DNA of 64,000 bases from Pseudomonadales bacterium. Lineage in GTDB: Bacteria > Pseudomonadota > Gammaproteobacteria > Pseudomonadales > Azotimanducaceae. Location of the stretch: positions 62,001 through 126,000 of the forward strand of contig JAJEIQ010000078.1 in assembly GCA_022827905.1 (NCBI GenBank), read 5' to 3'. A program made the position numbers and the translations under genes. Under the pieces are notes generated by a model. The model made no database searches and was not told the origin of the DNA. It saw nothing but the letters and a program-made list of their open reading frames with translations. Below are positions 1-64,000 of this stretch, piece after piece (the stretch's first letter is position 1; every line of letters begins with the position of its first letter).

Positions 1-140
1 CAGCCGCGCACCAAGTTGGCGGGGACCTTGTGCGCATCGTTCAGATTCGGCAGATCCTTGCCGAGGTCGATGACGAAACGGTACTTGTCCTCCCAGCCGT
101 CGAAGAAGGCGAAGGCTTCGCGGATCTCGTCCAAGTCCAT
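1..140 (-). CDS. sufE: SufE, sulfur-acceptor protein of the SUF system (partial, N-terminus only)
   Basis: Reading the minus strand from an ATG at 140 gives about 46 codons before the window edge, starting MDLDEIREAFAFFDGWEDKY and ending at a Cys in 'NLVRGC'. This is the N-terminus of the SufE family, and the Cys corresponds to the persulfide-accepting residue. SufE takes sulfane sulfur from SufS and passes it to SufBCD. It is the last visible gene of the SUF operon, 11 nt after sufT. It is absent from the ORF track because it is cut by the window. The rest of the protein cannot be assessed. Confidence 0.85.
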   Translation of the reverse strand, partial: MDLDEIREAFAFFDGWEDKYRFVIDLGKDLPNLNDAHKVPANLVRG

Positions 141-150
141 GGATTCGTCC

Positions 151-675
151 CTAAAATAGGCCGAGTTCGAGCTGGGCCTCCTCGCTCATGCGCTCCCGTG
201 ACCATGGCGGGTCAAACACCAGTTCCACGTCAACTGCGGTGACGAAGGGCACTTGGGCGACGCGCGCCTTGACCTCATCGACCAGCACCGGCCCCATGCC
301 GCAGCCGGGCGCGGTGAGGGTCATGTCGATGTGGACTCGACCATCCTGGATGCGGCGGGTGTAGATCAGCCCCAGATCGACGATGTTGACCGGTATTTCC
401 GGGTCGAAGACGCTCGACAGCGCGGCATCGACCTGCCCGGCATCGACGGCGCCGTCCGCCGGTGGCTCGAATTCCAAGGTCTCCGGGGTCAGGCCCAGCG
501 CATCCCCATCGGCCCCGTCGATGCGCGCCATGTTGCCGTTGAAGATGACGGTGTAGCTGCCGCCCAGTGCTTGGGTGAGGGTGACGAAGGTGCCGCCGGG
601 AATGCTGACCGGATCGCCGGTGGGGACCAGCTTGCCCTGCACAGGCCGGGCGGTGGGAATGATCCGCCGCTCCAT
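151..675 (-). CDS. sufT: SufT, Fe-S maturation protein with MIP18/DUF59 domain
   Basis: The 174-aa protein has an N-terminal region typical of SufT (about residues 1-75) and a MIP18/DUF59 domain (about 80-170) with 'DPEIPVNIVDLGL' and the Cys-containing 'TAPGCGMGP' loop. SufT-type proteins are auxiliary factors for loading Fe-S clusters onto target proteins. The gene starts 3 nt after the sufA stop and lies before sufE, so it is part of the SUF operon. A C-terminal 'FDPPWSRERMSEEAQLELGLF' type tail also fits the family. The assignment is strong; the exact client proteins cannot be inferred. Confidence 0.9.
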   Translation of the reverse strand: MERRIIPTARPVQGKLVPTGDPVSIPGGTFVTLTQALGGSYTVIFNGNMARIDGADGDALGLTPETLEFEPPADGAVDAGQVDAALSSVFDPEIPVNIVDLGLIYTRRIQDGRVHIDMTLTAPGCGMGPVLVDEVKARVAQVPFVTAVDVELVFDPPWSRERMSEEAQLELGLF

Positions 676-678
676 GGG

Positions 679-1053
679 CTAGCCCCCGTCGTCAGCAGCC
701 AGTGAAAAGCTCTCGCCGCAGCCGCACTCGGCGGTTGCGTTGGGATTCTTGAACTGCAGGCTGGAGTTCAGGCCCTCGGTCACCAAGTCCACCTCGGTTC
801 CCCGCACTAGGCGCAGGTCGTCCTGGCGGACGTAAAGCGCTAGGCCCTCGGCGATTTCAAAGGCGCGGTCGTCCGCCTGCGGCCGGTCGATGTAGTCGAG
901 CACGTACATGTAGCCATTGCAGCCGCTCTCCTTCAGGCCCAGGCGCAGGCAGGAGCGCCCGGAGCGGGCGATCTGGCGCGTGATGTGCGCCACCGCCGCG
1001 TCAGTGGCGGTGATTGCGGCGGCATCGGCGGGGTTGAAGGTGGCTACGCTCAT
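679..1053 (-). CDS. sufA: A-type Fe-S carrier (SufA/IscA family)
   Basis: The 124-aa protein carries the three conserved cysteines of HesB/IscA/SufA carriers: C45 in 'KESGCNGYMY' and C110/C112 in 'ECGCGES'. A-type carriers bind a [2Fe-2S] or [4Fe-4S] cluster and deliver it from the SufBCD scaffold to apoproteins. The gene lies between sufS (24 nt upstream) and sufT (3 nt downstream), so it is co-transcribed. SufA, IscA and ErpA are hard to separate by motif; operon position favours the name SufA. Confidence 0.88.
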   Translation of the reverse strand: MSVATFNPADAAAITATDAAVAHITRQIARSGRSCLRLGLKESGCNGYMYVLDYIDRPQADDRAFEIAEGLALYVRQDDLRLVRGTEVDLVTEGLNSSLQFKNPNATAECGCGESFSLAADDGG

Positions 1054-1077
1054 GGTTCCGGCCTCGTCGGCATCGGT

Positions 1078-2289
1078 TCAAACGAACTCAATGGCCTTTT
1101 CGACGCCGGCGACCAGCCGCTCGACGTCAGTGGCTGAATTATACAACGCGAATGAGGCGCGGATGGTGCCGGGAATGCCGAGCCGCTCCATCAGCGGCAT
1201 GGCGCAGTGGTGTCCGGTGCGCACGGCGATGCCCTGCTGGTCGAGCAGGGTGCCGAAGTCATGGGGATGGCCGCCATCGATCAGGAAGGAAACCACTGAT
1301 GCCCGCTCCCGGGGCTCACCGACCATCCGTACGCCGGGAATCTGCTTGAGGTGGCTGACGGCCTGGTTGACCAACGCCGCCTCCCGTTCGCGCAGCGCTT
1401 GGCAGGGCAGGTCGCTGAAATAGTCCACGGCTGCTCCGAACCCGATGGCGCCGGCGATGTTCGGGGTGCCTGCCTCGAACTTGTAGGGCAGTTGGTTGTA
1501 GGTGGTGCGCTCAATGCTCACGTGCTCGATCATCTCGCCGCCACCCTGGTAGGGCGGCAGGTCCTCAAGCAGGGCGGCCTTGCCGTAGAGCGCGCCAATG
1601 CCCGTGGGACCGAACAGCTTGTGCGCCGAGAAGGCATAGAAGTCGCAGCCGAGGCGGCCCACGTCCACATCGAGGTGCTGCACCGCCTGGGCGCCGTCGA
1701 TCAGGGCCAAGGCGCCTTGGCGATGGGCCGCTTCGACCAGTTCCGCAACCGGATTCACGGTGCCGAGCGCATTGCTCACGTGGCCGAGGGCCACCAACTT
1801 GGTTCGGGGACCGAGCTTGGCATGGAAATCCTCAAGGTCGATCTCCCCGGATGGCGTCACACGGCAGGCGGTCAACGCCGCGCCGCTGCGTTGGCAGAGA
1901 AGTTGCCAAGGCACGATGTTGGAGTGGTGCTCCATTTCCGTGATGAGCACTTCGTCGCCGGGTTCGAACCGGTCCGTCAGGCAGGCGGCAGCCAGATTGA
2001 TTCCCTCCGTGGTGCCTCGGGTGAAGATGAGTTCCCGGGCCTCGCCCGCGCCGATCAGGGAGGCAACCTTCGCGCGAGCCGCCTCCATCGCCGCGGTGGC
2101 CTCGTCCGCCAGCAGGTGGGCGGCGCGATGGACGTTGGCGTTGTAGTGCTCGTAGTAACGGCGAATCGCATCGATGACCGCCTGCGGCTTTTGCGTGGTG
2201 GCGGCGCTGTCGAGGTAGGTGAGCGGCTGGCCGTTGACCTGCCGGACGAGTATCGGGAAGTCGCCGCTGATGTCCAAGGACGAAGCCAT
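1078..2289 (-). CDS. sufS: SufS cysteine desulfurase (PLP-dependent)
   Basis: The 403-aa class V aminotransferase-fold enzyme removes sulfur from L-cysteine, giving alanine and an enzyme persulfide. The PLP-binding lysine is K224 in 'SAHKLFGPTG' and the active Cys lies in 'RTGHHCAMPLM' near residue 361, both diagnostic of group II desulfurases (SufS/CsdA). The N-terminal 'YLDSAATTQKP' is also typical. Length matches SufS. It starts 1 nt after the sufD stop and is followed by sufA. Its partners are SufE at the window edge and the SufBCD scaffold encoded upstream. Confidence 0.95.
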   Translation of the reverse strand: MASSLDISGDFPILVRQVNGQPLTYLDSAATTQKPQAVIDAIRRYYEHYNANVHRAAHLLADEATAAMEAARAKVASLIGAGEARELIFTRGTTEGINLAAACLTDRFEPGDEVLITEMEHHSNIVPWQLLCQRSGAALTACRVTPSGEIDLEDFHAKLGPRTKLVALGHVSNALGTVNPVAELVEAAHRQGALALIDGAQAVQHLDVDVGRLGCDFYAFSAHKLFGPTGIGALYGKAALLEDLPPYQGGGEMIEHVSIERTTYNQLPYKFEAGTPNIAGAIGFGAAVDYFSDLPCQALREREAALVNQAVSHLKQIPGVRMVGEPRERASVVSFLIDGGHPHDFGTLLDQQGIAVRTGHHCAMPLMERLGIPGTIRASFALYNSATDVERLVAGVEKAIEFV

Positions 2290-2290
2290 G

Positions 2291-3406
2291 TCAGTCGCCC
2301 TTGAAGTGCGCAGCGAACGCCGTTGCGGCCCGCTCGGCGAATGGCCCGGCGAGGCCGTCGCGCAAAAAGCCGAGGCTGAGCAGGCGCTGGGCCTGCTGCG
2401 GGTCCAAGCCCCGGCTGAGAAGATAGAACAGCGCCTCCGCGTCCAACTGCCCGACGGTGGCGCCGTGGGCGCAGCGCACGTCGTCGTTGTAGATCTCCAG
2501 CTCCGGCTTGGTGTTGACCTCCGCGCTGGGGTCGAGGGCGAGATTGCGGTTGGAGAGGTCCGCGTCGGCGCCGACTGCCCCGGCGTGGATGTGGATGCGC
2601 CCGTTGAACGTGCAGCGGCTCCTGCCCGCCGCCAAGTTGTGCTGCTTGATGCGGCTGACGGTGCCGCCGCTGGCGTGTTCGATCACGAGCTGTTGATCCA
2701 GGCGTCCGCCATCGCAAATCAATGCGGCCCCAACGCTGGAGAGGCGGGCGCCCTGACCGTCGAGAACGACGTTGATGTCCTGGCGCCGGAAGTTGGCCAC
2801 GGCGCCTTGGTGGTTGAGCGTCAGCGCGGCGTTGCCGTGCAGGTGGGCCTGCAGCAGCGACCATTGATCGACCATCGGTGCGAGTTCCGCCGTGGCCCAG
2901 TGCGCCTCGGAATCCGCAGCCAGCGACAGCACGAGGACCAGTGCTCCGAAGCCCGCTGTGTCAGCCGTCTCGGCCGCTTCCTGTTCGATATCGACCCGGC
3001 ATTCCGGAGCCACTTGCACGAGCAGCGGGGCGTTGATCCGACCGCCGGGAGCCGCAAGGCGGAGGGGACGGCTAGGCGTTCGCTTGACTTCGATCAGCCA
3101 GCAGGCCCCGGCGCGGGCGGCGACGATGCCCGCCAGTGGATAGCGGTTCAGATCAATCCCGAACCGCGGCGGCGCATCCAGTTTATCAAAGCGATGCAGG
3201 GCTGTTCCCGGGGGCAGCGCCAGGTCCGGCGGCTCTTGATGCACATTGGCGTCGATCAGCGCGTCGGTGACCTTCGGCAGTGGCGAGTACTTCCAGGTTT
3301 CCCGCACCAACTTGCCGCCCAAGGCTTGGCGGCAGCGCGTCAATCCCTCGGCGCCGAGCCAAGGCGGTGCCTCCAGCGATTGCAGCGCCTCTATCCCGAC
3401 AGCCAT
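2291..3406 (-). CDS. sufD: SufD, subunit of the SufBCD scaffold
   Basis: The 371-aa protein belongs to the SufB/SufD beta-helix family: the C-terminal half has the conserved 'NRNLALDPSAEVNTKPELEIYNDDVRCAHGATVGQLD' type segment and ends in the helical 'LLSLGFLRDGLAGPF' region. SufD pairs with SufB and with SufC to form the Fe-S assembly scaffold and supports iron acquisition. Its start overlaps the sufC stop by 16 nt, indicating translational coupling. The N-terminal part is divergent, as is usual for SufD. Length is slightly below that of E. coli SufD. Confidence 0.93.
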   Translation of the reverse strand: MAVGIEALQSLEAPPWLGAEGLTRCRQALGGKLVRETWKYSPLPKVTDALIDANVHQEPPDLALPPGTALHRFDKLDAPPRFGIDLNRYPLAGIVAARAGACWLIEVKRTPSRPLRLAAPGGRINAPLLVQVAPECRVDIEQEAAETADTAGFGALVLVLSLAADSEAHWATAELAPMVDQWSLLQAHLHGNAALTLNHQGAVANFRRQDINVVLDGQGARLSSVGAALICDGGRLDQQLVIEHASGGTVSRIKQHNLAAGRSRCTFNGRIHIHAGAVGADADLSNRNLALDPSAEVNTKPELEIYNDDVRCAHGATVGQLDAEALFYLLSRGLDPQQAQRLLSLGFLRDGLAGPFAERAATAFAAHFKGD

Positions 3407-4133
3407 GCGTAGCCCTCGGCCTCCAGCTTTTCGGCCAGATGCTTGTCGCCGCTGGCGACGATGCGGCCTTCGGTGAGCACATGCACTCGGTCCGGAACGA
3501 TGTGGTTGAGCAGCCGCTGGTAGTGGGTGATCAGCAGCACGCCGTTGTCGGCGCTGCGGAAGCGGTTGACTCCGGCGGCGACGGTCTGCAGGGCGTCGAT
3601 GTCGAGGCCGGAGTCGGTTTCATCGAGAACGGCGAGCTTGGGCTCGAGCAGCAGCAACTGCAGGATTTCGTTGCGCTTCTTCTCGCCGCCGCTGAAGCCC
3701 TCATTGACCCCGCGCTTGAGGAACTCCGGGTTCAGCCCGAGGCCCTTCGCCAGAGCGCGGGCGCGCTTCATGAAGCCCACCGCCGATTCGGGTTGCGAGC
3801 CTTGGGCGGCCCGGTGGCTGTCCCAGGCTGCCTTGAGAAACTCCATGTTGCTGACGCCGGGAATCTCCACGGGGTATTGAAAGGCCAGGAACAATCCCGC
3901 TTGGGCCCGTGCCTCGGGTTCGACGCCGGCTAGGCCGATGCCATCAAATGACACCTGCCCGGCTGTGACTTCGTAGCCCGGCCGTCCGGCCAGCACGTTG
4001 GCCAAGGTGCTTTTGCCGGAGCCGTTGGGGCCCATGATGGCGTGAATTTCCCCGGCCTCGACGCGCAGGCTCAGGTCCTTGAGAATCGGCTCGCCGTTGA
4101 CGCTGGCGTGCAGGCCATCGATATCCAGCAGGC

Positions 4134-4137
<4 letters not shown>
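3391..4137 (-). CDS. sufC: SufC, ABC-type ATPase of the SUF scaffold
   Basis: The 248-aa protein is a soluble ABC ATPase with Walker A 'GPNGSGKST' (residues 36-44), the SufC-type signature '[13 protein letters not shown]' and Walker B '[12 protein letters not shown]'. It powers conformational changes in SufBCD during cluster assembly and has no transmembrane partner. The start ATG overlaps the sufB stop (ATGA) and its end overlaps sufD, placing it firmly in the operon. The ETDSGLD motif, rather than a transporter-type D-loop, separates it from generic ABC transporters. Confidence 0.96.
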
Positions 4138-5591
<1,454 letters not shown>

Positions 5592-5627
5592 GGCAAGCCT
5601 TTCTGAACGCGATTGATGGTGGCGCAC

Positions 5628-5657
5628 ATTGTAACTGTGGCGGGCCGGAATACCCAA
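5628..5657 (-). promoter_or_regulatory. Predicted sigma70 promoter of the suf operon
   Basis: On the minus strand TTGGGT (plus positions 5652-5657) and TACAAT (5628-5633) are separated by 18 nt. The -10 matches consensus in five of six positions. The start site would lie about 30 nt before the GTG of sufB. The -35 is inside the IscR-like palindrome. Confidence 0.5.
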
Positions 5658-5675
5658 CTAAATTAGTCGGGTATT
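5649..5675. promoter_or_regulatory. IscR-type operator (27-bp near-perfect palindrome) upstream of sufB
   Basis: AATACCCAACTAA-A-TTAGTCGGGTATT is an inverted repeat with one mismatch in 13 paired positions. The GACTAA/TTAGTC core and GGGTAT flanks resemble the IscR type 1 binding site. It overlaps the predicted -35 of the suf promoter, so bound regulator would block transcription, as expected for [2Fe-2S]-IscR repression of Fe-S biogenesis genes. No iscR gene is in the window. Regulator identity is inferred. Confidence 0.75.
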
Positions 5676-5734
5676 GGGCGGCTTAAGGCTCTGTCAACCC
5701 CAAATGCGCGGGTCAGTGGCAGCGGGACAGGACG

Positions 5735-6037
5735 CTACACGACCGACAAGCCTTGCCCAGCAATCTCGTCCACCCGTTGCCGGGTGGCGGCCTTGTCCTC
5801 GAACCACTGCGCGTTAATGGCGGTGAATTCAGCCGTCTCCGACGGCACTTGGTCATCCGCAAAGATGGCGCCCACGGGACAGGCCGATTCGCAGGCGGCG
5901 CAGTCGATGCACTCATCCGGATGGACATAGCACATACGGTCATCGCCTTCGTCGAAGTAGATGCAATCCACCGGGCAGACTTCGATGCAGGATTGATCCT
6001 GCACGTCGATGCAGGCGCTGGTGATAACGAAAGTCAC
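5735..6037 (-). CDS. fdxA: FdxA-type seven-iron ferredoxin
   Basis: The 100-aa ferredoxin starts MTFVITSACIDVQDQSC and has C9, C17, C21 and C25 plus a second 'CIDCAACESACPVGAI' cluster motif, the pattern of FdxA ferredoxins that bind one [3Fe-4S] and one [4Fe-4S] cluster. It is a soluble low-potential electron carrier. It stands alone about 140 nt upstream of sufB, so it is read toward the suf operon but separated by the suf promoter. It could supply electrons to Fe-S assembly or to the P450 cluster on its other side; the sequence does not decide. Confidence 0.9.
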   Translation of the reverse strand: MTFVITSACIDVQDQSCIEVCPVDCIYFDEGDDRMCYVHPDECIDCAACESACPVGAIFADDQVPSETAEFTAINAQWFEDKAATRQRVDEIAGQGLSVV

Positions 6038-6140
6038 TGGAATTGGACGTTCCCTTCAGAAGCCGCATAGGCTAGCCAAATTGTCGTGCGTTGCCAATGG
6101 GCGGGGGTCTTGCGGTCGGGGGTCTCGTGCGACCCGTCAC

Positions 6141-6518
6141 TCAGGCTTTCGGTCCATCGAATGACTTGATGTGCTCATACCACCCGGACCCTTTGACCCG
6201 CAGGGGAATCCCGCCGAGCCGTTCGCCGGTTTCGAGGTGCTTCTTGCGACCGTCCCAAGCGTCGGGGTCGCGCTGCCATTCGTTGAGGACGCGCTCCGCT
6301 TCCTCATAGCTCGGCGCTTCAACCTCATAGAGCGAGAGGTACTCGGAAACAGTCTCCCCGTCCAAGTGCGGTCCGCTCAGCTTGAATACGCTGCCGCGAA
6401 TGAAGTTGGGGCACTTGGCGGTGTCCTCGATGTGCTGGTCAACGAACCACTCCTCGAAGGGCGCTTGGCTGGCGGCATCCGGTGGCTCGCAAAGGCCGAT
6501 TAGAACGAAACGGGGCAT
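6141..6518 (-). CDS. Small EthD/NIPSNAP-like dimeric alpha-beta barrel protein
   Basis: The ORF track begins at 6551, but the ATG at 6518 ('MPRFVLIGLCEPPDA') is preceded by AAGGAAAGGA and gives 125 aa. The pattern of an 'FEEWFVDQHIEDTAKCPNF' type segment followed by a 'YLSLYEVEA' strand fits the ferredoxin-like dimeric barrel superfamily (EthD/NIPSNAP-like). EthD was first found beside a P450 system that attacks ethers, and this gene is divergent from a P450 cluster, which makes a role in the same pathway plausible. No catalytic residues can be named. Confidence 0.6.
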   Translation of the reverse strand: MPRFVLIGLCEPPDAASQAPFEEWFVDQHIEDTAKCPNFIRGSVFKLSGPHLDGETVSEYLSLYEVEAPSYEEAERVLNEWQRDPDAWDGRKKHLETGERLGGIPLRVKGSGWYEHIKSFDGPKA

Positions 6519-6634
6519 GGCTTTTTCCTTTCCTTGTTGAGTTGGACACACATACCGAGTTCGCGTTAATTTACCGCATCAGCCGCAGTACACCACAGCG
6601 AACTGCAAGCAGCGCACAAGCGCGGGAGAAACAC

Positions 6635-8071
6635 ATGGCCACGGGGTGCCCCTTTGCATTGGATATCTTTGCTGAACCGGAGGATCGCGCCAAAGATCCC
6701 GGCGCTCAATTCGACTTTCCCCTGATGCCCGAAGGCGAGGCCTATGACATGGGTCATGCGCCGGACGGCACGCCGCTATTCGATCCGCGCATCCTCCAAT
6801 CCGCTGAGTTCTTCCGCAATCCCTACCCTTACTACCGTATTCTGCGGGACCACTACCCGGTCTATCATGACCGGCTGCACAACACCTACTATGTCACCCG
6901 TTACGAGGACATCACCCGCTGCTACTTTGACGATGAGGGCTTCAACACCATCCCCAAGGGCAGCTCCAGCGGTGTGCTCGGCAATACCCAACTCGAGCTT
7001 TCCGGCGTGGAGCACCGGCGGCGGCGCAATCTCTACGGCCAGCACTTGGTCGGCCAGTCGCTCAAGAACCGCATTCCCGCGATTCAGCGCCAAGCACGGG
7101 AGATGATCGAGGCTTGGGACGGCGTCAATGATCCCGCTGTGGTGTCCGAGACCAACGGGGTGCGCACGGTGGAGTTGGGCATGGCCTTCGCCAACGAATT
7201 CCCCATTCGGGTGGTCTGCGAAGTGCTCGGCTTCCCCAAGGAGGCCCAGGATGACTTTTATTATTGGTACAACTCCATGATGTCCGGGCTGGGTGGTTCG
7301 GAGACCCATCAGCAGGGGCTGGAGGCTCGCCAGCACCTGGAGGACTACGTGGAGGGCATTGTCGAGGCGCGGCGCAAGCAGGCCACCTACCTGTACGACG
7401 AGGCCGGCAATCCGATTAGCAAGGACATCATCTCCAAGCTATGCGAAACGAAGGTGGATGGCGACTACCTCTCCACGGAGGAAATCACCTCCAACATTGC
7501 CTTGGTGGTTGGTGGCGGCGGCGAAACCACCCGGGGCGCCATCCTCAACATGTGGTACCTGCTGCTGCAGCACCCGGAGCAGTTCGAGGCGGTGTGCAAC
7601 GACGATTCGCTTTGGGACGCAGCATTCCACGAGACGCTGCGCCATTCCTCATCCATCGGTGGTCAGCCGCGCCACAACACCTACGACGTCGTGATGCACG
7701 GGGTGAAGGTGCCGGCGGGTTCGCTCATGGAGATGGTGGATTTCTCCGCCAATCACGACGAGCGGGTGTTCAAGGATCCGGAGACGTTCAACATCTTTCG
7801 CGATGACCTCTACTCCGGCAAGATTCTGCGCAGCGGCTACAACAAGAACGGACGCCGCAACCACATGGCCTTCGGGGTGGGTCCCCATCTATGTCCCGGC
7901 GCTTGGATCTCCCATCAGGAGGCGGTGGAAGGTTCTCGCATCCTATTGAAATACCTAAAAAACCCGCGTATCAACGTGGAACGAATGCCGAAGGACATCG
8001 ATGGCGAGAGCTTGCAGCCCCTTGGTATCGTGTCGGTACGCGAACTGCACCTGGATTATGAACTCGCCTGA
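6635..8071 (+). CDS. Cytochrome P450 (first of four)
   Basis: The 478-aa soluble bacterial P450 has I-helix 'GGGGETT' near residue 295, the ExxR pair in 'ETLRHSS' and the heme-binding 'FGVGPHLCPG' with ligand C420. The start is the ATG at 6635 with GGGAGA just upstream; the track start at 6482 would run back over the divergent small gene. The protein resembles the second and fourth P450s here ('YYVTRYEDI', 'ILNMWYLLL'), suggesting tandem duplication. Monooxygenase substrate unknown. Its likely electron donors are the small ferredoxin at 12218 or FdxA. No reductase gene is visible. Confidence 0.93.
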   Translation: MATGCPFALDIFAEPEDRAKDPGAQFDFPLMPEGEAYDMGHAPDGTPLFDPRILQSAEFFRNPYPYYRILRDHYPVYHDRLHNTYYVTRYEDITRCYFDDEGFNTIPKGSSSGVLGNTQLELSGVEHRRRRNLYGQHLVGQSLKNRIPAIQRQAREMIEAWDGVNDPAVVSETNGVRTVELGMAFANEFPIRVVCEVLGFPKEAQDDFYYWYNSMMSGLGGSETHQQGLEARQHLEDYVEGIVEARRKQATYLYDEAGNPISKDIISKLCETKVDGDYLSTEEITSNIALVVGGGGETTRGAILNMWYLLLQHPEQFEAVCNDDSLWDAAFHETLRHSSSIGGQPRHNTYDVVMHGVKVPAGSLMEMVDFSANHDERVFKDPETFNIFRDDLYSGKILRSGYNKNGRRNHMAFGVGPHLCPGAWISHQEAVEGSRILLKYLKNPRINVERMPKDIDGESLQPLGIVSVRELHLDYELA

Positions 8072-8095
8072 TTGGGCTGGCGAGGCACGGCGGCC

Positions 8096-9430
8096 ATGAC
8101 GGGGAGCGGCCTGACCGTTATTGGCGCCAATGGCGTGGCCATTCCGGAAGGCACCCGAGGCGATGCCGGATTTCGCACTTACGAAGTGTTTCAGCGGGAG
8201 CGGGTCGGCCAATCCACTGCCAAGATCAAACCGGCGCAGCTGGTCTCTCGGGAGTTTGCCGATGACCCCTATCCGCTGCTGGCCATCCTGCGTGAGAACT
8301 ACCCGTGCTACCGGGATTGGCTGAACAACTGCTTCTGGATCACCCGCTACAACGACGTCACCTCGGTGTTCACCGACGATGCCAATTTCGAGACCCGCTC
8401 CAAGGCTTGGCGACTGGGGATCGAAGGCTTCGGTAGGGACTTGCGGGCGGCGTTGCCGGTGCTGGCCGCCCAGGCAAACGCGTGGGACGCTAGCGTCGGG
8501 CGTTTGGCCGAGGCTGCCATCGCGGATTTTGCGGCGCGCGGTGAAGCCGACCTCGCCACCGAGTTCGCAGCGCGTCTGAACATGCAGCTTTGGTTGGCGA
8601 TGCTTGACGTTCCCGAAGAGAGCGCGCCGCAAGTCGCTGCCTTGCTGTGGCGGCTGCACCGAGGCGTGAGCTGGGATCCCCGCGTTCGCTTGGACGGCAT
8701 TGCGGCAGCACAGGAGCTAGCCGCCGAATTGGCGCCCTTGCTTGAGGTGCGGCGCCAAGTGCCGGGCGGCGATCTGATCTCGGCGGTGGCCGGCTTGGAG
8801 CTCGCCGATGGCCCGGCCCAGCCCAAGGACCTGGTGGCGACGCTGCTGGAAATGGACTTCGAGACCCTGCACGGCGCGCTCGCCAATCTGTGGCTGGCGC
8901 TGGTGACTGATGCGGAGGAGTTCGAAAAGGTGCGCGGCGACTTGTGGTACGTGAAGCTCGCGGTGTTGGAAACCTTCCGCCATTCCACGCCGGTGATCGC
9001 CGCGCCACGCTTTGCCCGGCACGAGGTGGAGCGGTTCGGTCGCCTGATTCCAAGGGGCGGGTTGCTGCTGTGCTCGGCGGCGGCTGCCAATCGAGATCCG
9101 CGCATCTTTGCCAACCCGGACCGCTTCATAGTCGGCCGCAAGGACATTTGCCACCGGGAGGCTAGGGGTCAGTACCGGGCGGACGGCCTGGCGATGGGCA
9201 TGACGCCGGGTCTAGGGCCACCCACCGAGCATCCAGCGGTGCCGGAAGATCGCCCCCGGTCACTGTACGCCCTGACCCGGGACGTCTTGGTCGCCGCATC
9301 CAAAACGCTGCTGGAAGCACTGGATGACGTCGCGTTGGCGGATGGCGTCGAACGGCCGCGCGCCAGCTGCCGCAGAATCGGGGAGATGCACGCCTGCTGG
9401 CGCCTGCCGGTGCGTTTTCGGACACGTTGA
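8096..9430 (+). CDS. P450-fold protein lacking the heme-ligating cysteine (pseudo-P450)
   Basis: A full-length 444-aa P450 homologue with no stop or frameshift. It keeps an ExxR pair (E292/R295 in 'LETFRHSTP'), N-terminal segments shared with the flanking P450s ('WITRYNDVTSVF') and an I-helix-like 'DFETLHGALANLW'. The heme loop, however, reads 'LAMGMTPGLG', so Gly372 sits where Cys should be and the Phe is gone. It follows the first P450 by 24 nt; the ATG at 8096 is preferred over the TTG at 8072. Without the thiolate it cannot be a normal monooxygenase. It could be a scaffold, a regulator or a thiolate-independent heme protein, or a gene in early decay. Confidence 0.85.
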   Translation: MTGSGLTVIGANGVAIPEGTRGDAGFRTYEVFQRERVGQSTAKIKPAQLVSREFADDPYPLLAILRENYPCYRDWLNNCFWITRYNDVTSVFTDDANFETRSKAWRLGIEGFGRDLRAALPVLAAQANAWDASVGRLAEAAIADFAARGEADLATEFAARLNMQLWLAMLDVPEESAPQVAALLWRLHRGVSWDPRVRLDGIAAAQELAAELAPLLEVRRQVPGGDLISAVAGLELADGPAQPKDLVATLLEMDFETLHGALANLWLALVTDAEEFEKVRGDLWYVKLAVLETFRHSTPVIAAPRFARHEVERFGRLIPRGGLLLCSAAAANRDPRIFANPDRFIVGRKDICHREARGQYRADGLAMGMTPGLGPPTEHPAVPEDRPRSLYALTRDVLVAASKTLLEALDDVALADGVERPRASCRRIGEMHACWRLPVRFRTR

Positions 9431-9479
9431 AACGGCCTGCGGCTGTCCGCTTTTCGGGCCGTTCCGTTTTGTTTTTTTG
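9431..9479 (+). terminator. Rho-independent terminator after the pseudo-P450
   Basis: AACGGCC ... GGCCGTT forms a 7-bp stem around a loop that itself holds GCGG-ctgt-CCGC, followed by CCGTTTTGTTTTTTTG. It begins directly after the TGA and separates the first two P450 genes from the third. Confidence 0.8.
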
Positions 9480-9493
9480 TTTGGGGGAGATTT

Positions 9494-10813
9494 ATGGAGG
9501 CCAAAACGCCTAGCCACGCGCCCAGTCCCGTAGGCTGCCCGGCACGTTTGGAGGACGTTGATCTCTTTGCGCCGGGCGCGCAGGAGTATTGGTATGAGGC
9601 CTATGACATTCTGCACGAGCAAGCGCCGGTGCATCGCATCCCCGGGGAGGGTTTTGAACCGGGCACCGATGCCTTCATCCTCAGCAAGCACGAGGACATC
9701 GCACGGGTGGTGCGCGACGAGCAGCGCTATCCGGTCATTGGCAGCTTGTTTCTGCAGCAACTGCTTGCAACTGGCGAGCCGCCTTACGATCAACCGGGCG
9801 TCGGCGCGATCACGGCCTCGATGGCTAGCTTGCGTCCCAATCCGAAGCTCTGGCGGGCGCATCGGCAGGAACTGACCGATCCTTGGGTTGGCCCCGGCGC
9901 TGGCCGCAACGAACCGATGATTAAGCAGGTGGCCCACCAATTGATCGACCGTTGGATCGATCGCGGGCGGGTCGAGTTCGTTTCCGAGTTCGCCCAGCCC
10001 ATGCCGCAGATGGTGATGGCCAACATACTTGGCTGGCCGCTTTCCGACCTCAAGCTGCTCAAGCGCTTTGGCGACGGCACCGTGAAGCCCTTTGTGTATG
10101 GCCGCAAGCACAACAATCTACTGGACCAGCAGGAGATAACTGAGCAGCAGGGGGTGCTGGAGGAGTTCAAGCAGTACACGGCCAGCCTGATTCAGGAAAA
10201 GCGCCGCCGTCCCCAGGAGGACATGATCAGTTTCCTGACCGAGGTGGAGTATTCCCCGCTAGAGCGCAAGCTGACCGACTTGGAGATCAACGGCATCGTG
10301 TACGCCATGGTCATTGGCGGCCTGGAAACCACTCAGTATGCTCTAGCTGAAGAAGTGCAACTGCTGATCGAAAGGGAAAGCGTGTGGGATGCGATTCGGT
10401 CCGACCGCGGCAAGATGCGGGCCTTCATCGAAGAGGGCATGCGCCTGCGCTCCCCGACCCAAGGGCTGTCCACCCGGATCACCAGTCGAGACGAAGTGTT
10501 TCAAGGGGTGAAGGTGGCGAAGGGTTCCTACCTGCATCTGCGCTGGGCGGCGGCCAACATCGACCCCGATGAGTGGCGATGTCCGCAAGAGCTGCAGCTG
10601 GACCGCAAAGCCGGTACCCGGCATCTGGTGTTCTCCCAAGGCCCGCGGGTATGCCCTGGCGCTCAGTTGTCACGCATCGAGCAACTGGTTGCTTGGAATG
10701 CCCTGTGCGACCGCGTCAAAGGGTTTTCATACGGAGAGGGCAACCGTTTCCTGCACCAGCCGGGAATCATGCTGGGAACCCTGGAACTTCATCTCGAATT
10801 CGAAGCCGCCTAG
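9494..10813 (+). CDS. Cytochrome P450 (third; different subfamily)
   Basis: The 439-aa P450 has I-helix 'GGLETTQYALAEEV', an ExxR pair in 'EEGMRLRSP' and heme motif 'FSQGPRVCPG' with C387. The ribosome binding site GGGGGAG lies 4 nt before the ATG. It is clearly less similar to the other three (for example 'AFILSKHEDIARVV' at the N-terminus), so it probably acts on a different substrate or position. It lies behind its own terminator and is not tightly coupled to the next gene (about 95 nt gap). Substrate not predictable. Confidence 0.93.
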   Translation: MEAKTPSHAPSPVGCPARLEDVDLFAPGAQEYWYEAYDILHEQAPVHRIPGEGFEPGTDAFILSKHEDIARVVRDEQRYPVIGSLFLQQLLATGEPPYDQPGVGAITASMASLRPNPKLWRAHRQELTDPWVGPGAGRNEPMIKQVAHQLIDRWIDRGRVEFVSEFAQPMPQMVMANILGWPLSDLKLLKRFGDGTVKPFVYGRKHNNLLDQQEITEQQGVLEEFKQYTASLIQEKRRRPQEDMISFLTEVEYSPLERKLTDLEINGIVYAMVIGGLETTQYALAEEVQLLIERESVWDAIRSDRGKMRAFIEEGMRLRSPTQGLSTRITSRDEVFQGVKVAKGSYLHLRWAAANIDPDEWRCPQELQLDRKAGTRHLVFSQGPRVCPGAQLSRIEQLVAWNALCDRVKGFSYGEGNRFLHQPGIMLGTLELHLEFEAA

Positions 10814-10908
10814 GGAATGTGTCCCTGTCTGGGGTGCGTCCGTATCCCAAGCGCTGCAGTATTCGCCTATACTCCCCGGTACGCTAAGAGACACTTGGGA
10901 GGATAATC

Positions 10909-12207
10909 ATGGCCGAAGCCGTGCAGGAGCAGCAGGCGCCCGCGCTTCCCAACGAAATCGACCCCCGGGAGTTCGATGGCCCGGCGTTTCAGCGCGATCC
11001 CTTCCCGCTCTATCAGCGGCTGCGTGACCACCACCCCCTGTTTCATGACCGGTTTCACAACCGCTGGGTGCTGTCTCGCTATTGGGACATCGACGGCGCC
11101 TTTCAGGACAACGAGAGCTACGACCGTGCCGTGTACAAGCCGGACGGCCCATACCAATTCGGCTCAACCCACGTCTTCGGGCCGAACATCCTGGAGTACG
11201 GCAACAGCCCGCAGCACCGCTGGCTGCGCAACATCGTCGCCGGGCAATTCGTGGGCAATCGGCTGCAGGTGTTTCTGCCGATGGTGGCGCAGATCTGCGA
11301 TGAGGTGATCGCCACCTTCAGGGAGGCCGGCGAAGTGGAACTGGTCAGCCAATTCTCCAGCCAGGTGCCCATCCGCGTGATTTCCAACATGCTAGGCCTG
11401 CCCCGGGAGGATGAGGACACCTTTGTGGGCTGGTACCAAGCCCTCATCGCCGGCTTGGGTTTCGGAGGCGAGCATCTGGCCCGGGGCATTCAGGCGCGCA
11501 ACGAGATGTGGGACTACCTGGACCCGCTGATCGCAGCCCGCTCCAAGACGCCGGGCGAGGATCTTCTGTCGCGCATCGTCAGCGCCGAGCTCGATGGCGC
11601 CCGCATGAGCCCCGATGAGGTGAAGGGCTTCGTCGCCCTACTGCTTGCGGCGGGCGGCGACACCACGGATAAGGCGATCGCCAACATGTGGTACCACATG
11701 ATGTACACCCGCCCCGACCAATACGCCGATGTGCAGGCCGACCCCGATCTTTGGGATGCCGTCTTCACCGAGATGATGCGCTATGATCCCGTGGTGCATG
11801 CCCAGTTCCGCCACACCACCCGTGAGGTGGAGTTGCATGGCCGGGTTATCCCGGAGCGGGCAGGCATAATTCTCTACCTCGGCGCCGGCAACCGGGACGA
11901 GCGGGTTTTCAAGGATCCGGATACCTTTGACGTCCACCGCAGCGACCTGCACATCGGCCGCGAAAATCGCTCCGGGCGCTACAAGGACGGCAAGCCGGGC
12001 CATTTGGGCTTCGGCATCGGCCAGCACTTCTGCATGGGCTACGCCATGGCGCGGCAGGAGGCCATGATCGCCTGCACCAAGCTGATGGCGGCCATGGGCG
12101 CTGTGCAGCCGAAGTTTGACAGCCATCCCGGCATCAATTCGCCGTCCATAGACTCGGGCGGCTTCCGTTCGCCGCAGGAGTTGGTCCTGACGTTCAACCC
12201 GACATAG
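10909..12207 (+). CDS. Cytochrome P450 (fourth), directly followed by its ferredoxin
   Basis: The 432-aa P450 has I-helix 'LAAGGDTTDKAIANMWYHMM', ExxR in 'EMMRYDP' and 'FGIGQHFCMG' with C375. A GGGAGGA ribosome binding site precedes the ATG. The gene ends 10 nt before a [3Fe-4S] ferredoxin gene, the arrangement usual for P450s of three-component systems. It is closely related to the first P450 and the pseudo-P450. Its own promoter probably lies in the roughly 95-nt gap upstream. Confidence 0.94.
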   Translation: MAEAVQEQQAPALPNEIDPREFDGPAFQRDPFPLYQRLRDHHPLFHDRFHNRWVLSRYWDIDGAFQDNESYDRAVYKPDGPYQFGSTHVFGPNILEYGNSPQHRWLRNIVAGQFVGNRLQVFLPMVAQICDEVIATFREAGEVELVSQFSSQVPIRVISNMLGLPREDEDTFVGWYQALIAGLGFGGEHLARGIQARNEMWDYLDPLIAARSKTPGEDLLSRIVSAELDGARMSPDEVKGFVALLLAAGGDTTDKAIANMWYHMMYTRPDQYADVQADPDLWDAVFTEMMRYDPVVHAQFRHTTREVELHGRVIPERAGIILYLGAGNRDERVFKDPDTFDVHRSDLHIGRENRSGRYKDGKPGHLGFGIGQHFCMGYAMARQEAMIACTKLMAAMGAVQPKFDSHPGINSPSIDSGGFRSPQELVLTFNPT

Positions 12208-12217
12208 TCCCTTCACC

Positions 12218-12412
12218 ATGAAGGTTCACATCGACTTGGACAAGTGCTACCGCTCCGGCGAGTGCTACTACAATCACCCGGAACTGTTCGAGATGAGCGA
12301 CGCGGGCGATCCGGTGCTGAAGGCGGCGGATCTGACCGATGCCGCAATGCGGCTGCATGCCGAACAGGCAGCGGAGGTCTGTCCAGCCGGCGCCATCCTG
12401 GTCGAGGACTAG
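12218..12412 (+). CDS. P450-type [3Fe-4S] ferredoxin
   Basis: The 64-aa ferredoxin has C10, C16 and C55 in the pattern CxxxxxC ... CP, typical of the small ferredoxins that reduce bacterial P450s. The residue in the position that would hold a fourth Cys is Ser13 ('CYRSGEC'), so a [3Fe-4S] cluster is expected. It follows the fourth P450 by 10 nt and precedes the sulfite-oxidase-like gene by 6 nt. A ferredoxin reductase must be encoded elsewhere. Confidence 0.92.
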   Translation: MKVHIDLDKCYRSGECYYNHPELFEMSDAGDPVLKAADLTDAAMRLHAEQAAEVCPAGAILVED

Positions 12413-12418
12413 TCCGGG

Positions 12419-13585
12419 ATGGTGACCCGCCGCAGCTTCGCCGCATTGACCGTGCTGGGTGCCGGGTCGCTGCTGGCGGCTCCAGGCCGTCCCCCGAGGC
12501 TGTTGCCAGGCAAGCCGCACTTGCGCGTGTTGGGCGTCTCGCCCCTCAATGCCGAAACCCCGGCGCACCTGCTTGATGAGCCGATCACGTCGGCACGGCG
12601 CATGTTCGTGCGCAACAACGGCCTGCTGCCGGCGAGCACCGAGCCGACGGGTTGGAGGCTGACCATCGACGGCGAAGCATGCCTCCTGCCGCGCCGCTTC
12701 TCGCTGGCTGAACTGCGCACTCAATTTGACGCGCACACCTACGCGCTGACCATCGAATGCGGCGGCAACGGCCGGGCCGAGTTCCATCCCCCGGTGCCGG
12801 GCAACCAGTGGACCACCGGCGCGGTGAGCTGCGCCCACTGGACGGGCGTTCGCCTAAGCGATCTGCTCAATGCCGTCGGCATGACCTCCGATGCGGTCTA
12901 TGTGGCTTACTACGGGCGCGACCGGCACCTGTCCGGCGATCCCAACAAGGTGGTCATTTCCCGGGGCGTGCCGGTGGCGAAAGCCCTGCAGCCGGAAACC
13001 CTGGTCGCTTGGGCCATGAATGATGCACCCATCCCGGCGCTGCATGGCGGCCCCCTGCGTTTGGTGGCGGGCGGCTGGCCGGGCTCGGTCAGCGGCAAGT
13101 GGCTGCATCGGCTTGCCATCCGCGACCGCGTGCACGACGGTCCAAAAATGGGCGGCCACTCCTACCGGGTGCCCTGCGAGCCGGTGGCGCCGGGTGCCAA
13201 CGTGGCTGCCGAGGACATGTGCATCATCGAGGCCATGCCGGTGAAGTCGTTGATCACTCATCCGGCATCCGGAGTTCGACACCCTCTCGCCGAGCCCTTG
13301 GCCCTGCGAGGCCATGCTTGGGCAGGGGAACGGGCCGTGGCCCGAATGTTCCTATCCGCTGACTATGGACAAACCTGGCAGCGCGTTGCCCTCGAAGAGC
13401 CCGTCAATCGCCTGGCTTGGCAGCGCTTTCGCGGTGAAGTTCGCTTCACGAGCGCTGGCTACTACGAAATCTGGGCGCGGGCCGAGGACGATGAGGGCGT
13501 CGCCCAACCGATGCTGGTGCCCGGCTGGAACCCCAAGGGCTACCTGAACAACGCATGCCACCGCATCGCCGTGCAAGTGGTTTAG
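12419..13585 (+). CDS. Sulfite-oxidase-family molybdopterin enzyme (SorA/SoxC-like), Tat-exported
   Basis: The 388-aa protein starts with a Tat-like signal ('TRRSFAALTVLGAG'), then the molybdopterin domain with the Mo-ligand Cys C114 in 'IECGGNGRA', and a C-terminal dimerisation domain. Enzymes of this family oxidise sulfite or related sulfur compounds in the periplasm and pass electrons to cytochrome c, whose gene overlaps this one. The position just after a P450/ferredoxin pair is unusual and suggests a role for a sulfonated or sulfur-containing substrate, which is only inference. The start GTG/ATG region is crowded: the ATG at 12419 lies 6 nt after the ferredoxin stop. Confidence 0.85.
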   Translation: MVTRRSFAALTVLGAGSLLAAPGRPPRLLPGKPHLRVLGVSPLNAETPAHLLDEPITSARRMFVRNNGLLPASTEPTGWRLTIDGEACLLPRRFSLAELRTQFDAHTYALTIECGGNGRAEFHPPVPGNQWTTGAVSCAHWTGVRLSDLLNAVGMTSDAVYVAYYGRDRHLSGDPNKVVISRGVPVAKALQPETLVAWAMNDAPIPALHGGPLRLVAGGWPGSVSGKWLHRLAIRDRVHDGPKMGGHSYRVPCEPVAPGANVAAEDMCIIEAMPVKSLITHPASGVRHPLAEPLALRGHAWAGERAVARMFLSADYGQTWQRVALEEPVNRLAWQRFRGEVRFTSAGYYEIWARAEDDEGVAQPMLVPGWNPKGYLNNACHRIAVQVV

Positions 13586-13944
13586 TCCGCCTTGCTGCCG
13601 CAGTCCTATTGACTGCGCCGTTGGCGCTCTGCACGGGAGCGGCGGGCACGGCTGCGGATCCCCAAGTGGGCTTGGTCGAGGCGCCGGGTTGGAAGCTGGT
13701 GTACGCCCATTGCAGCGGTTGCCACGGGTTGGAATTGGTCACCGCGCAACAGGGCGATCGAGCCTTCTGGACCGCCGCGATCCGCCGCATGCAAGCCAGT
13801 GAAAACCTGTGGCAGTTCGAGGCGCGCGTTGAGGACCAACTGCTGACCTACCTGTCCCGCCATTACGGAGTGCCCCCATTCGCCGGACGGCGGGCACCGC
13901 TCCCCGCCAGCCTGCGGCCAAGCACTGTGGGGAGGGAGGACTGA
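13555..13944 (+). CDS. Small c-type cytochrome, predicted partner of the sulfite-oxidase-like enzyme
   Basis: The 129-aa protein has an N-terminal hydrophobic export signal (about residues 11-33) and a single heme c site C53-S-G-C56-H57. It overlaps the end of the molybdoenzyme gene by 31 nt in another frame, a strong sign of coupled translation. This mirrors sorAB/soxCD-type pairs in which the cytochrome accepts electrons from the molybdopterin subunit. The C-terminal 45 residues are rich in Pro and Arg and carry no recognised domain. Confidence 0.85.
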   Translation: MPPHRRASGLVRLAAAVLLTAPLALCTGAAGTAADPQVGLVEAPGWKLVYAHCSGCHGLELVTAQQGDRAFWTAAIRRMQASENLWQFEARVEDQLLTYLSRHYGVPPFAGRRAPLPASLRPSTVGRED

Positions 13945-13983
13945 AACGCGAAGCGGCCCAGACGGCACCCCCACTGTCCTCCA

Positions 13984-14304
13984 CTACTTGATGGGCGAAA
14001 AGCTGGCTGGCCGCAGTATCTTGATGTTCTGCTCAATGATGGCGTCGAGTGCCCAAATTTCATCAATGAACTGATCCCACCGCGGATCGGCCTCCATCTT
14101 GGCCCGGCGCGCCTCCCGGTCGCCCAAGCTGTCATAGCCCCACATGAACACCACTTGGTGCAGGTTGCCGATCTCGGTGGTGAACAGCCCCAGGAAGGTG
14201 CCGAGATGCTCCTTCTGTATGGGCAGGCCGTCGGATTCGTACTTGGCCAGCCAGCGCCGCATCGTGCCCGGCCTGAAGCTGTAGGTTCGGTGGTCGATGA
14301 TCAT
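13984..14304 (-). CDS. NIPSNAP family protein
   Basis: The 106-aa protein starts 'MIIDHRTYSFRPGTMRRWL' and contains 'HQVVFMWGYDSLGDREARR', the hallmark of the bacterial NIPSNAP family (ferredoxin-like dimeric barrel). Such proteins often sit in catabolic operons, but their biochemical role is unclear. Its start overlaps the stop of the GMC oxidoreductase gene as ATGA, so the two are co-translated. It is the second dimeric-barrel protein near the P450 cluster. Confidence 0.88.
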   Translation of the reverse strand: MIIDHRTYSFRPGTMRRWLAKYESDGLPIQKEHLGTFLGLFTTEIGNLHQVVFMWGYDSLGDREARRAKMEADPRWDQFIDEIWALDAIIEQNIKILRPASFSPIK

Positions 14305-15953
14305 CTCGCGGCTCCTGTTTCGGGATGGGTGGAGGGATTGAGAATCAGGTCGCTGGCCCTTTCCGCAATCATGATGGCGGGCGCATTGGTGTTGCCTCGC
14401 GTGATGCTGGGCATGATCGATGCGTCCACCACCCGCAGGCCTTGCAGGCCATGAACCCGCAACTCGGAGTCCACCACCGCGTCCGCGTCAGCGCCCATTT
14501 TGCAGGAGCCCACGGGATGCAGGGTCGTCATTGCCGCGCCGACTAGCCACTTGCGCAGTTCGGCGGGGGTCTTGAGCGCCGGTCCGGGTGCTAGTTCGTC
14601 GCCGAGCACCTGATCGAAGGCCTTGGTGGCCATCACTTCACGCATCATTTCCACCCCGGCGATCATGGTCTCAGCATCACCCTGATTCTCCAAGTAGTTG
14701 GCGAAGATCAGTGGGCTGTCCTCTGGACTCGCCGAGCGCAGCGCAATGCGTCCTCGGCTGGATGGCTTCACTGGCCCGATGCGGACGGTGAAGCCGTGTT
14801 CCCGGGCGATATCCTCGGAACCGCCTGATGACAGCAGTGACCAATGCATGTTGGCCGTCTCCTCGGTGGCGGGCATGAAGTGGGTTTGGATGTCCGGGGC
14901 CTCCAAGGCGGTTGAGCTTCGCATGAACGAGCCTGCCTCATAGGGAAAGGAGGTGACGAAACCGGTGCCGAACAAGGCCGCTTGCGCCACGCTCAACGCC
15001 ACCCGGTCCACTCGCAGGTTGTCGCGGATAGAAACCGGCGCCCGACAGGAATGCACCAGGCAGCAATCCACATGGTCCTGCACGTTCTTGCCCACGCCTG
15101 GAAGGTGGTGGACTGGGGCGATCCCGTGGCGCTCAACTTCCTGGCTGTCACCGATGCCCGAGAGCATCAACAGTTGGGGGGAATTGACCACTCCGCCGCA
15201 GACCAGAACTTCCCGCGCCGCCCTGGCTATAGTCAGGCGTCCGGCCGATCTGAATTGCACGCCTGTGGCACGGGTACCCTCCATGAGGACGCGATGGGCC
15301 AGCGCGTTGGTCGCGATGTCCAGATTGGGGCGCTTCATGGCGGGATGGAGGAAGGCCCTAGCCGCGCTGCACCGTTTGCCGTTCTTGATGGTGAAGTCGT
15401 AGCGGCCAAAGCCCTCCTGCCGTTCTCCGTTGAAGTCGTCTGTGAAATGGTGCCCAGCCTGTTCGCCGGCCTCGACGTAGGCGTCAAACATGGGATTTTC
15501 TCCCCGGGCCCGCCGCACGGTGAGCTCGCCGCAGTCACCGTGATACCGGTCGGCACGGTCCTCGTGGCGCTCGGAGCGTTTGAAGTAGGGCAGCACCTCA
15601 GCATAGGACCATCCCGGGTTGCCGGCCGCCGCCCAGCCATCGTAGTCGGCTGGATTGCCGCGCACGTAGATCATGCCGTTGATGGTGGAACTACCGCCCA
15701 GCGCCTTGCCGCGCGGCCAGTACACGCGGCGGCCATCCAGATGCGCCTCGGGCTCGGTGTGGTAGCCCCAGTTGTAGATGCCGGAATGCATCAGTTTGCC
15801 CATCAGCATCGGCAGGCGAAACAGAATGTTGCGGTCGCGGCTGCCAGCCTCGATCAGCAAGACGCGGTGTTCGCCGCTGGCCGTGAGGCGGTTGGCCAGT
15901 ACGCAGCCCGCTGAACCGGCGCCGACGATGATGTAGTCGTATTCCTTGTTCAT
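14301..15953 (-). CDS. GMC-family FAD-dependent oxidoreductase (choline dehydrogenase-like)
   Basis: I start it at ATG 15953 ('MNKEYDYIIVGAGSAGCVLANR'), giving 550 aa. This places the Rossmann FAD motif GxGxxG at the very N-terminus, whereas the track's 20-residue extension would overlap the upstream gene. Other family signs are 'GGSSTINGMIYVRGNP', the active-site region 'LHPVGSCKMG' and the C-terminal 'NTNAPAIMIAERASD'. GMC enzymes oxidise alcohols. It lies between the glycosylase gene and the NIPSNAP gene, with which it overlaps. Substrate unknown; betA is not claimed. Confidence 0.92.
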   Translation of the reverse strand: MNKEYDYIIVGAGSAGCVLANRLTASGEHRVLLIEAGSRDRNILFRLPMLMGKLMHSGIYNWGYHTEPEAHLDGRRVYWPRGKALGGSSTINGMIYVRGNPADYDGWAAAGNPGWSYAEVLPYFKRSERHEDRADRYHGDCGELTVRRARGENPMFDAYVEAGEQAGHHFTDDFNGERQEGFGRYDFTIKNGKRCSAARAFLHPAMKRPNLDIATNALAHRVLMEGTRATGVQFRSAGRLTIARAAREVLVCGGVVNSPQLLMLSGIGDSQEVERHGIAPVHHLPGVGKNVQDHVDCCLVHSCRAPVSIRDNLRVDRVALSVAQAALFGTGFVTSFPYEAGSFMRSSTALEAPDIQTHFMPATEETANMHWSLLSSGGSEDIAREHGFTVRIGPVKPSSRGRIALRSASPEDSPLIFANYLENQGDAETMIAGVEMMREVMATKAFDQVLGDELAPGPALKTPAELRKWLVGAAMTTLHPVGSCKMGADADAVVDSELRVHGLQGLRVVDASIMPSITRGNTNAPAIMIAERASDLILNPSTHPETGAAR

Positions 15954-15964
15954 GCCCCGCCCAA

Positions 15965-16825
15965 CTACCAGTTTATCGGCGCTTGGTTCATGGCTTTGAG
16001 CTTTCGATTGCACTCGATGAACGGATTGTGGCGGCCAAGGAAGGCATCGCCGGCGGCAGGGTGCGGTGCCACAACCGCCGATGGATGGTCAGGGGCATTG
16101 AAGCCCACGGTCAAACCGCCTTGGCTGGCGGCTTGACAGGCCGCATCGCCGAACAGAATGAACACGGCCCGCCGCGGCCCAGCGTCGAGAAGATGCCGAA
16201 TGATGTGCGCTACGAAAGGCCGCCAGAGAGGGAGGTGCCCGCGGATCTGATGAGGGTCGCCGTCCACCGAAAAGCGGCTGATGGTCAGGCTCGAATTCAA
16301 CAGCAGCACACCTTGGTCCACCCAGTGCTGAGCCAGCGCGCTCGGAGCGGGAAAGCGGTTGCGCGGATCGGAGACCGCCGCCAAGGCGCAGGGCCATTCA
16401 GCCACGCCCCGTGCGTAGCTTGGATCGCCGCAGCGGGCGGCATACACACACTGAATGAGGCTTCGCATGCTGTGCGAGGCCATGCCGTTGAGGTCGCTCC
16501 AACGGCTGTAGGCACCGGCTTCAAAGGCGCGGCCGGTGGAGAAGTGGACGTCTGGATAGGGATCCTGGCCCAGCAGCACGCAGCGAACCTCCGTCGGGGC
16601 AATGCCGTCAAAGGCGTGGAATAAATGCGCCCCTTCGGGTGCGCCCGGCAGGGCCTGGTTGCGGCGACCGGGGTAGACGAGTTCCCCGTCTTCGATGCGC
16701 AGGCTCGGATCTATCGCGATGATGGGCAGGTCAAAGCCGGTGAACAGCGACCGCCATGCGAAGGGCAAGTCGGATCGCCATCCGTCAAGCCATCGGTGCA
16801 TGAATTGGTTGAGCGGCTCGGCCAT
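15965..16825 (-). CDS. Divergent uracil-DNA glycosylase superfamily protein
   Basis: The 286-aa protein has the family 1 UDG motifs in altered form: 'VLLGQDPYPD' (water-activating Asp kept, but Pro replaces the usual His), 'VLLLNSSLTI' (the uracil-reading Asn) and 'APHPAAGDAFLG', where HPSPLS would be expected. Standard UNG proteins are about 220-230 aa; this one has an N-terminal extension and an insertion of about 35 aa before the Asn motif. It should act in base excision repair, but its substrate range may differ. It precedes the GMC gene by 11 nt. Confidence 0.8.
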   Translation of the reverse strand: MAEPLNQFMHRWLDGWRSDLPFAWRSLFTGFDLPIIAIDPSLRIEDGELVYPGRRNQALPGAPEGAHLFHAFDGIAPTEVRCVLLGQDPYPDVHFSTGRAFEAGAYSRWSDLNGMASHSMRSLIQCVYAARCGDPSYARGVAEWPCALAAVSDPRNRFPAPSALAQHWVDQGVLLLNSSLTISRFSVDGDPHQIRGHLPLWRPFVAHIIRHLLDAGPRRAVFILFGDAACQAASQGGLTVGFNAPDHPSAVVAPHPAAGDAFLGRHNPFIECNRKLKAMNQAPINW

Positions 16826-16914
16826 CAGCAGGCTGTGCTAGTATCCCGACGGCCTTGGCGGCGAAGCAGCCCCGCTAAACGGCGCAGCAGTCCCTTGATA
16901 CGGAGAACGGCGAC

Positions 16915-17532
16915 ATGGCCCGTGCGTCCAATCCCCGCGACCAGAAGGAAGCGCAGATTCTGCGTGCGGCGGAGAAGCTGCTCGCGACCCGTGGCCTGCA
17001 CGGCACCCGGATGGAGGACATCGCCCGCGCGGCCAAGCTGCCCCGTCCCAACCTCTACTACTACTTTTCTTCCAAGCGCCAGATCTACCGGCGCATCATC
17101 ACTCAGCTGCGCGCCGATTGGGTGCGGGCCTTCGAGCAAATCGTGCCGGACCGCGAGCCCGCGGAGGCCATCAGGGACTACATTCGGGCGAAGATCGAGT
17201 ACTCCAAACGGCATCCGGTGGCGTCCAAGGTGTTCGCCAAGGAAGTCATTCGGGGCTCCGACATGCTGACCCGGGAAGAGCACGAAAGCATTCGGTCCCT
17301 GACCGAGGAGAAGTGCGCCGTGCTGCGCCAGTGGATGGACGAAGGCAAGATGGACCGTCTCGATCCCCGCCATTTCTTTTTTCTGGTGTGGGGCGCCACC
17401 CAATACTATGCGGACTTTGAGCAGCAAATCCGTAGCATTCTCGGCGTCCGCCGTCTGACTGCGGCGCACTTTGAGGACGGCGTCGACACTGTGACGGGCA
17501 TTGTGCTCAAAGGCTGCGGCCTCAAGTCCTGA
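16915..17532 (+). CDS. RutR-like TetR-family regulator
   Basis: The 205-aa regulator has an N-terminal TetR helix-turn-helix ('MEDIARAAKLPRPNLYYYFSSK') and a C-terminal half resembling the RutR/YcdC ligand domain ('FAKEVIRGSDMLTREE'). RutR of E. coli senses uracil and thymine and represses pyrimidine genes. Here it precedes a reductive pyrimidine-degradation operon, and three matching palindromes lie between it and that operon, so control of this operon by a pyrimidine ligand is a strong inference. The ATG follows a GGAGAACGGCGAC leader. Confidence 0.88.
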   Translation: MARASNPRDQKEAQILRAAEKLLATRGLHGTRMEDIARAAKLPRPNLYYYFSSKRQIYRRIITQLRADWVRAFEQIVPDREPAEAIRDYIRAKIEYSKRHPVASKVFAKEVIRGSDMLTREEHESIRSLTEEKCAVLRQWMDEGKMDRLDPRHFFFLVWGATQYYADFEQQIRSILGVRRLTAAHFEDGVDTVTGIVLKGCGLKS

Positions 17533-17617
17533 TTTCGATCTGCTCGCCATTCAATCCCTTGCGGTCTCTTGCGTTGCGTGGGGCTCCGCCCCTTGCTTAC
17601 TGGCAAGCTATCCGATA

Positions 17618-17633
17618 TTGACATATGTGTCAA
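17618..17633. promoter_or_regulatory. Operator 1 of three (TTGACA-N4-TGTCAA)
   Basis: TTGACATATGTGTCAA has perfect 6-bp arms around four central bases. It is of the same length and symmetry as the RutR box TTGACC-N4-GGTCAA, with an A/T substitution at the inner arm position. It lies 85 nt after the regulator stop. Confidence 0.75.
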
Positions 17634-17652
17634 ACTAATTCGTCAGAAAAAT

Positions 17653-17668
17653 TTGACATCTATGTCAA
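17653..17668. promoter_or_regulatory. Operator 2 of three; also supplies a consensus -35
   Basis: TTGACATCTATGTCAA, with arms extending to ATTTGACA/TGTCAAAT. Its TTGACA (17653-17658) is a perfect -35 hexamer; TACGTT at 17676-17681 lies 17 nt downstream as a weak -10. A bound repressor would cover this promoter. It is 35 bp from operator 1. Confidence 0.75.
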
Positions 17669-17680
17669 ATCCAAGTACGT

Positions 17681-17696
17681 TTGACACGACTGTCAA
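17681..17696. promoter_or_regulatory. Operator 3 of three
   Basis: TTGACACGACTGTCAA, with the same arms as the other two sites. It is 28 bp from operator 2 and 18 nt before the start of the TonB receptor gene, so it overlaps the probable transcription start region. Confidence 0.75.
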
Positions 17697-17714
17697 ATCA
17701 AGAGGGTGGCCAGA

Positions 17715-20000
17715 ATGCGAAACAAGCAGCAAAAGGGGGTTGGATCCAATTTGTCGATTGGTTTCCAGAGACTGCCTCATGTGGCCGCATGGTGTGTCGC
17801 AGGGCTTGCGGCGGTCACTGGCTCGGGTGTGGTGAGTGCGGTGGAATCGGCGGCAGCACCCGCTGGCGCCATTGAGGAAGTGATTGTTACGGCGCGTAAG
17901 CGGCAGGAATCGCTGCAGGAGACGCCCATCTCCATCACCGCCTTCTCGGAGGTCGATCTCGAGCAGGCCAACATGATCGACCTGCGCGATATTGGCAAGT
18001 TCACGCCCGGCATGTCGTTTACCTCCTACGGCATGGGCAGCGCAGAGGCGGGGGCTATTTTCCTGCGCGGCATTGGTCAATCGGATCACATGGTGACCAC
18101 TGACCCGGGCGTCGGCCTGTACATTGACGGCGTATACATGGGCCGCAATCAGGGTGCCGCCTTGGACTTGCTTGATCTGGAGCGGGTGGAGGTGCTGCGC
18201 GGTCCCCAAGGCACCCTGTTCGGCAAGAACACCATCGGCGGTGCGGTCAACGTGGTCAGCCGCAAGCCGAGCGGTGAGCCCGGTGGACACGTTGCGGCCA
18301 CCTTTGGCGAGGATGGGCGCATCAATCTGGAAGCCTCGGCTGAATTTGGGTTGAGCGATGGCTTGGCGTTCCGTGCGGGCATCCTGAGCCGCAACCGGGA
18401 CGGCGTCGGCGAGCAGGTGTTCACCGGCGATGAGCTTGGCGATGAGGACAGCTTGAGCGGGCGAGCGCAGTTGCATTGGAGTGGCGCGGCCTCGGAACTG
18501 TCGGTAGTAGTGGACGCCAGCAAGGCGCGCCAAGGGGCGGTGCCGCACAGCTTCTACGAGTTTGCCGATTGGATGGTGGCCTTCTTCGGCGCTGCACCCT
18601 GCTTTGCCAGTGCTGGGGACGGCCAGTACGCGCCCTGCCCGAGCGGTGCGGACGCCGACCCGTTTGACAGCTACTCCCTTGATGATCTGAACACCGAGCA
18701 GGACCTGCTCGGCGTTTCCGCCACTTGGCAGTGGGACCTGTTCGAAACTCTAACCCTGAAGTCGATTACCGCCTACCGGGACATGGAGTACGTCGGCAAC
18801 TTGGAGTTCGACGGAGCGCCTCAGGTCGTCGTCCACTACTTGGAGACCGGGGCTTCGGATCAGTTCTCCCAGGAAATCCAATTGCTGGGCGGAAACGAGG
18901 CGGGCACGGTTGATTGGATTGCCGGCCTCTACTACTTCACGGAGGACGGCCACAATCTGCAGGATGACAATCAGTTCGGTGCCCTCGATCAGCGCCGGTC
19001 GCAAGTGGAGACTGAGAGCTATGCCGCCTTTGGCCAAGTCACCGTCGATCTGAGCGAGCGCTTGAGCTTGACGGCGGGGCTGCGCTACACCGACGAGGAG
19101 AAGGACTACGACATCTACTATCAGTCGCTGGACGCCAGCGGCGCGCCGGCCGTCGATGACAGCGGCCAACTGGTGTACAGAATCCCGCCCAGCAGCCTCG
19201 GCGATTCATGGGACGCCGTTTCGGGCACCGTCAACGGCAAGTTCCAAGTCTCCGATGAACTCATGCTCTATGCAACATACTCCCGGGGATTCCGCAGCGG
19301 TGGCTTCGCTGCCCGGCCTGCCGCACCGGCCAGCGTCGGCGCCTACGACCCGGAGTACGTGGACATGATTGAAGTGGGCCTCAAGGCACAGGCCTTCGAT
19401 GATCGAATGCGGCTCAATGTCTCGGCCTACACCAGCGACTACGAGGACTACCAAGCCCAGGTGAACCGAGTGGGCAACGCCTTCGACACCCGAGTGCTGA
19501 ACGCCGCCGAAGCGGAAATCGACGGCTTTGAGATGGAGTTGACCGCCCTGTTCTCCCCTTGGCTCCGGGTGGTGGCCACCTTGGGCTACACCGATGCGGA
19601 GATTACCAAGGTGGATCTCGACCCGGCCCTGGAGGCCAACTTTAGCAAGGGCTCGCGGCTGCCTTACGTAAGCAAGGTCACCTACAGCATTTCGCCCCAG
19701 GCCATGTGGCCCCTTGCGAACGGCGCCAGCCTTCTGCTACGGGCCGACTACGCCTACCGGGACGACTTCTACGGCCAGATCGCCAACTCGCCGTTTGAAA
19801 AGGAGGATGGCTACGGCTTGGTGAACGCCCGCATCGAATTCTCAAGCCCCGGGGAACGCTGGCGGCTCTCGCTCTACGGCATCAATCTGGCGGACAAGAA
19901 GTACACGCGGGTGCGCAACTACTACCCTGGGTTTCTCGGCTTCGCCCTGTGGAACACCGACCGCCGTGAAATCGGCATCAGCGGTCGCCTTGAGTTCTAG
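17715..20000 (+). CDS. TonB-dependent outer-membrane receptor of the pyrimidine operon
   Basis: The 761-aa receptor has an N-terminal signal region, a TonB-box-like 'IEEVIVTARKR', a plug domain ('LFGKNTIGGAVNVVSRKP') and a beta-barrel ending in 'REIGISGRLEF' with terminal Phe. The start is set at ATG 17715 after AGAGGG; the track's GTG at 17706 lacks a spaced ribosome binding site. It is the first gene after three operators and is followed by a nucleobase permease and the catabolic genes, so it probably imports pyrimidines, nucleosides or a pyrimidine-containing compound. Ligand not shown by sequence. Confidence 0.9.
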   Translation: MRNKQQKGVGSNLSIGFQRLPHVAAWCVAGLAAVTGSGVVSAVESAAAPAGAIEEVIVTARKRQESLQETPISITAFSEVDLEQANMIDLRDIGKFTPGMSFTSYGMGSAEAGAIFLRGIGQSDHMVTTDPGVGLYIDGVYMGRNQGAALDLLDLERVEVLRGPQGTLFGKNTIGGAVNVVSRKPSGEPGGHVAATFGEDGRINLEASAEFGLSDGLAFRAGILSRNRDGVGEQVFTGDELGDEDSLSGRAQLHWSGAASELSVVVDASKARQGAVPHSFYEFADWMVAFFGAAPCFASAGDGQYAPCPSGADADPFDSYSLDDLNTEQDLLGVSATWQWDLFETLTLKSITAYRDMEYVGNLEFDGAPQVVVHYLETGASDQFSQEIQLLGGNEAGTVDWIAGLYYFTEDGHNLQDDNQFGALDQRRSQVETESYAAFGQVTVDLSERLSLTAGLRYTDEEKDYDIYYQSLDASGAPAVDDSGQLVYRIPPSSLGDSWDAVSGTVNGKFQVSDELMLYATYSRGFRSGGFAARPAAPASVGAYDPEYVDMIEVGLKAQAFDDRMRLNVSAYTSDYEDYQAQVNRVGNAFDTRVLNAAEAEIDGFEMELTALFSPWLRVVATLGYTDAEITKVDLDPALEANFSKGSRLPYVSKVTYSISPQAMWPLANGASLLLRADYAYRDDFYGQIANSPFEKEDGYGLVNARIEFSSPGERWRLSLYGINLADKKYTRVRNYYPGFLGFALWNTDRREIGISGRLEF

Positions 20001-20064
20001 TCGCTCGTGCAAGTCCTGCACAGCAGGCCTTTGATCGTCGATTCCAAGAGGAGGACGCCTAGCG

Positions 20065-21736
20065 ATGGCTGTGGTCGATAACGCCATCGAGAGCTCGCCG
20101 CTCTACTCTCCTGACTTGGCGCCGGTGTCCTCGGAGCGCTGCACTTGGAGCCTTTGGAATCTGGCGGCCGTCTGGGTCGGCATGGCGGTGTGCATCCCGA
20201 CCTGGCTGCTGGCGAGCTACATGATCCGTAGCGGCCTCGGTTGGGTGGAGGCGTTGGCGATCATCTTCATTGCCAATGTCATCGTCACCGTGCCGATGAT
20301 CCTCAACGGCCACGCGGGGGTACGCTACCGGCTGCCCTTTGCGGTGTTGGGACGCGCTGCCTTCGGCGTTGGCGGCGTTCATGGTCCCGCGCTGGTGCGG
20401 GCGCTGGTGGCTTGCGGCTGGTTTGGCATTCAGACTTGGATCGGTGGCCTCGCCATTCACGCCATGGGCTGCGTCTTGGCGGGCATCCCTGTGGACGCTG
20501 GTCTGACGCCCGGCAAGTTCGCCGGGTTTGCGCTCTCCTTGGCCCTCAACGTGCTCATCATCTGGCGGGGGATCGACTCGATTCGCCGTCTTGAAACCCT
20601 GGCCGCGCCGTTGCTGCTTGGGGTAGGCCTGCTGCTGGTGGCTTGGGGTGCCAATGAGGGTGGTGGATTCGGGGCGGTGCTGGGGCAAAGTACCCAACTC
20701 GAACATCCCACAGCGAGCTACGACGCCGAAGGAAGCCTACTGCTGGCGCCCTTGCGCGACGGGCGCGGCGCGGTCAAGGCCGATGAATTCCGCGTCGGCC
20801 CACGGGATGACATCGAGGCCGCACCTTGGCGGTCGTTGGGGATGGATGGCGCTCGCGTGGCGGCTGCGGAACTGCCGCAAGGGCCATTGGCCGTCCAGTT
20901 TCGCCGCAACGGCACCAGTTCCTCGGCGATCGCCCCGGCCAAGGAGGCTGATGCGGCCTCCAAGATCGGCGTGTGGCTGTTCTGGACAACCGCCATGGTT
21001 GGATTCTGGGCCACGATGTCCATCAGCATTGCCGACATAACACGCTACAGCCGTTCCCAAAAGGCGCAGGCGGTCGGTCAACTGCTCGGCTTGCCCGGTG
21101 CCATGCTGCTCTACAGTTTCGTCAGCGTCTTCGTCACTTGCGCGGCGTTAATCGGATTCGACGGCATTCTCATCGCCGAGGATGCGCCTTGGGATCCGGT
21201 GACCCTAATCGCCCATTTTGACAACCCGCCGCTGGTGCTGGCCGCGCAGCTGACGCTGCTCATCGCCACGGTGACCACCAACGTCGCGGCCAACGTCATT
21301 GCCCCGGCCAATGCCTTCGCCAACCTCAATCCGCGGCGCTTGGATTTCCGGCGCGGCGGCCTCATTGCCGCATTGATCGGCGTCCTAATTGCGCCTTGGT
21401 GGCTGTTTGACCGCATCAGCGACCTGCTGGTGTTCGTTAGCGGCCTGCTGGGACCGGTGCTCGGCGTCATGTTGGCGGACTATTACTGGGTTCGCCAGGC
21501 TCGTTTATCGGTTGCGGCGCTATTCGACCCCAACGGCCCTTACGCCTACCGCGGCGGCATCAACCCGGCCGCGGCACTGGCCTTGGCTGCCGGGGTGGCG
21601 GTGGCCTTGATCGGCTACTTCGTCCCACCGTTGGAATGGCTTTACACCGCTTCCTGGTTTTCCGGCTGCTTGGCCGCGTTTCTCCTCTATGGCGTTGCGG
21701 CGCGGCGCCAGCAGACTGCTTGGCGAAGGAGGACTT

Positions 21737-21756
<20 letters not shown>
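20065..21756 (+). CDS. NCS1-family nucleobase:cation symporter with an extra domain-sized loop
   Basis: The 563-aa membrane protein matches NCS1 permeases (uracil, allantoin, hydantoin transporters): 'WSLWNLAAVWVGM', 'GGVHGPALVRALVACGWFGIQ' and 'ATMSISIADITRYSRSQ'. Typical members are about 480-500 aa. The excess lies in one hydrophilic insertion of about 80 residues (around residues 215-295, after 'GAVLGQST' and before 'LFWTTAMVGFW'), between transmembrane segments. It should import pyrimidine bases or hydantoin-like compounds across the inner membrane. It overlaps the next gene by 20 nt. Confidence 0.92.
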
Positions 21757-23131
<1,375 letters not shown>

Positions 23132-23139
23132 GAAGCAGC

Positions 23140-24009
23140 ATGGCGGCTCGAACCTTGAAATGCGGACTGATTCAGATGTCGCTGCCGGAGAACGGGGCGA
23201 GCGGCGAGATTGCGGAGGTCGCGGAGGCGATGATCGCCAAGCATGTGCCGCTGATCGAGGCGGCAGGGCGTCAGCGGGTGCAGGTCCTTTGCTTGCAGGA
23301 GATTTTCAGCACCCCGTACTTTTGCCCCAGCCAGGATACCGCTTGGTTCGCCGCCGCCGAGCCAGTGCCCGGGCCAACCACTGAGCGCATGGCCGAATAC
23401 GCTGGCCGCTACGCCATGGTGATGATCGTGCCGGTTTACGAGAAGGAGGGCAGCGGCCTGCTCTACAACACCGCTGCGGTGATCGATGCCGATGGTCGTT
23501 ACCTCGGCAAATACCGCAAGACACACATTCCGCAGACATCGGGCTTTTGGGAGAAGTTCTTCTTCCGTCCGGGAAACCTCGGCTATCCGGTGTTCGACAC
23601 CGCCTATGCCAAGGTGGGGGTTTACATTTGCTACGACCGCCATTTTCCGGAAGGCGCTAGGGCTTTGGGCCTCGGCGGTGCGGAAGTGGTGTTCAACCCC
23701 TCCGCCACGGTCAAGGGGCTGTCGGATCACCTGTGGGCGATTGAGCAGCCCGCCCATGCCGTCGCCAACGGCTACTTTATGGGCTGCGTCAACCGGGTGG
23801 GGGTGGAAGCCCCCTGGAATCTGGGCACCTTCTACGGCAGCAGCTACTTTGTTGATCCGCGAGGCAGGATTTTCGCCCAAGCCTCGGAGACGGACGACGA
23901 ACTGCTCGTTGCCGAGCTCGACCTCAGCGTGATTGACGAGGTGCGCAGCGTCTGGCAGTTCTATCGGGACCGCCGCCCCGACGCTTACCAAGCGGTCACG
24001 GCGCCATGA
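23140..24009 (+). CDS. Beta-ureidopropionase (N-carbamoyl-beta-alanine amidohydrolase), nitrilase superfamily
   Basis: The 289-aa protein has the nitrilase Glu-Lys-Cys triad: E54 ('LQEIF'), K127 ('YRKTHIP') and C164 ('YICYDRHFPEG'). In this operon it should hydrolyse N-carbamoyl-beta-alanine to beta-alanine, CO2 and ammonia. I use ATG 23140 (TAGGAAGC upstream), because the track start at 23020 would overlap 110 nt of hydA with no family-like sequence. Its stop overlaps the aminotransferase start (ATGA). Confidence 0.93.
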   Translation: MAARTLKCGLIQMSLPENGASGEIAEVAEAMIAKHVPLIEAAGRQRVQVLCLQEIFSTPYFCPSQDTAWFAAAEPVPGPTTERMAEYAGRYAMVMIVPVYEKEGSGLLYNTAAVIDADGRYLGKYRKTHIPQTSGFWEKFFFRPGNLGYPVFDTAYAKVGVYICYDRHFPEGARALGLGGAEVVFNPSATVKGLSDHLWAIEQPAHAVANGYFMGCVNRVGVEAPWNLGTFYGSSYFVDPRGRIFAQASETDDELLVAELDLSVIDEVRSVWQFYRDRRPDAYQAVTAP

Positions 24010-25349
24010 GTGCCGTCCAGTCCGAAGGCGATGCGCTGTCCCGTGCCGATGGGCAAGGCGCCAAGGACCGGGTGCTCGACCAGTACCGAGCCCACATCTT
24101 CCCCCAGGTGAAGAGCATTCACTCCGACCCCGTGGTGGTGGTCGAAGGCCGGGGCTGCCGGGTCAAGGACATTGACGGCAACAGCTACTTGGACTTTTTC
24201 GGCGGCATCCTGACCGTGTCCGTCGGCCACGCTAACGAGGAAGTCAACACCGCCGTCATAGCCCAGGTCCGGCGCCTGACTCATATCTCCACCCTGTATC
24301 CCACCCTGCCCATGGCGGAGCTTGCCGAACGCCTCGCCCGCATCACCCCGGGCGCACTGCAGAAGTGCTTCTTTACCAGTTCCGGCAGCGAGGCTGACGA
24401 GGCGGCGGTGATGATGGCACAAAGCCATACGGGCAACAGCGAGGTGATCGCGTTGCGCCACGGATATTCGGGCCGCACCCTGCTGGCCCAGGGCTTGACC
24501 GGCCATGCGGGCTGGCGCAGCAACGCACACCTTGCCCCCGGCATTCGTCACGCCCCCTCCCCCTACTGCTACCGCTGCCCGCTCAAGTTGACCTACCCCA
24601 AGTGCGGCTTAGCCTGCGCCCACGACCTTGATGAGCTCATCGACACCACCACCAGCGGACGGGTTGCGGCGATGCTGGCGGAACCCATCCAAGGCGTCGG
24701 CGGGTTCATCACGCCTCCCGTCGAGTACTTCGCCATCGCGGCGGACATCGTGCGCAAGCGCGGCGGCGTGTTCATCGCCGATGAGGTCCAGACCGGCTTT
24801 GGCCGCACCGGGCGTTTCTGGGGCATTGAGCACTATGGCGTTGAACCCGACATGATGACCATGGCCAAGGGCATCGCCAACGGCCTGCCCTTGGGCGCTT
24901 TGGTGGCCAGTGCGCCCATCGCGGATTCGATGACCAAATCCACCCTGTCCACTTTTGGCGGCAATCCGGTTAGCTGCGCGGCAGCGAACGAGGTGATCGG
25001 CATCGTGCAGCGGGATCGGTTGGCGGAGGGCGCGGCGGCCCTCGGCGGGCAGTTGCGGGAGGGCTTGACCCGCATTCAAAGCCACTTTCCGGCCATGGTG
25101 GGCGATGTGCGGGGCATGGGGCTGATGCAGGCCATCGAGTTCGTCGCGGACGAAACTCGCCAAGACCGCACACCGGCGCCCGAACGCACCGGCGTGTTTG
25201 TCGAAGCCGCCCGCCAACGTGGCTTGCTGTTAGGCCGTGGGGGCGTTTACGGCAACGTGGTGCGCATCGCACCACCTTTGACCGTCTCTTCCGGAGAGAT
25301 TGACGAAGCGTTGCGGATCATTGAGGACGCGCTCACCGATGTCGATTGA
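24006..25349 (+). CDS. Class III aminotransferase, predicted beta-alanine:pyruvate transaminase
   Basis: The 447-aa PLP enzyme has 'FTSSGSEADEAAVMMA', 'EPIQGVGG', 'DEVQTGFGRTG' and the Schiff-base lysine K288 in 'MAKGIANGLPLG'. A Cys-bearing insert ('YCYRCPLKLTYPKC') is shared with AGXT2-like aminotransferases. In context it should convert beta-alanine (or beta-aminoisobutyrate) to malonate semialdehyde (or its methyl analogue). It is coupled by ATGA to the ureidopropionase gene and overlaps preT by 11 nt. Confidence 0.92.
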   Translation: MSAVQSEGDALSRADGQGAKDRVLDQYRAHIFPQVKSIHSDPVVVVEGRGCRVKDIDGNSYLDFFGGILTVSVGHANEEVNTAVIAQVRRLTHISTLYPTLPMAELAERLARITPGALQKCFFTSSGSEADEAAVMMAQSHTGNSEVIALRHGYSGRTLLAQGLTGHAGWRSNAHLAPGIRHAPSPYCYRCPLKLTYPKCGLACAHDLDELIDTTTSGRVAAMLAEPIQGVGGFITPPVEYFAIAADIVRKRGGVFIADEVQTGFGRTGRFWGIEHYGVEPDMMTMAKGIANGLPLGALVASAPIADSMTKSTLSTFGGNPVSCAAANEVIGIVQRDRLAEGAAALGGQLREGLTRIQSHFPAMVGDVRGMGLMQAIEFVADETRQDRTPAPERTGVFVEAARQRGLLLGRGGVYGNVVRIAPPLTVSSGEIDEALRIIEDALTDVD

Positions 25350-26667
25350 TCCGGTTCAGCAATGGCCGCTGGGCGAGGGGCTTGACCCCAATCGGCTGGA
25401 ATGCCGCTTCGAGGACGCCAAGCCACCCTATACGCCCGCAGAAGCGCTCGTTGAGGCGAACCGCTGCCTGCACTGCTTTGACGCGCCTTGCGTGCGCGGT
25501 TGTCCCACGGCCATCGACATTCCCAAATTCATCGCGCAGATCAGTTCCGGCAACTTGCGTGGGGCAGCAAAGACGATCTTCCGCCAGAACATGCTCGGTG
25601 CCTCCTGTGCCCGAGTCTGCCCCGTGGAGGAAATGTGCGCTGGCGCTTGTGTTTACCATGCCCTCAACGGCCAGCCAATCGCCATTGGCCGTCTGCAGCG
25701 CTACGCTACTGACGTTGCCTTGGCTGATGAGCGGGCCAGCGGACGGCGCTTGTTTTCGCCGGCGTCCGCCAACGGTCGGCGGGTGGCGCTGGTCGGCGCC
25801 GGCCCCGCCAGCTTGGCTTGTGCCGCGCATTTGGCCTTGGCAGGCGTGTCGGCAAGCATCTACGAGCGGGACGGCTTGCCGGGTGGGCTGAACACCACTG
25901 CCGTTGCGCCTTACAAGATGCGTGCCGAGTCGAGCCTGGCGGAGGTTGAATGGCTGCTTAGCCATGGCGTTGAACTCAGGACGGACACAACGGTTGGGAC
26001 GGACATCGCCTGGCCTGAACTGATGGCCACCCACGACGCCGTGTTCATTGGCGTGGGCTTGGGGCAGGCCAGATCCCTGGAGCTTGAAGGCCCAGGTGTC
26101 TGGGGCGCCACTGAATTGATCCGTGCCATCAAGAACGAGCCCGGGTTCGAGTTGCCCGGCGATGTTCGCCGGGCCGTGGTCGTCGGCGGCGGCAACACCG
26201 CCATCGATGTGGCCCGTGAGTTGGCGATGCTGGGCATCGCTGAGGTGACCTTGGCCTATCGTCGCAGCCGCGCGGACATGAGCGCCTACGCCCATGAGTG
26301 GGCTGGTGCCCGCCAGTCCGGCGTCCGCCTGCAGACGCGATTGCAGCCGTGCCGCACCGTGCATCATCGGCAACGGCTGGTGGGTGTGGTGTTTCAGGAT
26401 GCGGTCAACGGACGTGAAGTGGAATTGCCCTGCGAATTGCTGGTGGTCGCGGCGGGTCAGTCGCCTTGGGCGGCGCTGGTTGATGCCGGGATTCGCCTCA
26501 ACGCCGATGGAACGGTTTGGACGCAACCGGAAACCCGAGCGACCTCCTTGGCAGGCGTCTACGCGGGAGGAGACTGCGTCAATGGCGGCAAGGAAGTGGT
26601 GGACGCCGCGGCTGACGGTCGCATCGCCGCTCACGCCATGCTGGAGGAGTGGGGAGCTTGTGGCTGA
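25339..26667 (+). CDS. preT: PreT, NAD(P)H-oxidising subunit of dihydropyrimidine dehydrogenase
   Basis: The 442-aa protein has an N-terminal Fe-S domain ('CLHCFDAPCVRGCP', 'SCARVCPVEEMCAGAC') followed by two nucleotide-binding folds ('VALVGAGPASLACA' and 'VVVGGGNTAIDVAREL'), the GltD-like plan of PreT. It takes electrons from NAD(P)H and passes them to PreA. The start is ATG 25339 inside the aminotransferase end. The preA start lies within its last codons, so the two subunits are made together. Confidence 0.94.
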   Translation: MSIDPVQQWPLGEGLDPNRLECRFEDAKPPYTPAEALVEANRCLHCFDAPCVRGCPTAIDIPKFIAQISSGNLRGAAKTIFRQNMLGASCARVCPVEEMCAGACVYHALNGQPIAIGRLQRYATDVALADERASGRRLFSPASANGRRVALVGAGPASLACAAHLALAGVSASIYERDGLPGGLNTTAVAPYKMRAESSLAEVEWLLSHGVELRTDTTVGTDIAWPELMATHDAVFIGVGLGQARSLELEGPGVWGATELIRAIKNEPGFELPGDVRRAVVVGGGNTAIDVARELAMLGIAEVTLAYRRSRADMSAYAHEWAGARQSGVRLQTRLQPCRTVHHRQRLVGVVFQDAVNGREVELPCELLVVAAGQSPWAALVDAGIRLNADGTVWTQPETRATSLAGVYAGGDCVNGGKEVVDAAADGRIAAHAMLEEWGACG

Positions 26668-28006
26668 CTTGAGCGTAGAATTCTGCGGCATCGACAGCCC
26701 CAACCCGTTCTGGTTGGCATCCGGTCCGCCAACCAACAGCGGCGAACAGGTGATGCGGGCCTTTGACGCGGGTTGGGGCGGCGCGGTTTGGAAGACGTTG
26801 GGCGAGCCCATCGTCAATTTGAACAGCCGGTTTGGCGCGTTGGACATCGGCGGCGTCAAAGTAGCTGGATTCAACAATATCGAACTGATTACCGACCGCC
26901 CCTTGAGCGTTAACTTCCGGGAGATGGCGGAAGTCAAGCGGCGCCATCCAGACCGTGCACTAATCGCGAGCCTGATGGTGGAGTCCCGTGCGGAATGGCG
27001 CGACCTCATTCAACGCTCGGAGGATGCCGGCTGCGACGGCATCGAACTGAATTTCGGCTGCCCGCACGGCATGTGCGAACGGGGCATGGGCAGCGCCGTC
27101 GGCCAGGAGCCTCGGGTGTTGGCTGAAATCACCGGATGGGCCAAAGAATTCGCCTCGGTGCCCGTGCTGGTCAAGCTCACACCCAATGTGGATGACATTT
27201 TGGTTCCGGGACGGGCGGCGGTGGAGGCGCGGGCGGATGGCTTGTCCCTCATCAATACCATCAAGAGCCTGATCGGCGTCGATCTCGACCGCATGGCGCC
27301 CCTACCGTCGGTGGCCGGCGAAGGCACCCATGGCGGCTACTGCGGCCCGGCCGTCAAACCCATTGCCTTGCACATGGTGGGCGCACTGGCCCGCGACCCC
27401 GGCATCGATGTGCCGCTCTCAGCCATTGGCGGCATCGCCACTTGGCGAGACGCCGCTGAGTTTATGGCCTTGGGCGCTGCCAACGTCCAAGTCTGCACCT
27501 CGGTCATGCACAAGGGCTACCGCATCGTCGAGGACCTGATCGAAGGCTTGAACGAATTCCTGGATGCCAAGGGCATCGCATCCGCTGCCGAACTGGTTGG
27601 CCAGGCAGTGCCGAACTTCCGCGAGTGGGGTGATCTCGACCTAAACTATCGCATCGTGGCCGACATCGATGCCGATCGCTGCATCGGCTGCCATCTCTGC
27701 TACATCGCCTGCTTGGACGGCGCCCATCAGTGCATCCACACGGCCCAGTCGCCGTGCGGCGCATGGCACGGGGAGCCGGATCACGGCCAACGCCCGCGCG
27801 CCACGGTCCTGCCGCCCGTCCGCCATGAACCGCGGCCGGGCTTGACCGCTCAGGTGCCTTGGGTGGACGAAGCGGAATGCATCGGCTGCAACCTTTGCGC
27901 GTTGGTCTGTCCCGTGCCCGGGTGCATCACCATGCGGGAGTCCGAATCAAGCAATGAACGGCTGAGCTGGAAGGAACGTTCCGCATCTGCCGACCAGAAG
28001 GCGTAA
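26660..28006 (+). CDS. preA: PreA, dihydropyrimidine dehydrogenase catalytic subunit
   Basis: The true start is GTG 26660 ('VADLSVEFCGIDSPNPFWLAS'), giving 448 aa; the track adds 122 out-of-family residues that overlap preT. An FMN-binding barrel with 'NFGCPHGMCERGMGSAVGQ' (active-site Cys loop) is followed by a C-terminal two-[4Fe-4S] ferredoxin domain ('CIGCHLCYIAC' and 'CIGCNLCALVCPVPGC'). The spacer between the two cluster motifs is longer than in E. coli PreA. With PreT it reduces uracil and thymine to their dihydro forms, step one of the pathway. Confidence 0.94.
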   Translation: MADLSVEFCGIDSPNPFWLASGPPTNSGEQVMRAFDAGWGGAVWKTLGEPIVNLNSRFGALDIGGVKVAGFNNIELITDRPLSVNFREMAEVKRRHPDRALIASLMVESRAEWRDLIQRSEDAGCDGIELNFGCPHGMCERGMGSAVGQEPRVLAEITGWAKEFASVPVLVKLTPNVDDILVPGRAAVEARADGLSLINTIKSLIGVDLDRMAPLPSVAGEGTHGGYCGPAVKPIALHMVGALARDPGIDVPLSAIGGIATWRDAAEFMALGAANVQVCTSVMHKGYRIVEDLIEGLNEFLDAKGIASAAELVGQAVPNFREWGDLDLNYRIVADIDADRCIGCHLCYIACLDGAHQCIHTAQSPCGAWHGEPDHGQRPRATVLPPVRHEPRPGLTAQVPWVDEAECIGCNLCALVCPVPGCITMRESESSNERLSWKERSASADQKA

Positions 28007-28036
28007 AGCCAACCTCACAATTCACGAGGAACTGAT

Positions 28037-29305
28037 ATGAACTCTCTCCCGCCGCTCTTTAGGGTTTGCACGGCTCTGGCAATTGCCGCGATCACTGGAT
28101 TGGGCTCGGCCCAGTCCCTGGCTGCGACCTACACATACTTGCTGTGGTCGTCGGAGGCAACCCAGCCCATCTATCCTGACGTGAGTTGGCTGCCTGATCC
28201 GTACAAGCCCTACTACGAAAAGGATTCAATCGAAGATACGGTGAAGTTGTTTCTTGCGAGTTCAATGAAAAATGATGGCGTTGCGTACAATTCGATCAGT
28301 GTTTCTGTTGACCAGTCCACCGGTGGTCTAACCGTCACAATCGACTCTGACGATACTAGAGCGGGCGACTATCGAGCAGTGCATCCGAAGTTCTACCAAA
28401 ACTACGGAAGCGCCACCTTGGGAATCAGCAAGTGCAAGAACCAATCGGGATGTTGGAACAAGAACAACTCCAACCCGAATGAGCCTTGGGCATTCTTCCC
28501 CCAATTCGGCTTGCCCATGGTCAATCAGAAGTCCGTTTTGCTGCTCAACTATCCGCCCGCCAGCGCACTCACTGGCAAAGACTATTTGAACACCTTCACC
28601 ATGTCACGCTGGACAAGGCTGCTTTCGGGGGTGGGAATAGACAACCCCACCTTGTTCGAGACCATTGTGGATGTGCGTCCCATTGCCGCGCCGGGAAGCG
28701 GGACGTCACAAAACCTGCCGGATGCCATCACGTATTTCAACGATCAAACTGGGCTAACCGGCGGCTATTACATCACGCCCCAGTTGAATCTGATGTTGGA
28801 TCCCCCAGCCAACTGGGATGCTGACTCGGCACTTCCCTTGGTCATCCTCGGCGGACCCGCCCGCGCCACTTGGAAAGCGATGACCCAGCTGGACGATTCC
28901 GTGCTCAGCACGGGAACCACGTACCTTCCCGGCGCGACCAAGAAGGTGCCCTACATTCTCGGCAACCATCCGGATGTCACCACCTATCAGTGCTGTCCGG
29001 GGGACACGAGTTCGAGTTGCACGTCGCATCAGCTTATCGAAATGGAGGAGATCGACGTTCAAATCGGGTGCTGGGCGGACCAAATGGCCCAAGACCCCAC
29101 AAAGGACCCGGCCCAGGTCCTAGCCTCCTGCAAGTCGCTATGGGTCACGAATCGCTCGGCAGACAACGATCTTGCGTTTTGCGCGTTGGCGCGGGCTGAC
29201 AGCAACGAGTGTTTCGATAAAGGCTTGACTTGGGAAGAGGCAATTGCCTATTGCAAAGCGAACAACAACAATCCCTGCGCAAGCTATGCTTGCCCCGTTC
29301 CATAG
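28037..29305 (+). CDS. Cys-rich secreted protein of unknown function inside the pyrimidine operon
   Basis: I do not recognise this 422-aa protein. It has a clear signal peptide ending near 'QSLAA', a mature N-terminus 'TYTYLLWSSEATQP', and 12 cysteines in the mature part, ten of them in the last third ('YQCCPGDTSSSC', 'NPCASYACPVP'). Such a pattern suggests a disulfide-bonded periplasmic or extracellular protein. A GAGGAA ribosome binding site precedes the ATG. It sits 30 nt after preA and 19 nt before an aldehyde dehydrogenase on the same strand, so it should be co-expressed. Codon use looks more relaxed and AT-richer than in its neighbours, hinting at later insertion. Confidence 0.8.
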   Translation: MNSLPPLFRVCTALAIAAITGLGSAQSLAATYTYLLWSSEATQPIYPDVSWLPDPYKPYYEKDSIEDTVKLFLASSMKNDGVAYNSISVSVDQSTGGLTVTIDSDDTRAGDYRAVHPKFYQNYGSATLGISKCKNQSGCWNKNNSNPNEPWAFFPQFGLPMVNQKSVLLLNYPPASALTGKDYLNTFTMSRWTRLLSGVGIDNPTLFETIVDVRPIAAPGSGTSQNLPDAITYFNDQTGLTGGYYITPQLNLMLDPPANWDADSALPLVILGGPARATWKAMTQLDDSVLSTGTTYLPGATKKVPYILGNHPDVTTYQCCPGDTSSSCTSHQLIEMEEIDVQIGCWADQMAQDPTKDPAQVLASCKSLWVTNRSADNDLAFCALARADSNECFDKGLTWEEAIAYCKANNNNPCASYACPVP

Positions 29306-29324
29306 ATTCAGTCTAGGAGGAACC

Positions 29325-30782
29325 GTGCGACTGAAGGACAGTGGGCTGCTGCGCACCCAAGCTTACGTCGATGGCGAATGGATAAACGCTGATGACGGCG
29401 GATTCGTTGCTGTAATCAATCCGGCCAGCGGCGCCACCGTGGCCGAAGTGGCACGCTGCGGTGGTGCGGAGACGCGCCGGGCCATTTTGGCTGCGCAGCG
29501 GGCGCAGGCGGATTGGCGGCGGCGCACCGCCAAGGAAAGGGCGGATGCGCTGCGGATGCTGTTTGATCTGATGATCGCCCACCAGGAGGACTTGGCGCAG
29601 ATTCTCACCGTCGAGCAGGGCAAGCCATTGGCCGAAGCCCGCGTCGAGATCGCCTACGGCGCCAGCTACTTTGAGTGGTTCGCGGAGGAGGCCAAGCGGG
29701 TTTACGGGGACACCATACCGGCACCGGGTTTGGACAAGCGGATCGTCACGGTGAAGCAGCCGGTTGGCGTGGTGGCCTGCATTACGCCATGGAATTTCCC
29801 CAACGCCATGTTGGCGCGCAAGATTGCGCCGGCCTTGGCGGTTGGCTGCACAGTGGTCTGCAAACCTGCCACAGCAACCCCGCTTTCGGCGCTGGCCATC
29901 GGCGCGCTGGCGGAGCGAGCTGGCGTGCCCGCCGGCGTCATCAACATCCTGGCTGGTGACACCCGCTCGATCGGCGATGAACTGACCGGTAACCCGGCTG
30001 TGCGCAAGCTGACCTTCACCGGCTCCACCGAAGTGGGCAAAACCTTGATTCGCGCATGCGCCGGCACGGTCAAGCGAACGTCGATGGAGTTGGGCGGCAA
30101 TGCGCCGTTCATTGTCTTCGACGACGCGGACCTCGACGCTGCGGTGCGCGGCGCCGTGGCCTGCAAGTATCGCAACGCCGGTCAGACCTGCGTATCGGCC
30201 AATCGCATGCTGGTGCAGTCCGGGGTGTTTGACGAGTTTGCCCAACGCCTAGTCGACGCGGCGCAGGGCCTTACCTTGGGTGACGGCCTGGACCGGCACA
30301 CCACCATGGGGCCGCTAATCGACGCGCCTGCCGCCCGCAACGTACGGGAACTGGTTGACGACGCCGTGGCGAACGGCGCTTCCGTGTTGGCCGGATCAGA
30401 CCAAGCCGAGAACGGGGAAACCTTCGTCAGGCCAACGGTGCTGGCAGGCGTGACGGCGGACATGCGCGTCTGCCGGGAGGAGATATTCGGTCCCGTAGCG
30501 CCGCTGATGCGCTTCGACACTGAGGAGGAGGCCATTCGTCTGGCCAACGACACCCCCTTTGGTTTGGCCGCCTACTTCTACGCCCGCGACCTCGGTCGTG
30601 TCTGGCGGGTGGGAGAGGCGCTCGACTTTGGCATTGTCGGCATTAACGAAGGCATTATCTCCAACGCCGCCGCACCATTCGGCGGCGTCAAGGAATCGGG
30701 CAATGGCCGCGAAGGCTCCAAGTACGGCTTGGACGACTACTTGGAGATCAAGTACCTGTGCATGGGCGGCATTGACGCCTAG
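29325..30782 (+). CDS. Aldehyde dehydrogenase (GabD-like), probably for malonate semialdehyde
   Basis: The start is GTG 29325 with TAGGAGG 4 nt upstream, giving 485 aa; the track ATG at 29244 lies in the previous gene. Catalytic residues are visible: Glu in 'SMELGGNAPF' and C289 in 'NAGQTCVSANR'. The sequence is of the succinate-semialdehyde type, not the CoA-acylating methylmalonate type. After a beta-alanine transaminase, its likely substrate is malonate semialdehyde, giving malonate. Substrate is inferred from context. Confidence 0.9.
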   Translation: MRLKDSGLLRTQAYVDGEWINADDGGFVAVINPASGATVAEVARCGGAETRRAILAAQRAQADWRRRTAKERADALRMLFDLMIAHQEDLAQILTVEQGKPLAEARVEIAYGASYFEWFAEEAKRVYGDTIPAPGLDKRIVTVKQPVGVVACITPWNFPNAMLARKIAPALAVGCTVVCKPATATPLSALAIGALAERAGVPAGVINILAGDTRSIGDELTGNPAVRKLTFTGSTEVGKTLIRACAGTVKRTSMELGGNAPFIVFDDADLDAAVRGAVACKYRNAGQTCVSANRMLVQSGVFDEFAQRLVDAAQGLTLGDGLDRHTTMGPLIDAPAARNVRELVDDAVANGASVLAGSDQAENGETFVRPTVLAGVTADMRVCREEIFGPVAPLMRFDTEEEAIRLANDTPFGLAAYFYARDLGRVWRVGEALDFGIVGINEGIISNAAAPFGGVKESGNGREGSKYGLDDYLEIKYLCMGGIDA

Positions 30783-30913
30783 TGTTTCTGCGGGGTTACC
30801 CGATTCGAGCGCATCTTGCCTTCTCGTGGAATCGCCCCGACTCAAGACGAGGGTGCGACATCCGCGAGCTGGGGAACCCCATGTTGGGCGGTTGAAAGAA
30901 GGGAGGGAACGGC

Positions 30914-32080
30914 ATGATCGAAAATTCGCGCGGCGATTCCGGTTTCGGGGCGATCATCGCCACCGGCGCCTGCGCAGCCATGATCTTCAACACTTTGCCG
31001 CTGTTCCTCGGCGCGGCGACCGATGCCCACCAACTCAGCCATGCCGCTACGGGCGGGCTGGGCAGCCTCTACCTAGGGGCCTTCGGCCTTTCATCAGTCG
31101 CGGCAGCCTATTGGATGGAGCGGGCGGATCGCCGGGTTCTGGCGTTGGGCCTCTTTCTTGGTGCGGCCACTATGCTGGTGCTTGCCGCAACGGCCGATGG
31201 CTGGCCGTTCTTTGCTGCTTCCCTGTTCGGAGCAGGTTTGCTTCTCGGGGCGCTCTACAGCTTGTCCTTTGTGATCGCCGGCGAGCGGTCGAATCCGACC
31301 CGTGCCTTCGGCATCAAGCTGTTGGGCGAGGTGGCGCTTGGTGCCGCGCTCTTAGCGGTCATCCCTCTTTACCTCCTGCCCGTCTTCGGCATGGCCGGGA
31401 TGCTGATGGGGTTCGCCGCGGTGGCGTTGGCCGGTTCGCTGTGCGTTCCCTGGATTGCCCGTCGGGCACCGCTGTCCAGCACGGCGCAGCCATCGGCGGG
31501 AACTGCCCTTCCGGGGTTGCCGATGGCCGCCGTGGCCTGCTTGGCTGCATTGTTCGTTTTCACCATCGGCCAGAGCGCCGTCTGGTCCTTCGTTGAGCGA
31601 CGCGGCGCAGCTGCTGGATTTGATGGTGCGGCCATCGGAGCAGCGTTGTCGGTTGCCGCCTTCGCCGGCGGTTTGGGCTCCTTGGCCGCGGCCTGGATTT
31701 CGGAGCGCCTCGGCCCGGTCACGCCATTGCTCGTCGCCGCCTCCCTGCATGCGCTGGCCCTTATCCTGTTCGCAGCAGTGAGTGGCTTCCCTGCATTCGT
31801 TGCCGCCGTCAACCTATTCATGTTTGCTTGGCTGTTTGCGCTCCCCTATATGACCGCGGCGGTGTCGGCATCGGATCCGAATGGTCGGGCAACTTCCGTG
31901 GTCGCCGCCTGTTTGGCGTTCGGCAGCATGGCCGGCCCCGGCCTGGCTGGCCAACTCGTGGCTGGAGGCGGCTTCGGCTGGCTGTATGCTGGCGCGGCCG
32001 GCGCGGCGCTTGCCGCCTATGTGGCGTTTGGCCGTCTTGCGAACACCCGCATCGGGCCAAAGACCGGAATGGCGGACTAG
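30914..32080 (+). CDS. MFS permease (12 predicted membrane segments)
   Basis: The 388-aa hydrophobic protein alternates membrane helices and short loops in the MFS pattern, with 'ERADRRVLALGL' after helix 2. A ribosome binding site GAAGGGAGG precedes the ATG. The 131-nt gap after the aldehyde dehydrogenase leaves room for a separate promoter, so membership in the pyrimidine operon is likely but not certain. It may export or import a pathway intermediate. It converges on the peptidase gene, leaving 1 nt between stops. Confidence 0.8.
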   Translation: MIENSRGDSGFGAIIATGACAAMIFNTLPLFLGAATDAHQLSHAATGGLGSLYLGAFGLSSVAAAYWMERADRRVLALGLFLGAATMLVLAATADGWPFFAASLFGAGLLLGALYSLSFVIAGERSNPTRAFGIKLLGEVALGAALLAVIPLYLLPVFGMAGMLMGFAAVALAGSLCVPWIARRAPLSSTAQPSAGTALPGLPMAAVACLAALFVFTIGQSAVWSFVERRGAAAGFDGAAIGAALSVAAFAGGLGSLAAAWISERLGPVTPLLVAASLHALALILFAAVSGFPAFVAAVNLFMFAWLFALPYMTAAVSASDPNGRATSVVAACLAFGSMAGPGLAGQLVAGGGFGWLYAGAAGAALAAYVAFGRLANTRIGPKTGMAD

Positions 32081-32081
32081 C

Positions 32082-34238
32082 TCATCCAGAGGAATTCGGC
32101 TCCGCCATCAGTTCTTGCATCAGGAAGGTCGCCACCAGGGCATCGCGGCGGGCGAGTTGGGCCAGGTTGGCGGCGGCGCTGTGGCCGCCTTCGGTGTTTT
32201 CGTAGTAAAGGGCTTCATGGCCCTGGGCCTTGAGGCGGGCCGCCATCTTGCGGGCGTGGCCGGGATGCACCCGGTCATCCTTGGTGGAAGTGGTCAGGAA
32301 CACGGGCGGGTAGGCCGCTTCCGGATGGGCGTTTTGGTAGGGCGAGTAGGCAGCCAGCCAGCGGCGGTCTTCGGGGTTGTCCGGGTCGCCGTACTCGCCG
32401 GTCCAGGAGGCGCCGGCCAGGAGCTTGTCGTAGCGCAGCATGTCCAGCAGCGGCACCGCCGACACCGCGGCTCCGAAGAGCTCCGGGCGTTGGGTGAAGG
32501 CCACGCCCACCAGCAAGCCGCCGTTTGAGCCGCCATAGATGCCGAGTTGCTGCGGACGGGTGACGCCGGTCGCGGCCAAGTGCTCGGCGACGGCGGCGAA
32601 GTCGTCGTAGGCCCGCTGGCGATTGGCTCCGAGCGCCGCCTGATGCCATTCGGGGCCGTACTCGCCGCCGCCGCGTATGTTGGCAATGGCGAACACGCCG
32701 CCCGCTTGGAGCCATGCCGTGGCCAAGGGCGACAGGTAGCTCGGCGTCAAGGCGATCTCGAAGCCGCCATAGCCGTACAGCAGGGTGGGCAGTGGGCCGC
32801 GCCGTCCTTTCGGCTCGATCACGAAGCAGGGCACCTTGACGCCATCGCTGGAGGTGGCGAACGTCTGCCTGGCGCTGAGCTTGGCGGCGTCGAATCGCGC
32901 CGGCAACTGCGCCACCGGATGCGGGGCCTGGCCAAGCGTGATGGCGTAAAGCGTATCCGGCTTCAGGAAGGCTTCGAAATTCACCAGCGCCAAGTCACTG
33001 TGGGCATTGGCGGAGACGATGCTCAAAGAGCCGTTTTCCGGCAGTGGCACCGCTTGGTGGCTCCACCCGGTCTTTTGCGGGCGAAGTTCCAGCAGTTGCA
33101 TCACCACATCCTCGGTGACGCTGACGTAAAGGCTCAATCGGCCAACCCGCACGTCGGTGACAGCGCGGCGCGCGGTGGGGCGCACCAGCGTCTCCACGCT
33201 CGACAGCCGACCGGCCAGAAGATCGCCGAGTGGGACGGCGAACAGCGCCCCTGCTGGAACGGGTTCGCCAGCCGTTTTTGCCTTGGGATGCCATTCGCTG
33301 CGAGTCAGGCCAATCAGGCGATCCTGAAACAGGCCGCGCCAGTCCACGTCCTTGGGCAGCGGCAGTTTCTTCGGCGCGTCCTCGCCCTCCAGCGCATCGC
33401 CCAAGGCATAGACCGTCTCTTCAAAGAAGGTCGGTGAATCGACAGCGAATGGGAAGGTGCCGAGCGCGTTTCTCAGCACGGCGCCGCTAACCGCGACGTG
33501 ATCGGAAGGCACCTCCAGCAGCACTTGGCTGGACTTAATCGGCTCGCCGCGATGCCAGAGCCGCAGCTCGGCGCCGTACCCCGAGTCCGTGGCCCGAAAG
33601 CCGTCGCCGGCCTTGGCGATCAGCAGCCGATCCACGTCCAGCCAAGTGACGGATTGCTTGGCCTCGGAACTGACGAAACCGTCCGTCACGAAGTGCTTGG
33701 CGTCAAGGTCGAACTCGCGCAGGGTCACCGCATCGCTGCCGCCCCGGGAGAGCATCAGCAGGCAGCGGCTGGCATCCGGTTCCAGGCACGCGGCACCCTT
33801 GTACACCCAGTTTTCGCCCTCCGCCTCGGCCAGTTGGTCGAGATCCAGCATCACCTCCCACTGCGGCTCGCCAGCCAGGTAGGCCTTCAATTCGGCGCTG
33901 CGCAGCAGGCCGCGCACGTGGGACTCATCCTGCCAAAAGTTCAGCATCCGCTGACCGGCTTGACGGGCATAGGGGATGCGGTCGGTTGCCGCATAGACAG
34001 CGTAGGCGGCGGCCTCAATGGCGGAGAAACGTGGATCAGCGGTCAGCCGGGCCTCGGATTCCCGGTTCTGCGCCTCGACCCAAGCCAATGCCCGTTGCCC
34101 CTCAATGTCCTCGAGCCAGAGATAGGGGTCGGCTGGCTCAGCGGCCAAGAGGCTGGCCTCGGCAAAGATCAGGAAAGGGAGAGCACGGCCGGCGCCGGCG
34201 AGCAGCCGACGCAATCCTTGAGCTTTCAGTGCGGTCAT
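32082..34238 (-). CDS. Prolyl oligopeptidase family serine peptidase (S9A), exported
   Basis: The 718-aa protein has an N-terminal signal-like segment ('LLAGAGRALPFLIFAEASLLAAE'), a beta-propeller domain and a C-terminal alpha/beta hydrolase domain. The catalytic triad is Ser in 'YGGSNGGLLVG', Asp in 'TKDDRVHPGH' and His in 'EGGHSAAAN'. It cleaves short peptides after proline and would act in the periplasm. It lies 42 nt after a gene for an exported protein of unknown function and may share its transcript. Confidence 0.92.
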   Translation of the reverse strand: MTALKAQGLRRLLAGAGRALPFLIFAEASLLAAEPADPYLWLEDIEGQRALAWVEAQNRESEARLTADPRFSAIEAAAYAVYAATDRIPYARQAGQRMLNFWQDESHVRGLLRSAELKAYLAGEPQWEVMLDLDQLAEAEGENWVYKGAACLEPDASRCLLMLSRGGSDAVTLREFDLDAKHFVTDGFVSSEAKQSVTWLDVDRLLIAKAGDGFRATDSGYGAELRLWHRGEPIKSSQVLLEVPSDHVAVSGAVLRNALGTFPFAVDSPTFFEETVYALGDALEGEDAPKKLPLPKDVDWRGLFQDRLIGLTRSEWHPKAKTAGEPVPAGALFAVPLGDLLAGRLSSVETLVRPTARRAVTDVRVGRLSLYVSVTEDVVMQLLELRPQKTGWSHQAVPLPENGSLSIVSANAHSDLALVNFEAFLKPDTLYAITLGQAPHPVAQLPARFDAAKLSARQTFATSSDGVKVPCFVIEPKGRRGPLPTLLYGYGGFEIALTPSYLSPLATAWLQAGGVFAIANIRGGGEYGPEWHQAALGANRQRAYDDFAAVAEHLAATGVTRPQQLGIYGGSNGGLLVGVAFTQRPELFGAAVSAVPLLDMLRYDKLLAGASWTGEYGDPDNPEDRRWLAAYSPYQNAHPEAAYPPVFLTTSTKDDRVHPGHARKMAARLKAQGHEALYYENTEGGHSAAANLAQLARRDALVATFLMQELMAEPNSSG

Positions 34239-34280
34239 GGTTGTGCATCCGGGCAGCGGCAGGCGGCATGGCGCCGGTCC

Positions 34281-35276
34281 CTACTGCCCTCCGGCCTCCT
34301 CGGCTTCCTCCAGGCGCGCCCCGGCGAGAATGCCGGGGAGGGCGTAGTTGCCCTCGTGGCAGGCGTATTCGTAGATTCGCCCGTCGGCGGGCCGGAAGCT
34401 GACTTCGCCGCGCCAAGGCTCCGTGTAGAGGGCTGGGTCCTCCACCTCGAAGCCGTACTCTATTTCCGCCTCGCCCACCCGGCGCAGCGTCTCGGTGACC
34501 ACCCCTTCCGGACTGAGCAGGAGCTGGTGCTTGACCGCGGCGCGGAAGGTCTGCCCAGGATGGAAGTTGGTGGTCTCCACCACTAGGGCGTCGTCCTCCC
34601 AACGGCCGATGGAATCACCCATCCAAGGCCGCACTTGAGCGGGGGGATGCTCGCCGCCTAAGCGGATGATGCGGGCGTCGTGGTTCATCTCCACGTGGAT
34701 CATCACGTGATCGGGGGTCTGCACGATCTGGTAGTTGTTGTTGTAGAGCACAGGCAGCATCGGTGGCCCGCCGGTGGAGCCGAAGCCGACCACGCAACGC
34801 TCGCCCAGGGGTCGCTGCTCTGGGCCGTCGAAGGCGTTGATGACGTTGCCCATGAAGTTGATGAGCTTGATGCGCGCGCCCAAGCGGTACGGCAGCTTGC
34901 CGCTTTCCGGGGAGGTGATGATCGAACTGCGCGCCTCGCCGTCCACCCGCAAGGCCCTGGTGCCGGGGTCCATCCAAAAGGAGTTGTAGCCGCCGACGTC
35001 CTCGCCGGCTTCGAGCCCCCCTTCGGGGACGTTGTCGATGGCCTCAAAGAACCCCGCCGTCTGTCGCTCCCAGTCGGCCGCTTCGGCCTCGGTCAGTACC
35101 AAACGGTCGAATTGATCGGGGCGCTCCAGGGCGGTGATGGTGGCGTTGGTCCAGGTGCCCTGCAGATCGGGATGACCGAAGTCGGTGCGCGGCGTCTCAT
35201 AGGCCTTGGCATGGGCGGCGGCGGTGAGGGCTGCGGCGCACAGGACGGCGGCGTGTAACCGGATGGTGCGGTTCAT
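34281..35276 (-). CDS. Exported protein of unknown function ('PDLQGTWTN' family)
   Basis: The 331-aa protein has a signal peptide (residues 1-23, 'AALTAAAHA') and the motif 'FGHPDLQGTWTNATITALERP', which recurs in a large family of exported proteins with no established role. The middle part holds 'NYQIVQTPDHVMIHVEM' and the C-terminal part 'TETLRRVGEAEIEYGFEVEDP'. Its ATG overlaps the mobA stop, so it is translationally coupled to a cofactor gene. I cannot assign a reaction. Confidence 0.8.
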   Translation of the reverse strand: MNRTIRLHAAVLCAAALTAAAHAKAYETPRTDFGHPDLQGTWTNATITALERPDQFDRLVLTEAEAADWERQTAGFFEAIDNVPEGGLEAGEDVGGYNSFWMDPGTRALRVDGEARSSIITSPESGKLPYRLGARIKLINFMGNVINAFDGPEQRPLGERCVVGFGSTGGPPMLPVLYNNNYQIVQTPDHVMIHVEMNHDARIIRLGGEHPPAQVRPWMGDSIGRWEDDALVVETTNFHPGQTFRAAVKHQLLLSPEGVVTETLRRVGEAEIEYGFEVEDPALYTEPWRGEVSFRPADGRIYEYACHEGNYALPGILAGARLEEAEEAGGQ

Positions 35277-35878
35277 GGCGGCTTCTCCATTGCGGGGGCA
35301 GGGGTGTCCATAAAGTCCTGCCTCGAATTGAAGTTGCGAAAGGCTTCTTCCTGACCCCTGAATTGCACATCGACCGCGCCCACGGAGTCAAGCCAGCCGA
35401 GCGCTGAGCGATGGCCGCTGGCGAGATGGCGATCCAGCGAGTCGATGGCCTCGGTGCGCAGCAGGCAATGCAGCGGGTGGCGGCGCACCTCGTCGTGAGC
35501 CACCGCAACCAGCGGACTGGAATCGGTTGGATGCGCCTCCAGCGCGGCGCGCAGGCGCTCGGCCAAGTCCAGCGGAACCAGGGGCGCATCGCCCGGGCAC
35601 ACCAAGGCCAAGGGCGTTGCGCAACGCCGCAGCGCCGCCGCGATACCCGCCAGCGGGCCTTGGTATGGCGGCAGTTCATCGGCCACCACCGGCGCAAGCC
35701 GGCGGTAGGCGTCGATGTTGCGGTTGGCGCTGATCAGCAGCGCGCTCACCTGCGGGCGGAGCCGCTCGGCAAGGCGCGCCACCAACGTGTGTCCGCGCCA
35801 GAGGCGCAGCGGCTTGTCGGCGCCTCCAAGGCGGCTTCCGCGTCCGCCGCAGAGGATGATGCCGGTGATCTCAGTCAC
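35273..35878 (-). CDS. mobA: MobA, molybdenum cofactor guanylyltransferase
   Basis: From GTG 35878 the protein is 201 aa and begins 'VTEITGIILCGGRGSRLGGADKPL', the nucleotide-binding signature of MobA; it also has 'LALVCPGDAPLVP'. It attaches GMP to molybdopterin to make the bis-MGD type cofactor. The GTG overlaps the stop of the [2Fe-2S] ferredoxin gene (GTGA), ruling out the track's 44-residue extension. The sulfite-oxidase-like enzyme of this window uses plain Mo-MPT, so MobA must serve other molybdoenzymes. Confidence 0.9.
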   Translation of the reverse strand: MTEITGIILCGGRGSRLGGADKPLRLWRGHTLVARLAERLRPQVSALLISANRNIDAYRRLAPVVADELPPYQGPLAGIAAALRRCATPLALVCPGDAPLVPLDLAERLRAALEAHPTDSSPLVAVAHDEVRRHPLHCLLRTEAIDSLDRHLASGHRSALGWLDSVGAVDVQFRGQEEAFRNFNSRQDFMDTPAPAMEKPP

Positions 35879-36165
35879 AGGTCGAGGACCAGTTGGGGCG
35901 TGCGCGAACGCGAGCAGCAGATCATCATCAGATCGTTGCGCTGGCGCTCCTCGGCGGTGAGGATGTCGTCCTGGTGGTCGGGCAGGCCAGCCAGCACCCG
36001 GGTCTCGCAAGCGCCGCAGATGCCGCTGATGCAGGAATTGGGCGCATCCACTCCGGCAGCCTCGACCGCTTCGAGTATGGACTGTCCGGCGGCGACCCTC
36101 AGGCTTAAGCCGGACTTTGCCAGCACGACTTCAAAGCCCCTCTCCACGGGTGGGTTGGCGTTCAT
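35875..36165 (-). CDS. Stand-alone plant-type [2Fe-2S] ferredoxin
   Basis: I start at ATG 36165 ('MNANPPVERGFEVVLAKSG'), giving 96 aa. Cluster ligands are C45, C50 and C53 ('SCISGICGAC') plus Cys near 83 ('MMICCSRS'). The sequence looks like the ferredoxin domain at the C-terminus of phthalate-dioxygenase-type reductases, here without the flavin domain. It is the first gene of the fdx-mobA-exported protein run. It could donate electrons to the Rieske oxygenase at 57884, but nothing in the local context shows this. Confidence 0.85.
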   Translation of the reverse strand: MNANPPVERGFEVVLAKSGLSLRVAAGQSILEAVEAAGVDAPNSCISGICGACETRVLAGLPDHQDDILTAEERQRNDLMMICCSRSRTPQLVLDL

Positions 36166-36242
36166 TTGCCGCTTGTTTCCGAAGTTGGCGGAACAGGTCC
36201 CAAGAGAGTACAGTAAACCCCGGAGCAAGCGAACGCGAAGCT

Positions 36243-36262
36243 CCGGCCCCTGAAGGGGCCGG
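36243..36262. other. Strong GC hairpin in the cupin 5' leader
   Basis: CCGGCCCC-TGAA-GGGGCCGG forms a perfect 8-bp stem with a 4-nt loop between the divergent ferredoxin and cupin genes, 52 nt before the cupin ATG. No U-run follows directly on either strand. Function unknown; it could shape the leader or the end of an upstream transcript. Confidence 0.5.
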
Positions 36263-36314
36263 GGCCTTGTTTGGAGTTTCGCGGCAAATTTTGAAATCGA
36301 TGAGGAGAACTCTT

Positions 36315-36782
36315 ATGGCATTGCCGCAAGACATATCGCCGGTGAACAGCGAACTCATGGACGGCTTGGCCGCCGCCTCGCAGATGGAATGGATGGACTA
36401 CGACCAGCCGGGGGGGAAGATCAAGGTCCTCTGGTTGGGCGCGGAGAGCGGCCGCTGGGCGGTGCTGTTCAAGTGGGACAAGGGCTTTGTCGCCCCCCCG
36501 CACAAGCACCTGAGCGCTGCCTTCGCCTTCATCCTGAAGGGCAAGCTGCAGGTGCGCGACGGCACACTGGATGAGGGCGACTTCGTCTATGAGCCGAACG
36601 GCATGGTGCATGGCGCCACCACGGCCTTGGAAGACACTGAATACCTGTTCTTCTGCGACGGCCCGGTGCTGTTCTATGACGAAGAGGAGGGCTTCACCAG
36701 CTATCTCGGTTGGGAGGAGCTTGAGCGCATTCGCCAAGCCAACGAGGCCGCCGCAGCGATGCCTCAGGCGGCGACGGCCTGA
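36315..36782 (+). CDS. Cupin-domain protein
   Basis: The ATG at 36315 follows GAGGAGA and gives 155 aa ('MALPQDISPVNSEL'). The cupin metal site is seen in 'APPHKHLSAAF' (H63, H65) and a second His in 'NGMVHGAT'. Similar single-cupin proteins include anti-sigma ChrR-like and dihydroxyacetophenone dioxygenase-like enzymes; the sequence does not settle which. It stands alone, divergent from the ferredoxin/mobA run and convergent with the transglutaminase gene. Confidence 0.8.
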   Translation: MALPQDISPVNSELMDGLAAASQMEWMDYDQPGGKIKVLWLGAESGRWAVLFKWDKGFVAPPHKHLSAAFAFILKGKLQVRDGTLDEGDFVYEPNGMVHGATTALEDTEYLFFCDGPVLFYDEEEGFTSYLGWEELERIRQANEAAAAMPQAATA

Positions 36783-36797
36783 CAACCCCTCGGGCCG

Positions 36798-37709
36798 TTA
36801 GGGGGGTGGCGAGTCGCCTGTATTGTGTTCGGCGACTTGCACCGCCACCGTAAGCCGCTGCTCGCCGCCGCCCTGAATGAAGCCTATGGTGGGGCTGACG
36901 TCGCCGTAGTCCCGACCCCACGCCAACGTGACGTGCGATTGGCGCGGCTGCTGGTTGTTGGTGGGGTCGAAGTCGGTCCAGCCGAACTTCGGGCACCAGA
37001 CGGAGAACCAGGCGTGGGAGGCGTCTGAGGCTGCGCCTTCGGCGACGCCCTCGGCGGCCCCGTGACGACGGGTCGTGCGCACGTAGCCGCTGACGTAGCG
37101 GGCGGCCAAGCCGTGGGTGCGCAGGCAGGCTATGGCGGCGTGGGCGAAGTCCTGGCAAACGCCTTGGCGATGGCTGAAGACCTCCGCCACCGGGGTGCTC
37201 ACGCTGGTGACGCCTTCACAGTACTCGATGGAATTGAAAATGCGCTCGCACAGCCCCCAGCCAATGTCGAGCACGGAACGGCGCGGGACGAACAGGTCGC
37301 GGCAGAAGTCCAAGGCACCGTCGAGCGCCACCCGGGGCGAGGGATAGCAGAACTGGGCGGCTTCCCAACTCGGCCCGTCGATGGGCGATTGCAGGCGCTC
37401 CGCCGTGTGCTCCCAACTCGGGCTGGCCTGCAGGTCGATGCCATCGGTGGGCACGAGTTCGATCTGCGTTTCCGCTTCGATGTCGAGGGCCCGGTGCTCC
37501 TCAAGAATCAGCAGTGCGGTGAGTTGGTTGCCAAAGGCATCCAGGCGCGTGGCCATTTCCTGGGGCTGCGGCGAAACTTCGATGCGCGTCGATAGCACGC
37601 GCTGACCCGGTGCTTGGCGCGGCGTCAGGCGCAGTAGTTGACGCGACTGGCTGACTGGCAGTTGGTAGGCGTAGTGGGTCCGGTGCGATAAGGTGAGCGT
37701 CGCCGTCAT
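36798..37709 (-). CDS. Transglutaminase-like protein
   Basis: The 303-aa protein has the bacterial transglutaminase N-terminal domain ('LSHRTHYAYQLPVSQSRQLL') and a core with Cys in 'GVCQDFAHAAI', His in 'SHAWFSVW' and Asp in 'DFDPTNN', the cysteine-protease-like triad. Its start overlaps the end of the ATP-grasp/alpha-E gene (ATGA). This pairing recurs in many bacteria and has been proposed to modify or make peptide-like amides, but the product is not known. Confidence 0.88.
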   Translation of the reverse strand: MTATLTLSHRTHYAYQLPVSQSRQLLRLTPRQAPGQRVLSTRIEVSPQPQEMATRLDAFGNQLTALLILEEHRALDIEAETQIELVPTDGIDLQASPSWEHTAERLQSPIDGPSWEAAQFCYPSPRVALDGALDFCRDLFVPRRSVLDIGWGLCERIFNSIEYCEGVTSVSTPVAEVFSHRQGVCQDFAHAAIACLRTHGLAARYVSGYVRTTRRHGAAEGVAEGAASDASHAWFSVWCPKFGWTDFDPTNNQQPRQSHVTLAWGRDYGDVSPTIGFIQGGGEQRLTVAVQVAEHNTGDSPPP

Positions 37710-40144
37710 CTTGGGCTTCCTTCGTCATCCGGACCAGGCGGTGTCGTTTGCGGTTCGAACCACATCGCTGAGACGAGCGCCGAAATTTCCGCGGCGCGGG
37801 CGCTTGCCGAACTCAGCAGCCGCCGCGCTTGGTCATCTTGGGCGGCCTCCTGCACGCGGCAGGCATCGGCCAACTCATCGATTAAGGCGCTTGCGCAGGC
37901 TCGGGCTTCGCCGAGGCCGGTGGACGATTGCTCCGGCGACAGCCGCTCGAGGCATCGGCCGATGCGCTCCGCCTGGTGGCACATGGACCTCGGGTGGTCG
38001 GCGTCGCACACCAATCGGTGCCACGCCGCGTTGGCATCAGCCGCCCAAGCGGCTTGGCTGTCAGCCAGGTTGTGCAGTTGCGCCAGCAGGTGCAGCCGAT
38101 TGGGGTCCATCGGCGCTGGCGCCACGCCAAACTCGATGTTGATGGCGGCGAACAGGCGTAGGCGTTCGATGTGCTTGCCGAGCCGCTGCAGCCAAAAGCC
38201 CTGATCCCGGGGCTGCGATTCGTCCAGCAGTCCATTGACCGCCGACAGCCGCAACGCCAAGCCATCGAGCAGGTGGAGAGCACCGGCTAGGGTCCGCACC
38301 CGCCAGCGCGACTGTTGCGCTTGGTGGATGCTCTCGATGGCCTGCCATGCGGCCGTCGGCAGAATCCCGCGTCGGCGCATTCCGGTGTGCCGCAAGCGCT
38401 CCAGGAGGTTGATCAGGCTGTCGTCACCGGCCGTGTCAAAAAGCAGGCGGCAAAGCCCCGCCTCGTCGGGCGCCCCGGTCGAGCGGCCGTCAGCGGTGGC
38501 GGCGAAGGCCAAGGCGGACAGTAGCTGGAGTGGCACCTGCGCGGCATCCGGGTTCGACGGGCGCCCTTCGGCAATGAGATGTCCCAGAGCGGTGAAGATT
38601 CGGACTGAAGTTTGCGCCCGTTCGAGGTAGCGGCCGAACCAGAACAGGTCATCGCCCAGGCGCCGGGTGATGACGGCCGATCCGGCCGCGGCGTTGACCG
38701 GCGTCGGTTGGGCGTGCGCCGGACTTGTATCGGCGATCCAAACGTCCTTGAGGCGGGAGTTCACGCCATTGGCCGCCCACGCCAATCCTCCGGGCAGCAC
38801 CCTATAGCCGGTTGGCGTGGCAACGGCAAACAGACGCAAGGTCACGGGAGCCGGCTTGAGCTGGCCATCGGCCACAAGGCAAGGCGCGGTGGACGGATCT
38901 AGAGGCTCGCGGCCCGCGAACCGATAGGGCTGGGCTTGAATGGCCGTCCGCAGCGCCTCGCCGGTTGCCGCATCGGGTGTGGCCGGGGTCGGGTCGCCCT
39001 CGAGCCCGCAGGGACCGCCAAAAGCCTCCCCGACAGCGAGTTGGTCGAGCCGCTCCAGTACTTGGGCTGCCTCCCGCCGCTGTCCGCACCACCAGGTGGC
39101 TAGGCTGGGCAGCAACAGAGGCTCATCGAGCAGGTGTTCGCACAGGGCGGGCAAAAAGGGATTGAGCGCATCGCCCTCCACTGCGCCGCTGCCGATCGGA
39201 TTGATGACCGCCACGCCCCGCTGGGTGGCCGAGTTCAGCAGCCCGGGCGCTCCCGACAGCGACGTGGGCGACAGGGTCAACGGGTCGCAGTTGTCAGACT
39301 CCACCAAGCGCAGGATCGCCGCCACGGGCTTGAGTCCCTTGAGGGTTTTGGCGAATACCGAACCCTCGCGCACAGCGAGGTCATTGCCTTCCAACAAGGG
39401 AAATCCGAGGTGCTCTCCGAGGGCTCTCCAGTCCGCGTAGTCCGGCCGGGTGGCATCTCCGGCCAGCAGGACGCAGAGGCTGTCGCGGGGCGTCCCGGTG
39501 GCCTGTCCCCGCTGGTGGATTTCGGCTCTGAAGCCGTTGAGGACATCGTCCGGAGACGCAACGGCGACCGCTTGGGCGGCATCCGTCAGCGCGTTGACGG
39601 TGTGGATTCTGTTTTCAAGGGCGAGCCCCAGCCCCGTGGGCGTTTCGGTGCGATCGGCGAGCACCCGCCAACCGCCGTCGGGTGCGCGGCCGAGGTCGAA
39701 GGCGAGCAGGCCGAGGGCAGCGCCGCTGGCCGAAAAGCCGGGCCGGCAAGCGGGCAGGTAGCGGCGGTTGGCGAAGACCAAGGCGGGCGGAAAGCCCTGT
39801 TCACGCAATAGCCTTTGGGCGCCGTAGAAGTCCGTGTTGATGGCGTTCAGCAGCCGGGCGCGTTGCTCAAGGCCCGCTTCGATGGTTCGCCACTCCTCAG
39901 CCGCAATGAGGAAGGGGAGGGGGTCCCGGCGGCGGTCAGGGGAGCCGCCGGTGGCGTTTGGCGCGCCGCGGACATCCTCGAGTGGTTGCCTAAGCAGGGG
40001 CAGCCAATGCGCCCGGACTTCGCCCTCGCGCAGCAATTCGTCATACGCAGAGGGGCTTGCGCCGTAGTGGGCGAGCGCTTCGACCCATTGCGGATGGACG
40101 CCGGCCAAGCCGGGCTGGCTGGATTGGCTAGAATGCCGCTTCAT
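37706..40144 (-). CDS. Circularly permuted ATP-grasp fused to an alpha-E domain
   Basis: The 812-aa protein joins two parts often encoded separately: an N-terminal circularly permuted ATP-grasp-like region (about residues 1-480; 'YGAQRLLREQGFPPALVFANRRYL', 'GVAVINPIGSGAVEGDALNPFLPAL') and a C-terminal alpha-helical alpha-E domain (about 490-800; 'RLGDDLFWFGRYLERAQTSVRIF'). ATP-grasp enzymes form amide bonds with ATP. With the coupled transglutaminase-like gene it forms a conserved set of unknown product. The fusion implies that the two activities work as one unit. Confidence 0.88.
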   Translation of the reverse strand: MKRHSSQSSQPGLAGVHPQWVEALAHYGASPSAYDELLREGEVRAHWLPLLRQPLEDVRGAPNATGGSPDRRRDPLPFLIAAEEWRTIEAGLEQRARLLNAINTDFYGAQRLLREQGFPPALVFANRRYLPACRPGFSASGAALGLLAFDLGRAPDGGWRVLADRTETPTGLGLALENRIHTVNALTDAAQAVAVASPDDVLNGFRAEIHQRGQATGTPRDSLCVLLAGDATRPDYADWRALGEHLGFPLLEGNDLAVREGSVFAKTLKGLKPVAAILRLVESDNCDPLTLSPTSLSGAPGLLNSATQRGVAVINPIGSGAVEGDALNPFLPALCEHLLDEPLLLPSLATWWCGQRREAAQVLERLDQLAVGEAFGGPCGLEGDPTPATPDAATGEALRTAIQAQPYRFAGREPLDPSTAPCLVADGQLKPAPVTLRLFAVATPTGYRVLPGGLAWAANGVNSRLKDVWIADTSPAHAQPTPVNAAAGSAVITRRLGDDLFWFGRYLERAQTSVRIFTALGHLIAEGRPSNPDAAQVPLQLLSALAFAATADGRSTGAPDEAGLCRLLFDTAGDDSLINLLERLRHTGMRRRGILPTAAWQAIESIHQAQQSRWRVRTLAGALHLLDGLALRLSAVNGLLDESQPRDQGFWLQRLGKHIERLRLFAAINIEFGVAPAPMDPNRLHLLAQLHNLADSQAAWAADANAAWHRLVCDADHPRSMCHQAERIGRCLERLSPEQSSTGLGEARACASALIDELADACRVQEAAQDDQARRLLSSASARAAEISALVSAMWFEPQTTPPGPDDEGSPR

Positions 40145-40176
40145 CGGACTAAGGCTGACTTGGGACCATTAGGAAG

Positions 40177-40863
40177 TTGCCTGCCAACAAGAGTAGTTCC
40201 CCGGCGCGACGGCATCAATGGCGGGTCTCGCCCGCGAAGGCGCGCGCCATCCAGTTGCGGTTGGCCGCCGAGGTTCGGCTGGCGCCGCTGCAACGGGTGT
40301 CCACGGTCGCCGGGCTGGACTGCGCCTTTGGCGGCGACCGGGTGTTTGCCGCCGTCGTGGCCTGGGACATTGAGCGCCGCCGGGTGATCGAACGCCTCGC
40401 CCTCAGCCGCCCGCTACAGTTCCCCTATGTGCCGGGTTTGCTGTCCTTTCGGGAGGCCCCGGCGCTGCTGGCGGCGCTCGGCCGGCTGCGCACGCCGGTG
40501 GACGCCTTGCTCTGCGACGGCCAGGGCATCGCCCATCCGCGACGATTCGGATTGGCCTGCCACCTGGGCGTGCTGCTCGGCCTGCCTGCCGTGGGCTGCG
40601 CCAAGTCGCGTTTGATCGGCGACTGGGCTGAACCGGGCCGGGAGCGCGGCGAGCGCTCGTCGCTGACCCATGATGGGGAGCGCATCGGCACCGTACTGCG
40701 CACCCGCACGGGGGTGAAGCCTCTGTTCGTCAGTCCCGGCCACCTTTGCGATTTCGAGGGTGCGGCGGACTTGGTGCTGCGCTGCGGCGGCGGCCTGCGC
40801 CTGCCGGAACCGGTGCGCTTGGCCGACCGGCACGTCGGCCTGTTCAAACAACAGAGCACCTAG
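40177..40863 (+). CDS. nfi: Endonuclease V
   Basis: The protein (about 228 aa) carries the endonuclease V hallmarks: 'AGLDCAFGG' (metal Asp), 'YVPGLLSFREAP', 'LLCDGQGIAHPRRFGLACHLGV' and 'VGCAKSRL'. It cuts DNA (and RNA) near deaminated adenine (inosine). The start is uncertain: no ATG is available, and TTG 40177 has AGGAAG only 1 nt away. It is divergent from the ATP-grasp gene and its 3' end overlaps the symporter gene by 4 nt. Confidence 0.9.
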   Translation: MPANKSSSPARRHQWRVSPAKARAIQLRLAAEVRLAPLQRVSTVAGLDCAFGGDRVFAAVVAWDIERRRVIERLALSRPLQFPYVPGLLSFREAPALLAALGRLRTPVDALLCDGQGIAHPRRFGLACHLGVLLGLPAVGCAKSRLIGDWAEPGRERGERSSLTHDGERIGTVLRTRTGVKPLFVSPGHLCDFEGAADLVLRCGGGLRLPEPVRLADRHVGLFKQQST

Positions 40864-42230
40864 CGCTTAAGGGTGGCGAAGTAGTCCTTGGCGGCGGCCT
40901 TCACCTTGGGGGCTAGAATCAGGGCGGACACCATGGTCGGTATGGCCATCATGGCGAAGGCACCGTCGATGATGCTGATGGCGGCTTGCGGCGTGATCAG
41001 TGCGGCGACCACGATGAACGCCAGCAGCAGCCAGCGGTAGTAGCGCTTGGCACCGGTGCCGAACAGAAAGCTCGCGCATTGCGAGCCGTAGAAGGCGTAA
41101 GTGAACATCGTGGTGGTGGCGAAGCACAGCACCGCCACGAACACGACCGCCAGGCCCGGTGCGCCGAGCAGGGCGCCAAAGGCGTTGGCGGTGAGGGTGA
41201 CGCCGTTGGATTCGCCGGACTGCCAGACCCCCGCCATCAGGATCATGAAGGCGGTGGCCGAGCAGACCAGCAAGGTGTCGATGATGGGGCCGAGCATGGC
41301 CACCAAGCCCTCTCGAATGGGCACCCGGGTGCGCGCGGCGCCGTGGGCCAGCGCCTCGGTGCCGATGCCCGCTTCGTTGGAGTAGGCGCCGCGCTGCACG
41401 CCGTAGAGAATGACCGCCAGCAGGCCGCCGCCCGCCGCCGCTTCGCCGGTGAAGGCGTCGCGCAGGATCAAGGTCATCACCGCAGGTAGTTTCTCCGCGT
41501 TCAGCGTGATGGCGACCAGGGCGCTGCCCAAGTACAGCGCGGCCATTAGCGGCACCAGCGCCGCGGCGACCCGGGCGATGCGCTTGAGGCCGCCGAGGAT
41601 CACCGCGCCGGCGGTGACGCACAGCAGAACGCCGACGCTGAGATTGAAGGGCAGGGGATCGGCGCGGGCGTCCAGCCAACCGTTGCCCACGAACAGCACT
41701 TCGCGCAGTATCTGGGTGAGTTGGTTGGCTTGGAAGACGGGCAGGGCGCCGATCATGCCGAAGGCGGCGAACAGATAGGCGAGGAATCGCCAACGGCGGT
41801 GCAGCCCTTCACGGATCACGTACATTGGCCCGCCCTGCAGCACGCCGTCGCTGTCCCGGCCCCGGTACATCACGGCCAGCGAGCAGGTGAAGAACTTGGT
41901 GGCGATGCCGAGCAGGGCGGTCATCCACATCCAGAAGATGGCGCCGGGGCCGCCAATGCCGATGGCCAGCGCCACGCCGCCGATGTTGCCCATGCCGATG
42001 GTGCCCGCCAAGGCCGAGGAGAGCGCTTGGAAGTGGCTGATCCGCCCGGGATCGGCCGGATCGTCGTAGCGACCCCGCAGCACCTGCCAGGCATGGCCCA
42101 GATGACGCAGTGGCACCGCGCCGGAAAAGACCAGGAAGAACAGCCCGCCGCCGAGCAGCAGCACCAGCAGCCAAGGCCCCCAGGCGAGTTGCGCAAAGAG
42201 GGTTGCGGCCTGTTGCAGGTCGTCCAGCAT
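40860..42230 (-). CDS. Alanine/glycine:cation symporter (AGCS family)
   Basis: The 456-aa membrane protein has the AGCS signature 'ALAGTIGMGNIGGVALAI' and 'YGVQRGAYSNEAGIGTEALAHGAA', with about ten hydrophobic segments. It couples uptake of alanine or glycine to Na+ or H+. It is a single gene, divergent from queF with a 45-nt gap and convergent with nfi. No riboswitch-like structure is visible in the short upstream gap. Confidence 0.92.
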   Translation of the reverse strand: MLDDLQQAATLFAQLAWGPWLLVLLLGGGLFFLVFSGAVPLRHLGHAWQVLRGRYDDPADPGRISHFQALSSALAGTIGMGNIGGVALAIGIGGPGAIFWMWMTALLGIATKFFTCSLAVMYRGRDSDGVLQGGPMYVIREGLHRRWRFLAYLFAAFGMIGALPVFQANQLTQILREVLFVGNGWLDARADPLPFNLSVGVLLCVTAGAVILGGLKRIARVAAALVPLMAALYLGSALVAITLNAEKLPAVMTLILRDAFTGEAAAGGGLLAVILYGVQRGAYSNEAGIGTEALAHGAARTRVPIREGLVAMLGPIIDTLLVCSATAFMILMAGVWQSGESNGVTLTANAFGALLGAPGLAVVFVAVLCFATTTMFTYAFYGSQCASFLFGTGAKRYYRWLLLAFIVVAALITPQAAISIIDGAFAMMAIPTMVSALILAPKVKAAAKDYFATLKR

Positions 42231-42275
42231 GGCGGGGTATTGTAGAGTGTTGGCGACTTAGAAAAACCGAACGCC

Positions 42276-43097
42276 GTGCCCTCAACAGAAATCCCCCTCG
42301 GTCGCCGTTCGCCGCCCGTCTCGGGCCATCGTCCGGAGACGCTGTACCCTATTGCCCGGGCCGACGCCCGGCAACGGCTTGGCATCGACGGCGACGCCCT
42401 GCCCTTTGAGGGCGAGGACCGTTGGACCGGCTACGAACTGTCGTGGCTGGACTTCAGCGGCAAGCCGCAAGTCGCAGGGTTGGAGGTGCGGGTGCCTTGC
42501 GCATCGCCGAACATGGTGGAGAGCAAGTCGTTCAAGCTGTACCTGAACGGTTTGGCGCAGGCGGGCTTCCGGGATCGGAGTGAGGTGGCCGAGGTGCTGT
42601 TGGCCGATCTCAGCGCCGCAACCGGTGCGGAGATCTCGGTGCGCCTGTTCGACCTCGCGGACTTGGCGTTTGCAGGGGAAGGGCTGCCCGGCCAGAGCCT
42701 CGATGGACTTGCCCCCCCGCGATTCGAGTACCAATACAACCCCGAGTTGCTGCAGCCGGCGGAGCCACTGGAGCCGTCATCGGAAACCTGGCACACCGAC
42801 CTGTTCCGCAGCCTCTGCCCAGTGACCGGCCAGCCGGATTGGGCCTCCATCGTCGTGTCCTACGCCGGCCGGCCCATCGTTGCCGAGTCGCTGCTGGCCT
42901 ACTTGGTGTCGTTCCGCGAGCACGCCTGCTTCCACGAGGACGCCATCGAACGCATCTACATCGACATCCAACAGCGCTGCCAACCCACCCGCCTGACCGT
43001 CTCCGGCCACTTCCTGCGTCGCGGCGGCATGGACATCAACCCCCACCGATCCAACGACCGCGCCCGCGCACAGACGGGCCGCCTGCATAGACAGTAG
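42276..43097 (+). CDS. queF: QueF, NADPH-dependent 7-cyano-7-deazaguanine reductase
   Basis: The 273-aa protein is the long two-module type of QueF found in gammaproteobacteria. The N-terminal module has the NADPH-binding 'ESKSFKLYLNGLAQ', and the second has the catalytic Cys in 'SLCPVTGQPDW' plus the C-terminal 'GHFLRRGGMDINPHRSN'. It reduces preQ0 to preQ1 in queuosine tRNA modification. The start is GTG 42276. Gene stands alone before the SRP RNA. Confidence 0.95.
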   Translation: MPSTEIPLGRRSPPVSGHRPETLYPIARADARQRLGIDGDALPFEGEDRWTGYELSWLDFSGKPQVAGLEVRVPCASPNMVESKSFKLYLNGLAQAGFRDRSEVAEVLLADLSAATGAEISVRLFDLADLAFAGEGLPGQSLDGLAPPRFEYQYNPELLQPAEPLEPSSETWHTDLFRSLCPVTGQPDWASIVVSYAGRPIVAESLLAYLVSFREHACFHEDAIERIYIDIQQRCQPTRLTVSGHFLRRGGMDINPHRSNDRARAQTGRLHRQ

Positions 43098-43188
43098 GCC
43101 TGGCCAAGCCGTATTGGAAGAAACCCCGCCCACCTGTTTTCGCTCGCTAACTTCCGCTAGACTGCGCTGCCCGGATGGCCGGATCGAT

Positions 43189-43300
<112 letters not shown>

Positions 43301-43323
43301 GCCCGGCGAGCAAGCGCAAACCC

Positions 43324-43408
43324 GGAGAGGTGTCCGAGCGGTCGAAGGAGCACGCCTGGAAAGTGTGTATGCGGAAACGCATCGAGGGTTCGAATCCCTC
43401 CCTCTCCG
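43324..43408 (+). tRNA. tRNA-Ser (anticodon GGA)
   Basis: The acceptor stem GGAGAGG/CCTCTCC, D-loop, anticodon stem CACGCCT-GGA-AAGTGTG, long variable arm (TATGCGGAAACGCATC) and TpsiC arm GGGTTCGAATCCC are all present. The long variable arm and GGA anticodon identify serine. CCA is not encoded after the discriminator G. The accessory island begins right behind it. Confidence 0.96.
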
Positions 43409-43410
43409 CG

Positions 43411-43574
43411 CTCTTGCATAGCAAGACGGCTGAACCCATGTCGCGACCAAAGGCAGCCATTGGCAGGTCACGCATCACGCCAAGCACGGACGGGTCACTG
43501 TGCTGCGTCTGAACAAGGATATTCCGCATGGCACAGTGGCTTCGATCTACCGACAGGCAGGCTGGATTCCTTGA
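43411..43574 (+). pseudogene. hicA: Decayed hicA toxin gene
   Basis: The frame ending at TGA 43574 reads 'THVATKGSHWQVTHHAKHGR', then 'VTVLRLNKDIPHGTVASIYRQAGWIP', a clear HicA C-terminal two-thirds including the catalytic His region 'KGSHW'. Upstream in frame the expected 'QDGW' is 'QDG' followed by TGA, a further TAG stands just before, and there is no room for the normal N-terminus between this and the tRNA. The toxin is therefore broken, possibly cut when the island joined the tRNA-Ser end. Confidence 0.8.
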
Positions 43575-43588
43575 GGAGGGCGAACTGA

Positions 43589-43953
43589 ATGCGCTGTGTA
43601 GCTTTCATCCATCGGGGCGACGCCGACTACGGCGTTAGCTTCCCCGACTTTCCGGGCTGCGTGTCGGTGGGGGATGCGATTGATGACGCTGTCCGTCTGA
43701 CGTGCGAAGCCTTTGCCTTTCACGTGGAGGGGCTTGGCGAGGATGGCGAGCCGATTCCGCCGCAGTGTTCGATGGATGCCACAAAGGCCGACCCTGAACT
43801 CGCCAACTGGTAGCGCGGCGGTGACATCGTGCTGCTCCACTGCTGATCGACTATGTTTGCCGTTGGTGAGTGACCGTCGCCCTTGACCACGGGTTGCTCA
43901 AAGCCATCGACGATGAGGCAAGGCAGCGCCGAAAGGTGTTTTCAGCGTTCTGA
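43589..43953 (+). pseudogene. hicB: Frameshifted hicB antitoxin gene
   Basis: The first 74 codons (43589-43813) encode the HicB partial RNase-H-like domain ('YGVSFPDFPGCVSVGDAIDDA'), ending early at TAG. The remainder survives downstream in other frames: 'PLLIDYVCRW', stop, then 'VTVALDHGLLKAIDDEARQRR', the ribbon-helix-helix DNA-binding tail, ending at TGA 43953. At least one frameshift and one stop separate the two domains. An AGGAGG lies before the ATG, so a short 74-aa product could still be made. Confidence 0.75.
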
Positions 43954-44330
43954 CACCCGGCGCGAGATTGGGGCTCGATATGAGGAGTAGTGTAGGGCTG
44001 ACTGGAATCTGTCTGTGCAAAGCCTTTGCTTTCGAATTCGAGGCCGGTTGCGAACTACGGACAAGGCGCGCCAGCGCCTAATGGTCGCTGGTGCGGCCCA
44101 TCGCTGCTGAGTAGATGCGCGACCGCTGTTGGACAAGCTTCAACGGTCGGATTGGTGGTGAATAGAGCAAGCCGCACCAGCTTCGGTCCTGAGGGGACCG
44201 CCAGTGGTAGGACAACGCCGACAGAGACGCTGCCCGGGAGTCAAGGCGCCTTGGCTTGACCAGATCGCGGGCAGATGGCACTGTCGTTCGGTCTGTCGAC
44301 GAAGAAGAACAACGATTGGGAATCGCGACA
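43954..44330. other. Gap without a recognisable gene
   Basis: No ORF with family-like sequence or ribosome binding site is seen on either strand in these 377 nt between the hicB remnant and the SIR2 operon. Several small ORFs in the track here overlap one another and look accidental. The stretch probably contains the promoter of the SIR2-HerA operon, but I could not pick a convincing -35/-10 pair. Confidence 0.4.
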
Positions 44331-44492
44331 ATGCTTCAACAAATTGATGGCGAATCCACGGAGCAATGCGAGTTCGAGTGGAAGTGCTCAAATGTTCGCA
44401 AACAATCCAAAGTGATACTTGATTCCTATTTGGGAAGTGGCACCCAGGTGTTGGGTCGGCAAGTGCTAGTTGGCGGAGTTGCAGATGCCTGA
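44331..44492 (+). CDS. Possible small leader protein before SIR2 (53 aa)
   Basis: An ATG at 44331 opens a 53-codon frame ('MLQQIDGESTEQCEFEWK...') whose TGA overlaps the SIR2 start codon region by 8 nt. Such overlap suggests coupled translation. No domain or transmembrane segment is recognised, and the ribosome binding site is weak. It could equally be leader sequence without coding function. Confidence 0.3.
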   Translation: MLQQIDGESTEQCEFEWKCSNVRKQSKVILDSYLGSGTQVLGRQVLVGGVADA

Positions 44493-45651
44493 ACACGATC
44501 CAGCGAAGTTTGTGGCCTCGCTAGGCGCAAAGCTAGCCGCCCGTTCTCGACACGTGTGTATGTTGCTTGGTGCTGGCGTTGGGAAGGCTTGCGGGTTGCC
44601 CGACGTTCAAGAACTGCAAGACAGTGTTCTAGCAGACCTGTCGGACAGCCATCGTGCCGCCTTCCAGCGCGTACTGGAAAATCGAACTTTGGAAGAAGCG
44701 CTAAGCCGACTTCGTCGAATTTCAGCACTGCTTAGCGGTGACGAGACAGTGGACAATTTGACTGCAGCGTACGCACGAGAATTGGACGGTTTAGTGTGTA
44801 CTGCGATTGCCAAGGCACTGCAGATCGACGAGGCGGATAAGCTCGGTACGCGTTATCTGGCCGCGTGGGCAGCTCGCGCTAGTTATCGTCTGCCATTAGA
44901 GCTATTCACGGTCAGCTACGATCTCCTGCTAGAAACTGCTCTGGAGGAAGCTCGCGCAACGTATTTCGATGGATTTATGGGCAATCTAAACGCACGATTT
45001 CATACTGAGCTCGTGGAGTCGATGCCCGGAGACGATGAAGAATCGATGCCATCGTTCCTAATCAGACTCTGGAAGCTCCACGGTTCACTGAATTGGAAGT
45101 GGACCCAGAGTGGAGATCTGATCAGGATCGGACAGGCAGTGCGAGACGGCCTTGCGGCAGCTATCTATCCGTCGGACGCCAAATATGAGGAGTCTCGGCG
45201 GGTGCCGTTTGTGGTCCTTCAGGACAGATTGAGGAGATCGCTGAACCAGCCTGAGACACTCGTCTTGGTCAGCGGATATTCATTTGGTGACGAACACCTC
45301 AATGAAGTGCTGTTCGATTCAGCTCTTCGGAGAGAGCGATCCGAGTACATAGTGTTTTGCTACGATGGTATACCGAAGGTGCTTGTCGATCGTGCGTCGG
45401 AGGCGCCCAATTTGCAGGTGGTATCACCTCAAGAGGCTATTATCGGAGGGCTTCGGGGAAAGTGGGGAGAGCCGGAGGATGAGTTTTCAAACCTATGGAG
45501 TGACAAGGGGCTGGCCCTGTGCGACTTTAATCAATTGGCCAAATACCTTGCTAGGAGCACGGCTCGGGAGTACGGTCAAGGAGGATCGCTCTCCGGTGTG
45601 ATGAAGGAAGTTTTTGGAACTCTCGCACAAGCTGAAGTCTCAATCGAATGA
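44485..45651 (+). CDS. SIR2-like NAD-binding effector of a SIR2-HerA defence pair
   Basis: From ATG 44485 (GGAG 6 nt upstream) the protein is 388 aa. It has the SIR2 NAD-binding 'LLGAGVGKACGLPD' (residues 28-40), 'FTVSYDLLLE' near residue 146, 'KLHGSLNW' with H199, and 'SGYSFGDEHLNE'. SIR2 effectors of phage defence degrade NAD+. The residue that is normally the catalytic Asn (TxNYD) reads as Ser here, an oddity. The stop overlaps the herA start (ATGA). SIR2-HerA pairs are known anti-phage systems. Confidence 0.85.
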   Translation: MPEHDPAKFVASLGAKLAARSRHVCMLLGAGVGKACGLPDVQELQDSVLADLSDSHRAAFQRVLENRTLEEALSRLRRISALLSGDETVDNLTAAYARELDGLVCTAIAKALQIDEADKLGTRYLAAWAARASYRLPLELFTVSYDLLLETALEEARATYFDGFMGNLNARFHTELVESMPGDDEESMPSFLIRLWKLHGSLNWKWTQSGDLIRIGQAVRDGLAAAIYPSDAKYEESRRVPFVVLQDRLRRSLNQPETLVLVSGYSFGDEHLNEVLFDSALRRERSEYIVFCYDGIPKVLVDRASEAPNLQVVSPQEAIIGGLRGKWGEPEDEFSNLWSDKGLALCDFNQLAKYLARSTAREYGQGGSLSGVMKEVFGTLAQAEVSIE

Positions 45652-47411
45652 AGTCGAGCGATCCAACGAGTATAGGGCGGGTCCAGCATGTTCTTGGAGC
45701 TACAGTTACGGTTGCTTTGGACCAGGATATTGCCGGAGTAGCGCCGATCTACCGTGGAGAGCTGCATCGAATCGGCCAAATCGGCTCGCTAGTACGCATA
45801 CCGCAGGGTTTGGTGGACTTGATTGCAACCGTGGAGCTTGTCGGCATCTCAGAACTAACGGGATCCTTGCAGCCCACTGAGTCAGTACAGCGTGATCAAC
45901 GGTGGTTGCAAGTACAACTATTGGGAGAGATCGACCGCGGCACTGGTCGCTTCCAACGTGGCGTGGGTGCCTATCCTGGACTGGATGACCCAGTGCACTT
46001 CGCTACTCCGGAACAACTGACAGCGATTTTTCCGGAGCCCGGTAGCGAACATCTCCGTCTGGGTCGTTTGGCCGCATCGGAGAACGTCCCGTTGTGCGTC
46101 GATTCATCTCGGTTCGTTGTTCGACACGCTGCGATTGTTGGATCAACCGGTTCAGGAAAGACCAGTGCTGTTGCCTCGTTGCTCCAAGGCTTCGTAAGGG
46201 GAGGTTGGGAAGCAGCCAACATTGTTGTCATCGACCCCCACGGCGAGTATGGACAGGCGCTTGCGGAAGCAGCCTGTGTCAAGAGTGTGCTTGCCCCTGG
46301 AGAGAGTGGTTTGAGCGTCCCGTTTTGGGCATTGGCGGCTAAAGATGTATTGCGAGTTTTTGGAGTAAGTGCCAACACCATGTTCATGGATCGCTACACG
46401 GAACTGGTGACAACCGCCCGTCGAAGATTCGTGGCCGAAGCAATCTGGCTCGATCTGGAAGAAGCGGCAGTAACAGCAGATACTCCTGTGCCATTTGATA
46501 TCCGAGAAGTGTGGCATAAACTGGATTCCGAAAACAACGAGACTGTCGCGTCTTCGAGCGATGGAGGTGAACCATGCGTGGAGGTACAGGGCTCTTCAGC
46601 GGAGTTGCGTCCCACCAAGTACAAAGCATATGGTCCTGGTAGTACGCCGCCCAACAAAGGGCCGTACCATGGCGCATACGGGACATCACCCGACCAATTG
46701 CGTCGAGGTCTGTTAGATCCGCAGCTTCGTTTTTTTCGAGGGCCTGAGGGCACCCCGGATGGCGATGACCCGTTGGTACGAGTGGTACAAGACTGGCTCG
46801 GCAGGGACAGTGCTGTTTCCGTGCTTGATTTTAGCGGGGTACCCAGTGTGGCGGCAGACTTGGCGGTGGGGTTAGTGCTAGACCTAATCTTCGAAGTCGC
46901 TGTTCGGTCAGAGCGAGACACCGTGGGCATCGGTCGCCCGAGACCGGTACTGGTTGTTTTGGAAGAAGCACATAGATATTTGGGAGGCGAGGCCAGTGAT
47001 CTGACGCGAAACTCTGCCAATCGCATAGCTAGGGAAGGAAGGAAGTACGGAGTAGGTCTTCTCCTCGTAACCCAACGGCCATCGGAACTGCCCGATACTG
47101 CTTTGGCGCAATGCGGTACGATCCTAGCGCTAAGGCTGTCCAACGCGGAAGATCAGGGTACAATCAGAGCTTCTCTGCCGGACATGATTTCAGGCTTAGC
47201 TTCAGTTTTGCCTAGCCTGCGCACAGGAGAGGGAATTGTTAGCGGAGAATCGGTAGTATTGCCTGCTCGCGTTGTACTCGACTTGCCCAAACCGCAGCCG
47301 GATGCGGCAGATCCGTCGCTGGCGCCTTGGCGTGAAGAGCCGAGTGTACCTGACGTCAGCTCTGCTCTAGCGGCATGGCGCGGAACGTTCGGAGGAACTA
47401 CTGATGATTAA
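45648..47411 (+). CDS. HerA-like ATPase/translocase
   Basis: The 587-aa protein begins with a small beta-barrel (HAS-like, about residues 1-90), then a HerA/FtsK-type ATPase with Walker A 'GSTGSGKTS' (K171), Walker B 'VLVVLEEAHRYLGG' and 'LLLVTQRPSELP'. It should form hexameric rings and assemble with the SIR2 protein. An insertion around residues 295-350 is rich in Gly, Pro and Ser. It is translationally coupled to SIR2 upstream (ATGA) and to the KTSC gene downstream (8-nt overlap). Confidence 0.9.
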   Translation: MKSSDPTSIGRVQHVLGATVTVALDQDIAGVAPIYRGELHRIGQIGSLVRIPQGLVDLIATVELVGISELTGSLQPTESVQRDQRWLQVQLLGEIDRGTGRFQRGVGAYPGLDDPVHFATPEQLTAIFPEPGSEHLRLGRLAASENVPLCVDSSRFVVRHAAIVGSTGSGKTSAVASLLQGFVRGGWEAANIVVIDPHGEYGQALAEAACVKSVLAPGESGLSVPFWALAAKDVLRVFGVSANTMFMDRYTELVTTARRRFVAEAIWLDLEEAAVTADTPVPFDIREVWHKLDSENNETVASSSDGGEPCVEVQGSSAELRPTKYKAYGPGSTPPNKGPYHGAYGTSPDQLRRGLLDPQLRFFRGPEGTPDGDDPLVRVVQDWLGRDSAVSVLDFSGVPSVAADLAVGLVLDLIFEVAVRSERDTVGIGRPRPVLVVLEEAHRYLGGEASDLTRNSANRIAREGRKYGVGLLLVTQRPSELPDTALAQCGTILALRLSNAEDQGTIRASLPDMISGLASVLPSLRTGEGIVSGESVVLPARVVLDLPKPQPDAADPSLAPWREEPSVPDVSSALAAWRGTFGGTTDD

Positions 47412-47625
47412 TTGGATTCCAGTGACCGGTTCTACCCGCATCGTTGCGGAAGCCTATGATCCCGACGCTCAAAGGATCTACGTAAGGTTTCCCAATGGCG
47501 TTGAATGGTGGTATGGCGCGTGTCCACCAGCAGTGTGGAAAGAGTTCACAGCTCCAGGTCAATCTCGGGGCAAGTACATTAGCCGTGTGCTGGATCACAA
47601 GCCGCATGGTCGGTGGGGTGGCTAG
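47404..47625 (+). CDS. KTSC-domain small protein, third gene of the SIR2-HerA operon
   Basis: The 73-aa protein fits the KTSC family: 'STRIVAEAYDPDAQRIYVRFPNGVEWWYG' followed by 'VWKEFTAPGQSRGKYISRVL'. The ATG lies inside the herA end with GGAGG 8 nt upstream, so it is certainly co-translated. KTSC domains occur fused to or beside DNA-processing and phage-related genes, but no activity is established. It may act as a small accessory or nucleic-acid-binding subunit of the SIR2-HerA complex. Confidence 0.8.
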   Translation: MINWIPVTGSTRIVAEAYDPDAQRIYVRFPNGVEWWYGACPPAVWKEFTAPGQSRGKYISRVLDHKPHGRWGG

Positions 47626-47784
47626 ACCGGATGTTGCGGAAGTTGCCCGATGTCAGAGGGCTTGGATTCGACGCGGCTTGGTCTGACTGGCGTAAGCGGA
47701 TGGCTCTCTTAGGATGGCTGACGTACTTGTAGTCAAGGGCACTCCGCTGTTCTTCTACTAAGCTGGTGCAAAAGTGCAGGAACA

Positions 47785-48264
47785 ATGGGCGAGTTAAACT
47801 TATCTGGTTGGGACATTGTCGTCACGTTGGCGATATCAGTACTGGCAGCGTTCGTTGCCCAACGTCTCCAGAAGGCATACGGAGACAAGTTCAAACAAAG
47901 AGTGCAGAGCACATGGGAGGCCATGGCTCCCTACCTTACGTTGGTGGTTCTCTTCCTTGGTGCCGCTCTTTTGCAATCGGTGCTGCTTGCCTCGAAGTCG
48001 GGCAGCAACCAAACTGAAATTGCTTGTGTTGAAAGCTGCTCAGAGCTGGATAGAAGCAAAATAGCTCTTTGTCACCACGAAGCTCGGGCTGCTGGTCGGC
48101 AAGTCAGCCGTCGAAGCGTTGGTGAGCGGGAGGCCGATAGCTATTTTGAAGCCTGTGTAGCCGCTTTGGATTTCACTCTCAAGCGGACTGACTGCCGTAG
48201 CAATCTAGATGCATCAAAGGTTTGCATTCGGCTCCCGTCGTTGTCAGTTATGGCTGATCGCTAG
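47785..48264 (+). CDS. Two-helix membrane protein of unknown function
   Basis: The 159-aa protein has two hydrophobic segments (about residues 9-25, 'IVVTLAISVLAAFVAQ', and 48-68, 'PYLTLVVLFLGAALLQSVLLA') and a Cys-rich C-terminal part with six cysteines. AGGA stands 3 nt before the ATG. It follows the KTSC gene by 159 nt on the same strand, so it may belong to the defence operon or be an independent gene. I do not recognise the family. Confidence 0.6.
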   Translation: MGELNLSGWDIVVTLAISVLAAFVAQRLQKAYGDKFKQRVQSTWEAMAPYLTLVVLFLGAALLQSVLLASKSGSNQTEIACVESCSELDRSKIALCHHEARAAGRQVSRRSVGEREADSYFEACVAALDFTLKRTDCRSNLDASKVCIRLPSLSVMADR

Positions 48265-48279
48265 CACCTAAGGGAGACA

Positions 48280-48400
48280 GGGACACACACGAATTCAGTT
48301 CCACATCTGACATTGCAGTGAAGTCAAACCGAACAAGCGGGCGATTGCATAGCGGGCGAACGTCAACCAGTCGCCAACACACGAAAGGCTGAGCTACTTC
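48280..48400 (+). repeat. 121-bp direct repeat, copy A (gene remnant)
   Basis: From GGGACACAC to GCTACTTC this 121-bp stretch matches 51378-51498 in the same orientation at roughly three-quarters identity by eye. Both copies encode a related broken frame: here 'VKPNKRAIA', stop, '...HERLSYF'. It appears to be a fragment of a once-coding gene or a mobile-element tail, not a functional gene. Nothing else is seen in the roughly 350 nt between the membrane-protein gene and the fitB remnant. Confidence 0.65.
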
Positions 48401-48614
48401 ACCGGAATTCGCAGCGAGCGGCCATGTTACAGGCCCGTTAGTGCAACCTCCTGCGACGGCTTTTGGTAATGACGTGCTGCCTGCCAGCCGATACCCAGTC
48501 ACCCGTGACGGGCGTGGGCTGGCGCTTCCGAAGTTCCCTTCGGGGCGAAGCCCACGGGTCCACTAGTTTGACTTCCATGTGTCAATGTCAATCGAAAATT
48601 GCAGGGAGCAGTTT

Positions 48615-48707
48615 TTATGTTGCCATTGACACGGGGCCATGCCACGACCTAGGCTCCGGTTCGAGCTGCCTCAGCCCCGACACGACGTTCGTGTCCACCA
48701 GTATCAC
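48615..48707 (-). pseudogene. fitB: Truncated fitB/vapC (PIN-domain toxin) remnant
   Basis: After GTG 48707 the frame reads 'VILVDTNVVSGLRQLEPEP', the start of a PIN-domain toxin with the first catalytic Asp, but it departs from the family after about 20 residues and stops by residue 30. A normal toxin is about 140 aa. It directly follows the fitA gene, as in intact fitAB loci. Confidence 0.7.
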
Positions 48708-48720
48708 GTCGCGCCCGGAT

Positions 48721-48966
48721 TCAGTCGAAGGACGGGGGCTCGCGGGAGCCGCTCCGCGGACGCAGCTCCAAGCCCACACCGTTAGTTGGTCCGAAGTACA
48801 ACCGGATGATGCTTGCGAGGTCGCGCTTCTCCGCATTGGCCCCAACGGCATCGCCTGGAGTCAGCCGGGCCTCCTCCTCCTCCATGGATCGGCCGTTGCC
48901 GACCGCGCGCACGCGCAGCCGCGCCTTAACGTCGTTGTCGAGGTTCCGGATCGTGATACTCGCCAT
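48721..48966 (-). CDS. fitA: FitA-like antitoxin, orphaned
   Basis: The 81-aa protein begins 'MASITIRNLDNDVKARLRVRA', the ribbon-helix-helix N-terminus of FitA/VapB-type antitoxins, continues with 'GRSMEEEEARL' and ends 'SREPPSFD', the toxin-neutralising tail. I use ATG 48966; the track's longer frame adds unrelated residues. The middle is slightly unusual, with one extra Glu in the 'MEEE' run. The cognate toxin downstream is truncated, so the antitoxin may be non-functional or may cross-react. Confidence 0.7.
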   Translation of the reverse strand: MASITIRNLDNDVKARLRVRAVGNGRSMEEEEARLTPGDAVGANAEKRDLASIIRLYFGPTNGVGLELRPRSGSREPPSFD

Positions 48967-49249
48967 CGGCGCAAGCGTCTCTAAGTCAGAGCACCCCAAC
49001 GTACGTCCTGATTGCGATGCGATCAAGCGCCGAAACCGAGCGCTAGTGTCTTCACCGATTCGTGTGCTGCTTGGACTGTCGTGGATCAAAGCCTCGAGAA
49101 TTGGCCGGAGGCCGCAAGCTGAATCGGCGGGTCGCGCAATTGCCCCGAAGGAGTGCATGGGCATGTGTGTGCGAATTCGGTCAGCACACTGACGAGGAAA
49201 TGGGGTAGTGGCTGGAGTAGAATTCACCCCAGAGAAATTGGAGAAAAAC
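48967..49249. other. Gap between fitA and tcmP
   Basis: These 283 nt hold no convincing gene. They lie between two divergent genes and should contain both promoters. The small ORFs here are antisense or out-of-frame extensions of fitA and show no family-like sequence. Confidence 0.4.
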
Positions 49250-50338
49250 ATGCCGCCGAGAACCACGCTTTGGCCGCAGGATGAACAAACTCAGGGAAAA
49301 CACTTGGTGCTACGCTCTTACCTTGATGGGTGGTTCCCGATACTCGGATCGTGGAACAATCGCCTTCTGTTCATCGATGGTTTTGCCGGACCAGGTGAGT
49401 ACGACCATGGGGAACCCGGATCTCCAGTGATCGGACTCGACTGCGTTAAGCGATGCAAAATCGCAGGTGGATTGGAGGGCGTAGAGGTCGTATCTGTGTT
49501 CATAGAGTCTGACAAGGGAAGATTCAAACACCTTGAAAGCCTTATGAAAAAGCGCGAGCGAGAGGATGGGAAGCACGGTATCGAACACCAAGTGCTATAT
49601 GGAAGCTTCGACGATCACATGACGCTTTTACTCGACTATCTCGACCAGCAGAACCAGAATCTCGCACCGGCGTTTGTCATGATTGACCCATTCGGAGTCA
49701 AAGGAAGTCGCATGGGCCTCATCGAGAGGATCCTTGGCAATCCGAGGAGCGAGTGCATGATATCTTTCATGTACGAACCTATTCGACGATTTCAAAGTCG
49801 GCCGGAATTTGAGCAACCTTTAGATCAGCTGTTTGGAGATACGAGTTGGCGCGAGTGCTTGAACATGGAGGAAAAGGCGTCAAAGTCGTTTCTTCACGGT
49901 CTCTTTAGGAAACGCCTCAAAGCTTGCGGAGCTAAGCATGTCGTCCTATTTGAGGTTTGGCGCGAAAACAGACACATATACACAATCTACTTTGCTACAG
50001 GGCACGAAAAAGGGTGTGACTTGATGAAGCAGGCCATTTGGAAGGCAGACCCCAGCGGAGGCTATGCAGTACGGGGCTATGCAGGCCGTCATGGCGTGTT
50101 GTTCGGCGCGGACACGGAGCCTTTAGCCAAGCAGCTTCGCGACCATTTTGGCAATGCTCCAACACCAATTGAGGACATTGAGCAGTTTGTGATGAGCGAT
50201 GCCACCGTATTCCATAAAGGTCAATTGCGGCAAAAAACACTTGCCCGTCTAGAGAGAAAGGCCCGGATTTCCGTCCATCGCCCCCAAGGTAGCCGGGGAT
50301 TTCCATCCGGCCGTGGCATCACCATTCAGTTTTGCTGA
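49250..50338 (+). CDS. TcmP, three-Cys-motif partner protein
   Basis: From ATG 49250 (GGAG 6 nt upstream) the protein is 362 aa. It has 'NRLLFIDGFAGPGEY' (residues 38-51), which resembles a nucleotide- or SAM-binding loop, and 'PAFVMIDPFGVKG', the signature of the TcmP family. TcmP genes sit next to genes for Gp37/Gp68-type proteins with a three-Cys motif, as here. The function of the pair is not known; context suggests mobile-element or defence biology. It is convergent with its partner, with 90 nt of tail overlap. Confidence 0.85.
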   Translation: MPPRTTLWPQDEQTQGKHLVLRSYLDGWFPILGSWNNRLLFIDGFAGPGEYDHGEPGSPVIGLDCVKRCKIAGGLEGVEVVSVFIESDKGRFKHLESLMKKREREDGKHGIEHQVLYGSFDDHMTLLLDYLDQQNQNLAPAFVMIDPFGVKGSRMGLIERILGNPRSECMISFMYEPIRRFQSRPEFEQPLDQLFGDTSWRECLNMEEKASKSFLHGLFRKRLKACGAKHVVLFEVWRENRHIYTIYFATGHEKGCDLMKQAIWKADPSGGYAVRGYAGRHGVLFGADTEPLAKQLRDHFGNAPTPIEDIEQFVMSDATVFHKGQLRQKTLARLERKARISVHRPQGSRGFPSGRGITIQFC

Positions 50339-51148
50339 CGGGAATTCATCCCAAGTTTGCCCGTCCAGCGTTCGGCCGCTGGACTTCTTGCCAAACCGAC
50401 CCATCAGGGTTGAATAGCGGGAATCGGTTGAGCGGGGAATCAAATCGAGGGAGCTGGTCGGTGCCCAATCGCCCCACTGTTTGAAATGGAAAGGCACTTC
50501 ATGCTGCACACACTGGTCCCGAAGGCTGCAGAACCAATCGGGATCGGTGGGCCTAGCCTTGGTGCCGCCACTTTCGCCGCCAGCGATGATCCAGTGCAAG
50601 GTGCCTTGACTGAGCCAGCCGCTAAGGTCAACCGCGCCCAGCAGGGGTTCGCAGGATAGGAATCGAATGCGAGCCGGGTTTCTTTCCAAATGGGGCAACC
50701 GCTTCTCTGCCCAGCGCTGGTTTTCCGCCGTTGCGCCGAGCCAAACGTTGTCCGGCCAGCATTCCCCCCAAGGAGTTAACCGCTGAACTGCTTGGGGTCG
50801 CTTGGTAAGGAGCAGCCAATCCAATGAGGGCGTTTCCTCGATGAGGCGCCACAGTCGTTGACGCCACTTGGACAACTCCGTTCCCCACTCGAAGACATCG
50901 GCCATTGAGGCGCAGAACACGCGCGCCCTGTGGCCTTGTCGTTCTGCCTTGGCATTCCAGCGGTGGGGTTGCTCCCAATAGGAGTCGTTCAGAAACCGCC
51001 GTGGCCGTCCATTGCTCCAAATGTCGAGACCAAGCCGCTTTGCCCAGACTTCAGCGTAGCAGTGGTCGCAGGCCGGAGACACCTTGGTGCAGCCCCACCA
51101 CGGATTGAAGGTGTGGTCAGTCCATTCGATACGCGAGTTTTCTGCCAT
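50249..51148 (-). CDS. Gp37/Gp68-family three-Cys-motif protein (DUF5131)
   Basis: The 299-aa protein starts at ATG 51148 ('MAENSRIEWTDHTFNPWWGC') and carries the three-Cys motif C20-x6-C27-x2-C30, reminiscent of a radical-SAM cluster site, plus 'VFCASMADVFEW' and 'ESGGTKARP'. The family normally ends near 'LDGQTWDEFP'; here about 28 extra residues follow, and these are the ones that overlap the tcmP 3' end. The track's N-terminal extension (58 residues) lacks family features. Confidence 0.85.
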   Translation of the reverse strand: MAENSRIEWTDHTFNPWWGCTKVSPACDHCYAEVWAKRLGLDIWSNGRPRRFLNDSYWEQPHRWNAKAERQGHRARVFCASMADVFEWGTELSKWRQRLWRLIEETPSLDWLLLTKRPQAVQRLTPWGECWPDNVWLGATAENQRWAEKRLPHLERNPARIRFLSCEPLLGAVDLSGWLSQGTLHWIIAGGESGGTKARPTDPDWFCSLRDQCVQHEVPFHFKQWGDWAPTSSLDLIPRSTDSRYSTLMGRFGKKSSGRTLDGQTWDEFPSAKLNGDATAGWKSPATLGAMDGNPGLSL

Positions 51149-51377
51149 GGACCAGTACCTCACTGCCATATAGTGTTTTAATATACAGTATTCGACCTGT
51201 ATAGCGCCAGTTTTCCCGGTGGCCCGACGTGGACCCGTTTCCGTGAAGGCCTGCATCAAGACGCTTGCGATTGCGTGGCATGATAAGCGGACGCCCATGA
51301 AATCGCAAGGAGATTGGCCCATAAGCTATTGATTATTAAACAAACGATGCGCTATATCCTTGAGGCTATGAGGAGCT

Positions 51378-51498
51378 GGGACACACGCGAATTCAACCCC
51401 GCATCTGACACTAATGTGATGTCAAACCGAGCAAGCAGGCGATCGCATGGCTGGCGAACGCTAGCTGCTGGACAACACACCACAGGCTGATCTACTTC
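51378..51498 (+). repeat. 121-bp direct repeat, copy B (gene remnant)
   Basis: It matches copy A at 48280-48400 in the same orientation and the same length. In this copy the broken frame can be read through as 'VKPSKQAIAWLANASCW' and '...HHRLIYF' into the next remnant. Together the two copies bracket the fitAB remnant and the TcmP/Gp37-68 pair, 3.1 kb apart. Confidence 0.65.
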
Positions 51499-51651
51499 CC
51501 AGTGACGACTGTCTACTGGGCGGGCGGCTTCAACTAGGGGTGCTTCTCCTTCATCCCAACCTACGACCCTGTGGACCTGTTCGCTTACGAACCCGGCTAC
51601 AAGGGCTACACGTTCAACCGTGAAGCGCTCCGACGTGTTGTGGGCGCTTAA
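51499..51651 (+). pseudogene. 3' remnant of an unidentified gene
   Basis: In frame with repeat copy B, the sequence reads 'PVTTVYWAGGFN', a TAG stop, then 'GCFSFIPTYDPVDLFAYEPG' and 'YKGYTFNREALRRVVGA' to TAA 51651. The protein-like composition across a stop codon points to a decayed gene whose C-terminus survives. I do not recognise the family. The rest of the 558-nt space between the three-Cys gene and the PLD gene holds only repeat copy B and an AT-rich promoter-like stretch near 51170. Confidence 0.45.
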
Positions 51652-51706
51652 GGTTCAGACAATCGGCTAGCAGAAACTCGAGCAACCAGTCTCATGGCAT
51701 CGGATC

Positions 51707-53158
51707 CTAGATGCAGTCAAATTCGATCTCTATCGTTGACGACTCCCCGCTGGGAGTGTTGTGGATGATTCGATTGAGATCGCTTCCTTGCTGCTTCCAT
51801 AGCTTCCGCATCGCCCGACACGCCATCCGCATCCTGTTTTCTTTCGACTCGCCGACCACTCGGCGATGCAAGTCGCCCGAAACCACCGGGATGGAAGTGT
51901 GGCCGGCATTTCGAGCATTGCGAAGCAATTCGAGAAGTTCCTCGTCAAAGTCCCGCTGTGCAAAAGGGGGCGACGTGGCCGCGGCCGAATCGGTGCCCGT
52001 CGGATTCGGCCAGTCGAGGCCGTCGAGAAAGGACTTGGCGACCTTGCCGTGGAGACCGAAGGCGTTCTGAAGTCGCTCATTCAGCCATGCAAGTCCCTCG
52101 GCAGATAGATTAACCCCTGCCTGCTGCAGGTATGCGCGGCGGGGATTGATGTTCCCATGTCCGCGTGCTGAGTTGCGCTGGGTGGACGCGAACGAGTCCG
52201 CGTCGAGCGATTCCATTAGCGCGTTGAGCGACACGCCGTCTCCCACCGTGCCATCGACGAACTCGGCGTGGTGGACGCGCACATAGTAGGGCCAGTCAAG
52301 GACCCACTCGCGTAGTGCAATGTCATCAGCGGTCGGTTCGTCACGCCCGGGCTGATGCTCAAGTGCGATGGCACGGCCAAAGACTCGAATGTCCGGCTCG
52401 TCAGTCAGCCGAGCAATGAACATGACCGCGCCATCCTTGAGGGCTCTGGGCCACTTGGTCTTGGAATAGTTAAGTGTCCGATGGCAGCCCGACACCTGAA
52501 CTTCCTCCTGGATGGAAGTTGAGGTGGGGGCACGGTCTTTCGCAGTACCAAGGAATTTCACGAACGCTTGCGGGGCCTCCGAGAATATTGTCGGCGCCTC
52601 GGCTCTCGGTTGGTCGATGAAGCCCGCATCGGCTCCAAAGTCATCGAGTCCGGCTGGTGCGTGAGGTCGTCCCCCGGAGGCGAGATGGCGCTTGACCCTG
52701 CCATCCCACTCCTCCAGCCGATCGCACAAGAGATCGGTCCCCGCCCGCTGCCAGAGATCGTCAAAGTAGTCATGGCAGCTGGCGACGGCAGCCACGTCTT
52801 CCGTGGCCATGCCCAGTTCGCGGTTCCTGCCGAGCCCAGCCTCCGTCAGGTTGACGGAGGCGACAATCGCCCGGCTCGATCCAAAAAGGTAGAGCTTGGC
52901 GTGAAGCCCGCTGATTCCCCGGATGGCTGCGCCGGCATTCAGCAGCGCTCTCAACGCGTCGATATCGCTCACGCCTTCAGCAAAGTCCCGCAGGTTAAAT
53001 CGGGTTATGACCTGAATGCTCTCAGCTCGTGGGGAGAGAAGGCGGTCAATCGAGCGGCGCTTGATGAACGGGCACACAATCCGGAGCTTCGTGTGGTCTA
53101 AACGCAGGGCATCGCTCAACTCAGACGCCCAGTTGCGGTCTACCAATCGGAAAGTCAC
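51707..53158 (-). CDS. Phospholipase D-like (HKD) nuclease family protein
   Basis: I favour GTG 53158 (GGAG 8 nt upstream; 483 aa) over the track's TTG 53182. The N-terminal third is a PLD-like domain with a single HKD-type motif 'GLHAKLYLFGSSRAIVASVNLTEAGLG', as in restriction-type PLD nucleases that work as dimers. The remaining two thirds have no recognised domain; an internal segment ('GCHRTLNYSKTKWPRAL ... FIARL') may be a DNA-recognition module. It stands between defence-type genes and points away from the R-M pair. Confidence 0.75.
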   Translation of the reverse strand: MTFRLVDRNWASELSDALRLDHTKLRIVCPFIKRRSIDRLLSPRAESIQVITRFNLRDFAEGVSDIDALRALLNAGAAIRGISGLHAKLYLFGSSRAIVASVNLTEAGLGRNRELGMATEDVAAVASCHDYFDDLWQRAGTDLLCDRLEEWDGRVKRHLASGGRPHAPAGLDDFGADAGFIDQPRAEAPTIFSEAPQAFVKFLGTAKDRAPTSTSIQEEVQVSGCHRTLNYSKTKWPRALKDGAVMFIARLTDEPDIRVFGRAIALEHQPGRDEPTADDIALREWVLDWPYYVRVHHAEFVDGTVGDGVSLNALMESLDADSFASTQRNSARGHGNINPRRAYLQQAGVNLSAEGLAWLNERLQNAFGLHGKVAKSFLDGLDWPNPTGTDSAAATSPPFAQRDFDEELLELLRNARNAGHTSIPVVSGDLHRRVVGESKENRMRMACRAMRKLWKQQGSDLNRIIHNTPSGESSTIEIEFDCI

Positions 53159-53563
53159 GTGACTAACTCCAAACTGCTGCAAATGGCCGATGCCGCTAGG
53201 TCATGGCGTGATCGACTATGGGAGGGCTGACTCAGGAGCCGGGTACTTTATCACCGTCAAAGCAATGCTGTTTGCACTTCGATCTGATCACTGAGTTTCA
53301 TCCTAGTGAGGCTGAGGCGATAGCATAGGAACGTAGAGGCCGTGGTGAATTCAGAATTGAAGAGCTTCAGCAATAGTGCAACTCGCCTATCGATACTTCT
53401 GGTCACGACAACTAGGCCCTCGCTACCGTGGTGTGAGCGTCCAGCCAACGCCAAAGTCGCCAAAGCATGGGTCTTGGGCTACCTCGTTGACTCCGGGCCG
53501 GACGACCCGCGATCACCCCGAAACTTGCCCTGACGCCACCAGTCCATCACACTACCGGCCAGA
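53159..53563. other. Gap without a recognisable gene
   Basis: These 405 nt between the divergent PLD-like gene and the methyltransferase hold only short overlapping ORFs with no family-like sequence. They should contain both promoters; no operator or repeat was recognised. Confidence 0.4.
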
Positions 53564-54541
53564 ATGAGCGATCCCATCCCCACCACGGTCGCGGACCAGC
53601 CGCCCCTCGACAATCAAGCCCCGGCTTCCCCGTCGCCCGGCGCGAACCGCAGCAGTGCGGTTCGCCAGCAGCACCTGATTCCGCCGTGCCCGTATCGTCG
53701 GCTCTCGGATTCCGCTTCTCGCGTTTCCGCAATTGTCGATCCCCTGCTGATCTGCGGGGACGCTGGGCGAGCGCTTCGCCTGCTGCCTTCTGAATCCATC
53801 CAGACCGTCGTTACGTCGCCGCCGTACTGGTCGCTGAGGGACTACCAAGTGCCCGATCAGATTGGCTGCGACGACAGCCTAGGCTCGTACGTCGAAAGCC
53901 TCGTCAGCGCTTTTGACGAACTGCGGCGTGTGCTTCGCCCTGACGGCACCGTTTGGCTCAACGTCGGCGATTCGTACACTTCGGGCAACAGGCGCTACCG
54001 AGCTCCGGATCGCAAGAATCGAGCGCGCGCCATGCAAGTCAGGCCGCGAACGCCCAAAGGGCTCAAACCCAAGGATCTGATCGGAGTCCCGTGGCGGCTC
54101 GCGTTCGCGCTGCAGGATGCTGGCTGGTGGGTTCGCAGCGAGGTCATTTGGCACAAGCCCAATGCGCACCCCGAGTCCGTGCGAGACCGGCCCACTAAGG
54201 CGCATGAGACCGTATTCCTGCTTTCGAAGGAGCAGGACTACTATTACGACGTCGCCGCCGTGACTGGCCCCAACGGTCGGCGGCTGCGAAACGTATGGGA
54301 CATTCCGACTGAGCCGCTGAAGCGGGCGAACGGTCAAGACGACGACCATCCCGCCATGATGCCCCTGTCGCTCGCCCGGCGGTGCGTTGCGGTCACGAGC
54401 AGAACGAACGATGTCGTGCTCGATCCGTATGCTGGCTCCGGCACAACGCTGCTAGCCGCTCAAGGGCTCGGTCGCCGGTGGGTCGGCATCGAACTCAACC
54501 CATCTTTCGTGGAGCTCATTGAACGACGGCTTGGCCTGTGA
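53564..54541 (+). CDS. DNA methyltransferase of a type II R-M system (probably N4-cytosine)
   Basis: The 325-aa protein has catalytic motif 'TSPPYW' (residues 84-89) before the SAM-binding 'LDPYAGSGTT' (from about 286), the motif order of beta-class methyltransferases. SPPY rather than DPPY favours N4-methylcytosine, though N6-adenine cannot be excluded. The N-terminal 55 residues are Pro/Ser-rich and may not be part of the domain; no later ATG fits well. The adjacent gene overlaps by 4 nt and should be the cognate endonuclease. Confidence 0.9.
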   Translation: MSDPIPTTVADQPPLDNQAPASPSPGANRSSAVRQQHLIPPCPYRRLSDSASRVSAIVDPLLICGDAGRALRLLPSESIQTVVTSPPYWSLRDYQVPDQIGCDDSLGSYVESLVSAFDELRRVLRPDGTVWLNVGDSYTSGNRRYRAPDRKNRARAMQVRPRTPKGLKPKDLIGVPWRLAFALQDAGWWVRSEVIWHKPNAHPESVRDRPTKAHETVFLLSKEQDYYYDVAAVTGPNGRRLRNVWDIPTEPLKRANGQDDDHPAMMPLSLARRCVAVTSRTNDVVLDPYAGSGTTLLAAQGLGRRWVGIELNPSFVELIERRLGL

Positions 54542-55299
54542 CGCTTGAGGAACTCAAGGCGAGACTCGATTCGTTCTCCCCGGCCAAGATCGCCTTCGTT
54601 GCTACGGTCGTCGAGTCGCTGTCTAACCCATCTCAGGCCAACATCCGCTCCCAAGGCACTTGGCTTACCGGGGTCCCTGAGTGGATCGAGTACTTCGGAC
54701 TCGCACTTTCGGTCCATCACGCAGCGACCACGGTTCCCCTTGGATTGACTTCGTTCGAGGCCGTGTTCCGCAATGCGTGCTCCCATGTTGGATGGCCTGT
54801 GACGCCACCCAGTTCGGCCACCCAGCGCTTTGTGGACCTCTCTGTGCGCGCCGGCTCCGGCCGTGCGAGGCACCTTTCGTTGAAGTCCACCGCTGCCAAG
54901 GGGCTTTCTCCAACGACCGTTCACATTTCGAAGCTCACCGAAGCGGCGTGGATACAGGACACTCGCACGCCCGCGGCTCGACGGCAGGCCACGCTTGAGC
55001 TCTTCGCAGCCTACCAAGGTGTCGTGACGTCCATACTCATGCTCCGCGCCTTCCGTGCGGAAGAGGATGACGAGGCTCCGCGACTCTATCAGCTCGTCGA
55101 GATACCCGGAGGGCTGTTCGACTCGATCCAGCACGAGCCGCTTGCCGCCTTCCAGAGCGATGCACCCGTCATTCCGTGCAGGGATGCCGACGGGCAGACA
55201 ATCGCCCGGGTCGCGTTGGACCGTTCCGATGCGAAGATCACGGTGCGCAGCATCCAACTTGATGCCTGCACGGTGCACGCCGAGTGGGCTCGGGACTAG
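54538..55299 (+). CDS. Predicted type II restriction endonuclease partner
   Basis: The 253-aa protein starts at GTG 54538 overlapping the methyltransferase stop (GTGA). The segment 'RFVDLSVRAGSGRARHLSLKSTAAKG' has a spaced Asp and Lys that could form a PD-(D/E)xK-like active site with an unusual Ser in place of the acidic residue, followed by 'THISKLTEAAWIQD'-type sequence. The function is inferred mainly from the overlap with the methyltransferase. Specificity cannot be read from sequence. Confidence 0.65.
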   Translation: MTLEELKARLDSFSPAKIAFVATVVESLSNPSQANIRSQGTWLTGVPEWIEYFGLALSVHHAATTVPLGLTSFEAVFRNACSHVGWPVTPPSSATQRFVDLSVRAGSGRARHLSLKSTAAKGLSPTTVHISKLTEAAWIQDTRTPAARRQATLELFAAYQGVVTSILMLRAFRAEEDDEAPRLYQLVEIPGGLFDSIQHEPLAAFQSDAPVIPCRDADGQTIARVALDRSDAKITVRSIQLDACTVHAEWARD

Positions 55300-55340
55300 C
55301 GCAAAGCCATTGACATGGGCAGCTACGCCGGCCGCCTCGG

Positions 55341-56273
55341 CTAAAGCGCCCCTGCTAGCACCCGTTCCCCGTCCTCGCCGATAAAATCCAACAGCGCGGC
55401 TAGGCACCGCTCCGGCTCCTCGAGCTGCAGGAAGTGCGTTGTGTCGGGCACAAAGTCGTAGTTCAACGCGACGATCTCGTCCATCGCCACGGTTGGCAGG
55501 AACGAGTGCGGTGCCACGGGGTCGCTCCCGATCACCTTGACGGGGCAGGAGATGGCATCGACGTCCACGGTCGAGGCGTGCTGGTAGCCCTGTTCGTAGA
55601 TGCGCGCTTCGTACTCCCGCGGGCACCTCAGGACGAACTCCGATCCGCCGTTCACGGCACGCAGCGTGGTCTGCGCCAGCAGGCCCGCGACCCCGGGACG
55701 GAGAAGCTGGAACGCCGGCGTGTTGCGCAGCCGCTGTGCGAACGCCGCTTCGCTGTCGAACGATCCGCGGCGATGCCGGGCACCTTCGACCATCCGCCCC
55801 ATGGTCGTGCGCAAACGTTCCCGGTGACCGGGGTGACATCCGCGCGGGCAGATGAACGGGTCGAACAGCACCAGCGCGGCGAACGATCCCGCGCCCGAGC
55901 ACGCCTCGATCGCCGCTGCCTGGCCCGACAGCGAGTGGAACACGCCGACCGCGGGCTTGGGCCCAAAGTGCGCTTCGATGGCCTGGGCCACAGCCGCCAT
56001 GTCGCGCACGAAGGTCGCAATGGCGTGGGTCTCTAGCGCCCCGACCGGGTTCCAGCCGTGATTGCGCAGGTCGAAGACCACCACGTCGAACCGATCCATG
56101 AGCAGCGACCAGAACGGGTAGTACGCATCCACGGCGAAGCCGTTGGCATGGCTGAGCACGATGCGTGGCCCGGCAGGATTGCCATGCCGACGCACCAGGA
56201 TTGCGGTTTCGTCGTCCATCCGCGCTTCGCCCACCGCCAGGGGCGCGGGGACCGTCCATCGCGGATCGCTCAT
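55341..56273 (-). CDS. Alpha/beta hydrolase
   Basis: From ATG 56273 the protein is 310 aa. It has 'ILSHANGFAVDAYYPFW' (oxyanion region), the nucleophile elbow 'GVFHSLSGQAA' (Ser after His, with the usual first Gly changed) and a late His in 'PDTTHFLQLEEPE'. The start codon overlaps the decarboxylase stop (ATGA), so the two are co-translated. It may hydrolyse an ester or amide made or released in the same pathway; substrate unknown. Confidence 0.85.
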   Translation of the reverse strand: MSDPRWTVPAPLAVGEARMDDETAILVRRHGNPAGPRIVLSHANGFAVDAYYPFWSLLMDRFDVVVFDLRNHGWNPVGALETHAIATFVRDMAAVAQAIEAHFGPKPAVGVFHSLSGQAAAIEACSGAGSFAALVLFDPFICPRGCHPGHRERLRTTMGRMVEGARHRRGSFDSEAAFAQRLRNTPAFQLLRPGVAGLLAQTTLRAVNGGSEFVLRCPREYEARIYEQGYQHASTVDVDAISCPVKVIGSDPVAPHSFLPTVAMDEIVALNYDFVPDTTHFLQLEEPERCLAALLDFIGEDGERVLAGAL

Positions 56274-57667
56274 TCGCCCACGCACGCCTGCTCGCCGAGC
56301 GAAACGACCAAGTCTAGCGTCCTGCGCACGTCTTCCCAGGTCGTGGTGTGATTCAGGATGCACAGCCGCAGAGCGAAGACGCCCTTCAACGAGGTTGACG
56401 AGAGAAACGCCAACTCGTCCCAGAACACCTGTGCCAGCACCTTGCGGTTGGCCCGCTCCAAAGCCGCTTCATCGTGGCCGCCGGGATTGACGCGGAAGCA
56501 CAGGATCCCCAGCGACACCGGCGCCATTGGCTCGAGCATCGGGGAGGACGCCACATACGCCTCGGCGCGGTGCGCGAGATCGAGCCCGTTTTGCACCGCG
56601 GCGCGAAACGCCGCCATGCCGAAGGTTTGCACGGACATCCAGATCTTGAGGGCGCGCGCCGTCCTGCTTAGCTGAAGCCCGCGGTCGGCGAAGTTCGGAT
56701 GGTTGGCGCCCCAAACGGTGTCCTGGAGAACGTCGTTGCCGATGGTGAAGGCGGCTTCGAGATGCTTGGCGTTCCTCACCATCAGCGCCCCCACCTCGTA
56801 GGGCTGGAAGAACCACTTGTGGGCGTCCAACCCCACGGAGTCCGCCCGGTCGATGCCGGCAAGCCGTTCCCTGCCGGCCTCCGTCACCAGCGAGAATCCG
56901 CCGTAGGCCGCGTCCACGTGCAGCCAGATGCCTTCGCGCGCGCAGTGTTCCGCCAGGTCCTCAAGAGGGTCTATGGCGCCCGTGCTGGTCGTTCCCGCAT
57001 TGGCGCATACCGCTACCGGCACCAGCCCATTGGCGCGGTCCTCGCGGATCAGGCGCAGCAACTCGGTGACGTCGATGCGGAAGTCGTCGCCGGAGCGAAC
57101 CAAGCGAATGTGCTCACGCCGCACGCCGGCGACCAGGGCCGCCCGCTTCAAGGCGCCGTGGGACTGGTCGCTCATGTAAACGGCCGGACTCTGCGGATGT
57201 CCGGCCGCCTCCCGTGCCGCCACCAGCGCTTCGACGCTGGCCGCGGAGCCGCCGCTGGTCAGCAGCCCCCCGGCAGCCTTCGGATAGCCGAGCCAGCCGC
57301 GCATCCAATCCACGACGATCAGTTCCAGTTGGCTGGTGCCGCTCGACACCAGCCAGGTGCAGGAGTTGATGTTGAATCCAGAGGCTAGGAAGTCCGCCAC
57401 CACGCCGGGCCAGGTGGGGGACGATGGCACGAAGCCAAAGAACCGGGGATGATCCAGCCGGGCCGCGAACGGCAGCACGTCGCGCACCACCTGGTTTAAA
57501 ACCTCCTCCGCTGGCCGGCCGTCTTCCGGCGGCGCCAACGGCAGACGGTCCTGCAGGGCTTGGCGGAACTCACCGTCCCAGGCATTGGCCTCGCCCAGGC
57601 CACTGATTCTCTCGATGAGCAGTTCCATTGCAGCGGTGCCCAACTGCCGCATCGACTGCGGCGTCAT
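56270..57667 (-). CDS. PLP-dependent group II decarboxylase (aromatic amino acid decarboxylase-like)
   Basis: I start it at ATG 57667 (GGGGGTGA upstream), giving 465 aa; the track's ATG at 57718 adds 17 basic residues. The family pattern is clear: 'HPRFFGFVPSSPTWPGVVADFLA', 'TSGGSAASVEALVAAREAA', the His-stacking 'WLHVDAAYGG' and the PLP lysine in 'DAHKWFFQPYEVG'. It should remove CO2 from an aromatic or related amino acid. It is divergent from a Rieske oxygenase and coupled to a hydrolase. Confidence 0.92.
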   Translation of the reverse strand: MTPQSMRQLGTAAMELLIERISGLGEANAWDGEFRQALQDRLPLAPPEDGRPAEEVLNQVVRDVLPFAARLDHPRFFGFVPSSPTWPGVVADFLASGFNINSCTWLVSSGTSQLELIVVDWMRGWLGYPKAAGGLLTSGGSAASVEALVAAREAAGHPQSPAVYMSDQSHGALKRAALVAGVRREHIRLVRSGDDFRIDVTELLRLIREDRANGLVPVAVCANAGTTSTGAIDPLEDLAEHCAREGIWLHVDAAYGGFSLVTEAGRERLAGIDRADSVGLDAHKWFFQPYEVGALMVRNAKHLEAAFTIGNDVLQDTVWGANHPNFADRGLQLSRTARALKIWMSVQTFGMAAFRAAVQNGLDLAHRAEAYVASSPMLEPMAPVSLGILCFRVNPGGHDEAALERANRKVLAQVFWDELAFLSSTSLKGVFALRLCILNHTTTWEDVRRTLDLVVSLGEQACVGE

Positions 57668-57854
57668 CGTCAGTTCACCCCCAGTCCTGCCCCTAGCCAC
57701 TTGCTTTTTCCGCTCCATTCATTGCTTGTTGAGCGACTCCTGAGTGACCGCGCCGTCGTTGACCGGTTCCCTGCCCTGCGCCGTCGGAGAGAGTTGCAGC
57801 CTCCCGGGTCGTTGTCAACACAAAGGCTGCCCGCTGTTCTTGGAGATGCACACC

Positions 57855-57874
57855 ATGAGACATTTGTGTATCAT
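57855..57874. promoter_or_regulatory. TetR-type palindromic operator before the Rieske oxygenase
   Basis: ATGAgACA-TTTG-TGTaTCAT has 8-bp arms with one mismatch pair. TATCAT at its right edge is a good -10 hexamer, only about 10 nt before the ATG at 57884. The TetR regulator at 59268 is the obvious candidate binder. Confidence 0.6.
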
Positions 57875-57883
57875 TGCAGCGGT

Positions 57884-58984
57884 ATGAAGTCGAACTCCAC
57901 ACGAAAGGATGCGGGTCAACTGGCGTTCGACCCGGCTCGGGCGCTGCCCACGGCCGCGTACCGGGACCCTGCGTGGCTCGCGGCGGAGAAGGACCGCATC
58001 TGGCATCGCGACTGGGTGTTCGCGACCACTGAGGATGCGCTCGCGCAACGGGGCGACCAAATTCCGGTGATGATCGGCGATCAGCCCGTCCTGTTGCTGC
58101 GCAACCAGGCGGGCGAGCTGGTGGCCTTGTCGAATCTGTGCGCCCACCGGGGGACGCTGCTGGTTGATCAGCCGGGCAATGCCAAGCGCATTCAATGCCC
58201 CTACCACGCTTGGACCTATGACGACGCCGGGCGACTGGTCGGCGTGCCGTTCGCGCCGAGTGACGCCATCGACCGGCCGACCCACGCTCTCCCATCGTAT
58301 CGTGTGGAGTCTTGGCATGGCCTGGTGTTCGTCAGCCTCGACAACCGCGTGGAGTCGCTTGCCCAGCGTTTCGCGTTGATCGAAAGCCATGTGTCCGCTG
58401 GCGGAATCGACGGCCTGCATCACCACTCGGAATTGCAAACGACGGAAACCTGGGCCTGCAACTGGAAGGTCGCGATCATCAATGCGATGGAGAGCTATCA
58501 CCTGTTCAAGGTCCATCCCGAGACCCTTGAGCCCTTCACGCCCACTCAGGATGCCTACTATGTCGCGGGCTCCGCCCGGGCGACGGCCACCGGCGGCATC
58601 TTCAAAGGCCAAGACGACTATCTGCTGATCAGCCTGCCGCCTGGCTTCGTCGGGGTGCTCACCCAAGGCAGCTTCATCTGGCAGGCAGTGCACCCGGTGG
58701 ACGCCGATCGCTGCGCGGTCCGCACCGGGGGAGCCTTCGTGTCGGACCGGCGTGCCGGCCCCTTTGGACGGATCGGCAAGTGGCTGACTCGGGCCGCTGC
58801 GGTTGCCTACCCGCAATCGGACTTCCTGCTGGAGGACAAGGCGATCTGCGAGCGCGTGCAGCGCGGCGCCAGCGGCGAATTCATTCCCGGCAGCCTAGTG
58901 CCCATCGAGCGGGTGGTGGGGGATTTCGGGGACTACCTCAACTGGCGGCTCAACGATGTTGAGCCGCCTCCGGCTCGCAACTGA
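57884..58984 (+). CDS. Rieske [2Fe-2S] aromatic-ring-hydroxylating oxygenase, alpha subunit
   Basis: The start is ATG 57884 ('MKSNSTRKDAGQLAFDP'), giving 366 aa. The Rieske cluster ligands are C86-x-H88 ('CAHRG') and C105-x2-H108 ('CPYHAW'), and the catalytic iron site is in 'AMESYHLFKVHPE'. Such oxygenases hydroxylate or demethylate aromatic and amine compounds and need a reductase, not seen nearby. The track's 108-residue extension runs over the divergent decarboxylase. There is no ribosome binding site and the operator ends 10 nt upstream, so the mRNA may be leaderless. Confidence 0.92.
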   Translation: MKSNSTRKDAGQLAFDPARALPTAAYRDPAWLAAEKDRIWHRDWVFATTEDALAQRGDQIPVMIGDQPVLLLRNQAGELVALSNLCAHRGTLLVDQPGNAKRIQCPYHAWTYDDAGRLVGVPFAPSDAIDRPTHALPSYRVESWHGLVFVSLDNRVESLAQRFALIESHVSAGGIDGLHHHSELQTTETWACNWKVAIINAMESYHLFKVHPETLEPFTPTQDAYYVAGSARATATGGIFKGQDDYLLISLPPGFVGVLTQGSFIWQAVHPVDADRCAVRTGGAFVSDRRAGPFGRIGKWLTRAAAVAYPQSDFLLEDKAICERVQRGASGEFIPGSLVPIERVVGDFGDYLNWRLNDVEPPPARN

Positions 58985-58988
58985 TCCC

Positions 58989-59248
58989 ATGACGCCAGTC
59001 GGCACCCCACCGCCCAGCCGATTCCAGTCGTGGCCGACCTGGGCCGCACTGGCGGCCATTTGGTGCGCCCTGTTCCTGGACCTGGCTTGGATGTTCTCGC
59101 TTTTGCTGCTGGCGTGGGCCTTTATGACATCCGCACCGGGGAGAGCCTGTTCATACAGCGCATCACCCGGCGGGAGCAGCCGGTGACGTATTGGCTCATC
59201 GTGGCGACTTGGATTTCGTTTGGCGTCCTCGGGTTCCTGTACCCGTGA
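58989..59248 (+). pseudogene. Small two-helix membrane protein, frameshifted
   Basis: One frame (from ATG 58989) encodes 'WAALAAIWCALFLDLAWMFSLLLLAWAF' and then loses sense; the -1 frame continues with 'YDIRTGESLFIQRITRREQ' and 'YWLIVATWISFGVLGFLYP' to TGA 59248. Joined near 59123 they make one plausible protein of about 86 aa with two membrane helices. It follows the Rieske gene by 4 nt. The shift site is not a classic slippery sequence, so an indel or sequencing error is more likely than programmed frameshifting. Confidence 0.6.
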
Positions 59249-59267
59249 AGGACTGAAGCCCTAAACC

Positions 59268-59825
59268 CTATCGCAGCCCCTCCGTCAGCGTGCGCACGGC
59301 CAAGTCAGTCGCCGCATCGACGCTGAGGTAGCCTTCGGCAATGGCGTTCCACGCCGTCCAGACCAGTTGATCGATCTGCGCGACGACCCAAGGCGAGGGG
59401 ACGTCCCGGGCGACATCGCCTTGGTCCTTGAGGTCTTCCACCAAGGCCTCGGCCCAGTGCAGTTGCGTCGCATAGCCCTCGCGCACCTTCGGGTCGTCCG
59501 TGTAGTCGGTACCGAGGAAGCTGTATCGGTCGCCGAGCGGAATCACCGCTCGAAACATGCTTCGCAGGCGGTCCACGGCCGGTTGGCCAGCCGTTGCCTG
59601 TGCTCGGACCGCCGCGTTCATTTCCTCGACGCAGCGGATGCCGATGGCGCTGACGAGGTCGTCCCGGGTGCGGAAATGACGGTGCAGCGTGGCTCGGCCA
59701 ACGCCGGCCTGAACCGCAATCTCGCTCATCGTCGCGCCGGCATTGGCATTCAGAACGCGAACGGCGGCTTCGACGATCGCCTCCAAGGTTGCTGGGCGAA
59801 TAGCGTGTTTTCGAGGTGTGTTCAT
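59268..59825 (-). CDS. TetR/AcrR-family regulator
   Basis: The 185-aa protein has an N-terminal helix-turn-helix ('MSEIAVQAGVGRATLHRHFRTRDDL', residues 33-57) and a short variable ligand domain. It converges on the Rieske/small-membrane-protein pair. The palindrome in front of the Rieske gene is the likely target. No equally clear palindrome was found at its own promoter. Confidence 0.9.
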   Translation of the reverse strand: MNTPRKHAIRPATLEAIVEAAVRVLNANAGATMSEIAVQAGVGRATLHRHFRTRDDLVSAIGIRCVEEMNAAVRAQATAGQPAVDRLRSMFRAVIPLGDRYSFLGTDYTDDPKVREGYATQLHWAEALVEDLKDQGDVARDVPSPWVVAQIDQLVWTAWNAIAEGYLSVDAATDLAVRTLTEGLR

Positions 59826-59898
59826 ACCTCAGTCCTCATCGATTTTCCTCTAGTGAATGTGGGTTCGATCTCTCCTGTTGTCCGGCAGTACCGTGCCG

Positions 59899-62784
59899 TC
59901 AGGTACCCAAGCGCCAGCGGAAGCGGGCGTACAGGGTGCGGCCCTTGATGTCGTGCACGAAGCCGTCGTAGCCGGGCCGCAGGTTGTGGCGGTACAGGTC
60001 ATCGCGCCCGTTCGGCAGCGGCGGCGGGTTGCGGTCGGTCAGGTTGCGTGCGCCGAGGTAAAGCGTGGCCTCGCCGCCGAATAGGTCTGGGGCGGTGTAG
60101 GCGTAGTTCAGGTCCAGCGTCGTCCAGGATGCGATCTTCGGCAACGACACCACCTCGTCATTGCGGTAGGCGTCCACGTAGCGGACCGCGAGGCCGGCGG
60201 CGTGCCGTCCCCGGTGCCACGCGAGGCCGAGGTTGAGTCGCAGTTCGGGGGTGGGCGCGAAGCCGTTGGTGTCGTTGCGGTTGCCGAGCCGGTCCACGTA
60301 GCCCTCGCCGGTGGCGTTGACGTCGAAGCGGGTCAGGAGCGTGGCGTCGGCGCTGATGCGCAAGTCGCCGGCGGACAGCGCGATGTCGTAGTGGGCGTTC
60401 AAGTCGAGGCCCCGGGTGCGCACGGCCCCGACGTTGTCGTAGTCGGTGGTCACGACGCTCAACTGCCCGGAGGTGTCGCGCCGCACCCGAGGGTCGTTGG
60501 GCCGGCCGTCGTCGCGGCAGTCGTCGTCCACGATGGCTTGGAAGCTGCGCCCCTGGGCGATCACGTCGCGGTAGTCGAGCGTCCAGTAGTCGAGGCTGAC
60601 CGCAGCGTTGTCGAGGGGTTGCAGCAGCACCCCAAAGTTCGCCGATCGCGCCGACTGCGGGCTTAAGCCCCCGCCGCGCAGCAGCGTGGCGACGGCGAAG
60701 TTGTCGCCGCGGTTCAGGATCGCTCCGGAGTCGTCCACCGTGCAGCTTCCGACGCCCTGGCCGTCGAAGCGGAACGGATCGGTGAGTGTGCGCGAACTGG
60801 TGTTGCCGGCCATCTGGAACACGCTTGGGGCCTGGAAGGAGGTGCCCCAGGACGCGCGCAGCGACAGCCAGTTGTTGGCGAAGAACTGCGCGGCGATCTT
60901 CGGGTCGGTGGAACTGCCCACCTGGTCGTAGCGCTCGTGGCGGGCCGCTAGCTGCAGCTCGGCGCGGTGGCCGAACTGGGTCAGGCTCTCGGCGAAGAGC
61001 GCCCAGGTGCGCTGCTCCGCCGCCACCGGAAACTCGCGGATGCCCCGCGGACCCTCGCCGGCCGCGTTCAGCGGGTCCGGCTTGAACCGATAGCTCAGCT
61101 CCCGGTACTGTGCGCCCACCGCCAGCGTCACCGGCCGGCCGTCCCAGTCGAACGCCTCGCCGCTGGCGATCAGTTCGGCGACGTTCTGAACGCTCTTGGC
61201 GCGCTCCCATCGCTCGCTCTCGAACCGCGCCAAGGTCTGTGCATCGTTGGCGGCGCGTCGGCCGGCCAACGCCGGCGTCAAGCCGTCATCCGCCACGGTC
61301 TTGGGCGTGACCAGGTCGGGCGCGACCAGCCGGGTGCCGAAGGGATTCCACAGCCCCTCCGTGAGCGCCCGGGCAAACTCGGCGGCGATCCAGTGGCGCT
61401 CCGAGCGCACTGAGAGGTCCGTCCTGGCGCGGGTGAAGTGCCCTTCGCCCGTCCAGCCGCCGGGCAGTTCGGCCTCGAACCCGACCACCGTCCTCAAGCT
61501 GTCAAAATCGCGAACCTCATCGCCGGAGTTGGGGCCGGCTGCCTCCGCCCCGAGCGGCCGGCCGAAGTAGCCGAGGGGAACCGCCTCGTGGGCCTCGGGG
61601 TTCCAGTCGGACGGCGCAACGTAGGTGAGCGCACCGTCACCGTCGGGGTCCGTCCAGAAGTTGAAGGGGTGGTTGGCGGGCACGAAGAACTCGTTGGTCC
61701 GCTCGACGTTGCCGTTGAACAGCAGCATGTTGCCGACCCGGTCGGTCACCTCGTTGGCCGAATAGCCGATTTCCGAGAAGAGCGTCACCGGGCCAAGGTG
61801 GATGTCGGCCTCGGCGAAGATCTGTGCCCGCTGTTCGGCGGCAATCATCGTGCGCTGATCCGAGAAGTCCATGCGGCACAGGGCGCCGCTCGGATAGCCG
61901 CCGCCGGCCCGGCAGTCCGGGTCCGGGAAAAGCGGCGTGTCGAGGCCGTTCACTTGAAATGGGGAATAAGTGCCGTCGGGATTGGCCACCGCGCGCCGGA
62001 AGCTGCCCGGCGAGCCTCTTCCTGAGTCGAACGAGCCGTCCACGATGTCGCCGTCGCCATTCGGGTCGATGGCCCGCGGGGGCAGCCAGTCGAACTCGGT
62101 GCGGAAGTTCTCGTCCTGCTCGTACCATGAGCCGTAGAGGCTGAATTGGCCTCTCGACGCCTCCTTGCCTGCGGCGAAGCTCAGGTCGTAGGCCTGGTTG
62201 CTCGCGTCCCGATAGCCGCCACCGATCTCGAACCCGGTGAAGCCCTTTCGGGTGACGATGTTGGCCACGCCCGCCACCGCCTGGGAGCCGTACGTGGCCG
62301 AGGCCCCGTCACGCAGTATTTCGACCCGGTCGATCATCAGCACCGGCAGCGTGTTGATGTCGAAGAAGCTTTGCCCGGCGTCATTGGAGACCGGCGCGAA
62401 CCCGGCCCGGCGGCCGTTGATCAGGGTCAGGGTGGACGAGAGCCCAACGCCGCGCAGGCTGAACTGCGCGACGCCTTGCAGATAGGTCTGCTGGGTGGCC
62501 AGGTAGGAGCCGGTGTTGGCGGTGAGGCTGGCGAGAATGTCCACCGGCTGGGCGGCACCGGCCGCCTCGAATGCCGCCCCGTCGAGCGTCTGCACCGGCG
62601 CGCGGCCTTCGTACACTGCCGCCCTGCGGATCAGGGAGCCGACCACCACGATCTCCTCGATCATCGGATTGTTGACCGTGGGGGCGCCGGGCTCATTTGC
62701 AAATGCGGGCAAAGAACCGGCCAGCGCGGCAAGTACCCAAGCAATTGTGAAGACTGGCCGGGCGAGGGAGGCGGTCAGACGCAC
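59899..62784 (-). CDS. TonB-dependent outer-membrane receptor
   Basis: I start at GTG 62784, which gives 961 aa and a normal signal peptide ('TIAWVLAALAGSLPAFA'). The track start at 63024 would overlap the TIR gene and add 80 residues before the signal. It has a TonB-box-like 'IEEIVVVGSLIRR', a plug with 'LTLINGRRAGFAP' and 'DGASATYGSQAVAGVANIVTRKG', and a long barrel ending 'LYARFRWRLGT'. This plug type is found in receptors for complex organic substrates. Ligand unknown; it may feed the Rieske or decarboxylase pathway next door. Confidence 0.88.
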   Translation of the reverse strand: MRLTASLARPVFTIAWVLAALAGSLPAFANEPGAPTVNNPMIEEIVVVGSLIRRAAVYEGRAPVQTLDGAAFEAAGAAQPVDILASLTANTGSYLATQQTYLQGVAQFSLRGVGLSSTLTLINGRRAGFAPVSNDAGQSFFDINTLPVLMIDRVEILRDGASATYGSQAVAGVANIVTRKGFTGFEIGGGYRDASNQAYDLSFAAGKEASRGQFSLYGSWYEQDENFRTEFDWLPPRAIDPNGDGDIVDGSFDSGRGSPGSFRRAVANPDGTYSPFQVNGLDTPLFPDPDCRAGGGYPSGALCRMDFSDQRTMIAAEQRAQIFAEADIHLGPVTLFSEIGYSANEVTDRVGNMLLFNGNVERTNEFFVPANHPFNFWTDPDGDGALTYVAPSDWNPEAHEAVPLGYFGRPLGAEAAGPNSGDEVRDFDSLRTVVGFEAELPGGWTGEGHFTRARTDLSVRSERHWIAAEFARALTEGLWNPFGTRLVAPDLVTPKTVADDGLTPALAGRRAANDAQTLARFESERWERAKSVQNVAELIASGEAFDWDGRPVTLAVGAQYRELSYRFKPDPLNAAGEGPRGIREFPVAAEQRTWALFAESLTQFGHRAELQLAARHERYDQVGSSTDPKIAAQFFANNWLSLRASWGTSFQAPSVFQMAGNTSSRTLTDPFRFDGQGVGSCTVDDSGAILNRGDNFAVATLLRGGGLSPQSARSANFGVLLQPLDNAAVSLDYWTLDYRDVIAQGRSFQAIVDDDCRDDGRPNDPRVRRDTSGQLSVVTTDYDNVGAVRTRGLDLNAHYDIALSAGDLRISADATLLTRFDVNATGEGYVDRLGNRNDTNGFAPTPELRLNLGLAWHRGRHAAGLAVRYVDAYRNDEVVSLPKIASWTTLDLNYAYTAPDLFGGEATLYLGARNLTDRNPPPLPNGRDDLYRHNLRPGYDGFVHDIKGRTLYARFRWRLGT

Positions 62785-62926
62785 CGGCCGGCGCTCATGA
62801 CGCTCGTTCGGGATAGCGATAGCCAGCGCCCCAAGCAGGAACCTCGTCGTCAGACGGAGCACGGATTCGAATCGACTGCCGGGCACGGCCAAGTGCCCCA
62901 AAACCGCTACGGCAGGACCGACCGAG

Positions 62927-63382
62927 TCATGGGATGGGTCGCTTAGCGAAATGCAATTCACTTCGCGGATCATACCTTCGCATGGCTTTTGAGACCCACG
63001 AAGTAAGCTGGCGTTCGCCGTCATCCTTCACCCAGTCGTACATGGGGTAGCCATCCAGCATTGGCATAGGCGAACTGGACACGAAATCTTCTCCCCTTGC
63101 CATGCCGCCTACATCTATCCCCAGCAGGCCTTTGCCTAACGATTTGCTAAGCCCTATTTCGTATCCTACCCAGCGGCTCGCTGCGGTCTTGGGCCCAACC
63201 AGCACCACTGTGACTGCTGCCTTCTCCAGTGCATCGTCAATCCACTGCTTGATTTCTCCATCGCTGCGCACTCTTTCTACCTCCAAGATAGCTGTGCCGC
63301 CGCCAGCCAGCCAAACGGACCGGACCGCTTGCGCTTTCCATGCATCGTGATGGAACTTGTAGCTCAAAAAGATGTTGTGCAT
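62927..63382 (-). CDS. TIR-like protein (DUF1863 type) of a putative defence pair
   Basis: The 151-aa protein starts 'MHNIFLSYKFHHDAWKAQAV', like TIR-type DUF1863/ThsB proteins, with 'WIDDALEKAAVTVVLVGPKTAASRWVGYEIGLS'; E75 in 'WVGYEI' fits the catalytic Glu of NAD-processing TIR domains. It lies 21 nt after a small membrane-protein gene on the same strand. TIR proteins of this kind make nucleotide signals or consume NAD+ during phage infection. Its role here is inferred from family and pairing. Confidence 0.8.
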   Translation of the reverse strand: MHNIFLSYKFHHDAWKAQAVRSVWLAGGGTAILEVERVRSDGEIKQWIDDALEKAAVTVVLVGPKTAASRWVGYEIGLSKSLGKGLLGIDVGGMARGEDFVSSSPMPMLDGYPMYDWVKDDGERQLTSWVSKAMRRYDPRSELHFAKRPIP

Positions 63383-63403
63383 CGTGGTTTTCCCACTTAG
63401 GGG

Positions 63404-63802
63404 TTACACGAAAAGATAGATAGCCGCAAACCCCGATGAACCCGCCAGCAACAGGTAGTATGGCGCGAGTGTCATGGAACACGCTGCGGATAGTGTGGAT
63501 CCTCGAACTTTGGACACATCCATCGCAAAGTCCACCTGCTCGTCCGCCAACTTCCGTACATTGTCATAGTGGCGGCGGTAGGCTCGCTCTTCGCTCAGGA
63601 ACCGAGCGTCCAACGCCCAGAGAAATAGAGCGGCGATCGGGGCCAATGTGAGCAACACTCTATCTTCTGCCGAAGAAAAAGCCAGCAGAATTGCGGCCAC
63701 TTGAATGAGCGCGAGCGTCTTTAAGCGAAACGAGTGTTGAGACAGCCTAGCGACCACACTCTGGATCATCTCCAAGTGCTTGATCATCTTTTCGTTGTTC
63801 AT
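63404..63802 (-). CDS. Small membrane protein paired with the TIR gene
   Basis: From ATG 63802 the protein is 132 aa: an N-terminal helix ('HLEMIQSVVARLSQHSFRLK'), two closely spaced membrane segments (about residues 29-43 and 49-64), a charged helix ('DARFLSEERAYRRHYDNVR') and a third segment at the C-terminus (110-131). Proteins of this plan are often found next to TIR-like genes and may be the membrane-acting effector. The track's 26-residue extension is not supported by a ribosome binding site. Confidence 0.7.
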   Translation of the reverse strand: MNNEKMIKHLEMIQSVVARLSQHSFRLKTLALIQVAAILLAFSSAEDRVLLTLAPIAALFLWALDARFLSEERAYRRHYDNVRKLADEQVDFAMDVSKVRGSTLSAACSMTLAPYYLLLAGSSGFAAIYLFV

Positions 63803-63889
63803 GGCCGAGTCACTTTCACAAGACCAAAGGCGGATTGAGGCATTGGACCACCAACTGGCCCGCGAGGCAACGAGGCGCAACCCCCATGT

Positions 63890-64000
63890 TCAGAAGGACT
63901 TGCGAATCGAGATTCCCACGGTGCGCGGCTGATTGACCCGGAACCCGAGCCGCGCGCGACCGCCGCGTTCCCGGTCAAACGACAATCGCGCATTCTCGTC
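63890..64000 (-). CDS. 3' end of a TonB-dependent receptor (partial)
   Basis: The minus strand reads 36 codons to TGA at 63890, ending 'VNQPRTVGISIRKSF'. The alternating pattern and terminal Phe are typical of TonB-dependent receptor barrels, whose last strand carries the BAM recognition signal. Only the last strands are in the window and the ORF is not in the track. Family-level assignment only. Confidence 0.6.
   Translation of the reverse strand, partial: DENARLSFDRERGGRARLGFRVNQPRTVGISIRKSF

Follow-up and report, generated by a model that had tools for sequence, protein, structure and literature searches.

The locus and the P0001 gene

The window analysed here, a stretch of 64,000 nucleotides of contig JAJEIQ010000078.1 from a Pseudomonadales bacterium (Azotimanducaceae), carries a run of plus-strand genes, from a TonB-dependent receptor through an MFS permease, in which the P0001 gene lies between preA and an aldehyde dehydrogenase gene (Table 1). 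PreA and dihydropyrimidinase both exceed their NCBIfam cut-offs, which identifies the run as a locus of reductive pyrimidine (PreTA) catabolism. With the known PreTA/Pyd pathway it shares PreT, PreA, dihydropyrimidinase, a ureidopropionase-type enzyme, an aminotransferase and a semialdehyde dehydrogenase; unlike that pathway as described, it adds its own TonB receptor and a new exported protein. The receptor and permease genes adjoin each other in the window, and P0001 sits elsewhere in the locus.

Table 1. Features of the pyrimidine locus and of P0001 (positions in the window).
Feature	Coordinates	Strand	Basis and remarks
TonB-dependent receptor	17706..20000	+	Plug, TonB_dep_Rec_b-barrel; in G008 and L005 its orthologue lies immediately before that of P0001
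NCS1-type nucleobase permease	20065..21756	+	PF02133, 5e-83
Dihydropyrimidinase	21737..23131	+	TIGR02033, above curated cut-off
CN-hydrolase, probable beta-ureidopropionase	23140..24009	+	PF00795; function inferred from context
Class-III aminotransferase, probably beta-alanine	24006..25349	+	Family match; substrate inferred from context
PreT-type dihydropyrimidine dehydrogenase subunit	25336..26667	+	Fer4_20, Pyr_redox_2
PreA, dihydropyrimidine dehydrogenase subunit	26651..28006	+	NF006183, above curated cut-off
P0001 ORF	28037..29305	+	422 aa plus stop; exported Cys-rich protein of an unnamed family
Predicted Sec signal peptide (SPI type) of P0001	28037..28126	+	About residues 1-30; sequence reading, hydrophobicity and lipobox scan
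LLNYPPAS, residues 169-176	28541..28564	+	Corresponds to LLHFPPDY of the wider family; at the expected place of UDG motif A (alignments; hand extension of the hhalign alignment)
TIVDVRPIAAP, residues 209-219	28661..28693	+	Family-wide IxDIxPIAAP; aligned with the UDG ITNxxxxRPP strand
ILGNHPDVTTY, residues 307-317	28955..28987	+	Aligned with UDG motif B (HPS)
Cys-rich C-terminal region of P0001	28991..29293	+	10 of 12 mature Cys
Aldehyde dehydrogenase, SSADH-like; semialdehyde step	29325..30782	+	Family matches
MFS permease	30914..32080	+	Homologue flanks the locus in G008, G001 and L005

The initial annotation had described an exported protein with 12 mature cysteines, mostly near the C-terminus, encoded inside a catabolic operon between preA and the aldehyde dehydrogenase gene and having its own ribosome binding site and a different codon usage, and all of this was borne out. 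P0001 contains 13 cysteines, one of them in the signal peptide, and ten of the 12 mature ones fall within residues 319–419. At the N-terminus, MNSLPPLFR-VCTALAIAAITGLGSAQSLAA-T has the character of a signal peptide, whose hydrophobic run was found by a hydrophobicity scan and whose cleavage site was placed by reading the sequence and not by a prediction tool. Family matches confirmed the identities of the neighbouring genes, and a GAGGA motif is located 7–8 nt 5' of the ATG. The GC content of the gene (55.4% versus 61.7%–65.8% in the other locus genes), its GC3 (0.686 versus 0.739–0.810) and its codon-bias distance (0.324 versus 0.167–0.263) all lie outside the range of the locus. The orthologues described below are equally low in GC, with 51% versus 60%–61% in the neighbouring genes of genome G008 and 53% versus 58%–61% in those of the JAPOYV contig (L005), indicating that low GC is an old, lasting property of this gene and not the mark of a recent insertion.

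Gaps of 30 bp and 19 bp separate P0001 from preA and from the aldehyde dehydrogenase gene, respectively, on one strand, and neither contains a sigma-70-like promoter or a plus-strand terminator; P0001 is thus placed as expected for an operon gene. Single-protein and profile searches yielded no credible family match in Pfam, NCBIfam, PADLOC or PDB sequences, and peptidase, lectin, SusD and solute-binding protein identities, all lacking profile matches, were dropped. No relatives were found on plasmids, phages or IMG/VR contigs, hence there is no sign that the gene is carried by mobile elements.

Orthologues in and out of pyrimidine loci

A P0001 homologue occurs in two of the 58 nearest genomes, the window's own genome and G008 of the same genus (61% identical), and a gene of the family in 15 of 399 genomes of the phylum sample. 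A scan of contigs revealed orthologues on JAPOYV010000133.1 (L005, 62%), in a Cellvibrionaceae isolate (L007, 56%) and on VYDB01000088.1 (L006), the last of which represents the same genome as G008 and was counted once. All 12 mature cysteines are invariant across the window, G008, L005 and L007 proteins, at 56%–62% identity, and this conservation is more than chance.

The genes in G008 (L003/L004) and L005 follow the order TonB receptor, P0001 orthologue, NCS1 permease, dihydropyrimidinase, beta-ureidopropionase and aldehyde dehydrogenase, with no preTA within the stretch read. The orthologue adjoins the receptor gene in both, unlike in the window, so that P0001 and a pyrimidine locus occur together in three genomes and in two gene arrangements. 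For so rare a gene, chance would hardly produce three co-localisations in two arrangements, and the link of P0001 to the pyrimidine pathway is real. Two one-contig genomes of the same genus, G001 and G006, have no copy of P0001 genome-wide but retain the receptor, permease, dihydropyrimidinase and ureidopropionase. The persistence of these loci indicates that the pathway runs without P0001, which is therefore an optional accessory. No pyrimidine genes adjoin the relatives L007, L008 and L009. In the tree the window, G008 and L005 proteins form a weakly supported group (88/60) that neighbours L007 and L008; since the pyrimidine-linked members form one clade, they probably reflect one recruitment event and not several.

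The TonB receptor gene of the window shows 89.8% DNA identity (about 95% at the protein level) to the receptor of G008, while the remaining genes of the same locus are only 67%–74% identical. Identity so far above that of the rest of the locus suggests a recent exchange of the receptor gene between these lineages.

The wider family

Profile searches extended the family to nine Pseudomonas-like genomes (L034–L042), whose genus, g321, is probably Pseudomonas. Their unnamed exported proteins belong to the same family as judged by profile (E 1e-57 to 1e-69), signal peptide and core motifs, but differ from P0001 in length (369–391 aa), in number of cysteines (6–7) and in having no adjoining pyrimidine genes. 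Further members are encoded in two genomes of one other genus (L032 and L033) and singly at L008, L009, L043, L044 and L045. The only cysteines common to the wider family are C345, C365, C382 and C406. A lipobox scan gave hits in the relatives L007, L009 and L034 and none in the window, G008 and L005 proteins. Nucleobase or pyrimidine genes were found beside the family gene neither in the nine Pseudomonas-like genomes nor in members of other classes; as most members lack such neighbours, this is not a pyrimidine protein family overall.

Six genomes from several families (G1091, G1015, G1109, G325, G621 and G666) also carry a P0001-like domain within a conserved cluster (L065 3382–6792, minus strand; L066, L067, L011, L050 and L051). 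In the first three of these genomes it makes up the N-terminal portion of a protein about 1,100 aa long; in G1091, where the whole protein was read, the C-terminal end is a PF04185 phosphoesterase domain. The partners in the cluster are a Ser/Thr kinase-AAA-GAF-GGDEF/cyclase protein, a GGCT/AIG2-like protein and a third, unnamed protein (SGAMETxLMDMDW) with a length of about 240 aa. A signal peptide is absent in all three cluster-type members read (L062, L063 and L043). The L007 gene is followed, 38 bp downstream, by an ORF that is partly similar to the kinase/cyclase protein type. In G621 the P0001-like gene is spread across two reading frames (L050 8770–9135 and 7905–8918, minus strand), through either a frameshift or a sequencing error. 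In G1091 (L065 8812–12006, minus strand) a cytosine deaminase and a cytosine permease, both above NCBIfam cut-offs, lie 2–5 kb from the P0001-like/phosphoesterase fusion gene; this proximity was left as chance because G1015 and G1109 show no shared genes there.

Resemblance to uracil-DNA glycosylases

Reading of the alignments, before any profile test, pointed to a likeness in motif order between the P0001 family and uracil-DNA glycosylases (UDGs). The two share the order of conserved motifs, with hhalign setting LL..NG / IxDIxPIAAP / PxVAxGxPV / VLxANHPS of the P0001 family on mL..iG / ITNxxxxRPP / vxLGxxA / HPS of the family 4/5 UDGs (PF03167). The family profile matched a shallow family-5 UDG set with E 0.032 and a family-4+5 set with E 0.0026 (probability 11.6%, 105 columns). 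The latter ranked first of 76 hhalign target alignments, and two automatically formed UDG clusters, derived from fetched ORFs, were also among the top five. A profile of five divergent members alone scored E 0.00076 (probability 25%) in the same register; the window clade alone reached a non-significant E of 0.3, its short alignment keeping the register. A reversed-profile control scored E 0.78 against the family-4+5 target but 0.013 against a GQAPG UDG set, thus single E values near 0.01 are not trustworthy alone, and the UDG likeness, weak though repeatable, is a lead, not proof. Family-1 UDGs (UNG) and GQAPG-type UDGs gave no signal with hhalign, and the Pfam model PF03167 matched none of the members scanned (E limit 1 to 10).

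Motif A of UDGs reads GQDPY or GE(A/G)PG (PMC10359453), and their uracil-binding Asn lies in a TNxV motif, as N91 of UdgX (PMC10776899). The P0001 family has LLNYPP (window clade) or LLHFPP (elsewhere) in place of motif A, without a conserved motif-A Glu; an ungapped hand extension of the hhalign alignment brings its invariant Pro onto the motif-A Pro. The uracil-binding Asn is absent, with an invariant Asp (D212) at the aligned position. The NH(P) motif is set by hhalign onto the HPS of motif B; its His is invariant, whereas the residues around it vary, many members having HPS, the window protein HPD and L043 NHM. The P0001 family differs from family 4/5 UDGs also in being exported, in escaping the Pfam model, in its distance from motif-A Pro to motif-B His (122–158 versus 111–121) and in additional N-terminal and Cys-rich C-terminal parts. 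AlphaFold2 models built from a four-sequence input had a pLDDT of 52.6 for the full length and 36.2 for the core, and a Foldseek search with the former, low-confidence model gave no significant fold match (best E 1.1). Filing P0001 as a UDG was rejected, since neither motif A nor the uracil-binding Asn is retained. Whether its fold is distantly related to that of UDGs is about evenly balanced.

Possible role of P0001

We tentatively propose that P0001 is an exported, disulfide-stabilised protein that, in one clade, may have been recruited as an optional extracytoplasmic part of a TonB-dependent pyrimidine-scavenging pathway. This proposal, our preferred one although we give it slightly less than even odds, is based on the export signal, the conserved cysteines, the recurrent linkage (three genomes, two arrangements) and the absence of P0001 from two similar loci; a periplasmic site, the binding or cleavage of a pyrimidine and a hand-over to the permease are steps that we infer. 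The TonB receptor would carry a pyrimidine compound (nucleoside, nucleotide fragment or free base) over the outer membrane, and P0001 in the periplasm would bind this compound or free the base from it. The base would then be imported by the NCS1 permease and broken down by PreTA, dihydropyrimidinase, beta-ureidopropionase, the aminotransferase and aldehyde dehydrogenase.

The arrangement in G008 and L005 resembles SusC/SusD-type TonB uptake loci, in which a receptor gene is likewise followed directly by a gene for an exported protein, together with a permease and catabolic enzymes. In contrast to those systems, P0001 is not similar to SusD or to any known binding-protein family, and the substrate pathway is pyrimidine reduction. 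Pfam models of binding proteins, SusD-type or other periplasmic ones, gave no match to P0001, and the window, G008 and L005 proteins, having no lipobox, do not share the outer-membrane lipoprotein character of SusD. A search of the open-access literature turned up no account of TonB-dependent pyrimidine uptake loci that include a protein of this kind. What is new is the protein family and the receptor-protein-permease unit; the catabolic pathway is already known.

The suggestion in the initial annotation that the protein might bind or process a pyrimidine-containing substrate outside the cell is thus partly supported: it has gained a locus link that recurs in two more genomes, while most of the family lacks nucleobase neighbours, and the binding or processing is putative. 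Homologues confined to unrelated contexts, the outcome that had been named as speaking against a nucleobase link, were not what the relatives showed. Its other suggestion, an unrelated cargo gene, would mean a chance insertion into the operon and has become very improbable. The lower GC and the codon use unlike that of the neighbours had spoken for it, as does the lack of P0001 in most close relatives, but the composition is common to the orthologues and therefore no argument for cargo; plasmid, phage or viral-contig copies were not found, and the recurrence with the same pathway in three genomes and two arrangements largely refutes it.

A plausible, though rather doubtful, alternative is that P0001 is a general envelope protein whose job is not pyrimidine-specific, e.g., in cell-envelope or phospho-compound metabolism, and which was kept by happenstance in the locus of one clade. 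It accords with the location of the majority of the family outside pyrimidine loci and with the six-genome kinase/GGCT cluster, including the three fusions to the phosphoesterase domain. However, the cluster members examined are divergent and have no signal peptide, so their function need not carry over, and this alternative does not account for the recurrent placement of the exported clade's genes next to receptor and permease. An exported UDG-fold enzyme that cuts extracellular pyrimidine nucleosides or uracil-containing DNA at the N-glycosidic bond and passes the base to the permease seems improbable. The profile likeness to family-4/5 UDGs with the correct motif order, the invariant His of the NHP motif, the Asp-containing strand where the uracil-recognition strand lies and the gene context would agree with it; against it stand the failure of the Pfam UDG model to recognise P0001, the replacement of GE(A/G)PG by NYPP/HFPP, of the uracil-binding Asn by Asp and of HPS by HPD in the window protein, and the lack of a significant match for the window clade by itself.

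A UDG-related fold, if real, would fit base binding by P0001, and the changed motif A together with the Asp speaks for binding, somewhat, over the standard UDG reaction, which these changes make unlikely. The more specific version of our proposal, namely that a disulfide-stabilised UDG-like fold was exported and turned into an extracytoplasmic binder or releaser of pyrimidine bases, within a dedicated scavenging system with the TonB receptor and NCS1 permease, is unlikely as a whole. If the UDG-like fold were true, a DNA-repair fold would have moved outside the cytoplasm for nutrition. The passage of pyrimidines over the Gram-negative outer membrane by TonB-dependent transport is little described, and the locus groups a receptor with an exported protein and a permease into one testable unit. 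As the family spans Pseudomonas-like and other genomes and is unnamed in current libraries, a single ligand or structure would annotate many genes.

Two further observations concern the surroundings of the locus. A divergent UDG-superfamily protein (15965–16825, minus strand; PF03167, 25 bits, just over the cut-off) is encoded beside a GMC oxidoreductase, and the same pair flanks the receptor locus in G008 and G006. Upstream of the locus, four consecutive cytochrome-P450-like ORFs, identified by eye, occupy positions 6482–12207 on the plus strand.
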